A stretch of DNA of 60,000 nt. Origin: Membranipora membranacea. Its lineage: Eukaryota; Bryozoa; Gymnolaemata; Cheilostomatida; Membraniporidae. Positions within the stretch are counted from its first letter, which is position 1. Each line of letters opens with the position of its first letter. Below are positions 1-60,000 of this stretch, piece by piece. The position numbers and the translations under genes are program-made. The notes beneath the pieces were generated by a model. It made no database searches. It worked only from the letters and a program-made list of their open reading frames with translations, and had not been told where the DNA came from. Location: contig OU612066.1 in NCBI GenBank assembly GCA_914767715.1, positions 26,574,283-26,634,282 of the forward strand. The letters run 5' to 3'.

Positions 1-3000
1 AGTGAGATATGTAAGAATTCCTCAGCAGCAGTGAAAGACTTTATCAGCCCACTGGCTCGAGGATATCTTGAGATATGTACAGAGCATAAACCAGAGGAGA
101 GAGATCTTACTGAGTTCTTTGGTCTCCGTGATTTCTACAGGTGGGCACACTGCTTGGTTTGTCCTGTTGTTGCCCGCAAAAAAGATGTTTCCTGTAGTGT
201 TGTGTTACCAGTTCCAGTTCCAGTAATTAACATTTTTGTGAGGAAAACTTATTGAGGGTGTGATCAGCTTTTTGGCAGTGATTTGCCCGATGTTTGGTGT
301 GTTAATGCCTTGGTATGATCAATCCATTACCATAATCAGATGACAATGTACAATATGTTTCGTACTTATTACATCTGTGTCATAGTGGGTTCATTGTAAG
401 ATGTGAACATTTGTTTTCTAGCTTGATGAAGATGGTTGTGAACTTTGCTGACACATCAGAACACGGTTTGAATCGTAATCACTTGGAGCACTCTATCAAG
501 CGTAACTTTGGAGGCTTCGATCCTGATAAGTTCGACCCGATGAATGTTTTCACACGCCACTGTAGAGATAAGTTTGAGCGTTTAGCTCCTAGTCTCAACA
601 ATCTACCACTCACTGACTCTATGGGTCTGATTAAGACGAGTCTTACTGGGGATGCTATGGGTAAACTGGATGATGTCCCTGATCATCTGAAGATATCTGA
701 GCTGATGTCAGAGTCAATGGACCAGGAGATGATGGATACTGCAGATGGGGGCGAGATGACTGATGGATCGCCGAAGACTGCTGGCACAGGGTAAGTTTGA
801 CTAGGTTCTCATCCCAACCTCTTTTTGTGTGAATCGATGTTCAACACATGTGCATTAGTTTCTCAAAGTCTCACATATACCAACTGTTAAACGAGCATGA
901 TCTGAGCTTAGACTAACTTTCCAGTAGACTCGTATATGTTGTCTGCGACTTCTTCAATGTGTGATTTCCAAGCTCAATTACAATTGATGATCTCAATATA
1001 TAGTCATATCTTTAAGATGACAAGGTCAATTGAGTCAGGTTGAAAATGTTGGCTTCAAGAAAAGACTTCTGTGTTTCTCTGCGATAGTCCCAGTTGGCAC
1101 CACCTAGAATTTACCCACAATCACAATGGTCCCACAATTACAACGGTCCCACAACAACAAAATTCCCACAATTACATTGGTCCCACAATTACAATGGTCC
1201 CTCAATTACAACGCTTGACCATTTTTTTTCGCACAGAATTGAGAGCAGATACTTGTTGATTCTGGTGGAAAGTCTGAGTGTACTCAGTATAATATTAGAT
1301 GAATTTGGCAGAAAACAGACACACAAACCGATGGTTGTGTTCGGAAGTCGATTCAAAGATGACGTCTCCTACACCCAGGTAAATACACACATTATTGACT
1401 CTGTTACTGTAACTATGATGGAAGGGGTGAAACAGAGTCGCCCGTTGGTTGTCATTGAATAGAATAAACAAGGAAATTTGAGCCAAATCCTCAATTTTAC
1501 TAAGCCCAAAACCTTAAATCATAATTCAGCGGATTTGTTCCCAAATTGTTCAATGACATATCCAGTATGGCTAAATGTACAACGTTGTTTCACATCAATC
1601 CTTGTGATCTTTGGACTACTGGCTAGATAAACCATAAACCAAATTCATTCAAATGGTATTGAAACCACAATTATCAGCTTTACAACAATTAATCTTTTAG
1701 CTAAGATATAATTAATATTAATCGAAACACTTAATGCCTCTGTAGGTGTGCCACAACATCTACAGAATAAAGACATGTATGGACATGGGACGCCCTGTGA
1801 TTCTACTGAACCTGGATGATCTCTACGAAAGTTTGTACGATGCCCTGAATCAATACTTCTCTACCTGGGGTGACAAAAAGTTTGTGGATCTCGGTCTAGG
1901 TACCCACAGAGTGAAAGCATTTGTTGATGACAGATTCAGGTATGTAGGAAGTGATATGATGAAGAATTTTCAAAAACAGCCGGTCTTTATATACATATCA
2001 CTATCAGTGACCTGAGCTTTAACTGGACATTATGTCCTGCACTGAAATGCTGCTTTTTGTTTTGACGCTTTTACGGTATGCTTTGACTTTGCGCTGTAGC
2101 TTTTCACATATTCATACTGACTTCATCCATCATTAGATTATAATGTAATCGCATGATGTTCATCTAGCTTTTTCAAACTTGTGAGTTACTTATATCAACG
2201 AGTGAGAGAACTCTTTGCTCATACAAAGCCATTCTCAATTGATCCGCAAATTTTCAGCGTGTAAACAAGCAGAAATCAAACAACTTGTCTAGAGTAGGAG
2301 GAGGTACAGTAAGTTGATAAGAGCATTGGTCCTACAGCATGTAAAGTCAAAGGTTTGAATCCTTCTACAGTTTGGCGCCCAAATCATATCCTTACAGCAG
2401 CACTTAGTCTCACTCATTGAACCGAGGCAACATTCTGCTATTTTAACCAGATCATTAACTGTTGTTTAATTCTGTTTTGTCAGACTGGTAGTGATAGCAG
2501 ATAAGAACAAAGTACATTCACAGTTCCCCATACCGCTGATAAACAGATTGGAGAAACATTACATATCAGCTACTTCGCTTCTGGATCCAGACCAGAAAGG
2601 CATCAAACAGAAGCTGGAAGCATGGGCGGAGAAATTTGTCAAACCTCAGATGATGTTCAAGTAAGTAACTAAGCACTTTTGCCGGTAGATCATGACATGG
2701 TTGACTCAGTTGAAAATTATTTGAATAAACCCTTGTCATGATAGATCTGCTTTTAATATAGGATAGAAATATTTTCAGTTTAGTAATCATCTATTTACTA
2801 TAGTCGTATCTTACCACTTGATATTAGATTAGCCCTGCTGTTGTGTTCACATATATTTTGTGTTATCAGGAAGGTTTGCCCATCCGAATGTCATGGATGT
2901 GGACTGAGTCTTGACCAGCCATACCAACTGCCGTGTCTGATGCACTTTATCGGACCATGCTGCCGAGAGGCTATGTTTAGAGGTGATATACCGAGGCGCT

Positions 3001-6000
3001 GTCCTGTAGCAGGCTGTAGTACTGATGAAATACCGGAGGAGCATGAATGGGAGGTGGCTAAAAATGCGCTTGAAAACAGGTAACTTCTGCCTAAACTGAT
3101 GGTTGCTTCACTGTAAAATAGTACATTACATTTGAGGACTTGACCTGTTTCAAACATGATGCTTGTAGCTTTAGATAACCTACATGAAGATTTGTCAACC
3201 TCTGATCCAAACGTTCACACAATGTTTTCTGGATATATTACAGACAGTATTTTGAGAACTCTCGAGTAGAGACAGCATTTATAGGATACAGTAGTGAGAC
3301 AACAGCGCTGACAGTCAGACAGGCTACTGAAGACATGATGGAGAATCTATATGATGAGGACTTCTTGGATAAGGTAAAATAATTATAACTTTTCTTCCTC
3401 TTCATTACCGAGACCTTGAACCTGGTGTTTATCTGTATCCTGTCCGATTATATGTAGGTAGTCAAAATAGTTCAAGCTAAGGTCATATTAGTCTTGATGA
3501 GTTTATTAATGAGATGTGACTCACACAGACCTGCCCATCAATGATGAAGAAAAGAAACTATCTACTCCTTGCTTGTATGGTTTTATCAACGAACTTCATT
3601 GGTTTTATCTACTCTATGTACCAGCTGTAAAGTGTATTGCTGCATGACATGTGCTCTGTGTTTTTGTTACTGGTCTGACTGTCATTGGCTGTTTGTTCTT
3701 TTTTTCTTGGATTTGATTGGCTGTTGATTCGCTCTAATGCGAAAGGTGATCAGGTACATGCTTACAATGAGAAGGTACCAAACTCTCATGTCTACTCTAT
3801 ATTGTCGCAGGTATTTGAGCAAGCTAAGTTCTTGCTACTACAATGCGCCACAGGAGAAGCTGTCCTCCGTCTGGACAAGACTGAACTCCAGCGTGAAGCA
3901 GTGAAGATACAGGATATATACATGAGGAGACAGAAACATGAGAATCTTCATGAGTATCTACATCACGCTCTCAGTGATACAAAACAACCTCTCTATATCC
4001 AGGTAAATAAAACATTCACAGCAGCAGTGCATTCCGGAAATGGTGAGAACAACTGTTTTTTTTTCTGACTTTCAATCCTGCCGATGATGACCCAACTTGA
4101 AAATAAACAGCAATGATACCCCACCTAGTGCTGCCTACTTACCTACCTAGCTTACAAACGATGTAAATTAAAAATAAATAACACACTGAGAATTGTTATC
4201 TACTATCCAACAGGTAACAACTTTTGCTGAGCTGATGACAGAACACGATAAACACAAACTTGAGGACATGATGGGACAGACAGGTGGACAGAGAGTTCAG
4301 ATTCAGAACCTTTATCTCAAAGAGTTCCTTAAAGAGGCTCAGTTCACTGAGAAAATCAGGTAGATAATGGACTCAATATAACAATGGTGAAAGTGATATG
4401 ATGATGATAATATTGATTTCAATGTTGTGTCAGATTCAGTACTCTGAGCCATATTCTGTTAAATTTCCAGGAGTTGTTATGATGAGCAGACTGATGTCAC
4501 ACGTATAATACTGTTACAATGTGAGCTGGCTCATGAGAATACTGAACTGTTAGACTCAGTCAGATATATAATAGAGCACCAGAGTGATGAAGCTAAAACA
4601 AACGCTCATACAGTACTACTACTCAACTTACCCAGAGGTCACAAATTCACTGGATATCAAGGTTAGTGATATACTTCATCTTCATAACGTTGTGTCATGA
4701 TAAGTCATGTGACTTGGGAGGAGCCAGCAAAGCAAGGCAACAAATCAAATGTGGATGGAGATTTTTTATCTGGATATATCTCATCAAGTTATCTTCATCC
4801 ATCCCTAAAACTCCACCGTGAATAATGTCCACCATTGATTGATATAATGTGAAAGTTTGAAGATGGTGGGACAAGTTGCCGTGCTTTTTTCAGTGGAACA
4901 CCAGATGTAGTAAATTTATTTCACAGGTTAATAACCTAACACAATGCCCTACAGACGCATCTATCTGCCACTATCACGAATCCAAATGGACATGTATTCA
5001 TGCACCGAAGTATTGATATTGTTATTTGTAGGTGGTAAGTGGCGCTGTATGCATATAGACGATCCTCGTACACCAGAGATCCGCCTGCCTTCACTCAGCT
5101 CATGTATGAAATTGAAACCACATGAAATCATAAATAAGCTCATATCCCGATTGGACGGCGCTGCTGGTGGGCCTGAAGCTGCTGCGGCAGCACCTATGGA
5201 GACTGGAGATGACAATGGCAGTGAATTTGATGGACTCAAGCAGTTCATAATCAAATGTGTGCCAACTGCAGTTTCAATTATCACTACTGATCAACACTAT
5301 GATAGAGTGGATCTTCTAAAGAAACTTCTTACAGAAAATAAAGGTTTGTATTCATTAAGGCAGTCAAATGCAATCATCTTAGGTCTTCTCTTTCAACAAG
5401 AGACCACCATTACCAGTAACTTCTCTGGTTGCTCTTACCTGGGTGCATTAATAAAATAAATTTTAATCGTTCAAATTTGAGTTTCAAATCATTCTTGCAT
5501 CCCATATCATGGTGTTGATAAAAGTGAATGCTTACAATGTTTAGTGAAAAGGACTAACAGTGGAGATTATTAAAATGAGACATGAGCTGCAGGAAGAAGG
5601 CTTTGGCACAGTTTTTTTATTTATTATTGGATCTAAAGTGCAGAGAGCTTCAAGAGAGATCAAAGAGAGCAGATACCACTGCAATTTCACTGTTGATTGC
5701 TTATTTTTATAAAATTGTAGAATTCCTGAAGTTGTTCCTTGCTCATGTGAGAGATCTGCTTGAGAAACAGTATGAGTTTGCCTTAGGATCGTGGGTTAAA
5801 ACTGATGCAGCTAAAGCCAGTAACATGAAGCAGTCAGAAACACTCAGGTAATTATGGAACACAAAGACAGCCCATGACCGGATTTTGTTTGTTACATCAT
5901 TTCCTTACACATGGACTTTTCGTCTCAACTGACCATATCCAATATTATCAGGTACACACTTTATGATGTCTCTGGTGCAACCATAAACATATATATGTTT

Positions 6001-9000
6001 ATGGGTGTAACTCAAATTTGATATTCTAGCAAAAATCTCTAAATCATGCCAGTGAAAATTTGCCTCTACCAATGTATCCTCTAGTTGACCTAAAGGTGTG
6101 ATACACAGAGAAATGAAATGTTCCTTCCAGCTACTGAGTGTCATATTGAAACTTTCGTAAAATTTGTACTACAGACATGCCCTAGAGGACTCACTGGAGA
6201 GAGCCTTTGTACCCGGCCTGGCAGCTGTCATATCATTTATTGATGTACGAGGTAACATACAGATGATCAAATCTCCTGGAGTATTAAATAGACTCTGGTT
6301 ACAGCTGTTTAGTGAATGTGATAAACTTGGCCTTACATACAGTAAGCTCACTGCTGGACAACAAGGCGCAGTAAGTGAACCTCTAACATTATTCAAGACG
6401 AACCACGATGAGTGACAATTATATAAACAATGTAAATGTAAATTTGTAAATCACTTTTTATTAGCTGCTCTCTAGCAATCTTTACAGGAATATAACATAG
6501 AGAAATATACATATTCAACTAAGCGCACTCCTGTACAAGGTAGAAGTGGGCAAGCTAGGCTATTGCCCGGAGAGCTCCCCTCCTTCAGCAGCATGTGTAG
6601 TGACTGGGATTTGAACCAGCAACCCTCAGATAAACCACCATGCCATACTGCCATTGGTGTAACTTCAGTCTGCCAACATATGGAATACATATTGACGGAA
6701 ATCTCACAGCTTCAAACAATTTGGTTCCTCAGTCGTAAATGCCCATAAATGGCTGTTGGAAATGTTGAAATGTTCAAAACGTTGGCTGATAGTATTTGAA
6801 AATGATACAGACTTGTTACTAAGTCACCATTGTAGTAGCCTGTATTACTGTTGATTGTTGATTGTGTTGATTGGTTGTTTTGACATTAAAGTATCATTCA
6901 TGTATTGTAGAAGCTACCAAACAGATACAGGGTTCAGGAGTTTGGCACTGGAAGGCAGATGTTTGAGACACAGTTCCCATTTTCATGGATTGTCAAACAG
7001 ACTATAGATAAATTTATAGCGGCCAATGACCCTCAACAGGAGCTCAACATAGGTAATTTGCCAAGTAATGTGTGTTGATAGAGCATAGACTTTCAGCCCT
7101 CAATTGGTTTGTATCTTCTTAAGAGGTATTTGTTTATATTATCGCCACAAGGGACCCATAAGATGAGAGTTTATTGATGCACGGGAAAGGATTTTTCTGA
7201 CACATATCCTACCTGATAGTGGCTGTCAATGGCTATGTTCCTAGTTGGTACTTATTTGAGAACAACTCTGTCTTCAAGCACCTTTGGTTTAATATGACGA
7301 TTGATTTCCCCCGGCTAGTATGGTTGTATTTGGCTGTGATATATTCCTAATTTGTTATTGCAGACAATCTGGTAGAACAGTTTAAATCATCCCCTATCGG
7401 TATGGTTATATATCATCCCGATTACAACAGACTAAAACCTCAGATGTTAGACCCTTACCTCGTAGACTTCATCTATATGTCTCATCCCTGCTCCAACAAG
7501 ATAGAACATCAGGTATAAACTAGAAATTCTTCTGATCTGAAAAGTATGCATGATACACTCCACTTAATTCAGACCACTGCTTAATAAGTTTTTTAATAAT
7601 AAATTGGCTGAGTGGAGACAAATCAACTTCATATTATGTAGCAGCTGCTGATCTCTGCTTTTCACGTGTTCATTACTCCCCTTCTCAATGACGCATCTCA
7701 ATTTACTTGCGAATTTGTGATAGACTGTAAACATCCCAAGGTAATGTAAGAAAACCAACTTCTTTGTGGAGAAAACACAATTGTTTTTTTTCGTTTGTCC
7801 ATTCAAATATCAGTGTACTGTTTATCATCTACTCTTGCTTCTAGATGGTCGGTATGAACATAATGATATACATTCAGAACGAGATGCACATCAGAGACCC
7901 ATCCATGGTACACATACACATAGCCTATGAGAAGCAGAGAGAAATGATGCAAAGGCTCTCTGCAGCTTATAATCTAACCTCTGAAGCTCCTGGTGAAGGA
8001 ATCGCTGAGAGGATCAGGAGACAGGTGGAGAAATCTGAAGAGGTCAGTCAGAATGTTATCCTTCCTTTATGTTTGAAATGAATATTGACAGTTTTACTGT
8101 AAGTTAATTCGCTTTCATTTACTTCCTTTGTTTTCATTGCTGGTGACCCCTTATTGTGGTAGGTGTTTGGTGCTGCTTCTGCAACTGTTTTTATCTAGCC
8201 ATTGTGTTAACTCTGATTGGCTGGATGGATTGGATTAAATCAATCAGAAATTGCCTCTAACTGCAATTTTCTTCCCTTCGGTTACAAGAAACATAATTTT
8301 AGGACCCTATATATTATGTCTACAGCTTTATTCATTGACATATTACAGAGATCAGATGTGGTAGTGTTAGACATCTTATTGACTCTAGTAAAGGAGATAA
8401 AGATACCTGATGTTATGAAGGATTCTGCAAGATGGGTCAATCTCGTAGAGAGATGCAAAACTGTGTATGATATGATCATAAATCTTCTCGATACGGATTT
8501 TGACTCTGGTATCATTGGGAACTGTCGGTGAGTAATGCACGTGCTTGCTGCGTTATTGTGGTCACAGCACTGTTCTAGGCAGACAAGTTTGACTCTTCAA
8601 ATTGAAGAATATACACATGAATTCACCTCTAGCACAGTCAGATGTGCATTTAGGTCATGTCACTATTAATTTAAGATGGGCTGTGCCAGCTAGTTGAGCG
8701 CCTGAATCAAATTTTGTGGTTTGATGCCATGTCACTTAACTGTCAAACCCTTATGACTAAAGTCACTAGTAGAATGCAAAGTTACAAACAGTTCATCTTT
8801 CATAGTGTGTTTCTTCTAATCTCTGTGTGATATCATTTTCCCAGTAATATGTGGGCACAGCTAGAAGTGAAGAAGCTGTATGTGGAACATGTGATCATAC
8901 CAGTAAACCAGGAGAGACAAACTAAACAGAACTTCAACCTCAAATCTCTTATAACAGTAAGTACAATGAAAGTCTTATGCTTTAATAACCTGACAGGGTT

Positions 9001-12000
9001 GAACCAGACAAATTTAAATAAACCAACTTCTATGGATAGAGCCGCAAGTAGTGGCGGGTTCTGCATGTCCTGTAAGTCAGCTTGTATTGAAAATTCAACC
9101 AGATATTCATTACTGACATCATACCTGGGTAAATAAGAAGTTGCATTCCCTAGAGCAGATGATTCCTTCTCCCTTCGATAAATCTCACCAAAAACAGCCT
9201 CAACTACAGCAAGTCTGCCGTGCTGTAAAATGTTTTGCACTTTTTTATATGAAATCATGGCTCTACATTAATCACATGGACTTAATCGATTTCTTTTGGC
9301 AGCACTGTTTACCAGCCCAACAAGCCTTATTCTACATGTTTGAAATTTTTCTATAGGAGGTGACAGAGACAGATTTCAGCACACATGAAGCATTTGAACA
9401 GATAGTCAAGTTTCTACGTAAGACAGTGTCTGATGAGCTGAGGGCTCTATATCCGTAAGTTTTTTTTCTCTCAATTCAAGGCTTATTTCTCAGAAAATTG
9501 GTGTAGACATTCATGAATGAGCTTCAAGAGCTCTTAATGGAGAGAAAGCACTATTCCATTGTCAGCATTTGTAGAATTCTTAATACCGAACCTACTTTGG
9601 AATGCTATAAACAAGACCAACTTCATTTTGATCATATGATCAAGAAGGTCATTACCCAAACCTTCTATTGATTTACACTCTTTGATAATCTGTTAGTTTC
9701 TATTGAATTAGTTTTGTGAATGTGTTTGTAGGAAATGTCCAAAGAAGTGCTTTTATTGTAATGAGGTGATCGACTCCCCAGTCAGATTGAAGTGTAATCA
9801 CATCATGTGTTATAACTGTGTACAGGAGGTAAAACTGTGTGCACAAGAGAACTGCGGTAAAGAGATCAACGAGGAATCAATCATAGAACTCGCATCTGAC
9901 AATATCGAGTAAGCTTTCATCATATCCCTATCAACCTTACCAATCTTGGTGTATGTCTGAATAGTCTTGTAATAAATACACAGTTCAGAGAACTAGAGCC
10001 TTTGTAAGCCACCCTTGAGAGAAGTCATTTAGGGCCAATTTAAGTCATATGCATGTGACTCGAACACACTTAGTTGAATGTGGAAATGTACTCAAGCTGG
10101 CTCAATGAAATTTGTGATTTGTCTGGATTTGACTCAGCTGAAAGCAAAACAGCCATGATCTGAGATGACCTAGCAAGATCTATCTTGATTAGTTTATTAG
10201 GCTCTTTAGAGAACTGATCTGGGTTAAAGAAAAAAGAAATTGGGATTAGCTTTGAGTATTTGGTAATTTCCCAGTATAATTCACAAATCAATATTAGACT
10301 GCCATTACTCTATGTTTTAGGAAACAAAAACTAGACTCATTTAAGAGTTTCAGAGCTCGTATGAATGCCTTCTTCATGCACTTCATCTCGGAGGTAGTAT
10401 TTACTGCAGAGTCACAACCAGCTGATGAGATAATGAACTGGTTACTCCAGTGTATAACCTCAGATAAAACTACAAGACAGCTCAGTTTGTTCAACTCACA
10501 AGAAGTTGTCGATCCCAGCCCTGTTCTCAGGTATGTTTTTTGTATTAATCTAGTCATCTGTTATGTATACTTCATCCAATGGTCTTAGAAAGGATAGACA
10601 CTCGCATGGCTTGTTAGATAATAAGTTGTTCATTTCCCCTTAGTTGGATATGGTCAAATGTATGCGCTGTACTAAGAGTTTCAAAATATAAAACAATGAG
10701 ATAAAACTTAAACGATTGCTGCCACAGCTGGGCTTTGCCAAGCAGAGCCACCAGTAAAGATTTTAAAAAGAGAGTTGTGGCATCAAAACATCTAGCCAGT
10801 GGCTTTGCGTGGAGTTATATGAGCTCTCAAAAAGTAGGGAGTATCTTTTTCCCTTAGGCCACACCAAATTGATGTCTTGATCTAGATTTACCTCCCTCCT
10901 CTAAAATATTATCTGGATCATAGAAATAAACTAAAATTACCTCCAGCTGATCATTCTCTAAATTATTGTAAAAATAACACAAAATGTGTGATAAAATGAA
11001 TTTCCCTCCAGCGTCCTCTCCATAATTGCCAAAAATAAAACAATAAAATGGAATTCCCTCCAGCCTCCTCTAGTATTTTGGCATAAAATGAAAAAATAAT
11101 ATACCTCCTCCCTCATCCAAAATTCCTTCTTGCTCGTCATCTAGATCAAGACATTAATTTGGTGTGGCCTTAAACTGTCGACCACTTTGTAATGTGTACA
11201 TCTGTTTCACAGATTATGAAATGTCTCATTGTTACGGATTTTTACAGGTCATTCCTACTGAAGCTGTTACTAAGATGTGAACAGAGTGAGACTGTCATTG
11301 AAAGTCTCAATGATATGCTTGCCTCATGGAGAGACCAACCTAAACTACAGGTTCAAACCATGGTACTCTTCATGAACTGTCACAAGGTATGTTAGCAATA
11401 AGACATGCTAGCTTTGTTGCACCTGAGCTGTCCCATCCTGGTAACAATGTGTGTGACTAGAAAACAGTGTCAAGAGAATGATCTTGTCTCATGGAAGTGC
11501 ATCGTAGTTGTTTGCTGGTCAGTAGATCGTTCATCGCTGTCATCATCATCATCGACAAGCGGAAAGACCAACTATCATCCTTCAAATATTATCTGGGTTT
11601 TCACTAAGTTTCAAGGTAATTGATTGTATCGTTTCAGGACTTACATCCACCATCGCCGACCGCTGGTCAGCTGCAGAATGTGATATCAGATCCAAACACA
11701 TTACAGCTCATTACTGAAGAAGTTACTGAACTACCTGTTATGCTTCTCACCCAGTTAGCTGATGTACAGGTAATTATCACATCACAATGATTCAGGAAGT
11801 TTTGAATAGTTACTTTGTTATGAAAGTTTCATACTGAAAACTAAAAAGTTCCATAGACTTATTGTTCACTGTCTCCAAATTGGATGGAGCTTTTGCATTC
11901 AACTAACTCCATCCTGATTGGAGTTCTCAGCCGTTGAGCTTGGAGTGAATATTTTCCACTCATTCATTTGAGACCCCACAAATCTGTTAGTGATTATCTC

Positions 12001-15000
12001 CACATCTTTGACTTACAATCTCTTTCGAACTCACTGATTATTGCTTTTCTCTAGGCTGTTGTTATTTATCCACAGAAGTCATCCATACAATGAAGGTTAC
12101 GAGTTTTACTTACCTTGTGCTATTTCAATTACTTATGTTTAACAGGTCTTCATCAACAACATCACTGAAATAGTACTCGACAGTAAGAAGACTTCCCAAA
12201 GGCTGGAACAGGAATTTCAAAATTTCTTACTTGCGGCCAACCAATCTGGAAACTTTCAAATCAAGTATGTAATTGTGATATAAATTTGAAGGTGGATTAT
12301 CTCAATTCCTTGCTCTATCAGTCATTAAACTAAGCCACATCTTTCTCAAAACATTCTCTAAGAAGTATTCTCATCATGCATTGAGTGTTTTCAGAAATTG
12401 AACTCAAGTAAGTCCCATCATACTTGCCAAGTAATCTAGATACAAAAAAGGGAGATTCCATTTTACGGCGATACTGCACCACAACGTGGTGCTTCGAGGG
12501 TGCGAAGCACCCGAGTCACCCACCTGGGGGTTTGGGGGAGCCCCGTCTGCAGAAGCTCTGAGAGCGTTTCCAGCCACTAGGAAGGGCTAAAAAGGTATAT
12601 TTGACCCCAAATAATTTCATGTTTGTACTAGTACTAAAATATCAAACTGAGGTGAAATACACTTTAAACAATTACAATCAATCCATGGGCCCCTGGGACT
12701 CTTACATACATGCCTTTACATTGTCAATGTCCAGTATCAAACACCCCATTGGCAAAGTAGAGGCATGTATGTCCCAGGGGCCCTTGCCTGTCAAGACAGG
12801 ATACAAGTGCCCATGCATCATCAAGATCTGAAAATGTGCTCAGTCACAGACAGTGAGAATCCAGTTAAGGTACTATATTCCTGTTTGACGAACATTAAAT
12901 AAGTTTCAAAGTCTTTGGTCCGAGCTTTGTTAAATTGTAGTGGACATACCTTTGGAATTGTTAGGTTTCTATTTCCCTTCACTTAAATTTAACTAGTGTA
13001 GACAGTACAAAATTAATACTAAAAAATGTGTGATCTGAAAGGAAATGAAAACTAAATGTATGCACTTGACTAGCTACTTTCTATTGTGACCAATGACAGT
13101 CAGTGTTGTGGGTTATGAGAGGATGCTATTGGTCATTTACAATAATAGGCTGAATCTTAACAAAACAGGTAAATTTGTTCATACTGACTCTCGTGATCTG
13201 ACTGGGCATGTAGATCACTGATAAACTAGGCTATCATTACCACAAAGCAGGTGTCGTAAGGCTAAGTATGCATCATGCGTGACTTGAATTTGCGCATGTG
13301 CAAGAACAATGAGTTTAGTTTGGGTTCTGATTGCAACTTTGGAAAGGGGAAATGGGACATCCCCTGCGTAAACTGTCAATCAAAATCAGCTAATCATGAC
13401 AAGAGAGGATAACTATTAATAACAAATCCGCACGCTTTGGGGAGTATGTCGCCAGAGCAGGTAGCCAATCAGATGGCTTCGGAATTCCGAGACTCAATTT
13501 TGCAGAGATCAGCTCATGCCCAGAGCTGAGCATGCGCAGAATGAAATTTGTTAGGATTGTTTAATTTGATAATTCCTTTCAATTTTGTGTGCAAAGACCT
13601 TAACAGTAACTAGTCAACAACAACATGTGCTTGGATAACTATCAAAAAATTGCGATTGGACTTTTTTCTCTAAAATCTGGAGGAAATAGTGAGATTTACA
13701 AAAAGTGGGAGGTGAGTGTAAAAATCTGGAGGGTCACGCCTAAATCGGGAGACTTGGCAAATATGAGTCCCATTCCGCTCATTCTGAAAAGATCAATGGC
13801 CAATTGCCAGCAAGATTTTTAAAAGATGGTTCAAGTCCATGAAGCTATGTGTTCCTTTGTAAAATTTGTTTTAGTTTCCTTGTGGTGAGACAGTTGCTCT
13901 CTGAAGGAGGTGAGAGTTACGTTAATGATCTTATCAACTCTCCCTATAACTATCTAATACCAATGAACATTAAGAGAGCTCTTGAGGACTTCACTGTAGC
14001 AGATACACTGTCCATATTTGGAGGTGATTCATATAAGAAGGTCAAACAATCATTAGAGAATAGCTTTGTGCACTTCACAAAGAGGGACAGGTTCTCGGAA
14101 GCCCTGGAAGAGATCAAGGGACAGGTATGTACACTGGAATACTGATTGAAGAGAATTGAACACAATGGACTGCATGTCAGGGGTGTCTAAGTCTATATTG
14201 TAGACAGATGTTTCAACATCACAGATATATTTTTTTTTAAATAACCAATCAAAAGAGAGTCAACTAACGCACTGTCATTTGGTGAATTGCATGGCTTTAA
14301 ATTTGTCTTACTCATTCTATATTATTATTTAGGCTGTTTCTTTTAAATTTTGCTGCATCAGGGTAGTGCTCAAAAAAGAATTTCTTGGCTGTACAGTGCA
14401 GTATTGAATTATTATAATGGCAGCACTGCTTGCCTTCTCTATTGCTTATTTCGGTTTCTGAAAACCTGTCATTCCTACTGATGCTTTACAAATATTACAG
14501 ACTAAAGATCATATACTACTGTGGGGTGTCTTCACTAGAATTACTCGTACTATGGTGTCTAAATCTCCAGTGCCAAAAGAAATCAGAGATGCAATCAAGA
14601 GCAACCTCAGGCGGAACATGAACCCCAAGAATATTGTAGGTTTATATTTTTGAGTATATCTTTGTAACATTTGTGAGATATTTTACACCAGATGTTGTCT
14701 GTTTTTCAGCAATCACCATCAGGACTGCTTATGAATGAAAAGACATTTTTGAGTAAAGTTTTGTTTATTTAAACCTTCCACAAATACTACTGATAAGTTA
14801 TTGAAACGTTTTTGAACAATCACTGTCCGAAAAGAAACCCTCTGGCCATTACCATTCCTAACTCAGCAATTTTTTTATCAGGATATGCTCGAGTTTCTGT
14901 TGAGAGACACACTAAATGAGGAGATGGATTTAGTACAATCACGAGGGGTGAACCTGTCTATGCTAGTTCTTCACATGTACAAATGTCTGTCAGGGGATGA

Positions 15001-18000
15001 GACAAAAGGAGATCTGTATCCACTCGCTGAGATCATCAACAACCCTCAGAATTCTGCTGTAAGTTGTTATTTGACATAATTTATATGCCACTGATTATTT
15101 CTTCTGGAATAGCACGCCAATATCAATCATGCGTTAGCTTCCATAACCAGCTGGTTGGCCTTATGACAATGCTAACTATTTTAGGTTGTCGGAAGTCTCA
15201 CTAAATTCCTTTTTTATCTTCCTTACACATGGTTGTTACTCAATCTACTGTTTCTGCTGAGTAGAATTTATCATTCTCTCTAGACTCATCCAGCATAGAC
15301 TGTTATCAAGTTTTAAGTTTCTATCCTTGTTTATTGCAGACTCATTTCTTCCCAACAATGCCTGACAATCAGTATGAGCTTATTGGTGCTAGTGGTATTA
15401 ACGTAGGAAAATCATACAGTAAGTACAATGCCTTTTACTGATATTATTTTCAATTTATAGGCTTGTGAACATCGGGTAACTGTAAATTGCTGAACAGACT
15501 GAACAGCTGAACAGAATTTCTCAGACTACTATTTGTTTGATTCTTAACATGATTGGCTAATTTTGCATAAGCATGGACAATTCTTTATATTCTTCTCATT
15601 AAATTATTTATTTTAAGTTTGCATTCACCTTGGTTTCTTTCAATTTTATGCACAGCAAATTTTTTGGCATTACACGACTAGTGAATGGATGGAAAATAGC
15701 CCCCCCCCCCCCCCTATCAACAAAGCTTGTTAAGACTGGCTAGATGGAAGGTTGAGCTGGATAATGTTTCTGGTATCCAATTTCCAGAACACCATCAGAT
15801 TTTGTCATAATTGGCACATTGATTGCTTCATTTGCTTGCCCTAAATTGGTTATATTAGATGCCAACAGAACAGGAACTTAGTGACTCATCAAATCATTTG
15901 GTTAGGAGGAATGTGTCTGACAAGTGATAGTCAGCCAGGGAAATGATAACAATAATAATAATTTTAGTCTGAGAAATTCTGTTCAGCTGTTCAGTCCGTT
16001 CAGCCTGTTCAGGGGTTGTATAGCTTTTTGTAAGAGTATATGTAAAGTGCACAGTCTTTTGAAACTGTAGAGATGTGAAGTGAATATTTATCTTTCAGTA
16101 GCTCTTGCAACAGGGGACAACTGTTAGCTAGATTTGATGACCTGTTTTATCATTATCAATTGAAATCGCCTATCCTAGTTGTCTGATTGTCATCCAAGTT
16201 TTCAATTCTGTTCAAGCGGGCCAACATGGTGTTTATGTGATATATGTTACATAAAGTCGCAAAAGATGGACATCTATCATCATTAATTTCATTTAATTAA
16301 TTTTTCAGAGTGTCCAAATGGTCATCCCTACTTCATCGGTGATGTAAGTGTCTACTATATAATGATAATCTTAAACTACTGCTGCCACACAGCGAAATGG
16401 GTGCTTACTGAATTCTGTATAGCTCCCAACTAATAAGGCTGCAATCTCAGTATCGTCACCAAATGAGCAAATAATTTCACAAACGGATAGACAAAATCAG
16501 CGTATGATATTAATTATCTACCAGTATCATGTGATGTAGTTATTGTCTTACTAGTGGAAATTAATTACTGGCATCAGCTAGTGCTAAATTTCATGCTCTG
16601 GTTTTGAAGATAGGTTTGTGCAAATTATTTGCCTATTAGGTGCAATTCTGAGATTAAAGTCTCATTTAGTTATCTTGGAGCTATACAGAATTCAATGAGC
16701 ACAAACTTGCCTGAGTGGCAGCAGTAGTTTAAGGTCCAATGTCTTTAAAACCATAACAAGGCCCTCATTTGTGTAACCTTTCATGATGTTTTTTCTATGG
16801 GTGATGCTGATAGCATATGTTTATGGTTGTGTTGTCGCTGGCCCAAGATAATTGACAATGACTTTTTTGCAAGCTGATGCACTGAATCTCAATGACGGAC
16901 ACCATAACTTTGTTTGTTGTTAGTGTGGAAGGCCTGTACAGCGTACACAATGTCCTATTCCAAACTGTGGCCTATTTATCGGCAGCACAGGACAGTATGG
17001 CCAGTCAGCACAGGGGAATACTCAAGTAGCTACAGGTGACAGGTCAGTATCAAGCTGTCTTCTTTTTTGCTACATGCTTCATTGTTATGTTTACAGTGCG
17101 GTAGACCGTGGGTGGAGGATAACTGTCGCACATGCGGAGCCATTATTGGCGGTAAAGGTCATAAAGAGGCCACAGGAAACCAAGCAATCCAAGCCAATGA
17201 TAGGTAAAATAATTTGATTGTATTATGAATGACTCCCTTACCTAATCAATCGTACCCTATGCTATCTAAACCGGGCCTCAAAAACTCAATCCTCATTTCA
17301 ATCTCAATCAAGTTTTCTGAACATTTCATCAGATTCAATGATGTTAGTTACTACCACTTACTACTTAGTTGACTGAGGCGCGTGGATCATTTTCATGAAT
17401 ACATCCAACCTAATTTATCCATTTTTGTTCAAATTCGGTACCTGCTATGAAACTCTGTCCTACTAGTTTCGAGCAAATTTAGCTTTTACTAATACTGATT
17501 ACATGTATAATACAGAGCGTTATCAAGGTTTTCAGCTACGATTGACACAAAAATGGCAATCTTCAGCTATTCATTACTCATTCAAAACCTTTTTACCTGT
17601 AGTGCAATGAAGAGTAAGCCAGCACACATACTGGGCGCTCACTCCACAAGAGAAGGACCTCTACCTGAAAGAGAACTAAGCTCACTCTCGTGTGCAATAC
17701 TGAGACTACTCACACACCTGGCCATGTATACATCATTCCTTGTCAACAAGCGCGCAGTGAGTAAAACCACTAATGCTGTAATATTGTTTGACTAAGATCC
17801 CATAATGTTGTGTTGTCGGGAATCATACATATAGCCTTCTCTTTAGTTTACCTCTCTGAATAAAATAACTTGCTACACTTGAGGTTATGTTATCCTCTGG
17901 CGTTTGAGCCGCCGAAATGTTACTTAGGCAAAAGAATCGGCTGTGGCTATACACTCTTGGTATTTCACATCATAAATGAATCATTGCAAAATTTCAATCA

Positions 18001-21000
18001 ATTCTGCTTCCCTGAAGGTTCATTTGCATTGTTGACAGGTTCTGCAAATGATACAGCCGACCCAGCCAGGAGACAATGTGGTCGGATCGTTTATCGACAA
18101 ACACATACAGATGGACTTGAAGCACATAGCTCAGTGCTGTAGTGAGAATGCTGATGATTGTCTTCTACTTGTGCATGATATCATCAACAACATGGCCAAA
18201 AGTAAGTAAATATATTACAACGCATACAGCTTTAAAGGTGGTCATAGATTGTCTTTTCATTGCATCCCATCTGTAAGGTTCTGTCATGAAGGTTTTATTA
18301 GGTGAGCTGTGTTTATATTTCGACATTATGATGAAAAAAATCTATCCCTCATTTGGGAATTCTTTTTTCTATATATCATCATATTTGCTAGCCTCAATAG
18401 GTCTATGAATTGCCTTTGACTTATCTTAATGGGTATCATTGATATTTCGTTTTGTAGGTGTAGGGAATCGTGGGGCTGACAAAATTCTAGACACCATCAA
18501 CATCCGTCAACAATGGGAAAAGAACTTTGATCAGAAATACATCAGGCCTACTCTAGATCAAAAGGTAACTAACCTTAGTAATGCTCTTCCATGAATGTCA
18601 TTTGCAAAACCCTGAATAGTAATGAGAACATAGATAGTTGTAGTCCTCAGACTCATGTTTTCTCAATAACCTTGTTCCTCTACAACTTCCACAACATCCG
18701 GAAGAATATAAGTTGACATAATATTTTGAAGAAACACAATGTAATGAATCTCACCTAATTGTTTTACAGGCGGATAATATCGAGAGAATGAGTAAAGTCC
18801 TGAGAGTGGCTGATAAGGTTGATATTAAGAGTATACTTGATACTAAAGAGAATCCGATAAACGCTGATAATATGATGTCATCACCTGGTCTGTGGGAGTA
18901 CAGCAGACCGCTGACTCTACCTAGAGTACAGAACAGGCAGCAGGCCGAGGTAAATATACTGATAGTTTAGTGACTATATTGTGCTGTCTTCTCAGTCTCA
19001 GCTGGGTTCTAGGTTAACACAACTGATCCCTTATCAGAGACTTATGTCAGAGGTTTTGGAAATAAAGTCTTGTCAGTGTATCCCATTTTGGAAAACAAAG
19101 GTCAGGAAGCAATGTTATGTAGCTAAATTAACCCAATTTAGGCACCACTAAAATTTCACAAGAGACCTGAATTTCAAATCAAGAGAATGGTGTCAAACCA
19201 AACTGTTCAATCTGTGATTGTCTTCAATCTGTCATGTGTTAACAGAGAGAACCGTGTCTAAAGAGGGTTGCTGAGCAGTGTGACAAGTTAGTGACAGTAC
19301 GATATCTACCAGATATAATACAGCTGAATAACCTACTCAATGACAGGTTCCACAGTAAATACACTAGGGAGGAGGCTCAACACGTACCTATCTCTGAGTT
19401 CTGTAGAATGCATGGAACTGAGCTAACGAACATAAGAAAACTAGTGGACAGCTTCATACAAGCCTGGAACATGGCTACCACCTTCAGTATGTAAACCTAA
19501 CAGAACAGATAATAACAGGGGTTCTCAGAACAAAATAAACGGATGGATTTATAGTTATGTTGGAGTTTGATATGTTGATAGTTAGGCTGCTCTTATTCAC
19601 AGAGCCTATTGAAGTCATGCACTTTCATGAGTAGCTAGAATAAAGAACAATGTCCAATAGTTGAGACGTAGTACAGCTGTGGTAGAACAGCAATGATGTG
19701 TGTACTACACCCTGAATTGCATCTTACAGGTCGGTAAGTAGTGAGTGTGACAGGCTTGGGGTAGAAAAGTTTGTCTTGGGAATATCCAGTTAGTGATTGA
19801 CCAGAACTACTGATATTTGCATTGTAGCTAACCTGAAGTTAATGTCAGATCAGTCACCACTGTTTGATTTCCTGTATGACCAGCATGCCGCCGCTGATGC
19901 AGACCTCGGCAGGAAACCTTATCTACTAGCAGAGTGCCTCGTAACCATACAAAACTCTATGATACCAGAAGAAGATAGGTATGCGTCTTTCGTTCGAGAA
20001 CAAATGCACTAGTCTGTGATGGATTTGAGGTTGAAATGTATCCAGAAAGAGAAAAAGAACGGCGTTCCAGTTTCAATTAATTTATTCGATGATCACCACT
20101 GTTGTCCATGATTTATGAGTTGAGAAAGGCTGTCAGTAGATTAATTTTCATGTCTTTGATTCTTCTCCAGTGAGAGAGTTTCCCTGTCGGCTGTGAGATC
20201 CGCTAACGTAATCAACCTCTCAGGGGAAGATGAGCTTCTGAACCTCATAACTTCTCACTCTGAATATGAACTGAGTGGTGAGACAAGTAAAGACTATGAC
20301 TGGCCTTCTATAGAGAGACAAGTCATACTCAGATATATCAACAATAAGCCCAGGATTACATTCAATAGAGAAGAGATGGCTCACTATGTGTACCAAGAAG
20401 ATTTCAACCTGCACAACCAGATTCAGGCTATAGAAGAGTCTCAGGTTTGTTTAGTTTATCCATTAAGGATGTCATGCTTGGTATTATTTTGAGGAATGCT
20501 ACATTATGTGCAATTGTGCATGCGTTTGGTCCTAAAATCTTGAATTATTATTCAGGTAAACTAAATGGATTGGCTGCGCTAAGGTTATTAACAGCTTAGT
20601 ACTTTGTCAATTTTATAGGAAAGATTGTCTGACAGGCAACAGAAAGCGATCACAAGCTCACTTGTGAATGCCCCTATAGCTACCCTGACAGACTATCTGA
20701 AAAGCCTGACTGTCACTATCAACTTTCTGTCAACCCTGCCACACATAGAGCGTGAGGTGTCACTGTATCAGTATATGAGGACCACCCTGGGGCACTCACC
20801 TACCTACCTGTCAGATGACATGACGCTCAAACATGTCAGAGATGTGTGGCTTGTCATCAAATATACTCAAGTGGAGCAACTCATCAAACGTCAAGAGGTG
20901 GGTGGTCTTTACATTGTAAGGTGATACGATGGGTGGTCTTCGTATCTTTTTATTGTTGGCGGAAGAAGTGGGTGGTCTCCTCAAAGTAAGGAAATGAGGT

Positions 21001-22319
21001 TGGTGGTCTCATCGTCATTAAAAATAGCGATGGATGTCATCCTCATGATAACTAGCTTTCCAAAAAAAAACTTCCTTGAAAGTTTAATGCCAATATGATT
21101 GTCTGCCAGAACATTAACAAATCAGTTTGAGCAATGCATTACTAAAGCAAATTATTGCTATCACATTGCTCAAAGTTATTGTCTCTCAATTAGACCATTT
21201 TGTTCCCAAATCCCTCATTCAGAATGTATATAGTTACATCGATGAGTGAGTGATGTTTGAACAAGACCGCTGGGTGAACAATCAGATAGCGATTTTGGCT
21301 GTTTTAATTTAAGACTCACTCATCTTACTTCTTGACTTGTAGGAGGCGTTTGATGACATAGTACCTGAGTGTCGGGAGCCCATTACCAAAGAACTCATCA
21401 CTAGTCTCGACTCTGCAATTATGTTAAATAGCCCGAGTACCAAACTTCTACTGCATGAGCTCTTCAAGTATATCATCCTGAGGCTTAACAAGGCAGCTAT
21501 CAAGCAGGACCCCGAAGAAAAAGCCATCAGGTAACCAAATTGATACGTTCAATGGAATAAAATCAATATTTTGGAAAAATTTTTTTTTTTCTGGTTGAGA
21601 CATTTTGTATGAATTGTCTTCCAAACCGAAATTGCTGCCTCTAGTATAGCGGAATTATCTTTCTTTTCGGTATGGGAGATAACTTCAATAACATGTAGTC
21701 AGTCTGTGACCTTGTTTGATTACTCAGTATAAGCTGATTTCCATAAAGCCTTGAAAGCTATAAAGTAATGGTCCTGGCCATAATTATTGACTAGATACTT
21801 GTCAGTGTCTTATTTACTGGCAACAAAAAACCATGTAGATCGTAAATGGGTGGCTTTAGGTCTCGGTAATCATGGAGTGATAGAGAGCATACCATGGGTA
21901 TGTGTCTTTGTTGTTAGTTATTTCACTCAAGAGGCTCAATTGGTAAGGATAAAATTGTCAGCATTATAAAACAAAATGGAGGAGTAGAAATATTTCCTGA
22001 TAGATGCCACGTTGATGAACATATCCCTGGTCCATCAGTCAAGACCACAAACAAAATCAGAACAATCGATATTATTATACTGTTTGTTACAAGACAAGCC
22101 TGTGAAATTTTTAATATAACTTCTTGGCGTTTGGTTTTCAGTTTGAGAGATGCTCTGAATGGTTTTATATACGAAAGAGCCAATGAACATGATGAAGACA
22201 GAGCTGAGGAAATAACTATGGAGCTACCAAAACTACCAGAAGAGATACAAGTACAGCATGCTGCCAAAACCTGGTCTCATATATGGCAGCGATGTAACTT
22301 CTGGTTACAAGATCAGTAA
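1..22319 (+). CDS. RNF213: RNF213 (mysterin)-like giant AAA+ E3 ubiquitin ligase, 5' part outside window
   Basis: RNF213 proteins are dynein-like AAA+ ATPases fused to a RING, a large E3 module and an RZ finger; they ubiquitylate proteins and bacterial lipopolysaccharide. Family-typical segments appear in order: EFFGLRDFYSLMKMV (exons 1-2), LLNLDDLYESLYDALNQY and VDLGLGTHRVK (exon 4), FPIPLINRLEKHYI (exon 5), the RING (exon 20), an RZ finger starting KCPNGHPYFIGD (exons 28-30), then the long C-terminal region ending at TAA 22317-22319. Exons read by splice sites and phase: 1-140, 422-790, 1237-1378, 1746-1939, 2484-2660, 2870-3079, 3244-3373, 3811-4002, 4214-4359, 4471-4661, 5032-5343, 5721-5847, 6175-6370, 6911-7052, 7364-7512, 7845-8042, 8349-8527, 8845-8956, 9357-9454, 9732-9908, 10321-10530, 11248-11386, 11638-11769, 12146-12264, 13875-14124, 14501-14635, 14882-15058, 15340-15418, 16309-16343, 16924-17042 or 17097-17203, 17603-17756, 18039-18201, 18458-18564, 18770-18949, 19246-19486, 19828-19978, 20171-20444, 20619-20897, 21343-21530, 22142-22319. 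These give 6,891 nt with no internal stop. The start codon, N-terminus and most AAA domains are upstream. Invertebrates often have several RNF213 paralogues, so one-to-one orthology is not claimed. Confidence 0.93.
1114..1212. repeat. Minisatellite in intron 2 of the RNF213-like gene
   Basis: About six imperfect tandem copies of a ~17-bp unit close to TCCCACAATTACAATGG. They lie just before the acceptor of exon 3 (1237). An open frame through the repeat is fortuitous. Confidence 0.8.
2285..2375 (+). mobile_element. Probable tRNA-derived SINE head in intron 4
   Basis: The sequence has a pol III B-box-like motif GGTTTGAATCC at 2352-2362 and an A-box-like stretch (AGTTGATAAGAGC) about 50 bp upstream. 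No complete cloverleaf with paired acceptor arms is evident, so a SINE or tRNA pseudogene fits better than a tRNA gene. Confidence 0.4.
2870..3079 (+). other. Exon 6 of the RNF213-like gene: extra RING-like zinc finger in the AAA+ core
   Basis: This 210-nt exon (exactly 70 codons, phase 2 at both ends) encodes a cysteine-rich finger: C-x3-C-x2-C at the start (VCPSECHGCG), then LPC..H....CC, then C-x4-C (CPVAGC). It lies between the segment ending KFVKPQMMF and the segment AFIGYSSET, which are close together in vertebrate RNF213, so it is an insertion relative to that layout. Skipping it keeps the frame (AA+A instead of AA+G). Its cysteine order and its exon phases match those of the normal RING exon at 9732-9908, suggesting an exon duplicated from it. 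Spacing around the histidine is irregular, so true zinc binding or E2 recruitment is uncertain. Confidence 0.75.
6560..6690 (-). mobile_element. Probable tRNA-derived SINE head in intron 13
   Basis: On the minus strand there is a B-box GGTTCAAATCCC (plus positions 6606-6617), preceded by a tRNA-like region. It is intronic, between exons 6175-6370 and 6911-7052, and no paired acceptor stem was found. Confidence 0.4.
9732..9908 (+). other. Exon 20 of the RNF213-like gene: RING-HC finger
   Basis: The exon encodes C-x2-C-x11-C-x-H-x2-C-x2-C-x6-C-x4-C (CFYCNEVIDSPVRLKCNHIM, then CYNCV, C and C), a complete RING-HC ligand set. A preceding KCPK gives an additional upstream cysteine. It is followed directly by the helical E3-module exons (10321-10530 and 11248-11386), as in RNF213. 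The exon is phase 2 at both ends, like the RING-like exon at 2870-3079. Confidence 0.9.
10857..11169. mobile_element. 313-bp MITE with TTA target duplication in intron 21
   Basis: Terminal inverted repeats of about 30 bp start GGCCACACCAAATT and continue into a shared ATGTCTTGATCTAGA. TTA stands on both sides (10854-10856 and 11170-11172). The interior holds three imperfect direct copies of a CCCTCCAGC-containing unit. A 3-bp TWA-type duplication is typical of PIF/Harbinger; the family assignment is inference. Confidence 0.75.
12419..13765. mobile_element. 1,347-bp non-autonomous DNA transposon in intron 24
   Basis: The ends are inverted copies of CATACTTGCCAAGT (13 of 14 match), bounded by a perfect 8-bp duplication AGTCCCAT at 12411-12418 and 13766-13773. 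There is no transposase frame. The left part has a GC-rich hairpin around 12486-12512 (gtgcttcg paired with cgaagcac). An 8-bp duplication fits hAT- or Zisupton-like transposases. It accounts for most of the unusually long intron 12265-13874. Confidence 0.8.
12684..12788. mobile_element. Hairpin MITE nested in the intron 24 transposon
   Basis: Two arms start GGGCCCCTGGGAC and continue with ACATACATGCCT..AC; they face each other over a short loop. The same arms, 75-80% alike by eye, border the gypsy insertion at 34004 and 42704, so this is a second copy of that hairpin family. No clear target duplication is visible here. Confidence 0.65.
15489..16004. mobile_element. 516-bp inverted-repeat element in intron 28
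   Basis: A 39-bp terminal inverted repeat (15489-15527 against 15966-16004, one mismatch) is built from repeated CTGAACAG units. The interior is AT-rich and non-coding and contains a poly-C run at about 15700-15714. I see no clear target duplication. Confidence 0.7.
16309..16343 (+). other. Exon 29: constant first half of the RZ-type zinc finger
   Basis: A 35-nt exon encodes KCPNGHPYFIGD together with one base from exon 28 (15340-15418). This supplies the first Cys and the His of the RZ finger (C-x3-H). The next exon must supply the remaining cysteines, and two alternatives follow. The acceptor is ttttttcag and the donor gtaagt; the exon ends in phase 0. Confidence 0.85.
16375..16728. mobile_element. 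354-bp MITE with TTAA duplication in intron 29
   Basis: Terminal inverted repeats start ACTACTGCTGCCAC (perfect 14 bp) and extend to a shared TGAATTCTGTATAGCTCC. TTAA flanks both ends (16371-16374 and 16729-16732). It lies in the intron just upstream of the alternative RZ exons. TTAA targets are used by piggyBac- and Kolobok-type transposases; which one applies here is unknown. Confidence 0.75.
16924..17042 (+). other. Exon 30A: RZ-finger second half, version A (C-x4-C)
   Basis: A 119-nt exon, phase 0 in and phase 2 out, encodes CGRPVQRTQCPIPNCGLFIG and then a Gln/Gly-rich stretch ending in GD. It supplies the second half of the RZ finger with C-x4-C spacing (CPIPNC). The acceptor is tgttgttag and the donor gtcagt. 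It shares its start (CGRP), its core (C..C G..IG) and its phase with exon 30B just downstream, so the pair looks like a tandem exon duplication. Both splice to 17603-17756 in the same frame. Confidence 0.85.
17097..17203 (+). other. Exon 30B: RZ-finger second half, version B (C-x2-C)
   Basis: A 107-nt exon, phase 0 in and phase 2 out, encodes CGRPWVEDNCRTCGAIIGGK and then a variable tail ending in AND. It keeps the C-x2-C spacing usual for the RZ finger. The acceptor is tgtttacag and the donor gtaaaa. It begins only 54 nt after exon 30A ends. Because each exon is 2 modulo 3 in length, inclusion of both would shift the downstream frame, which points to mutually exclusive use. Confidence 0.85.
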
Positions 22320-24837
22320 TATCACATCAATTGATGTGGAATAACGCCAGGAATGACTCTCATTGATATGGATTGTTATTATTATTTAAAGACAACACGT
22401 TGGAAAAATTGTTCCTTTTTCTATAGAAAAAATATTACCAAACATGGTCAGCTAGAGAACTGTTGTATATATTTTTGTATCGCGCAGCTCATGCTCTTAT
22501 CCGCCGAAATTGCAAACCCCAACACTGCTCAAACGTGACTACTCATTATCTGTTCAAAAAATATCATTATGCAATACACCAATTGTGCCATAGTCGGTTC
22601 CTTTGTTATAAGTTTGTGCTCACTATTTTTTTATTGGTATAGATTGCAGCACCGAGGATTTGAACCCCTTGGACACGAAGCGACATGTTTTCCCACTGGA
22701 TATTTAGATTTGTAGAACATACCTGTATGTCAAAATTTATCCTGCATGTTACCAGTCAAACATAAAATATTATTTTCTACAGTATTTTCATTTTCCAGTA
22801 CTGCATTATTATAATAAATATTATTATGGACAACTTGCGATGTTGTATTCTCCTGCTCAGATGGGAATGTGTGAGAGATGCTAGACATTTAAGATATCCA
22901 ATCCCCAACCGGGATTTACATGATCCATGATCCATGATCAAGCCTCAAAGTGTTTGCCTGTTCAGATAGGTACAGTTGAGTGAGGCAAGGCATCTTATAT
23001 GTAAAATAATACAGAATTGTATTCGGACCACTTTTTCAAGAGCTAGAGCAACCTTCCACACATCAATTCATTGCACCCATCCGCCCCAACTCAGTAGAAC
23101 AAGTTTCCTTTCCTCTGTGGTGGCGGAGTGCTATTAAAAAGATTCGGTATTTAGGCTCTGCACCACATCTGGTATGGTGGTGGGATACACTGCTCTTTAG
23201 GTATACCTCTGCTTTTACTTGATTAACCAACTCAGTTCCTGTGAGTCCGGCTAAAATTCAGTAACAAAGTGTATCTCAAATCACTGTGCATATGGGTTGT
23301 GCCCTCGTAATATGATAGTCTAACTAAACTGTGGACAACTTCTATAATAATTAGTGGAGTTGTCCTGCTTTCCAATAAAAGAAAACAACTCCAGAAATAA
23401 ATATTCAGCTTTCAGAGGTAGAATGATAAAGCCCGGAATGTCTATCAGAAGTGATACATTCAGACTAGGTGAAAGACCAGCTTGCCTTTAAATATGTTAA
23501 GCAATAGTGACTTTTTAAGGTGATTAGGGCAAGGGCCATTGTTTTCATTGCTCCTCAGAAAACCCCATAATAAAAATAATGTGTGTAATGCTTAAATCTA
23601 CCTTCTAGACTGATCTCAAGATAGCAAGCATAACCATGTGATGTCAATAGTCAATCCAAATATGCTATAATTATACACAGACTTATTAAAATTGAGATCG
23701 ATCAAGAAAATTTGGCAATTTATATAAGAATATTAGCCATGTCTTGGTTTGAAGATCTGAAGATTACCATTATTATAAAGTCTAAGGATTTGAAACATTG
23801 TCTCCTATGGATGGAAATCCCAACTTTTTTTATTCTTAGCCTGCACCTCAAATTCTTATCTATTCATCACATGCAGTAGAGGCAGACAGTCAAATAATCA
23901 TACTCGATGTAGCCAATACAATATCGGCTAAAATCACTACTCATTGACTTCTCAGTGATGATATAATCATTGTATTCAGAAGTCATGCAAAATCATTTAG
24001 ATACACATCACACCAACATGCGCCAACTGCTTGTAGTGAAAGTGTTCAAAAGTTGCCAAAGATGCCGGTGGTTGCATTCCTTTATCATTGAGGTGTTGTT
24101 AAACACATATAAGTATTGGGGTGATGATAATATTTGATGACATCATGCAAATTGAGATGACAAGCCCTATCATTAGACCAAGATAGAGTAAGTTTGCCTG
24201 AATTTTGAGTTGTTCCCCTCCACTAAAAAGCTGCCGACAAAAATACGGAGAGGACAGTTACCGCTAATTATTGATCTGAATGCAGGTAAACTGGATCAAC
24301 CCTGATCGACTCTATGATGGAGTGAAAACTCAGCAGACAAACGGATGCGTGGATAACGGAAAACCGTCGAATAAAGCGATATAACAAGAATATGTATTAC
24401 ACAACAAAAACTAAAGATATCAGAAATTTAGTTCACTCATTTTATTAGCCAAAATAAAATGAAATACAAATTTACAGAAGACCAAAAAAACATTAGACCC
24501 AGTTGATGTATGCCATAAAATAGAGTAAAATAAAAAAAAGGCCGTGGGATAAGCAAGAAGCATTTCTGTCAATAAAGACATTCCAAAATCAGAGGCAAAG
24601 CCTAGACCTCTGGGCCATGGTTAGGTGAAAGTAACATAATGAAAATTAAGCAAGTCATAAAGATTTTAGGATTTTTATATACATTATGATAATCTGAAGT
24701 TGAGTGCAGTATGAATGCAAGAGAGTTCTCCTAACAATTTATTTGAGTGATTTTGTTCCTAGAATTCGAGTTTCACCTGTCACTGTAATTAGGATAGCAC
24801 GCAACTTTCCTCGATGCAATCACTTATCAGCCGATCT
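22320..24837. other. Intergenic region between convergent RNF213-like and GPCR genes
   Basis: No coding exon could be supported. A tRNA-like B-box on the minus strand near 22656-22668 suggests a SINE remnant. An AATAAA-containing stretch near 22812 could serve the RNF213-like transcript. The rest is AT-rich without recognisable structure. Confidence 0.5.
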
Positions 24838-25728
24838 CTATCGGTTCAGCAATACTGACTTGAAACCAGGGAGCAGCTTGTAGTATATGACAAAGCTGAG
24901 GCAACTATTTAGAGCGAGCATTTGTACGCTGACGAACTTTAGCCATCGTGGCGGATATCCAGATACAAAGCCTGTGCTCCAGATAACCCAAATTCCACCT
25001 GGTACGAAACAAATGTAAAAAGCCAAGATCGTCGCGCAAACAGTGCGGAAGGACTTTATAACCTTGGATCTTGTGGACTTCAGACTGACTACCGTTTTCA
25101 TTGTGATCACTCCTGTGATAATTTGAAGCAGGGACAACCCCGACAACAAAATAACACTCATCAATCCTAATATACTGTTTGCATGACTCACAGGAGCTGT
25201 GCAATCTGGAATATCCGGCTCAAATGTCCACATGTCAACCTTTCCGAAATATCTAACTGCGAGCAACACTAAAACCGGAGTCACATAGCAACCCAGCGCT
25301 ATGAATACTATTATGAAGCAATGGCATCGTCGGTCCATTATCCAATCTTTGTAGTTCATAGGTAAACGTACTCGAGCTATTCGATCAAGGCACATAGCGC
25401 AGTGAATACAAGTAGTTATTGCGGTTAAGGAGGTTGAAGTAATTCCTAATGCATCACAATGTTGCTTATTTAGCTGCAGATTTCCATGAGATAACATCAC
25501 GGCTCCAATGGTGTTGAGTACAAATACGGCAATGTCTGTCCCTGCTAGTCCTATTAGGAACAAGTGTTGAAGTCTCAGTTGACCACGACGGCATATTTTA
25601 CAGAACGCCACAACTACAAGAACATTGCTGACGATTATCAATATATTGATCGGAATATATACAGCCAAAAGCTCCTTTGGTAGAGTTGTATTGATGTTAG
25701 GTTGCAAATTCGTTTGGTTGATCTCCAT
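24838..25728 (-). CDS. Rhodopsin-like (class A) orphan GPCR, single exon
   Basis: The 296-residue reading starts at the Met before EINQTNLQPN. An upstream in-frame Met at 25863 adds 45 residues, but the downstream start gives a normal short N-terminus with N-glycosylation sites (NQT, NTT). Seven hydrophobic segments are visible. TM1 has the conserved Asn (VSNVLVV), TM2 has LAGTD, TM3 starts with a Cys and ends in LDRI instead of DRY, the second extracellular loop has a Cys (IPDCTAP), TM6 has CFVP instead of CWxP, and TM7 has NSCLSFVIYY where NPxxY would stand. This is a divergent class A receptor with an unknown ligand. It acts at the plasma membrane through G proteins by family inference. 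It is intronless, unlike its neighbours, and converges on the RNF213-like gene. Confidence 0.85.
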   Translation of the reverse strand: MEINQTNLQPNINTTLPKELLAVYIPINILIIVSNVLVVVAFCKICRRGQLRLQHLFLIGLAGTDIAVFVLNTIGAVMLSHGNLQLNKQHCDALGITSTSLTAITTCIHCAMCLDRIARVRLPMNYKDWIMDRRCHCFIIVFIALGCYVTPVLVLLAVRYFGKVDMWTFEPDIPDCTAPVSHANSILGLMSVILLSGLSLLQIITGVITMKTVVSLKSTRSKVIKSFRTVCATILAFYICFVPGGIWVIWSTGFVSGYPPRWLKFVSVQMLALNSCLSFVIYYKLLPGFKSVLLNR

Positions 25729-26569
25729 TGTTGAAATATATATCAGCACACTCGAAAGACTGAACCAACAGAAGTTAGCATGGTTTGAGTTATGACCGAA
25801 GAAATTGAAATGGAGAAAAAGAGGGAAGTAAAATGTTAATAAAAAACAGTGATTGGCTTTCATTTATCAATATCATCTGAAGTTCTCTGCATGAGTAAGG
25901 CAAGAGAGAAGTTTATTTATACAACCAATCCTAACCTATCCCAACATATGCAGATTGCGGCCATGTAAATGAATCCAGTGGACGCAGAGAGCTGCACTGT
26001 ACAAAATTTAGCACAGTACGAGTAGTAGGTATATATATTTCTTGCAAAGTTTCATTACAAATGGAACCTTAGAGTTACTAGTTTCTATTGGATAAACTCT
26101 AACTCTGCCCAGTTGAGTGAAAGGAACAACACATCTGCTGGAACAGACTCACTCCTATAAGAGCCATTTCATCTAAAATTTGATATATATATATATAAAC
26201 ATATGTGATTTTTTGAGTGCCATTGCCCACTCATTTTCCCATGCTGCGCGTGATGTAAGTTTCTCGATGAAGAGAGGATAACTCTTGTAGGCCAGTTTCA
26301 GTGACGAATATGAAAGCAGGGGGGCTTTCAATAAGATCAAGCATAACTTTTCACAGTTTTTTGGAATCATTATGGGATTGTGGAAAAGCAAATAAATTTG
26401 AGAGCAACAATAAGCTGATTACACTAACTATAATGTTGTACATTTTTGTATTATTTTGATGATTCCTAAGCACTCCTATAATTCCATTCCCGTAACAAAA
26501 GTCATAATTCAGTGGTGGTTATAAAAAAATCACAAGGTCTGTTTCAGTCTGAAGCCACAGCCACGGAGT

Positions 26570-26690
26570 AAGGTGCCAATTCATTCATAGTTTACTGACA
26601 GGTCAGAGCAATACTGGGTCGTAGTGCCCAGGACCTCCTACACTTGTGGGTCACAGGTCAAGCGCTTTAATTAACTGAGCTATCTCTTAA
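26570..26690 (-). mobile_element. Possible tRNA-derived SINE remnant
   Basis: On the minus strand GATAGCTCAGTTAATTAAAG resembles a tRNA D-arm/A-box, but the B-box is poorly kept. This is weak evidence from one motif. Confidence 0.35.
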
Positions 26691-27266
26691 CAATTAAAGT
26701 AACAACATAGATTCAAACACAATCATGTTCCGTTATGAAATTATGTTGTAAATGAATCCCAGAATATTGGAGTTGCAAAACAATGAGATGAAATTCAGAT
26801 CGGACAACTTCTTTCTCAAAAAAAGTGGATTCTCGGCATATCAAGTAATGAGGGCATGTCCCAGACTCCCTGGGAATTGAAACAACAAGCATTTAGTTTG
26901 TGACGTGAGCAAAAAATTACATCCAGGCAGCTTAAAAAGATTAAGTTAAGAAGAGCAGTTGCACGTGAATCCTTATTTTGTAAGCACTGCTTTGTAGCCT
27001 TAATACAGCGGCCAATTTTTATGTCGTTTTTGTTACAACTGTGCTGTGAATAAAGAACTTAAACCTAGAAAATATATGGTTTATTCAAACCAGATGCAAA
27101 TTTCAACAAATTTTGTTGAGCTGTGTGCTGCAACTAAAGATATGATGGAAATGAAAAGTGACAACAGGAAAAGTGATTATGCAGGCATATCAGCTTTGCC
27201 TGACGAATGGCCATGTTCAAATTCTGAGGAGATATTTTAGGCGAGGAATAAAAAGCTAGTTTGCAG

Positions 27267-27372
27267 CACAGCCAGCCCTTAAAAGCGTTAGGGATGGCGA
27301 TCGCGGCCGTAGGCGGTCGTTAAGGGCTACGGCCGCGATCGCCATCCCGAATGTTTTTAATGGCTGGCTGTG
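27267..27372. mobile_element. 106-bp foldback MITE, hAT-like
   Basis: Two arms of about 46 bp start CACAGCCAGCC and contain GGGATGGCGATCGCGGCC; they face each other over a 14-bp loop. A perfect 8-bp duplication GTTTGCAG flanks it (27259-27266 and 27373-27380). The 8-bp duplication and CA ends suggest hAT mobilisation. The GC-rich arms contrast with the AT-rich surroundings. Confidence 0.8.
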
Positions 27373-27433
27373 GTTTGCAGCTGCAATTGCAAACCACGCA
27401 TTTATGGTAACTGAAAGATACAACTTACTAGCA

Positions 27434-27904
27434 ATAGACAATTTTTTGGGTTTGATTCGAGGCTTTTTTCGGAGTTGTTCTCTCTCTGGTTTAGGTACTT
27501 TTTACAACGCACAGCACAGGGAATGGGAGCTGAAATGGGGCATTTTTGAGTTGAGCCCTCTCTACTGGTCACGCCGCAGCGGTAGTGACCAGTAGAGGGG
27601 GGCAACTCAAAAACGCAGGCAAATGGATCAAACTTGGTCTAGTTTATTTCCTATAGCAGATCATAATAAATTCACGTTAGTTGAGTAATGACAACCGTCC
27701 CCAGACCTGCCATATGCTCTATCAGCACAGTTGCAAGCTCTCAAAATAAAAATAGAAATAAATCAGCCTTATAATCCTCAAGCGGATTGCAAGGTAATCC
27801 CCATTTTGGGTCCGTTTTCCTATGCTGCTTGTGTTAAAAAGTACCTAACCAGAGAGAGGGCTACTTCAAAATAGGCTCACATTCGAACTCCGAAAACTGT
27901 CTAT
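27434..27904. mobile_element. 471-bp foldback element with an internal palindrome
   Basis: Long imperfect inverted repeats begin ATAGACA and share TTCGGAGTT and CTCTCTCTGG(T)TTAGGTACT (left arm ~27434-27540, right arm ~27805-27904). Between them a 71-bp palindrome (27543-27613) pairs TTTTTGAGTTG and CTACTGGTCAC with their complements. A third copy of the arm starts at 59911 and runs off the window. No target duplication was recognised. Confidence 0.65.
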
Positions 27905-28869
27905 TATGCTGTGAGATTATAGAGTTTTGATCATCAGATATTCGCTTGCAGAGCTCAGATCAGTTTACTATTACATTAATGAATGTTGTTTGTTGGCAGT
28001 TAGATCTTGCTTATTGCTGAACTACTCCTGGGGCTTATGCCCCAGGCATCACTTACACTATTTTGGATGACCTCAGATGGTAGTTGGGGCGGTAACTAGT
28101 AACTGATCATACTAAGAAAACACCACTGTTCTTCATACCAAACAATATAAATAGGCCCTAGAAATAGACACAGGATCAGATGATACATATTTGATAGCCA
28201 GACCAATAAATGTTTAAGAGAAACCTCACATTTAGTTAAGATGGTAATTAAATTGGCAGAAAATGGTAGTAAAAGCCGAGGAGTATAACAAATAATCAGA
28301 TTAGGACCATGGCAACCACGATCATGCAATGTCTTACACCCAAGTTCATACCCCAAGCGTATGCGACAATGCTGGGTGAAGTGTTTCATAACCATTTTAA
28401 CAACTGGTAGCAGACGTCATCAACATATATCCTTAAGTTTGTGTTTTAGATCAATGAGCAGAATAAATACGGAGACTATAGTTGTTTCATCTCATTCTAG
28501 GGAAAACTTGTTTCCTTTGCCAATTCGATACTTTCATTGAATGAGAACTTGATTAATATCCGGATCGGATATAATTCAATAACTAGGGTATTAGGTACAC
28601 CATATCTTTTGTCTTTGTGAATTCCATTTCAGTTCACCTTAGAAGTTATTAGCAATAACCAATCAATGTAATATCAATACAATGTGTATTACTCATTCAA
28701 ATTACTAGCCCATTCAAATGCTGCTCATTATCCTAAGAATAGCATGAATATGGTCACTTTTTATGCAACATTTAACTCAGACAAAAACTTCAGGTTCGAA
28801 CTTTGGTCATAATTAGCCGTATGACTGGCAAGTTCTGCCATTTAGGAGGAGTTCTTGTCGCTGACCAGT

Positions 28870-30739
28870 ATGTTAAATCTTGCGATATTAACGCTGCCGG
28901 TTCTTATTATCCTGCTGGACAGGACTCAGTTAGAGGCAGCATCAGTTGACTGTAGCGGATTCTGTAAGTAGACTTATATTCTATCCTAGCCAGCTCTCTA
29001 TGTTTAAAGGGCAACCAAGGTTTCGCAAAAATTCTGGCTGAATAATCATCCGAATTAGATTTTGTCTTTTTCCCTTTGCAGAAGGTGCAATCTGCTATTA
29101 ATCAATGAGAAGTTGTTTGACACGCTGGTTGCCCCTTAAGTGTTGAACTCATTTCACAAACATATGATTATTGAGCTAGTTCTCCTGTGTAAATGGAATG
29201 ATTGGTCTGCAACTATTATTTATTCTCCATTTCGAGAACTATGCTGGATTGCTTCGTATGAACCTGTTAAATGCATTTTTAAAGAGCGTAATCATGTGTA
29301 TCCCACAATGTAATTTTCAAGAATACCCAATGAATCAAGGTGGAGTATGCATTTTGGATGTTTTGGTAACTTGCCCCGTTTCTGTTACCAAATTGGAACA
29401 CTGACTTTGATATTATCTCAGGCATAAAAATATATGTTTATTACACACTTTTTGTTATCGTATTAATTTTACCTGTTTTGCAGCGACCAATGGCTGTTCA
29501 ATACCAGGTGACCTGTCGTTCTTTTACAAGGAGTTGTTTACCCCAGCCTGTACCAGACATGACGTGTGCTACCACTGTGTAAGTTTTTTGTGAATCAATC
29601 ATATCCATTAACATTACCTCATTGCCAGAGTTAAGTTAGGATGTTTAGAGTGACAAAATTTGAGCTAACGAAACTTTTATTTGAGCTAAGGTGGGAGGTT
29701 CTATAAAAAAATGAAGTTAGCCAAGCTAGCCATAAATCTCAAAACCATTCCTCTGACTAATACTTTACACCTATAGCGAAATATATATATATAATATATA
29801 TATCTCACAATCCTCACCTTATATCATATGTTATGGTTGATCGAAATCGCTAGCATTAAGTTACGCGCTTTCTCTTGGTGAACTGCTCATGATGTAGGGA
29901 GAGCAATTAAAAATGGAGGCAAGTTGGATCATACTTATTTCTCGGTACTCATTGTCTTTTGGTGTGATTTACTGCAGGCTTCATACATGCAGGCTCATGA
30001 GCTTGCAGGCTGCAAGCCCATGAGTATTGTCTAACATCTAAAAAAAAATGTAACATCCAAATTCTACTTTAATTTTCCAGGACCAGGGTAGAATAGTCTA
30101 TATTTTGTTTGAAGTTATTGGCGAAAAGGTGAATGCAATCCATAATGTAATGTCACAAAATACATACTGCATGTGATGCCATGGTTCAAGGATAGTTTGA
30201 TTTTATTTTGAAGGGTATCCATGAAGCACATAGGTTCACCAGAAAGAAATGTGACAACAGGTTTAAGAGACAGATGAACAAAGCGTGTAAGAAACAGCCT
30301 TGGTGGAGCCGTTATGCATGTTATGTGAGTTTATTAGGTTTTAAAACACAATCGTGCGATTTCATTGGTTCACCCTTGTCACTTGGTCGGCCACAATCGT
30401 GTAATGTCATTGGTTCAGTCTTGTCACATGGTCAGTCACATTCTGAGATGAAACTATCTGAAGTCACTTTTTTCAAACCCTCTTTGCTCCAGCCCTTATA
30501 AATTGCATAACCAAATATAGGCCTACCATATAAGTTTCAGTTCAATGACTTGCAATTTCTGCGAGCTTATGCATTGTCAATAATTCAGGTCATGTCAAGT
30601 TTTTATTTCAATGTTCCAGGTGGCTAAAAACACATATTACCGTGGTGTGAGGCTGTTTGGCGAAAGCTATTTCAACAAAAATGTAACAGGGTTAGAACAA
30701 TGTGAAGACAGATGGGTCAGGAAGTGTATGAGGAAATAA
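28870..30739 (+). CDS. Secreted phospholipase A2, conodipine/prokaryotic-type
   Basis: Four exons (28870-28963, 29484-29578, 30214-30324, 30620-30739) join in phase to 420 nt, 139 residues. Residues 1 to about 24 form a hydrophobic signal peptide (LAILTLPVLIILL). The mature part has NGCSIPG, then the catalytic motif CTRHDVCYHC, where the His-Asp pair is the sPLA2 active site, followed by further cysteines (KKCDNRF, NKAC, ACY, EQC, RKC). Spacing and length fit the Phospholip_A2_3 family found in bacteria, fungi and many invertebrates, including molluscan conodipines, rather than the classic group I/II/III enzymes. Likely action is calcium-dependent release of the sn-2 fatty acid outside the cell; a role in digestion, defence or venom cannot be told from sequence. 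The protein is strongly basic. The exon 3 acceptor is an unusual gaag. Confidence 0.88.
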
Positions 30740-30750
30740 CAACACCAACC

Positions 30751-30792
30751 ACATCGACATCGACATCGACATCGACATCGACATCGACATCG
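30751..30792. repeat. (ACATCG)n hexamer microsatellite
   Basis: Seven tandem copies of ACATCG lie 12 bp after the stop codon of the phospholipase gene, so they are probably in its 3' UTR. Confidence 0.9.
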
Positions 30793-33700
30793 TGACAACC
30801 TCATCGTTATCGTCAACCATCGGAAACATAATCGTTACCATATTAACCAGGATTATTTTAAGATAACGTATCTCTGACTTTGTAGTTTATTATTTCTGTT
30901 CAGGCTAAATAGAAAATGCTGTGGTAATATTTGGCACAGGTTTTGATCCACACCTCATTGATACAATATATGATATCAGGCTATAAACAGGGCATGTTGA
31001 TATGCAACCCATAATGCAACTTCCAGGAATTTCCAATAAGATCATTTTGATGATCAGAGATGATATCGATCTGACCTGTATTTGGATTTTTAGATAAATG
31101 CTACATTGTGAAAATAGCGTGATCATGACTCACTGATATTATGATGGTTTTTACTAGATTTTTCTTTAGTGTGAACATAAACATTCAAATCAAAGCTTTT
31201 ATCCTAAAGAATGAAAAAATAAGGTGTTGATTAGTCATGTGTTATCAGTTCAGGAAAACTACCGTTTGCTGAGTCGTTGTGGCTCTAAAACTTACTAGTT
31301 CGATATATTTCTGCCAGCAGATCAGAGGCAACATGTTTGTATCGATCCCTTCTTCTCAGGATCTATGTGCATAATAGCCTAGTAACTGACTTAGTTGATG
31401 ACAAGCGGCTGGATGAACCATTCTGATGATTATTCAGCCAGAATTCTTCTGAAACATTTCATCCATCAGGTACTCAAACTCAGCTAAAACAGAATACCAC
31501 AGAGCAGTTTCCTGTTCCTGTTATTATTTAGCCTGTGCTCTATCATCATTACAGCAATGTCTTGGAACCTCCCCTAAATCGAAGTGTTACCCAGCTTAGA
31601 GTCAGCAACTAGTTTGAGTTTTGTATCGCGTAATGCACAAAGCTGATACTGCCTAGCACATTATTTACTACCCATTAATGCATTGCTGCGAAACCCTGGT
31701 TGCCCTTTAATTAATACGTTCCAGCTCTACAATATAGCCTAAGTGAGAATTGGCAACTTTTTGATCGGAATGATCCAAAGATAAATCTTCATCTTTGTCG
31801 AGATCATACATGCTATTGATATTATACAATACATAATTCATTATTATTACACACATGGGCAAGGCATTGATATGGATTAAATTACATATACCTCAGTGGG
31901 CCAAGGAGAAGAATTACACCTATTCAATCAATCCTTGATAAGGATATGGACTTAAAATATAGCCAATGTACTACATTTGACTTTTGTTGCGGGTGTGATG
32001 CACTTCAGAGATTTTGGTGATGACATGGATTTGTATACATGTTTTTCCTTTATTTAGTACCTTTCTAGTCCTATATTATCCGTTATAGCTATAAAAAAGA
32101 GTAACAAATTAGATACGAAACAAACATAGAGTTTCATGGGAGACATAGTCATGAGGAGAAAACTCTGTGTACATAAAATGCAGATGTAAGGATTTTCTAA
32201 CAATACAATAATACAACATGAAAAAATGAGAAAGCAAAACCAACCTTGCTGGCTCTCCGTATCACAGCTACCAAATACACAATTCTAAATCCACAGATAA
32301 CGGCTCTGTACTGAAACCCACAAAATACCATTGGTTCAAAAGCCGAATTGAAAAAGATGATAATTGGATGACGTGTAAAATATTAATGCTTCACATACAT
32401 TGTATACAAAGAATAATGAAAATACGACATCGACATCGCATATGAAAATAACAAGATAAGTATGATGCAGTAAAACAGTAATGAATTTTAATACACCTCC
32501 GAGTCATTACTGACTGCGACAATATGCAGATTTGTGTACACTGAATTAAGCACTGAATCAGAAACGCCTCTGAAAAATGAGAGTATTACACTATACTACG
32601 CTGTTCTAGGATACCAGTAGCACAACATTACTTGTCTTGTCTTGTCTTATGTGGGGGGAGGGTAGTGGTATGAGACTGTACTCTCCAGAGAACAGGTGAT
32701 TGACACCCATAGTGCTCAAAGACCCCGGGACAACTTTGATAATTACTGATAGAACACATCCTTGATGTTAGAAGGATGAGTAGTTCCATCAGTTGGTTTT
32801 GTGATTACAAGAGTTAACTGAGTCTGAAAAGTATGTGATTTGTGAGAGTTGTGGGTGATTTGTGGGTAGGGAGAAGCCAGGGTAAATCCCTCGAGGCGAG
32901 AGCGGGAATTGAACCCGGGACCTCTCGCTTGATAGCAAAGGATATGATCATTTGAGCTATCAAAGATTCAACAACATTACTTGCACAACATTACATATAC
33001 ATAGGTAATAGTTTGAGTGCAATGAGACACACACAAGATAGACGAATATGTATAAATGTACAAAATCACCAAAAGAAACATTGTAAATATAATGTTGAAA
33101 ATCGATAGCGTACCTGCACAAGGCAAAGCTAGTAATTCTAATAGCTGCTGAGTTACATTACATTCTTTGATGTATAGATAGAGCAGCGAACTTAGAAACA
33201 GTTGCGTTTTTCTAATAATGTTTTACATTACCAGTATCCAAATTATCAACTGGTGTGTCTGGAAATTGATATGACACTGAAACCAGTTATTCACTGTGAG
33301 GTCTGAATACAATAAGGAATAAACAAAGCGCTAGCAAGCTTGGTGAGAGCTCTCGACTACAACTGGGAATTTGTGCAAATAGCCGAGCCCAAAAACCAAG
33401 GGCACACTGCCAATCCAATTGCTGGGACGTGCCAGCACAAATTTGGTTGGTTGTTTTTTCTGGAACACCCTATTAAAACATAGCCTACTAAATAAAACCT
33501 TAGGTTTTATTATTGGAAATTGAAACAAACAATTACAATGTGAAGTAGTTGTCTCCTTAGATGACAGTGAAGGACAACTCTTAAGAAATAATATATTTAT
33601 CTTATTTCCGGTCAGTGACATAAGCCCGCCCACAGTTGTTATGACTGTAATTTGAGTCAGTGTTCTTGCTTAGATTTTGCAGTGAAGAAAGAAAATTAAT

Positions 33701-33995
33701 ATGTAATGAACAATTAAGGTAAGAAGATGGAGTCTAGATACATAATTGCAATACAAATCAACATTTTTAGTTAGAGTGTCTGAGTACTAACAGTAATGCT
33801 CCCTCTAGTCTCTCATAGTAGTAGTCATACACACATATAGACTCACTCTGACTAAGACTTATTATTACCATGGTGATGGTAAGGATCCCATTATTCTCTG
33901 TTATCTTAGTTCTAGTGATGAGTGATATGGAATCTTGATCGTTTCCAGCAGGGAGAATTCTCCATGTTTCCAGTAACTGCAAGTGCATGTACATC
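30793..33995. other. Intergenic region, no gene recognised
   Basis: AT-rich sequence without supportable exons. It contains a tRNA-derived SINE head (separate entry) and a short CTTGT repeat near 32634-32648. The open frames here have no family resemblance and no splice context. Confidence 0.5.
32880..32965 (-). mobile_element. tRNA-derived SINE head
   Basis: Read on the minus strand, GATAGCTCAAATGATCA resembles an A-box region and GGGTTCAATTCCCGC (plus ~32902-32916) is a good B-box with a paired T-arm. The anticodon region and acceptor stem are not tRNA-like. SINE or tRNA pseudogene. Confidence 0.5.
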
Positions 33996-34078
33996 CATGC
34001 AGACATGGGCCCCTGGGACTTACATGTCTTTACTTTCCCAATGTCCAGCATCAGCATGGGTGGTTGATACTGGTACTG

Positions 34079-34807
34079 TGTAATAAACAGCAAGGGTGCA
34101 GTTTACATATAGCAAGTACTCCTGTACTTGGCTATGATGCAAGAAAACAGCCAAGATGTTATCACATACAACTAGTACTCCTGTACTCAGTTGTGTGGAT
34201 TTGTTACCAAAAGATTGTATAATTAGGCAGAGTTCTGTATTTGATAGTTGGTAGCTTCTAAGAGATTACTTGTGATATGGAGTGAGTTTGTCTTATGATT
34301 ATTATGCTGAGTTTATAATTAATCTCCTAGCTTAGTGCTATTTAGGATTAGGTTATTACCAAGTTCCACTTAATGAACCTTGTCTGAAAACCTTGTCCAA
34401 AAGACCTTGTCTGATAAACTGTATCTCAATAGACTTGCTCAATAGCCTTGTCCAATGAGTAATCCTGCCTTTTCCTGTTTATCTATTACTGAGTAATAAG
34501 ATAAGATTAAGGTTTAGTTTCCTGAGTTCTTTTATTGTAGTGTAGAGTGAGATAGAGTTAACATGTCTGAGTAAAATATGGTTAAGCATCGCCTTTTATG
34601 CTTAGAGAACAATAGAGGCGCAAATAAAGAGATTAGCCAATGAAGAGAGGCTTAAGATAATTCTTTACAAATATGAGTATTAATGCAGGGAAACTACTTG
34701 TATAACTATTTGTATAATCTATTTACATAAGAATGTCTGTACATTTTATGATTAACAATATGATTTTATGATTAACAATTATTGATGGCTTTTGCCTGTT
34801 CATATCA
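34079..34807 (-). repeat. 3' LTR of the gypsy element
   Basis: 729 bp, matching the other LTR almost perfectly. In element orientation it starts TGATATGAACAGG and ends GTTTATTACA. An AATAAA on the minus strand (plus 34531-34536) is a candidate polyadenylation signal. Confidence 0.97.
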
Positions 34808-34818
34808 CTCTCCTTTCC
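34808..34818 (-). other. Polypurine tract
   Basis: GGAAAGGAGAG on the minus strand directly abuts the 3' LTR, where plus-strand DNA synthesis would be primed. Confidence 0.85.
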
Positions 34819-34910
34819 AGCACTTAATAGTGCGATAAAAGATTGAAAGCAAAAGCTTAGGGTTCGTAATACATTGACCGACACATACTATTTTCCAGAG
34901 TTCATGATAC

Positions 34911-37208
34911 TTAGTATGTGATATGTGGAGTCTGGAGTTTAACTTGCTCCCTTTTGTTGATAGCTATTTCCAACTCGATGTCAGCTATAATCCGTTGATG
35001 AGAAGCTCTCATGTGCTGTAAGAATGCTAGATTCTTGTTGTTTTGGTTCAAGGACCTCTGTTGTTCACCGGCTGAGACTCGATACGGTTGCTTCTCAGGA
35101 TGTTGAGTGACTGGAGATCGTACTGGTTGTCTCTGGATATCTGGTGTAGGCTTCTCGAACACTGGTTGTTTAACTTCTGGTCTTAGTCTGCCATCTGGTA
35201 CTGGTACAGGAGTTCGCCGTCTAGGAGGTATGGGAGATACAGGCTTGGTAGTTGTATGGACCATCCTCTTGAATATAGTGTCCATCTCAGGAGAGAATTT
35301 CCTTGGAGAAGGCTTTCTTCTGGGGGATGAGTGGTGAGTCCTCTTTGGTATGGAAGGCTTCCTGTGAGAGGTCTCTGGTTTATAGGGGAGAGGGGGACAA
35401 GTCTTCTGTAGCTGAAGATAATCTCGAGCCACCTGCCATGATTCTCTATCCACTTTAGCACCGTAGTTTCTATGCGTGTGTACTTTGGAGTGTCTCCATA
35501 CAGATGTGCTATAGGCTGCGGTGAAATCACACTCCCGACAGGCATGTATGACATAATGTGTCCAGGAATGTAATCGAGCTTGTTCTGCTGACTTGTCAAC
35601 TGTTATGTTACATGTTCGACACTTGTTGTGGTCTAAGATGTAGTGATACAGCTCTCTCTGTTTCCTGATGGTATTCTCTGACACATAATTGTCCCCCTGT
35701 AAAGAATCAACATCGTAATTAGCCATTTTTATTCTACTAATTCTGATTTTACGATTGTCTACAGTGGAGAGCTTGGCTCCTGCCCGACCTGTCTCCCTAG
35801 AGAAAACAGGCTCCTTTTTATCTAAGTTATCAACTTTACTTGTCTCCCTTAGGAAATCAAGTTCTTTGTTGACTAACTCTAAGCCCAGTGAAGAATAAAT
35901 GTCACTTTTAGGTTCATTGCTCACCTTGGATGGGGTTGGAGCTTTGATCCTAGTAATAAGTGGTTTCTTTTCGGGTGATTTCAGCAGCTGAGTTAGTTCA
36001 TGTCCTTGTTTCGTAGTGTCATCCAGAACCTCATCCATCTCCGCCAAAACCTTGTCCAATTCCATATCCGAGTCGCTATCTGAAGAGCTGGAGCTTGAGC
36101 TTGAGCTGAGAGTGTCTGCTGATTGATATTTAGTCCTCATAGTTGCGGTTGTTGATGTTGTCTGACTCTCTCCAGCTGCTGCAGGGCTTTTTATGCTGGG
36201 AGTTACGTAACTCTGCCTCTTAATTGGATAATTTCTCCCCAATTTAGGCAGTTGTCTAATTGGGTAATTATCTAATTTTTGTGGTAGGAGGCGTGGCCAA
36301 TCTTCTTCATCCAAAGTAGAAGTAGTTTCACTTTGGGACACTTTGTAGACAACGAAATCCCGAAGTTTCTCTGGGATTTTCCTGTTTCTAGATGTTCTAT
36401 TGTTTCCGGTTGTGGCGGGTGTAGTTATCTCACTTGTTTCCATTTCTGTTTCGGAATTTTCTTCATTTTCTTCTGAAATAACTGGGAGAAATTCTTTCTT
36501 TGTGATTTTGGGAGTGACTTCTACTTCACTCCAGGATTCTGGGACTGCTGGAGCTGGATTTGTATTGAGTAAGACCTCTGGTAAGTGACTAGGTAGAGTT
36601 TCTTCTGTTTCAGCTATCTGTTTGGGGATTGTCTTTGGATACCCAGATCTTGTGGGTTGTTTTGTTATTTCTGGGATTCGAGGAGCTCTTCCCCAACTTT
36701 GGGTAGCTGAGACATGAAGCTTAAGTCTCCCTTCATGCTCTAGAGTCTGTCTGCCGTTGATTTCCAGTAGATAGGTATGGTTAGAGTTGGCCTGAATAAT
36801 GGTGTAGGGACCAATCCATTTAGGCTGCAACTTTGCTGTAGTATTTTTCCGGTGTCTCTTGTTCTTTATCCATACTTGATCACCTTTTGTGAACAATGGT
36901 GGTTCTTGAAGATCTGAAGTTCTAATTTCCTCTTGTTTGTGGCGTAGCAGCTCATAAGCTTCCGTTAGTCTGTTATGGATTCTGGCAGCATAGTCTTCTC
37001 TGCTGCTTGTATCTTCTGACGGACCTGACAGCAGATTATCCGGAAGTGTGAGCTCCCTCCCAAACATGAGATAATTAGGAGTTTCACCTGTAAAGCTGTG
37101 AGGAACCCCTCGCAAAGACCTGGTTAAGTGTGGTAGCACCAAATCCCAGTCTTCATCATCTCTTTCCAGTAAGAGAGAGCGAAGAGAGTTTCCTAGGTCT
37201 TTGTTTCC
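34911..37208 (-). CDS. Pol continued: integrase C-terminus plus C2H2-bearing extension
   Basis: Same frame as pol, after the TGA. The first part completes the integrase core and carries a GPY/F-type module (GDQVWIKNKRH, KWIGPYTI, HEGRLKLH). Then come about 550 further residues: a Ser/Thr/Pro- and acid-rich stretch with a poly-Ser run and DSDSD, two zinc fingers near residues 508-556 of the 743-residue open frame (CRTC..H...H and CRECDF..H...H; plus ~35474-35621), a Pro/Arg-rich region, and a C-terminal helix likely to form a coiled coil (QHMRASHQRIIADIELEIA). No membrane segment or signal peptide is seen, so it is not an envelope protein. The extension may act in targeting or nucleic-acid binding; this is inference. 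Confidence 0.85.
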   Translation of the reverse strand, partial: GNKDLGNSLRSLLLERDDEDWDLVLPHLTRSLRGVPHSFTGETPNYLMFGRELTLPDNLLSGPSEDTSSREDYAARIHNRLTEAYELLRHKQEEIRTSDLQEPPLFTKGDQVWIKNKRHRKNTTAKLQPKWIGPYTIIQANSNHTYLLEINGRQTLEHEGRLKLHVSATQSWGRAPRIPEITKQPTRSGYPKTIPKQIAETEETLPSHLPEVLLNTNPAPAVPESWSEVEVTPKITKKEFLPVISEENEENSETEMETSEITTPATTGNNRTSRNRKIPEKLRDFVVYKVSQSETTSTLDEEDWPRLLPQKLDNYPIRQLPKLGRNYPIKRQSYVTPSIKSPAAAGESQTTSTTATMRTKYQSADTLSSSSSSSSSDSDSDMELDKVLAEMDEVLDDTTKQGHELTQLLKSPEKKPLITRIKAPTPSKVSNEPKSDIYSSLGLELVNKELDFLRETSKVDNLDKKEPVFSRETGRAGAKLSTVDNRKIRISRIKMANYDVDSLQGDNYVSENTIRKQRELYHYILDHNKCRTCNITVDKSAEQARLHSWTHYVIHACRECDFTAAYSTSVWRHSKVHTHRNYGAKVDRESWQVARDYLQLQKTCPPLPYKPETSHRKPSIPKRTHHSSPRRKPSPRKFSPEMDTIFKRMVHTTTKPVSPIPPRRRTPVPVPDGRLRPEVKQPVFEKPTPDIQRQPVRSPVTQHPEKQPYRVSAGEQQRSLNQNNKNLAFLQHMRASHQRIIADIELEIAINKREQVKLQTPHITY

Positions 37209-40200
37209 TCATTCCACTACACCATTACCTTGAGGATGGTAAGGTGTAGTTTTGCTTTTATCCACTTTCCAGAGCTGACACAGTTCTTTCATTAGCTGGC
37301 CTTCAAATTGTGCCCCTCTGTCTGTATGTATCCTCTCTGGAAGTCCAAAGTAATTGAATACTTGTCTTTCCAGAGTCTCAATTATAGTGATAGTGGTTCC
37401 ATTTGGTATTGCAATAGCATCTTTCCATCTTGTGAAATGATCTGATATCACTAAAATCATGGTGTTTCCTCGCGGAGTCTTCTGAAATGGTCCTACCAGA
37501 TCTAGACTTAACACTTGCCAAGGCCTTCCAGCGAATAACCTTTGCTGATAATTAGTTTTGATATCCCTGCTGTGCTTAGCTGCCTGGCAGATTTCACAAG
37601 AGTTGATTGCTCTTCTTATCTGTGACACCATTCCAGGCCAAAACCAAGTCAATTTGATTCTTTGATAGGTTTTGTTTATGCCAGAATGGTGTTGAGTGTG
37701 GTGTTGTTGTATAACCAATGGTCTCATCTCTGTAGGGCAGACAATACTCCAAACATCTCTCCTATTGATTTGTATTCTTACTCTAAGGATACCATTCATG
37801 ATCCTTAGAGTTGGCAGCATTTCACAGAGTTTTTTAAATTCTGTGCTCCCTTGGTTGATGATTTCTTTCCGTGGTGTTTCTCCAGATATTACCATCTTTC
37901 TGATCAGAGAGAGTTCACTTCCTTCTTTTGATTGTAAGGGAATGATGTCTTTCTCTAGATCTGATGATATTTGGATTCTGTGGACTTCTGTATCTTGGAG
38001 TTGAATAGGGTTGGCTGGCTGTCTGTTGTGAGAATCCATCCCTTTCATGTAGGTGGGCCTGATTCTTTCACCATGAAGCTTGCTTCTCCCTTCCAATCCT
38101 TGATGTGTCCTTTCTGAGTTCTGTAGATTTGAAGTCTGAACTGGCGGGTTACCATCTATAAGATCAATCCCTTTCATATAGGTGGGTCTTATCTTATCAT
38201 GGTATCGGTGCTGGGTTCTCTCTTCTTCTCTATCAGATAGTCCTGAGTTCTGAGGCATGGTCACAGAGGTAGACTGTGGATAATGTGGATCTATCCCTTT
38301 TGTGTAGGTGGGCCTGATCCAATCGTAATATTCAGGTTTCCTCCCTTCCAGTACCAAAGATTGTGGTATAGATTTAATGGTAGTTGTCTTCTCTCCTCTC
38401 CCTTCCAAAACTATACCATCATCTAATACCATCTGGTGAGATATGACCATCTCTTTCCAATGTGGTCCTCCATCTCTGTCTGTTATTCTGGTGCACTGCT
38501 TACAGTCCATACATTGTCTTGATAGACCATCTGCATTTCCATGCTTTATACCAGCTCTATGTTGTAGGGAGAAAGAAAATTCTGATAGAATTTCCAGCCA
38601 TCTGGCCACTTGGTGAGATGGTTCCCTTCGCTTATAGAGCCACTGTAGAGATGCATGATCAGTTCTGCAGAGGAATTTTCTGCCATACAGGTATGGTCTA
38701 AAATGTTTGACTGATAATATGACTGCTAGCAGTTCCCTCCTGGTGACGCAGTAATTTCTCTCTGCCGGGGAAAAAGTCTTACTCCAGTAAGCTATTACCC
38801 TCTCCTCACCATCATGGATCTGAGACAAGACAGCTCCTGCTCCATCTAGGCTAGCATCTGTGTCTAATATAAAGTCTTTACTGTAATCTGGATACGCAAG
38901 TACTGGTGATTCAGTGATGAAGCTTTTTAGAGTTTGAAAAGCTTTCTCCTCCTCACTGCCCCATACGAAAGTTGATCCTTTGATGGTCAATTTGTTCATG
39001 GGTTTGGCAACTGTAGCGTAGTCAGGACAGAACTTCCTGTAGTATCCCACAAATCCTAAGAAGGTCCTTACTTCTGATTGATTCTGTGGTATCTTCCAAT
39101 CCATTACAGCTTTAACTTTTGCCGGATCTGTAGACACTCCATCTTTGCTGACCATGTGCCCAAGATATTTTACCTCTGTTTGTAGAAGTTCACACTTGGA
39201 TGGTTTCAGCTTAAGATTTGCAGACCTGAACCGTTTGAATACTGTTTCCAACCTGGTGATATGAGAGTCAAAGTCTTGTGAAAAGACTATAACATCATCC
39301 AGGTAAAGTAGCAAACTGTTCCACTGTAATCCTGATAGTATTTGCTCCATCAGCCTTTCAAAAGTTGCTGGCGCGGAAGTTAATCCAAACGGCAGCACTT
39401 TCCACTTCCATAACCCTCCTCTGGTTACAAATGCTGACTTCTCCTGTGCATCCTCATCCAATGGGACCTGCCAGTACCCAGACGCCATGTCCAAAGTACT
39501 GAACAGCATGCTGCCGGAGAGTGCATCTAAGCTATCGTCAATCCTGGGTAGGGGGTAGGCATCCTGATTTGTGACAGCGTTCAGTTGCCTGTAATCTATA
39601 CAGAGTCTCCAACCTGAACCTTTCTTCACTAATACCACCCCACTACACCATCCTGAATTAGTTGGCTCTACTAGTCCTCTCTGTACCAAATCCTTGACCT
39701 GTCTTTCCACCTCCTGGTCCTTTTCCATGCCTAGCCTTCTAGGAGGCTGCCTGATTGGTTTGGTGCCAGGTTCCACAGGTATCCCATGTGATACAAGATT
39801 AGTTCTGCCGATGTCTGAGTCATTTTTACTGAATACATCTTGATTTTCCACCAGAATTCTGGCCAGAGTCTGTTCCTGTGAAGGAGAGTTACAGCTTTTT
39901 ACAGCTTTCTCATACAGAGGGAATATATGTTCAGGTAAAGAGACTGAGGAGTTTATATGGTGACACTTTATAGAGTTGTCCTCTCTTGGTGAGTTGCTTC
40001 TGTGGTTTGTCTGTATCTCTTGGGGAGTGTGTATTTGATCTTCTGTAATTGGAGTGAATAAACCCAATGTGGTCCCAGCCCTGATTGTGATTGGGGCTTG
40101 ACTTGGATTTAAGCACCTTACAAGAATCCTTCTCCTAGAGTTGATTTTGGTAAGAGTAGCTGCCAGCATAACTTCGGAATGATTTTCTGCTGAATTCTCC

Positions 40201-40811
40201 ACAATGCCAATATGGTGAGCTGGGGGACTAGTTAATCTGCAGACCAACTGAGCTTCTGAGCCTGGAGGTACCGTAGTAGGGGAGACAATCTGTACTTTGT
40301 TACAAAGTAAGGCCCCATTCCTACTGGTACAGGCCAGAGATTGGTCCTGCATGATTAGAATTCCTTTATCAAATATCATAGTGCATTGATTTTCAGTGAA
40401 GAATTTCATTCCTAAGATTGCGTCATCAGTGATGTTGGCCACTTTAAATAGTATGGTCACATGAATAGTCCTGATTTTGCAGGTCAGTGTGATTGTCCCA
40501 TAAACAAGTAGGCCACTTCCATCAGCAAGGCTGGCAGTAGTCTCATTTGCTGCTAATTGTGTTTTGATCCTTTCTGGTAATCTGTTATAGAGATGTCTGG
40601 ATAGGATATTTTCGGTACTGCCGCTGTCAAGCAAGTATTGGAGAGGCTGACTCTCTACTTTGCCAGGTATGTATAAGCAGTCATAATTTGTCCAATCCAC
40701 ATCTCGAACTTGGGTTTTACCAGAGGATTTAGCACGGCTAGCAGTCTGATTAGACTCTTTCTGACGAGGTCCATGCTGAGCAGAATCCTTTACTGAGCTG
40801 GACCTTGGGAG
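37209..40811 (-). CDS. pol: Pol polyprotein: protease, RT, RNase H, integrase (to an in-frame stop)
   Basis: Reading from the -1 shift, domains come in order. The aspartic protease has LLDSGSTENILS. Reverse transcriptase has LDMASGYWQVPLD and the catalytic LLYLDDVIVF. RNase H has LDTDASLDGAGA and RTDHASLQWL. A linker with three tandem repeats follows (separate entry). Integrase has its HHCC zinc domain (HHTQHHSG..., CEICQ) and a core with D (SLDLVGPF), D (HTDRGAQF) and E (GNGVVE). The first codon recognisable without frameshift is at 40700, a GTG, so fusion to Gag is the likely route of expression. A TGA at 37209-37211 comes immediately after the catalytic Glu; the same frame then continues open to 34911. 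Confidence 0.95.
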   Translation of the reverse strand, partial: LPRSSSVKDSAQHGPRQKESNQTASRAKSSGKTQVRDVDWTNYDCLYIPGKVESQPLQYLLDSGSTENILSRHLYNRLPERIKTQLAANETTASLADGSGLLVYGTITLTCKIRTIHVTILFKVANITDDAILGMKFFTENQCTMIFDKGILIMQDQSLACTSRNGALLCNKVQIVSPTTVPPGSEAQLVCRLTSPPAHHIGIVENSAENHSEVMLAATLTKINSRRRILVRCLNPSQAPITIRAGTTLGLFTPITEDQIHTPQEIQTNHRSNSPREDNSIKCHHINSSVSLPEHIFPLYEKAVKSCNSPSQEQTLARILVENQDVFSKNDSDIGRTNLVSHGIPVEPGTKPIRQPPRRLGMEKDQEVERQVKDLVQRGLVEPTNSGWCSGVVLVKKGSGWRLCIDYRQLNAVTNQDAYPLPRIDDSLDALSGSMLFSTLDMASGYWQVPLDEDAQEKSAFVTRGGLWKWKVLPFGLTSAPATFERLMEQILSGLQWNSLLLYLDDVIVFSQDFDSHITRLETVFKRFRSANLKLKPSKCELLQTEVKYLGHMVSKDGVSTDPAKVKAVMDWKIPQNQSEVRTFLGFVGYYRKFCPDYATVAKPMNKLTIKGSTFVWGSEEEKAFQTLKSFITESPVLAYPDYSKDFILDTDASLDGAGAVLSQIHDGEERVIAYWSKTFSPAERNYCVTRRELLAVILSVKHFRPYLYGRKFLCRTDHASLQWLYKRREPSHQVARWLEILSEFSFSLQHRAGIKHGNADGLSRQCMDCKQCTRITDRDGGPHWKEMVISHQMVLDDGIVLEGRGEKTTTIKSIPQSLVLEGRKPEYYDWIRPTYTKGIDPHYPQSTSVTMPQNSGLSDREEERTQHRYHDKIRPTYMKGIDLIDGNPPVQTSNLQNSERTHQGLEGRSKLHGERIRPTYMKGMDSHNRQPANPIQLQDTEVHRIQISSDLEKDIIPLQSKEGSELSLIRKMVISGETPRKEIINQGSTEFKKLCEMLPTLRIMNGILRVRIQINRRDVWSIVCPTEMRPLVIQQHHTQHHSGINKTYQRIKLTWFWPGMVSQIRRAINSCEICQAAKHSRDIKTNYQQRLFAGRPWQVLSLDLVGPFQKTPRGNTMILVISDHFTRWKDAIAIPNGTTITIIETLERQVFNYFGLPERIHTDRGAQFEGQLMKELCQLWKVDKSKTTPYHPQGNGVVE
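38024..38375 (-). repeat. Three tandem ~42-residue repeats in the RNase H-integrase linker
   Basis: The motif IRPTY(M/T)KG(I/M)D occurs three times, encoded near plus 38294, 38168 and 38041, about 126 nt apart. Each is followed by a polar, Gln/Ser/Asn-rich tail, and LEGR precedes two of them. Protein and DNA are both repeated, so this is a recent or conserved tandem duplication between enzymatic domains. Confidence 0.85.
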
Positions 40812-40817
40812 TTTAAA
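40767..40817 (-). promoter_or_regulatory. -1 ribosomal frameshift signal between gag and pol
   Basis: In the gag frame the minus strand reads T TTA AAC (plus 40811-40817), the canonical X XXY YYZ slippery heptamer. After a 5-nt spacer comes a stem of AGGTCCA (plus 40799-40805) and TGGACCT (plus 40767-40773). Three more inner pairs, GCT with AGC, follow across a bulge. A -1 slip puts ribosomes exactly into the open pol frame, which is closed upstream only by gag's own reading. The gag stop lies 18 nt beyond the heptamer. Confidence 0.88.
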
Positions 40818-41884
40818 GTCGGCTGGGTTTTTCCAGACTGGAAATTCTCCTGACTATTAGCTCCTTGGTTCAGCTGAGGACAGTTTCTTTTCAGATGTGG
40901 CCCTCCACATTGGAAACAGCTTAGAGTCTTCTTTGTAAAGTTCTTCTTTGATGGTGGGTTTGGGAACAGATGTCCTGTATATCCTCCTGGCATATACATT
41001 CTGTTATCCTGATGTCCATAGAACTCCTGGGGATTAAATGGTAACTGAGGCATCATCTGCTGTCCTGGTAGCATGGGCTGTCCGGGCATCATATAAAGGG
41101 GATATGATTGGTTGGGGAAATATGGGGAGTTATCTTCTGTTTTTGTCGCTCCTGTCGAGATTTCCTTCAGTGTGTTTTGCATGATTTTGAGAGTCTCCAG
41201 TAGCATGTCCGGTTCCTCGGAGATAGCCGTCACCCTGGTCTTGTTTTCACTCTCTAGTGACATGAATTCATCAGATAGTGTTACTGCGGCCCGGACAGTG
41301 GTTGGTCTTGATGTGCACAAATGTTTCCTGAGTTCTTGGTTGTTGGTATTTCGTAAGAATTTGTCTAGCGCAATATCCTCTTGGTCTTCTTCAGCCATGG
41401 TAGGATAAGCTATCTCTACATAATTCTTGATTTCTTTTCCATACTCCAGAAAGCTTTGTGTAGATTTTTTCTTAATCTTCTCTAACTTGTCTCTGGCTTG
41501 TTTTATTGTTAGCCCGAATGTGGTTCTTAGATTTAACAATAGAGTTTCGATATTGTTTCCTTTCCCACAATCTAAAGCTTTCCCAGATAGACTTCCTCGT
41601 AGATGTATAAGTGTTTCTTGGTTTGTCCATTCATTGGTGTCAGCAATTTCTTGGAATGCTGATATGAATTGTTCGACATCACCTATGCCATCATATTTGG
41701 GTGCTTTAATCTGTTGTCTTCGTGGTTGGTTTATTTGGGTAGCTGCTCTGAGTGCCGTGACGAGTGTTGCCATTGTCAACATGTCGGCTGGTCCTGGATT
41801 GGCCTCTGCGTTTTGATTTTGTTCATCCATATTATTGTTTATTAGCTCTTGTTCCATGGATCTTCTTCTTGCTCTTCTAGCCAT
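40790..41884 (-). CDS. gag: Gag polyprotein of the gypsy element
   Basis: 364 residues, intact. The N-terminus is basic (MARRARRRSMEQE), followed by a capsid-like helical region with PKYDGIGDVEQFISAFQ, the typical gypsy Gag homology motif. A zinc knuckle CFQCGGPHLKRNC (C-x2-C-x3-H-x4-C) lies near the C-terminus, for RNA binding. The frame ends at TAA 40790-40792. The pol frame overlaps its last codons at -1, and a frameshift signal lies just upstream of the stop. Confidence 0.95.
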   Translation of the reverse strand: MARRARRRSMEQELINNNMDEQNQNAEANPGPADMLTMATLVTALRAATQINQPRRQQIKAPKYDGIGDVEQFISAFQEIADTNEWTNQETLIHLRGSLSGKALDCGKGNNIETLLLNLRTTFGLTIKQARDKLEKIKKKSTQSFLEYGKEIKNYVEIAYPTMAEEDQEDIALDKFLRNTNNQELRKHLCTSRPTTVRAAVTLSDEFMSLESENKTRVTAISEEPDMLLETLKIMQNTLKEISTGATKTEDNSPYFPNQSYPLYMMPGQPMLPGQQMMPQLPFNPQEFYGHQDNRMYMPGGYTGHLFPNPPSKKNFTKKTLSCFQCGGPHLKRNCPQLNQGANSQENFQSGKTQPTLNSQGPAQ

Positions 41885-41909
41885 AATTATAATCTAGCTT
41901 GGTAATATA

Positions 41910-41927
41910 ATCCCACTGCTGCCACCA
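41910..41927 (-). other. Primer binding site, tRNA-Leu type
   Basis: Two bases after the 5' LTR the element reads TGGTGGCAGCAGTGGGAT on the minus strand. It complements a tRNA 3' end ATCCCACTGCTGCCACCA, which differs by one base from the end of animal tRNA-Leu(AAG/CAG) as I recall it. Leucine tRNA priming is therefore likely. Confidence 0.75.
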
Positions 41928-41929
41928 AA

Positions 41930-42658
41930 TGTAATAAACAGCAAGGGTGCAGTTTACATATAGCAAGTACTCCTGTACTTGGCTATGATGCAAGAAAACA
42001 GCCAAGGTGTTATCACATACAACTAGTACTCCTGTACTCAGTTGTGTGGATTTGTTACCAAAAGATTGTATAATTAGGCAGAGTTCTGTATTTGATAGTT
42101 GGTAGCTTCTAAGAGATTACTTGTGATATGGAGTGAGTTTGTCTTATGATTATTATGCTGAGTTTATAATTAATCTCCTAGCTTAGTGCTATTTAGGATT
42201 AGGTTATTACCAAGTTCCACTTAATGAACCTTGTCTGAAAACCTTGTCCAAAAGACCTTGTCTGATAAACTGTATCTCAATAGACTTGCTCAATAGCCTT
42301 GTCCAATGAGTAATCCTGCCTTTTCCTGTTTATCTATTACTGAGTAATAAGATAAGATTAAGGTTTAGTTTCCTGAGTTCTTTTATTGTAGTGTAGAGTG
42401 AGATAGAGTTAACATGTCTGAGTAAAATATGGTTAAGCATCGCCTTTTATGCTTAGAGAACAATAGAGGCGCAAATAAAGAGATTAGCCAATGAAGAGAG
42501 GCTTAAGATAATTCTTTACAAATATGAGTATTAATGCAGGGAAACTACTTGTATAACTATTTGTATAATCTATTTACATAAGAATGTCTGTACATTTTAT
42601 GATTAACAATATGATTTTATGATTAACAATTATTGATGGCTTTTGCCTGTTCATATCA
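41930..42658 (-). repeat. 5' LTR of the gypsy element
   Basis: The same 729-bp sequence as 34079-34807, lying upstream of gag in element orientation. It would carry the promoter. It is followed immediately by the primer binding site. Confidence 0.97.
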
Positions 42659-42712
42659 ACTGGACATTAGCAAAGTAAAGACATGTAAGTCCCAGGAGCC
42701 CATGCATGCAGA

Positions 42713-44239
42713 CCCAACTTGCCTAGTGAATACTGGCCTTTGCACTATGCAGGAAATACTTATAAAAATACTACTAAGGCCAAATCAGGTCCTAGTCTCC
42801 TACTACTACCCAGCCGGCAAGGCTTAGCCAGCAACCTTTTGAAGAGGTTGCCAATGGGTAGCTTTTTTGTTGGCCAATATTTTCTGACATCACCTGTCTA
42901 TGATAGGTATGCCAGAGGGAGCCACATATCCCCATTTGCCAGCAACAGATAAAAGTGGTTTTAGATGCTTCTGCTTTTATACTTTATTTTCTTGCCGTCG
43001 GCGGTTGCAGAAATAACTTTTCTGGACTGACAAAGCATAGCTAACACTCAAATTATAATGTTTTTACCATCTATTAGTATGGCTCCAGGATGAGAACAGT
43101 TTATTCCTCACTTTTTTCAATAGTACACGGAAGTCTAGGCTGAGTGTAAAAATGGTTGTCAATGCGAGGTCGATATCATTCGCAGACCAAAGTAGCATTT
43201 ATCTCCCCTAGCTGATTGATTATTATCAAGAATTCTCTACACCCAGACACCAAACAACCAAATAATAAATCAGCATCCCTATTTAATTCCTGTGAACCAG
43301 TATCACATCCAAGAAGTTTGAAACTGGCAAATATGTGGCCATTGATTGAATCAACTGCTTCTGGCACCACTTGCCACTCAACCTAAAAAGTGGTGATCAT
43401 GAAATGATGCATTTGTTGTAGCATGAATAAATTAACTCCAGCTGAGTCTTTACACTCTTCCACCGGTCCATATGGCATACAATTGGCAACAGTGTTCAGC
43501 CTCTTCTGATAACCTCTTTCCAACTCAGTTTAGACAACTAATTGCCCGATGGGTAGTACTAGCATTTTTGTTGGGCTAGATTTACTGTGATCGTGACACT
43601 CGGCCCTAGGACCCAGCATACCTATGCTTAGGCTATGGTAAGGGAAGAAAGGCTGGAATCTCACCTTCATTACAGAAAAAGTCCAGTTCTGTATGGGCAG
43701 CAGCCAATATTATGAGATAATCATTGTAGAGGGTTCGCTGTTGCAGCCCATGTTGCATGCTAAGACATATTTTAGGTACTTAGTCCAATCCAACACTTAG
43801 GTTTTGTGAGACATGTGCTGCATGTTACATGTACTACAGCACTCAAGCTGCCCCTCAGCAGGAACAACAGTGCTTTATGGGCCTTGAGGGCTGTAAGACA
43901 TGTCCCATTCAACACCTGCCACATGTCTTACAACACCCATTGTCAGTGACGGTGTTTAGTGCACATGTGGACCAGCCTAAAATTTCGGCTCTTTGGTTAA
44001 TATCGCTTAGTATTTCTAGTTACTCCTAGGTTTTTGTATTTATAGACTGTGGAACTAGTCTTGTTACATGTACAAATAGCAGTCAAAGCTTCCATTGTAT
44101 ACATAAATAGTTCATAAATTAGGTCGCAACACCCCTCTAGTCATCATAGGAAGCTTTCTCTAGTGCAAATATAGGAGCTTAAACATGCTGACTATTTTCG
44201 TTTTTTAGCAGGTTGAGTGCTCTGGTTAGAGTGAGAGAC
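42713..44239. other. Intergenic region upstream of the zinc-finger gene
   Basis: No coding exon is supported. A short inverted repeat TGTAAGACATG / CATGTCTTACA lies at about 43890-43932. A non-coding first exon of the zinc-finger gene may lie here, because its first recognised exon begins with a splice acceptor (tttttagcag, ending 44210). Confidence 0.45.
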
Positions 44240-47200
44240 ATGGAGAACCTTATAAAGCAGGCTGATAATTTGGAGGCTGCTCTCAGCACAATACCCAGTA
44301 GTAGTGCAGTTAATGCAGACCAGCTCAGGTCTCTACTCAATCAGTTCAAACAAGTTATCAATAGTAACCAAAAATCAGCAGGTATGTCGAGTTGCAATGC
44401 AAATACAATTGGCTAATCATGGGATGATTTCAATTAGAACTGTCGCTGGCATAGTTGTAAGAAGATATCTGCATGTTAGATATGGTTTTTGTGCCCTGTT
44501 TATCTGCAATCATTTACGCACAACTTGTCTTTTGTTATAATATTTACATAATTAGTAGTATACATAATTATGTAGTTAATACAGTACATACAGACTGAAC
44601 TTGTTGGTTGGATCAAAACACTGTCTGCTCTTCAGAAACCGTGGCCAATGGCCATGGTCAATAGAATATATATATCCACATATATATGTATATACTTTTA
44701 TTGGCACAAATATCATTTGTTCAAAATGTTTTTCAGAATAAGCCGAAAAAAAACTTAATAAAAACAAAACAATAAATATTCAAACAGAAGTGAAGCTAAA
44801 CAATTTAGACTGTGTTTTGAAATATTTAACATTCAATGATGAACGAGTGAGTGTAAGCCTATATCATTGCCCAAGTCTACAAAATGAAAACTACATATTC
44901 TTATTTCAGATATTGATAATGAATCAAAGAAGAGTACTACTGTGACCAATATCACCACTGATACCAAGACAGAGACTGAGGCAAGACATGCTCTTCATTT
45001 TCAAGTAGATCCTTGAAAATCGAGAAAAAATATGATGATATGCAATGTGTCTTGAAAAAGGCCAGAATAGAATACTGTATATAGGTTTGAACAAAGTACA
45101 ATACACAATGATTCTTTATATATAGTCCATGTCCTTGTGTCAAATTAATCATGATGATAGTGAGGTTGGTGAGATAAGAATGATGTATTTGATTCCTACA
45201 GGTTGCAGTAAAAGTAGAGATACCTGAACCAAACACTCCCAAAACACCAAACCTACGCCGCTCCAAGCGGAAGAGAGATTCAGGTAGATTGTTGATTATC
45301 AGGCATATAGCTAAGGTCTATTGCTGTCCTTCTATTTTCCAGGATACCCTGATATACCACATAGTTTCCCTCAAAAGAGAGTTACCTGAAAACAATTAAG
45401 TTTTACACACATGTAGATAGTTCCAACCACTGAGGTCTTAATAAATGTTATTCCATATCAGTGGTTTTTAACATTTCGATCGATTTTGATAGTGATTTGT
45501 TCTCTTGTTGTGTGTGAACTATCCTGCATGGCATGCCTAGAAAAATACATTTTGCAGGGGGTCATTCAATTGAAAACAGGAACAGTAACCATTGCTCACT
45601 CAGATAGTCAGCAAGACCTGCTAGGGGTCTCGCTCCTAATTTGCTCACTCATTGATGGAACTATATACATAGAATAATACAGCGAACAATTTGGGTCCAA
45701 ATTTGGCAAATTGAAAGACCAAATGAGCGAAAATTTGAGCAAGTGATCGTAATATTTTTCTCTTAAAAGCAATCCTCATCCTAATTAAATCACCACGCTG
45801 ATTATTTCCTCATACAACTAGTAACTACATATTTTTAGGTAAATTTTCCAGTTTTTTCCAGTTTCCATTTCCACTGTACCACCACCAAAAGAAGTACTAC
45901 AAAGTATAAGTTCTCTTTTAGAGAAAACTGAATCAGGCCTCACAGATGCTGACACTGAAGACTATAAACCATTGACCCCTGGTAAAGATATGTCCTATGA
46001 ACATGGTACTGACTCAGAGGGGAGCTGTGACCCACCTGATTATGAGGAATTATCTCCCAGAATGAGTGATGATGAACAAACTGAAGGTGAGCAGAGTTCT
46101 AACATAAAACTGATCCATGAAAAAAGCTACTGTTCTTGCCCCACAGAAGTGTGTATTTATTACGCTAGTACTGTGGGTTTTAACGGGCAAGTTTACTCAT
46201 CCATGAAAACTATTGTACACACAAGCAGGTTAAGCTAGAGTTTAGTTTAACTAGTTTGAGGGTGACATTATGTTTGCTAGTACAAACGTTGGCTGGATGG
46301 ATGGAGGATGTGTGAATTTTAGCTAGTCATACAAAGGAAAATTTCCTCCTGCAAGTGCTTTTTGTATGTAGGGGAGTTTCATTCAAGTTATAGTTATTGT
46401 CTGATTGCTGTCTGCTGCCTACACCTAGTTTAAGTAACTTATTCTAATTGTTTTATATGGGCAGCTACTATCAGTCATATGCCTGTATATCAATATAAAA
46501 GTTTCAGCTATTGAACTACTTGCTGTTAGGTTGTTGAAAACCCAGAACAGGATGCTTAATTTGTGTGTATATGACCAAAACAGTGACTTTCCTGAAAGTG
46601 AAAGTACCTATTCATATTATAGTGAACGCGAAAGTAATTCAGTTTCACTTTCACTATATCTCGATAGATGTTTTAGTTTACTCTACTTGTACTCGGAATC
46701 AAGTTGTGATACTCTACTTGTACTCGGAATCAAGTTGTGATACTCTACTTGTACTCGGAATCAAGTTGTGATACTCTACTTGTACTCGGAAGGCAGAAAC
46801 ATGTGTATACTTGTACTTGTACTCGATTTTGTTTTGAGTACTCCCTTACTCTACTTGAACTGAGAAAAAGTACTTGAGCACAGCTCTGTTATAAATACCA
46901 CAAACAGTTATAGATAGCCAAATTTGTGGTCTTAATTAAATTGAACTTGATTTTATAGTTTGTCATTTGTATATGTTATATAGATTCAATCTGTTTCGTA
47001 TTTGTGGTTACAATCAGGTGAAAATGTAGCAGAGACTGAAGACTATTGGCCGATCAAATGTCAGATATGCGAGATGGGAATGCTCATGTCAAGGTCAAAT
47101 GATGGTGTAATTGATGATTATGCTGCTCAGCTCAATAATGGTGAGTTGTGATGTAAATAGGAAAGGTGCCACTTGTTATGCACCAAATCAATTTGTGCAA

Positions 47201-50200
47201 TTACTGGATGGTTTTATCAAGGTAGTATACTGACATTGTAATGATAGTATAATTATTATGGTACTATGTAAAGGATATTATTATGGCTTAGCTTTTTTTT
47301 ATACCCAATCAACATACCTCTGCCATCATGTTGGTTCTTATTTGCCTGCACTCGAGTGTCTACAATGCAATGTTAAAATAAAACACTTCCTAAAACATGA
47401 TGTCTTTCAAGATGAGAAATCTCTCTGTATCACTTTCCACCATAACAGCTGCTCATACATTTATATTTGACAGAAGCACATACAAGCTCATCTCTGGCGA
47501 ATACTAAATCAGTATTATTGAACACATCTAGTGATTCTTCTACCAGTGCAGACGTACCAGAGTTTTATAATTGGTCTGACCTCTGTGATCATGTCCGGGT
47601 AAGATTAAGAAAAATTGGTAATCTACTCATCAGTTCAGTGGGTTTCTTTTGCATATTATTTTTGGACTCTGCATATACGATACAGAAAGTAAATTGGTAT
47701 ACAACTGAATTCTGCTGGTTAAAGTTGCTGTTTACAGATCCATTATGCTGACCGTGTGACATCATTGCGTGTCAGGATTCCCATATTTCCACCAGCCTGC
47801 ATTTCTCAATTCTGATTTTTGGCTCGTGGTATTGGACTGTTTTTACAATCCAGTGAGGCAATCAGTGTTTTGCTGTAAAATGGGAAAGGGCATTGGAACA
47901 TATACCAGCATTGCTGGTATATGTTCCAAAGTTCCATACACTAGTAGCAAGCTCTAATTATGACAAAGTATATGCATCCTTTTTTCGCAACATTTAATGT
48001 TTGTGATAGCTAATAAATCAATCAATCAATCAATGGTATCTATGTAACTTTGGATATTTGGCATGCTTTGTTAGTCACAATAAACAAGTTGTAGAGGATC
48101 TATTCACACCTTTTCATTTCAAATATTTATATAGTAAACAAATAAAAAGTCAATAGCTGTTTTGTTCTAACTTCGTTACAGGATTCTCACTGTGTGTTTG
48201 ATGGTTCATGTAGAAAAGATGGTATGAAAATCAGAGACGGAAAATTACACAACAAACAGGGCAAGGAGGTCAAGTCTAAAACTACTATTATGAAGGTCAG
48301 TATTACTGTTCGGCCCAAAAATATGTAGTTTCCAACCATTGAAATACCTTACACTTACAGCACACAGTTACACACTTTGGCATAGTTGCATATTTGGCAA
48401 AGAGTGCTGTAGATCATCGAGCGTATTGATGAACTGTTCGATGAATCTATTGATGAACCGCCCCGAACTATGCGATACTACCAGCTTACTGCTCTTTTTT
48501 ACCTAATATAAGACAGCACTCACATATCTTTAGGATGTCCACAGGCTAAGTGTGACATACACCTTTGTAAATGTTACAGAGTATAGTCTGTATAATTTAA
48601 GAATGACGAAAAACATCACTTTTGCTTACGATGTGTTTGTAGTATTCTAGTTTGGCCTGTCCTCGCTGCTCCTGGGTTCGTAAGGTCGGCTCAGCTTACT
48701 ATAAGGGAAGTTATCTGAAGCTTTGTTTTCACCTGCACAGTCAGCATAGAGTCGAGTTACCAGAGTATATAACTGTGTATAAATGTGATAACTGTGACTA
48801 CAAGACTAACATGTAAGTATGATAGACCAATAATCCGATTACTTATCATCAGCAAAAGGGGCGTACTTACAAGAAAACTTGCGGAGACTCCAAAGGAAGT
48901 AATGAAACTTCAGGTCATTTTTTGTGTACTACACTGCTCTGAGATATCATAAACCCTCAGTTAGTGAGGAGGATCAATCTTCTCAAATGGCAGCTAGAAA
49001 AGGTCACTGAAACAATCAACTATTTAATTCATTTAAACAGGGATTTCAAAGCTTTGATATAAGGTTTGTCCCCTCTTTGGGAATGGGGACATAACTCTTG
49101 ATTTAAATTTGTCAAACAACTCTGAAAGTCGACAGTTTACAGTTTTTGCTTACTAAACCTTACTCATTATATATGAAATATGGTGTATTGCCTTGGGGTC
49201 ATGTGCATGCATACTGTTGCATACATGCATTACAGGAGTTTATAGAAATGACTCTAAATTCAAGGCATAATATCTTTGTAAGCATGACCTGGATTAATCG
49301 TTAAGCCAAATGTTCTTAGCCAGTAAAACTAAATGATGCCTAATGCAGCTAATCCTGATATTTCAAATGTAGCTTACTGAATCCCTCGAGCAAAAAAAAA
49401 GAAGAGTTAAAGGCTGGTTTTCCAAACATCGTGTTACAATGAGCGATACAGAGATGAGCATGTACTGTACAATCCCTATTTTATAATACAGAGAGAGATA
49501 TCTCGATGATCATGTACTGTAAAATCCCTATATCATGTTACAGTGAGAGATATTTAGATGAGCATGTACTGTACAATCACTCAGGTGTTAAAACTAAGAA
49601 GAATCAGAGAGTCTTGTGTACAGAGTGTGGTAAATCACTACTACAGAGATTCCTCGCTACTCATATGTATAAAACTCATCATATCGGACAGCCTCAGCTT
49701 CAAAGTACCAAACTGAAGGTAAATAAACTTTGTAGTGGAGAAGTTAACTAGTTAAAAAATTAATTTGTTTCCCACATGGTGTTTCCCTAACTTTTCCTGC
49801 TGAAACAGAGTTGTGTGTCAGAAAAACTAATTTCCAAAATGATATATTGAGAACAATTTGTTTCTGCTTGACCCCAATTTTAATGCTGTAGCTTCATTCT
49901 GAGCTGCGGGTGCGCCAATCAATGTCGATAGTAAATCCTAGTTGATGCTGTAGATAGATCTTTTTATTCAATAGTGTTCAACTTTCTTTATAAACAATAC
50001 CATTTGAATTGATTTTCTTCAGGCGAAAATTGATAGATGGAGTTGTCCTCAGTGTGAGAAAACCTTCTCAGCAAAAAATCTCGTCCAAAGACACATAAAC
50101 AGAGTACACAATCAAGTAAGTCTACATGTCTATCTGTATCTATGACTTTATGACTGATGAACTGACCCACTGACTGTTCTCCCGCCCTCCTGCCTGCCTT

Positions 50201-53193
50201 GAACACAAATCAGATTCTTGATTACTGAACATTATATCGACGTTTACCAGAATAAGAATGTATATGCATGCCTTTCAAAGTTGGCTTTATGTTAGTTATG
50301 AGGGAACAGCTTCAACTTGTTGTTTATAGAACTACTACAAGCAATGGTACTATGCACTCATGATATTTCTCTGCATCAGCAATAAAATTGTCATCTAGAC
50401 CTACTCGATGACCAGGGAACCCAATGATCGTAAGTGCCATTCACATATCCCTGTAAGATTCTGACCCGTGTTTGTATTTACAGATAAAGGAAAACCTGTG
50501 TCATGTATGCAGCACACCGTTCTTTGCTTATGGAGATCTTATCGTTCATCTGTATGAGAAACATAGACTCAACCTGCAGGAGAAACCTGTCTTCAAATGT
50601 TCTGTAAGTTTTCTGAAAGTTGAGCAGTCAATTGAAATTGGGTGTTTGACCTTATATATTTGGGAACTTCAAATGAAAGATGCATTATGGGAGAATTGTA
50701 ATGATATATTTCTTTGGCCTGTGTCTTCTTGGTTCCAAACAAAAATTATACCTGAGAACCTGTTGATGGATTAATGGTTGTAATATATTAATAACAATGT
50801 TCCAGTTGCATCAACTAACAAGCATCGACAACAAGCACATTCTGGAAACAGAGGTTTGGACAGTGGTTTACTGTTGAGTTTTTCTCAGCTCAACAATTTG
50901 AAGTCTTAATTCAGTATTCCAACGAGGTTCCAGGGTAGATTATGACCATGATATGATGACATGAATAAGATCTTTATCTGGGATAATGGTGCATTGTGGG
51001 ACTGCTGTTAAAGCGTTTGATTATGGCGTTTCCTGATATTATTTTCAGTTCGAAGGGTGTGATTACTCTAGTCTGAGTAAAGATCTTCTGGCTCGACACA
51101 ACATATCAGCCCATGGGGAGAAGCTGTTTATCTGCGTACATTGTGTGAAGACATTCAAAACACTGAATAATCTCAAACAGCATGAGAACGTCATCCATCC
51201 AAGTGGAGAGAAGCTGTACAAATGTGATCAGTGTGACTTCTCCAGCCACGTTGAGCAGTATCTCAAGCGACATATGAAAATACACTCAGATGTCAAACAA
51301 TTCAAGTGAGCATCTCCGTATAATCTAGTCTGAGCCCCCAAGACTCTTGCCTGTCCCCCCCTCCTCCGTATAATCATAAGACTTAGTTTTGGGCATTTAA
51401 AAATGATTACTGGGTCTTTTTTGTAATACTGTGAGTTGTGACAGTGATTATAACTTGCAAAGAGTCCTGGCTATAATGATATAAGTATTGAAACATGCTG
51501 AGGTTCCTAGTCTGCTGCTCCTCACAACTTAAATTCATTGTACTGACCTTATCACTTCATCAGGTTGTAGTTGAACATCTCATAGTCTTGGAAACATAGT
51601 GGCAGTCCCTCAGCTGTCATTTTAGTACCAAACTTTTACGTACGTATTTTTTCCAGATGCAAGCATCTGGGATGTAACTATGAGACACACTTCTCAGAGA
51701 ATCTAACTAAACATAAGAAAATTCATCTTAACAGTAATGCCACCTCCAAGCGTAAATCTACTACGATGTCTGTAACACTGGTACAGAGTAAGAGGCGTAA
51801 GAGTTTAAAACCATCTCAGGCTATTCCCATCACAAGTCAGGGACTGTTAGATGAAGGGAGTCCTTTTGTTAATGACTTAACTACTGCTTCTATAGACAGT
51901 GAAGATGCGGGCGCTGTGAAACCGCCCACCAATATACAACAGATACTAAACCAGGCATATAGCCTAAGTTCAGGATCGAACACTGCCACACAGTTTGAGT
52001 CTGTGCTTGTGCTACCCTTCGATCAGAGGGCACCTGCTTCTGAGCAGCATAAACAGGTGATGTCATTGGATCATGTGACTAACACAACGTCACTTAACCA
52101 GCAGACAGTGTATCAGTGCAATCAACAGCAGTTTGATACCTCAGATATAAATAACGGTGCGTCTCGACAATATCTCTCGTTGTAATCTCATCATGATTTG
52201 GATCAGCCTTATCAGGCGGCTCATTTTTTGTTTTGGTGGGAACCCGCAAACAAAAAAAGTAGCCCAACATGGCTGTATTGGTATGCACCAATCGTGGTCA
52301 TAATTAATGACACATTTTGATTATTATTAAAAACACACACACTACAACATGACTAATAATGCCAGCTTTTAATACTTTAGCTATCTATTGTTACAAACAT
52401 CATTATACCAGCTTATGTGCTGATACTTGTACTGCAACATTATTTTGTACCATCTTAGACTTGCACCGTCAACAAGCAAGTTCAAATTTTGTGATCGCTA
52501 GTCTCATCTCAGCTAATATGGAGACAATTTTATCCATATACAACTCGATCTGTTTTATGAGATTCTAAGCACTTTATATCAAGATCTCAATACTCTGCGC
52601 TGTATCTATGTGACACACATGTAAGTTAAAACAATATTGTATTTTCAGTTCATATTTGGTGTGGAATAACAACAGCGAAGCTCTTGTATTAAATTACTGC
52701 ATGGGATAATCTATATTTCATTGATGACAAATGGCATTTTTATAAAGTGTAGAAAGCATTGCTTTATCGCATCCACTGGTATCAAATTATTATTGCTACT
52801 ATTTCTCCTATCCGTAATTAGGTATTTAACAAAAGTATTTTAATTGCAGGCACCTATTTATCTGTATACTAACTATCAGACACTATTATTGGATGGAATA
52901 AACCCTATATCCGGCATCAATTTTGTGAGTTAACTAATAGGACGATTGTGTCAATTTGATGTCAATTTATTACTACGCACTCTTTTATATGCTGCCATCC
53001 ATTATTGTCTTTTGATGTGCTGATTATCGTCACAATCTATGCACATCATTATTTTATTTATTTTACTTTGATCATTTTATCAGGGTACGACTTCGACTTT
53101 GAATATGAAGAATATAATGACATACAGTATCCAACAACAACTCAACACTTCTTATTTCGTCGTCCGTTGCCATTAATGCTGGGGTTAGAGTGA
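44240..53193 (+). CDS. C2H2 zinc-finger protein with acidic/disordered N-terminus
   Basis: Exons: 44211 (coding from ATG 44240)-44381, 44910-44980 (or -45004), 45202-45283, 45862-46086, 47018-47140, 47474-47598, 48182-48295, 48643-48812, 49544-49718, 50023-50115, 50484-50603, 51049-51305, 51657-52156 or -52185, and 53084-53193. All phases agree: 741 residues if translation ends at TAA 52183-52185, 768 if the last intron is removed. The N-terminus has a short helical segment (MENLIKQADNLEAALS), a basic NLS-like RRSKRKR and acidic stretches. Eight C2H2 fingers follow, e.g. CDNCDYK..H....H across the 48812/49544 junction, CPQCEKTF, CVHCVKTF, CDQCDF and C-x4-C types (CSFEGC, CKHLGC), with GEKLYK-type linkers; an atypical CPRC finger precedes them. 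Probably a nuclear DNA-binding protein. Targets unknown; no orthologue recognised. Confidence 0.85.
44981..45004 (+). other. Alternative donor region: GC donor or GT donor 24 nt downstream
   Basis: After the codons ending ACT GAG the sequence is GCAAGA, a possible GC-AG donor. A GT donor (CAA|gtagat) follows exactly 24 nt later, keeping phase and adding eight residues. Either joins in frame to exon 45202-45283. Confidence 0.5.
46681..46792. repeat. 31-bp minisatellite in an intron of the zinc-finger gene
   Basis: 3.6 nearly perfect tandem copies of a 31-bp unit starting CTCTACTTGTACTCGGAATC. It is intronic, between 46086 and 47018. Confidence 0.92.
47893..47929. repeat. 37-bp perfect hairpin
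   Basis: TTGGAACATATACCAGCA is followed directly by its complement, with a one-base centre. It is intronic in the zinc-finger gene. A (TCAA)n run at about 48015-48032 after AATAA nearby looks like the 3' tail of a retroposon. Confidence 0.75.
49432..49590 (+). repeat. Triplicated acceptor and exon start in the zinc-finger gene
   Basis: A ~51-54-bp unit (acceptor plus the coding start around GATGAGCATGTACTGTACAA) occurs three times in tandem, the third being the real start of exon 49544-49718. Copy 1 has lost its acceptor (acaat for acag). Copy 2 keeps an acceptor, but reading in frame from it meets TAA after ten codons. Confidence 0.85.
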
Positions 53194-53848
53194 TAACAAG
53201 AGCCATCCCAATACAATGGCTGGATTTGGATCTTTTATCAAAAATATTTTGAATTTATTTATTTTTTGTTATTAGTGTAAATGATGGACATCATGAGTTG
53301 ATGTTGTTGGTGCCATTTACTGAACAAAGTAAAAAAGAATAGCGTGACTGCTGGCACTCTTTGACACAAGTTTATATCAAGCTAGTCTAAGTGCTCAGAC
53401 TCCAAGGCGCAGGGAGTTACTTGACACGCTATCAAATTTTGATAGCGTGCGCAAGTAACTCCCTGCGCCTTGGAGTCTGAGCACTTAGACTAATATCAAG
53501 CAAGAACTGCCCGGTTTGTTTGAATACAAATTATATTCATGATTCGTTAATGATTATAAAACAACATTCAGTTCACAATTAAATGATACAAATATTTCAA
53601 CTTTGAATCATAAATAGTAGATTATAAACAGGACTATATTCTTCTCTAATAGTAAATGAGACTTTTTCCAGTATCAGGCAAGCTAAAGCATTCTGTGCTG
53701 CCACATATTATAAAAAATATCCACAGAAAGACAGCGATGTGTAATCACTCAATATACTCGCATCTGTTCAGCTATTTATCAACCAGCATCTTATTGTGTT
53801 GGCTTGTTAGCTTTCATCAGATATCCAGGTAATCAAAGTTAAAAAAGT
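53194..53848. other. Tail-to-tail intergenic region
   Basis: It lies between the convergent zinc-finger and cGAS-like genes. It carries the palindromic element at 53383-53492 and AT-rich stretches with ATTTATTTATTT near 53258 that could hold polyadenylation signals on the minus strand. Confidence 0.5.
53383..53492. mobile_element. 110-bp near-perfect palindromic MITE with 9-bp duplication
   Basis: Arms of about 55 bp start TAGTCTAAGTGCTCAGACTC and meet with practically no loop at AAATTTTG. A perfect 9-bp repeat ATATCAAGC stands directly on both sides (53374-53382 and 53493-53501). Nine-bp duplications are typical of Mutator-type transposases. It folds as a single long hairpin and would be a source of double-stranded RNA if it is in a 3' UTR. 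Confidence 0.85.
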
Positions 53849-56800
53849 TCAATACGGAATGCTTATATAGGCGTCTCTGCTTATGATTCCTTCAAGGAAA
53901 TTGGCTAGATTCTCCAAGTCCCCGTTGTCCTCGTACCAGCTGAGGTAATTATATTCAACACCAGGCTCATGAAAGTACACCATCAGCGTCCTATCCCTCA
54001 CTGCATCATATATCTTGTTGATCATGTTCTTATACCTATGGAGACGTGAGAAGTCAGGAGTTAGAAGGTGGAATTGATATTGAATAAGTATATATATATG
54101 TATACCATATATGTGTATATGTACCTCGGTGGTAGGTTGGAATGAATGCAAGTCAACCAGCCTGCAATTGCTTTCTCATTTTAGTGAGGTTAATAAGACA
54201 AAGTGGAATTACCGCAATCCCAGCTTAGGGTTGGTTTTCTGCATGTCAGAGCCTAGACTGGTTTGAAGTGCTCTGGCATGCTTTTCTCAACTCAAAATTA
54301 TATTTTTTTAAAGCGCTAGAAGCAAGATGGCATTTTACCTCTGAGAAAGCTGTTTTGTGTTTCTCCAGTAGCGGGCGTCACTGTACTCAGCTTGCAGATG
54401 AAACAGTACATTCTTGTAGAAGAAGCTACTTAGCTGCTTTAGCTGGGGGACATAGGCTTTGATTGTCTTTATCACCTTATCAAGTCTTCATGTTCTCCTG
54501 CAAAAAAAGAAACGAGTGAATACTATTTGTGAGTATTGTCATAAATTATGATCACCTGTAAAATGCAGATTTGACTGCTAATCATATTCTCAAGGTTATG
54601 AATGATATATCAATGGCAACCCTCCAGCTGTATGGCACCCAGGATGGCTGGTCTATAACTCTTGAATATTGAATAGTAAGTCCGGTGAACTGGCTTTGAA
54701 AAAACATTAGAAAGTGTCACACTTTTAGCCTTCTTTATGAAGGCACTGAGTTGTAGGGATGAACTAGAGGGTTGTGTTTTTCAGCCAAATATTTTTGTAG
54801 TTCTACATAACTTGTTTTATTACATCATCAAAATTTCTGTTACCACAAACCACACTTAATAGCTGAAAAACACTATTATAGAACTAAAACCGAGTACATA
54901 AGATGGTGATCCACATGGTTAAAGGTTCATACCTGCCTCCTGAAGTGCGCTGAAATATTTCCATCAGGTCTGTTTCCTTCTCTGAGTAACTCTTTATCCA
55001 TGCTGAATTTTTGGCAATCAAGTTTTCTCTGTTTCTGAAGAGAATGATAACACCCAGTATATAGGATTTGCCAGCTAGCCTGATTATTAGGGATTGTACT
55101 CTATCGTATAACTCAAGTTATTTTCATTGACCATAATTGCCTTTCTACTTTGATGATCAATGAACAGTATGAGACAACAAAAATCCCCTCTTATTGCCGT
55201 CAAATGCTTTTCAACTAGGTGTACCCATTGATAACATACCTAAGACCATTTACATCTGACCAACTCAAACGTGCAACAACATCGATTGAGAAACTTTCCC
55301 CTCTCCATGTAACATTGAGTATGGCTGCTGGACCGGCACCATGTGAGCGAGTAACCTGTACTTGATATCCTTGGAACTTATTCAGGCTATTAGATGCTAA
55401 TTTCTTGTCCACTGAGCTAAGAATTTTTCTCCGTACCTGTCAAAATCGAGGAGCAATAGAGCTAGCAGTTATTACACCTGCTACCAAATTGTTCTTTTAG
55501 GTACTGTTTGGTATGACCTAATTCGAATTGAAGTGGTTAGTGGATCAGGAATACGTATAACAAGTAGGCTCGTAGATATTGGTCAGCTATGATGATGACA
55601 TTCCCTATATGGAGCTCAGTCACACGACGCATAATTATATGCCTAGATGGTCGAATTAAATCAGGTAGATCATTTCACATGTCACATCCCGAAGCAAAGC
55701 ATGGATGTTGAGATATTGTTTGCCTTAAAGACAATGCTGCACTTTCTGAGCAAAATTGCTCTCTTTTTGCAGGCAGGTCGGAGCACACCTGGGGGCCAAC
55801 TGAACCCCAGTAGTCGATGGACTGCAGTGGGAATTGAGCCATAACCTTCAACACTTGCTTATTGTAGGACAGGCGCTCTAACCAACTGAGCCACCTTCTA
55901 CTCCTCCTCCTGTGATCTTAGATAGGATTAAGCTGTGAGTGGTTAGCCGGTAGTTAGTAACAAATCAAGGTACTTCAACACCTGTGGTTTGGAGGGCAAA
56001 AGGCATAATGTGTTTGTTTCTTGTGCCTCGTTTCATATTACTTCTCAAGATAGTGACAAACTGACAAAAAATCTAAAAATTCTTCATAATTATTCTAGTT
56101 GTTATTTTAGTATTAGAATTTGTGGTTGAAGTTAACCAGATACCGTTGAGGTTGAGAGATATCCATCGTCGTAACACAAATGAGCGGGCCCTCCCTTTAC
56201 TTTCATCTTTCCAGAACTTCCAGAAGAATTAGCATGTGGCTTTTTCTCACAATTGGAAAGGTCCAGCCAGAACTGCAGGTCAAAGTCTGAGTTGCACGGA
56301 ATATGCAGTGCTGAGTGTTCATAGTGGCTGCCAGCATGAACCACCTCAGATATGTCTACGTTTCCTCTGAGAGCGGGCTTGAGTAAGGTTTCAACTATAT
56401 GTTCAACACAACCTGAAATTATGAATAAAATGGTTCGTGTAAATAGCAATTATCGAAGAAATTACTGTACACCAAATGTGGATAAACTTCAATCAAAGAC
56501 TCAAGGCATGATTCAATCGATCAATCAATGATTTTTTTGGGTCCTGTGTCAATGACTTGAATCCCAATTATTTGCGTGGGTGCTAGTGACAGCAAATCAT
56601 CAAAAGATGGCAACCACTAACTTCACGATATTTGTACGCCCATTGTCAAGAAAGGCAAGTCTGAACCGTGCAGAGTGTGACATTAGGGTGGTTCTACTGA
56701 TCAAGTGAGGAAGTAGGTCCTAAAGATCCATACCCGATTTTGTTTTTTGTTATGGAACTGAATTTCAAGTATTGTCGAAGATAGTATGTTAATAGAAATA

Positions 56801-57440
56801 ACAGACCTTTTAGCGACCTCTGAACCTTTGTTTTAGCGGTGTCAAGGTATCCATGTTGCACTCGCGCAATTTCCAGTCTTATACCTACAGAAAACAAACG
56901 GAACACTATTTTTCAAAGCCTACACAAACACAGAGGCGACGGAGAAGGCGATTCCGGCGCGATATTCCACTAGGAGTTCTGCAACACAAGTCAAGTAAGT
57001 CAGGTCACACAAACACAGCCAAACAAACACAATCATCAGCAACTACAAGTAAAGCTTACAAAAAGGTCTTAGCATGATTTGGCCATTTCTTGTCGTATTC
57101 CTTCATTTTTAATTGTTGAAATCACAAGGTAGGGTTTACGTCCACTTAAAAGGTGTCATCAGAGCAAGGCAGTCTCAGCTCCGTGGCTAGTACACTGCAG
57201 CAGGATTCAAACCTATACTCCTCTTAGATATAACAGAGTTAGGAAGAAAGACAATGACAACACAAGATTCGTAATAGCTATAGTGATTTTCTGTATGCCT
57301 CTGAATTTCTCTATCATCCTGAGAATTTAAATCAGAAGTGAATCGTCCAAACTGAAAAGCCAACGGTGTAATCTTGTGTGATAATCGAAATCTTAGCCCA
57401 CTGATAATAATTGTGATACCCTACCTTTATCTTTTGCCAT
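53849..57440 (-). CDS. cGAS-like receptor / Mab-21 domain nucleotidyltransferase
   Basis: Seven exons on the minus strand: 57425-57440 (ATG at 57438-57440), 56807-56884, 56144-56412, 55240-55436, 54933-55034, 54339-54485 and 53849-54035 with TGA. They join in phase to 996 nt, 331 residues, close to the usual size of compact animal cGLRs. An N-terminal helix (HGYLDTAKTKVQRSLKG) leads to the nucleotidyltransferase core: the GS motif in HAGSHYEHSALHI, the two metal ligands in NSDFDLQFWLDL, and the third acidic residue in ESFSIDVVARLSW. The Mab-21 C-terminal half has AKNSAWIKSYSEKETDL and then SFFYKNVLFHLQAE. By family, such enzymes sense double-stranded RNA or other ligands in the cytosol and make cyclic dinucleotides that activate STING. 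The vertebrate zinc thumb is not seen. Nucleic-acid sensing is inference; some Mab-21 proteins are not catalytic. The acceptor of the exon at 54485 is weak. Confidence 0.85.
55790..55905 (-). mobile_element. tRNA-derived SINE in a cGLR intron
   Basis: On the minus strand GTGGCTCAGTTGGTTAGAGC is an excellent tRNA D-arm/A-box and GGCTCAATTCCCACT (plus ~55828-55842) a B-box-like T-arm. It is intronic between 55436 and 56144. Confidence 0.6.
57170..57240 (-). mobile_element. Probable tRNA-derived SINE head in cGLR intron 1
   Basis: The minus-strand B-box GGTTTGAATCCTGCTGC is at plus ~57196-57212. It is intronic, between exon 1 at 57425 and exon 2 at 56884. Confidence 0.45.
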
Positions 57441-59910
57441 AGTTGTCGAGGCTTATACCGAACAGTAGTTGGATAAAACACTATTGGCATTGCTTTCTTG
57501 GCCTTCTTGCTGACACAGCTGTTCTATTTCCCTTTATTTTATGGTCCTATGTCAATGTGTGTGCTTTACACAATGTAAGTGCACTTTTTGTCACAGGCAG
57601 GTAATAATGGCAATCTATGTTATATCAACAAATTCATTCTTGTCGGTATTATTTCGTTGTGTTTGTTAGTTATAGTCTGTGTTGTAAAGGGGAATTTTTC
57701 ATTATGATGGGGTAATTCCCCTTTATGTATTCAAAAAGTCTGACTTGGTTTGAATAATTATAGCAATAAACATAGATAAGAGGGATAGACTGAAAACTGT
57801 GGGTGATATGATACAGGTTCTCAGTTCATTAAAAGTATTGGCTGATTTTGGTGATTATCTCCTCCTGACCAAACTTAGAACTTCACTCTAGGGAAGTGTA
57901 TTTATCATGGGTGAACTAAACCCACATATAATTATGTATTATACCAATATAGACCCAATGAGCCACAAAAATAATTAAAAAAATATTATTTCTTAAAGAA
58001 ATCTACAAAAAACAGCCGTTACTAACAAAGTAATGTATCGCACACCTACTTCCAATAGTCCGATTACTTCCAAATTTCTTTTGGTTATTCAGAATAGGGC
58101 TGTCCCGATATGCCGATTTGCATCATTGTAAGTTGCATGCAAGCAAAATGTAACATGTATATCTGTTTTTTGAAAGTATGCCTGATGTGTGCTTACGATT
58201 GCGCAATACACCAGAGACCTTAGCCTTTGATATACTCTCTTAGTCTAAACAAAGCCTCTTCTATAACAAGCTTTCAATTCAATCGATGTATGAGGCACAA
58301 TAATCCTATGTCCCAAATGCAACAAGTACAATTATAATCTGCTACTGGTAGCCTAATACCGTGATTACCAAAGATTATAAATTGTTAATTCTACTTTTTA
58401 CAAAGTATTCTGATCATGAATTAAGTTATTCGAATTCAGAAATTTAGCAGGAAATCTAATCATTCAACATCAAATGTGGAAATAAGTCTTAGGCACAAAT
58501 GGTCTTGATTAGTTTCCCATCTTATTTCAATGATTTATATCTCAACAAAATTTTTATTCATGTGTAGTTTAGTTGTAATTTCATGTATATATAGGTTTTT
58601 TCACCTTTGTCAAACATCCGATCGTCCAGAAAGTGTTTGAGTTTTATACTATTCAATTGACTTGCTCCACGACCAGTAGAGCCTCCTGAGTCAAGCTACC
58701 AGAAGTGCATGGCAAGCCAGTGCAACCATGATGTGAATGGCTATTATAATATTCATTATAATCTCACATGACACAAAAATATACTGACCCTGTGGGTTCG
58801 GAAAGATCTTCTTTGTAATTTTGTGATGGCTTATTTAGGCAACACAAACGGGTATGAATCTTTCAATATAGAAATTATGGTTAAAATAGATTATATTTTA
58901 TTAGCTTCGATGGTTTGATGCAGAAAGCGAGATGGATTTAAGAGTTGGTGACATGCGTTAAGAGTGTCAGTCGCACAGCGCGCATGCGTTGGAGGTCATG
59001 GGTTTGTTTAGCCCCGAGGGCTTGTCAATTGGGATGCATGGGTTTCTCTTTGATTACAGTATCATTATGGTTCCATGTGTCGATTTTGTAAGGATTTCGG
59101 GAGTAATCGCCCCATGGAAACGGCATTAAAGTCAAATTCCGATTGTGACGAATGACTTTTTGGACGCGAATATCCATACCGTGTTTATTCGACTTATTTC
59201 CTAATTGGTGGCTGCACACAATGCCTTCAAAGGGATTACAAGTGGGAGGCCGGGGTTCAAGTCCCGGCCGCGGCAGATTCTTTTCATGTTTTTCCCATCA
59301 AATTGGAGTGAACCACAAATCGAAGCATGGAACCATAGTGATTACAGCAAGAAGCTGATCTATGAATACTGAATTACAATCTAACTATTATGATAAATGG
59401 AAGGTTACCAAAATATGTGCATATCTTGGTACTGAGCATAGGGATTCATAAGTTAAAATTGAGTTAGGAGCTGGAAAGTGTTTAACACAGCGTAATTCAT
59501 TATGCCAGCAATAGTCCGGTGGCAGCCCCCTCCTATCTTATCACTTCCATTTTCACTTTTGGATGGATAAGGTTTGTCAGTTGTTTCTGGTACAATTTTT
59601 CATGCTGATCGCAATGGTAATATTGTACCTTACACCAAGTTGCACCATCGGCTGCTAATTGTCAAAAACACTGCCGGTAAAAGGGAAAGTGATCAAATAA
59701 TTATGATACGGTTTCAAAACATCCTAAATCAGAAAGAGCATATCAAAATTAGTGGATCTACAATTTTACATGGGTCTGCTATCATAAGTACCCCTTTTAT
59801 CACCTGTGTATAACTATCATTAAAGCGAAACTACTTTTTCAAATATTCTCTGCCTAAAAAAACAGGCTTCGAATGTTTGTATTGGTTTGATTTTTTTTTG
59901 GTGGCTGTGT
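57441..59910. other. Region upstream of the cGLR start, no gene recognised
   Basis: It contains the presumed promoter and 5' UTR of the minus-strand cGLR gene just above 57440; I see no clear TATA box. The rest is AT-rich. A tRNA-like T-arm lies at ~59247-59272. An open frame of 79 codons at 59574-59813 has no recognisable domain and no splice context. Confidence 0.45.
59180..59280 (+). mobile_element. tRNA-derived SINE or tRNA fragment
   Basis: A perfectly paired T-arm, GGCCGGGGTTCAAGTCCCGG (~59250-59269), is followed by an acceptor-like GCGGCAG. No matching 5' acceptor strand or anticodon arm is found upstream, so it is not a functional tRNA gene. Confidence 0.5.
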
Positions 59911-60000
59911 ATAGACAGTTTTCTGAGCTCTGATTTAGGCCTCAATTTGGAGTTGTTCTCTCTCCAGTTTGGTACTTTTAACCCATGCCGCATAGGAAAA
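59911..60000 (+). mobile_element. Foldback element arm, truncated by the window end
   Basis: Starts ATAGACAGTTTTCTGAG and continues with GGAGTTGTTCTCTCTCCAG, matching the arms of the foldback element at 27434-27904. The other half lies beyond the window. Confidence 0.7.

Follow-up and report, generated by a model that had tools for sequence, protein, structure and literature searches.

Does splicing let a single gene choose between two versions of the catalytic half of an RZ finger? The RZ finger of RNF213 is a recently defined catalytic module, and its choice of substrate is not understood. The question is raised by two adjacent exons, here called A and B, in a stretch of 60,000 nucleotides from Membranipora membranacea (contig OU612066.1, positions 26,574,283 to 26,634,282; the whole stretch is hereafter the window), in which a first-pass annotation made from the letters alone had proposed that mutually exclusive exons switch the metal-binding half of the finger. 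The elements that bear on this proposal are as follows.

1..22868, forward strand: 3' part of the host RNF213-type gene, the model of which starts ~25 kb upstream of the window
15340..15418, forward strand: constant exon preceding the RZ finger (THFFPTMPDNQYELIGASGINVGKSY; enters in phase 0, leaves in phase 1; CAG acceptor, GTAAGT donor)
16309..16343, forward strand: constant RZ exon 1 (CPNGHPYFIGD; carries the zinc-ligand Cys and His that correspond to human C4505/H4509)
16924..17042, forward strand: alternative exon A (CGRPVQRTQCPIPNCGLFIGSTGQYGQSAQGNTQVATGD; nucleophile Cys and two zinc Cys spaced C-x4-C, without His)
17043..17096, forward strand: gap between A and B, 54 nt, GT..AG
17097..17203, forward strand: alternative exon B (CGRPWVEDNCRTCGAIIGGKGHKEATGNQAIQAND; full canonical RZ second half, including His)
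17603..17756, forward strand: constant downstream exon (SAMKSKPAHILG...NKRA; phase 2 in, 0 out; matches Watersipora P0124)

The host gene model, built by comparison with a paralog termed par4 and with its start and stop codons not located, is open across ~4,360 residues. It runs from AAA Walker A motifs (GETGCGKT and GKPGSSKS) through a RING to the RZ finger, which is the order found in RNF213, and by this predicted domain content and order the host belongs to the RNF213 family; the RING-like exon lies at 9732-9908, with RING matches under the Pfam cut-offs. Several short exons of the model are without support from Watersipora and Bugula proteins. Among the best 120 of 704 matches to the AAA stretch, the closest kin are bryozoan (Watersipora, 83%; Bugula, 81%), and the top-scoring match is a record labelled marmot (62% identity). 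Identity to Bugula proteins is 41% across the C-terminal part (P0243) and 49% over 2,360 columns (P0125), and identity to three Watersipora proteins is 57-64% over the AAA part. Between the whole host gene and par4, dN/dS is 0.10 over 4,162 codons. A second RING-like Cys/His cluster ahead of the RING (2877-3080) is conserved in Bugula and Watersipora proteins, with all Pfam models below cut-off. Elsewhere in the window, both on the minus strand, are three long open frames (34911-41893), which carry motifs of reverse transcriptase, integrase and a zinc knuckle and which we take to be a Ty3-like retroelement, and a 341-aa uninterrupted frame (24838-25863) that presumably resembles an intronless seven-transmembrane receptor.

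The coordinates, splice signals, phases and frames of the exon pair were all as the annotation had claimed. Exon A (119 nt) is bordered by ag and gtcagt and exon B (107 nt) by ag and gtaaaa; the two are adjacent and homologous (36% identical), and both enter in phase 0 and leave in phase 2, an arrangement in which the frame tolerates one exon at a time. With all joins translated in a script, A alone is open through exon 17603-17756 and so is B alone, and inclusion of both (226 nt), skipping of both, or retention of the 54-nt gap each brings a stop just inside exon 17603. Exclusivity by frame, as first suggested, is borne out by these translations, only A alone or B alone reading through. It is well supported at the level of sequence that A and B are a splice-competent RZ exon pair in an RNF213-type gene, and it is likely that both are spliced into present-day transcripts.

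The 54-nt gap, earlier suspected of being too short for normal splicing, is shorter than all 29 other supported introns of the gene and its paralogs (minimum 111 nt; the 29 comprise a set of 20, one of 111 nt and 8 of 226-594 nt). So short a gap fits steric blocking of A-to-B splicing, although this animal may be able to splice an intron of 54 nt. The raw model also had introns of 46-104 nt, which were set aside, as they flank small or poorly scored exons that are unsupported by Bugula and Watersipora proteins where compared. A search for base-pairing between introns that might steer the choice gave 15 ten-base complementarities and no clear docking pair. The intron before exon A holds one further element.

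16370..16733, no strand assigned: palindromic foldback element, a nearly whole-length palindrome in the intron before exon A

The intron holding it folds with a z of -10.1. The element is present in the window copy and in two sister copies of the gene (below) and is missing in par4, where its flanks align with ~90 nt between them; both of its ends are TTAA, which suggests a small transposon.

When joined to the constant exon, each alternative exon scores above the cut-off of 27 bits for the RZ profile PF20173 (A, 48.1 bits; B, 62.4 bits), in agreement with the claim of two alternative RZ exons in one RNF213-type gene. Scored alone, B reaches 33.3 bits (E 4e-8) and A 19.1 bits (E 0.001), the latter under the cut-off, so the match of exon A depends partly on the constant half; because A stands in the right place, phase and frame within an RNF213-type gene, its match is taken to be more than chance. 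Every solved-structure sequence matched (9 of 9) was RNF213. All four RZ zinc ligands (C, H, C, C) are present by sequence in both predicted isoforms, for which zinc binding is accordingly predicted. By alignment, the first two of these ligands lie in the constant exon, and the remaining two lie in the alternative exon together with the nucleophile and the His position. The last two zinc cysteines have four residues between them in A and two in B; at the His position B has His (GGKGH) and A reads GSTGQY, His being absent from the whole exon. Both members of the transthiolating pair, nucleophile Cys and general-base His, are found in B, and only the Cys in A.

In the available excerpt of PMC12075652, mouse RNF213 binds zinc through C4451, H4455, C4471 and C4474, C4462 is the nucleophile, and H4483 is the proposed general base, its Ala mutant showing lower autoubiquitylation ('< 10x'). 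The human counterparts, in the excerpted text of PMC11549300, are C4505, H4509, C4525 and C4528 (zinc), C4516 (nucleophile) and H4537; in the same text, C4516S left all three tested targets without ubiquitylation, and RNF213 RZ mutants still coated Toxoplasma vacuoles. On this published mapping, as far as the excerpts go, the swapped exon would carry the catalytic Cys, two of the four zinc ligands and the position of the general-base His. The description of a switched metal-binding half was thus correct for two zinc ligands but too narrow, as the swap is larger and takes in the active site, namely the nucleophile and a general-base His that is present in B only.

How unusual exon A is can be judged against a set of 241 public proteins from three protein searches (the best 120 of 215, the best 120 of 704, and 1 of 1), in which 172 RZ fingers were parsed by pattern and the other 69 proteins were unparsed; the proteins are mutually non-independent. 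Among the 172, the spacing of the zinc cysteines was C-x2-C in 167, C-x1-C in 3 and C-x4-C in 2, and the His position held His in 164, Tyr in 7 and Thr in 1. Each of the two departures of exon A is therefore present in the set (Mytilus P0004 and P0006, Ostrea P0010, Littorina P0007 and Gallus P0081 have one each), and the two together occur in 0 of 172. Watersipora P0126, which does not belong to the 172, combines C-x4-C with the absence of His at that position and is also without the CGRP nucleophile motif. The reported difference in spacing between A and B was confirmed, but C-x4-C is not unique to A, and its presence in two Mytilus fingers as well as in P0126 rules it out, taken alone, as the mark of a new kind of finger.

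Among the matches listed, exon A was not found in the 2.4-2.5 kb read at each of nine other RZ-bearing RNF213-like loci. Each of these has one B-like RZ second-half exon, all with His, eight spaced C-x2-C and one (L020) C-x1-C; the intron position is the same as in the window gene in 8 of 9, and at the remaining locus, L016, the sequence read did not reveal a first RZ exon. A further RNF213-like locus, L030 (C2:31467500-31471500), has a match to the post-RZ exon and a CPNGH motif, and an RZ second-half exon was not found there by search. In other bryozoans, Bugula P0243 and Watersipora P0124 have canonical RZ fingers, both B-type, these being protein records whose genes could contain an unannotated exon A. 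Of two further Watersipora proteins, P0126 carries a degenerate RZ and P0127 one that was left unparsed.

Exon A itself occurs at four places in the genome among 22 candidates scored, all on C2 between 26.41 and 27.01 Mb, and B adjoins it at each. Two sister copies (L009 and L010) share 98-99% identity with the window gene across ~2.4 kb and show zero differences in the RZ exons, and for that reason they are too young to serve as independent support; in the window gene and both sisters, the frame, cysteines and splice sites of exon A are all intact. Between 26.34 and 27.01 Mb on C2, at least five RNF213-type genes are clustered; three of these are 98-99% identical over 2.4 kb and lie ~200 kb apart. 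The diverged paralog par4 (L021/L022) keeps the A-then-B order, the two exons now being separated by a 2.0-kb insertion (~C2:26406906-26408915) exactly at the exon A donor, where the GT is gone; the insertion ends in terminal inverted repeats and is flanked by a target duplication of 8-9 bp. Because the insertion removed the donor GT of A, par4 is probably locked to B, and exon A seems dispensable there. Another paralog, p5 (C2:26.338 Mb; L029, C2:26336500-26346499, minus strand), is otherwise conserved and has the RZ core deleted: RZ exon 1 is gone, along with the rest of the exon before it and the first half of A, with the frame over the deletion open. The tail and donor of A remain in an open frame into the next exon, while B decayed. 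Against the window gene, p5 has a dS of 0.59 and a dN/dS of 0.15 over 1,126 codons. Since relics of both exons remain in p5 in the same order, the pair predates the p5 split.

These paralogs bear on whether the pair might be an assembly or haplotype artefact, produced by a misjoin or a collapsed allele. One chromosome carries three near-identical copies spaced ~200 kb apart, which might represent haplotypic duplicates, but the clearly diverged par4 has the same A-then-B order and so do the relics in p5, and we regard an artefact as highly improbable. Absence of one exon from close relatives had been named in the first-pass annotation as a finding that would speak against the pair, and here the relatives point both ways: the pair is older than two paralog splits, but one of its exons is disabled in each of the diverged paralogs, and both Bugula P0243 and Watersipora P0124 have B-type fingers. 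Paralogs that each miss one of the two options suggest that evolution is able to settle the choice.

The comparison with par4 (dS from the window gene 0.37 across the model and 0.33 at those codons that p5 shares) also speaks to constraint on exon A. Constant exon 16309-16343 is 35/35 identical and exon 15340-15418 has one difference; exon B is 103/107 identical (dN/dS 0.08) and the 54-nt gap 52/54. Exon A, free of indels, is 108/119 identical; it has 4 amino-acid changes, retains its three cysteines and gives a dN/dS of 0.28, and the neighbouring introns are 77-84% identical over their aligned parts, with gaps. A simple neutral simulation with 11 substitutions gave P = 0.008 for at most four amino-acid changes, no stop and all cysteines kept, and the low number of differences in A had a binomial P of 0.018 or 7e-5, depending on the intron rate chosen. 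Exon A looks to be under selection. Its dN of 0.064 is above that of most exons of the gene, five listed in-window exons being higher. Synonymous divergence from par4 is low near the RZ exons generally (dS 0.05 in the preceding exon and 0.15 in B, vs 0.37 overall), so local gene conversion may account for part of the conservation of A. The Arg of CGRP is Lys in both par4 exons (window 16924-16935 and 17097-17108), by parallel change or by exchange between exons.

The same data can be read as the decay of a duplicate, exon A having once been used and transcripts now including B only. The donor of A was lost in par4 and its first half in p5, its dN/dS is higher than that of B (0.28 vs 0.08), its profile score is weaker, and the A-type RZ is absent from the two canonical bryozoan fingers read. 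However, its frame, cysteines and splice sites are kept in the window gene and two sister copies, its differences are fewer than either intron rate predicts (the P of 0.018 or 7e-5 given above), and what p5 retained was the tail of A and not that of B, so decay appears unlikely to us. We favour the reading that A and B are real mutually exclusive exons that arose when the RZ second-half exon was duplicated in tandem within a single RNF213 subfamily of bryozoans, and we give it a probability of about 0.65, set at that level because of the low local divergence.

On this reading of A and B as mutually exclusive exons, the RZ second-half exon would have been duplicated in tandem, the conserved and very short gap would disfavour A-to-B splicing, and messages containing both exons or neither would be removed by nonsense-mediated decay. 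The choice of exon would then swap the catalytic half of the finger. The B isoform would be a canonical transthiolating ligase with a Cys/His dyad, and the A isoform a zinc finger that retains the nucleophilic Cys and has Gln/Tyr in place of the general-base His. Because the Cys is kept and the His replaced, isoform A may transfer ubiquitin more slowly or with different selectivity; most likely, to judge from its predicted residues, it is such a form and still assembles like RNF213. We are doubtful of, and offer only tentatively, the further idea that splicing toggles the chemistry of the ligase, an enzyme of innate immunity, with B acting as a transthiolating Cys/His RZ that ubiquitylates pathogen surfaces and A loading ubiquitin on its Cys and discharging it slowly or to another acceptor. 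If true, one gene would supply two RNF213 coats, one of them enzymatic and the other chiefly structural or of different selectivity.

A related account, which overlaps the one we favour and which we regard as possible rather than probable, is that both exons are used and that A serves mainly as a brake, either as a weak RZ isoform or through a premature stop in A+B messages that lowers expression. Exon A is without the His whose Ala mutant lowers autoubiquitylation of mouse RNF213 ('< 10x'; excerpt of PMC12075652), the A+B join does lead to a premature stop, and a low-activity form could keep a role, given that RZ mutants still coat Toxoplasma vacuoles in the excerpt of PMC11549300; the RZ-less paralog p5, with its dN/dS of 0.15 over 1,126 codons, is consistent with this. 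Against a mere brake, A retains the nucleophile and both zinc cysteines, and the Tyr found in place of His in 7 of the 172 parsed fingers indicates that loss of His need not abolish function. A gene in which nature exchanges just the half with the active site and keeps the rest constant would be a ready-made experiment, its two forms differing in only 35-39 residues, the general base included.

The window gene resembles vertebrate RNF213 and ZNFX1 in its RZ sequence (CPNGHPYFIGDCGRP...C..CG..IGG..H) and resembles RNF213 also in domain order; it is unlike both in having two alternative second halves in one gene, and in an exon A with C-x4-C and no His. Mutually exclusive tandem exons are known, and in the open-licence literature searched we found no account in which RZ exons alternate or in which an E3 active site is encoded by alternative exons and swapped in this way. 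Decay of double-inclusion messages is a described mechanism for mutually exclusive exons (available portion of PMC6071210). The nearest parallel in arrangement is exons 4a/4b of OGDH, which, in the part of PMC7969005 available, are likewise two adjacent homologous exons with the same phases and a length not divisible by 3, and have a size-restricted intervening intron that excludes transposons. In contrast to OGDH 4a/4b, the splicing here is predicted, and what would be exchanged is half of an E3 zinc finger, the catalytic half, in two versions of which one is without a catalytic residue.
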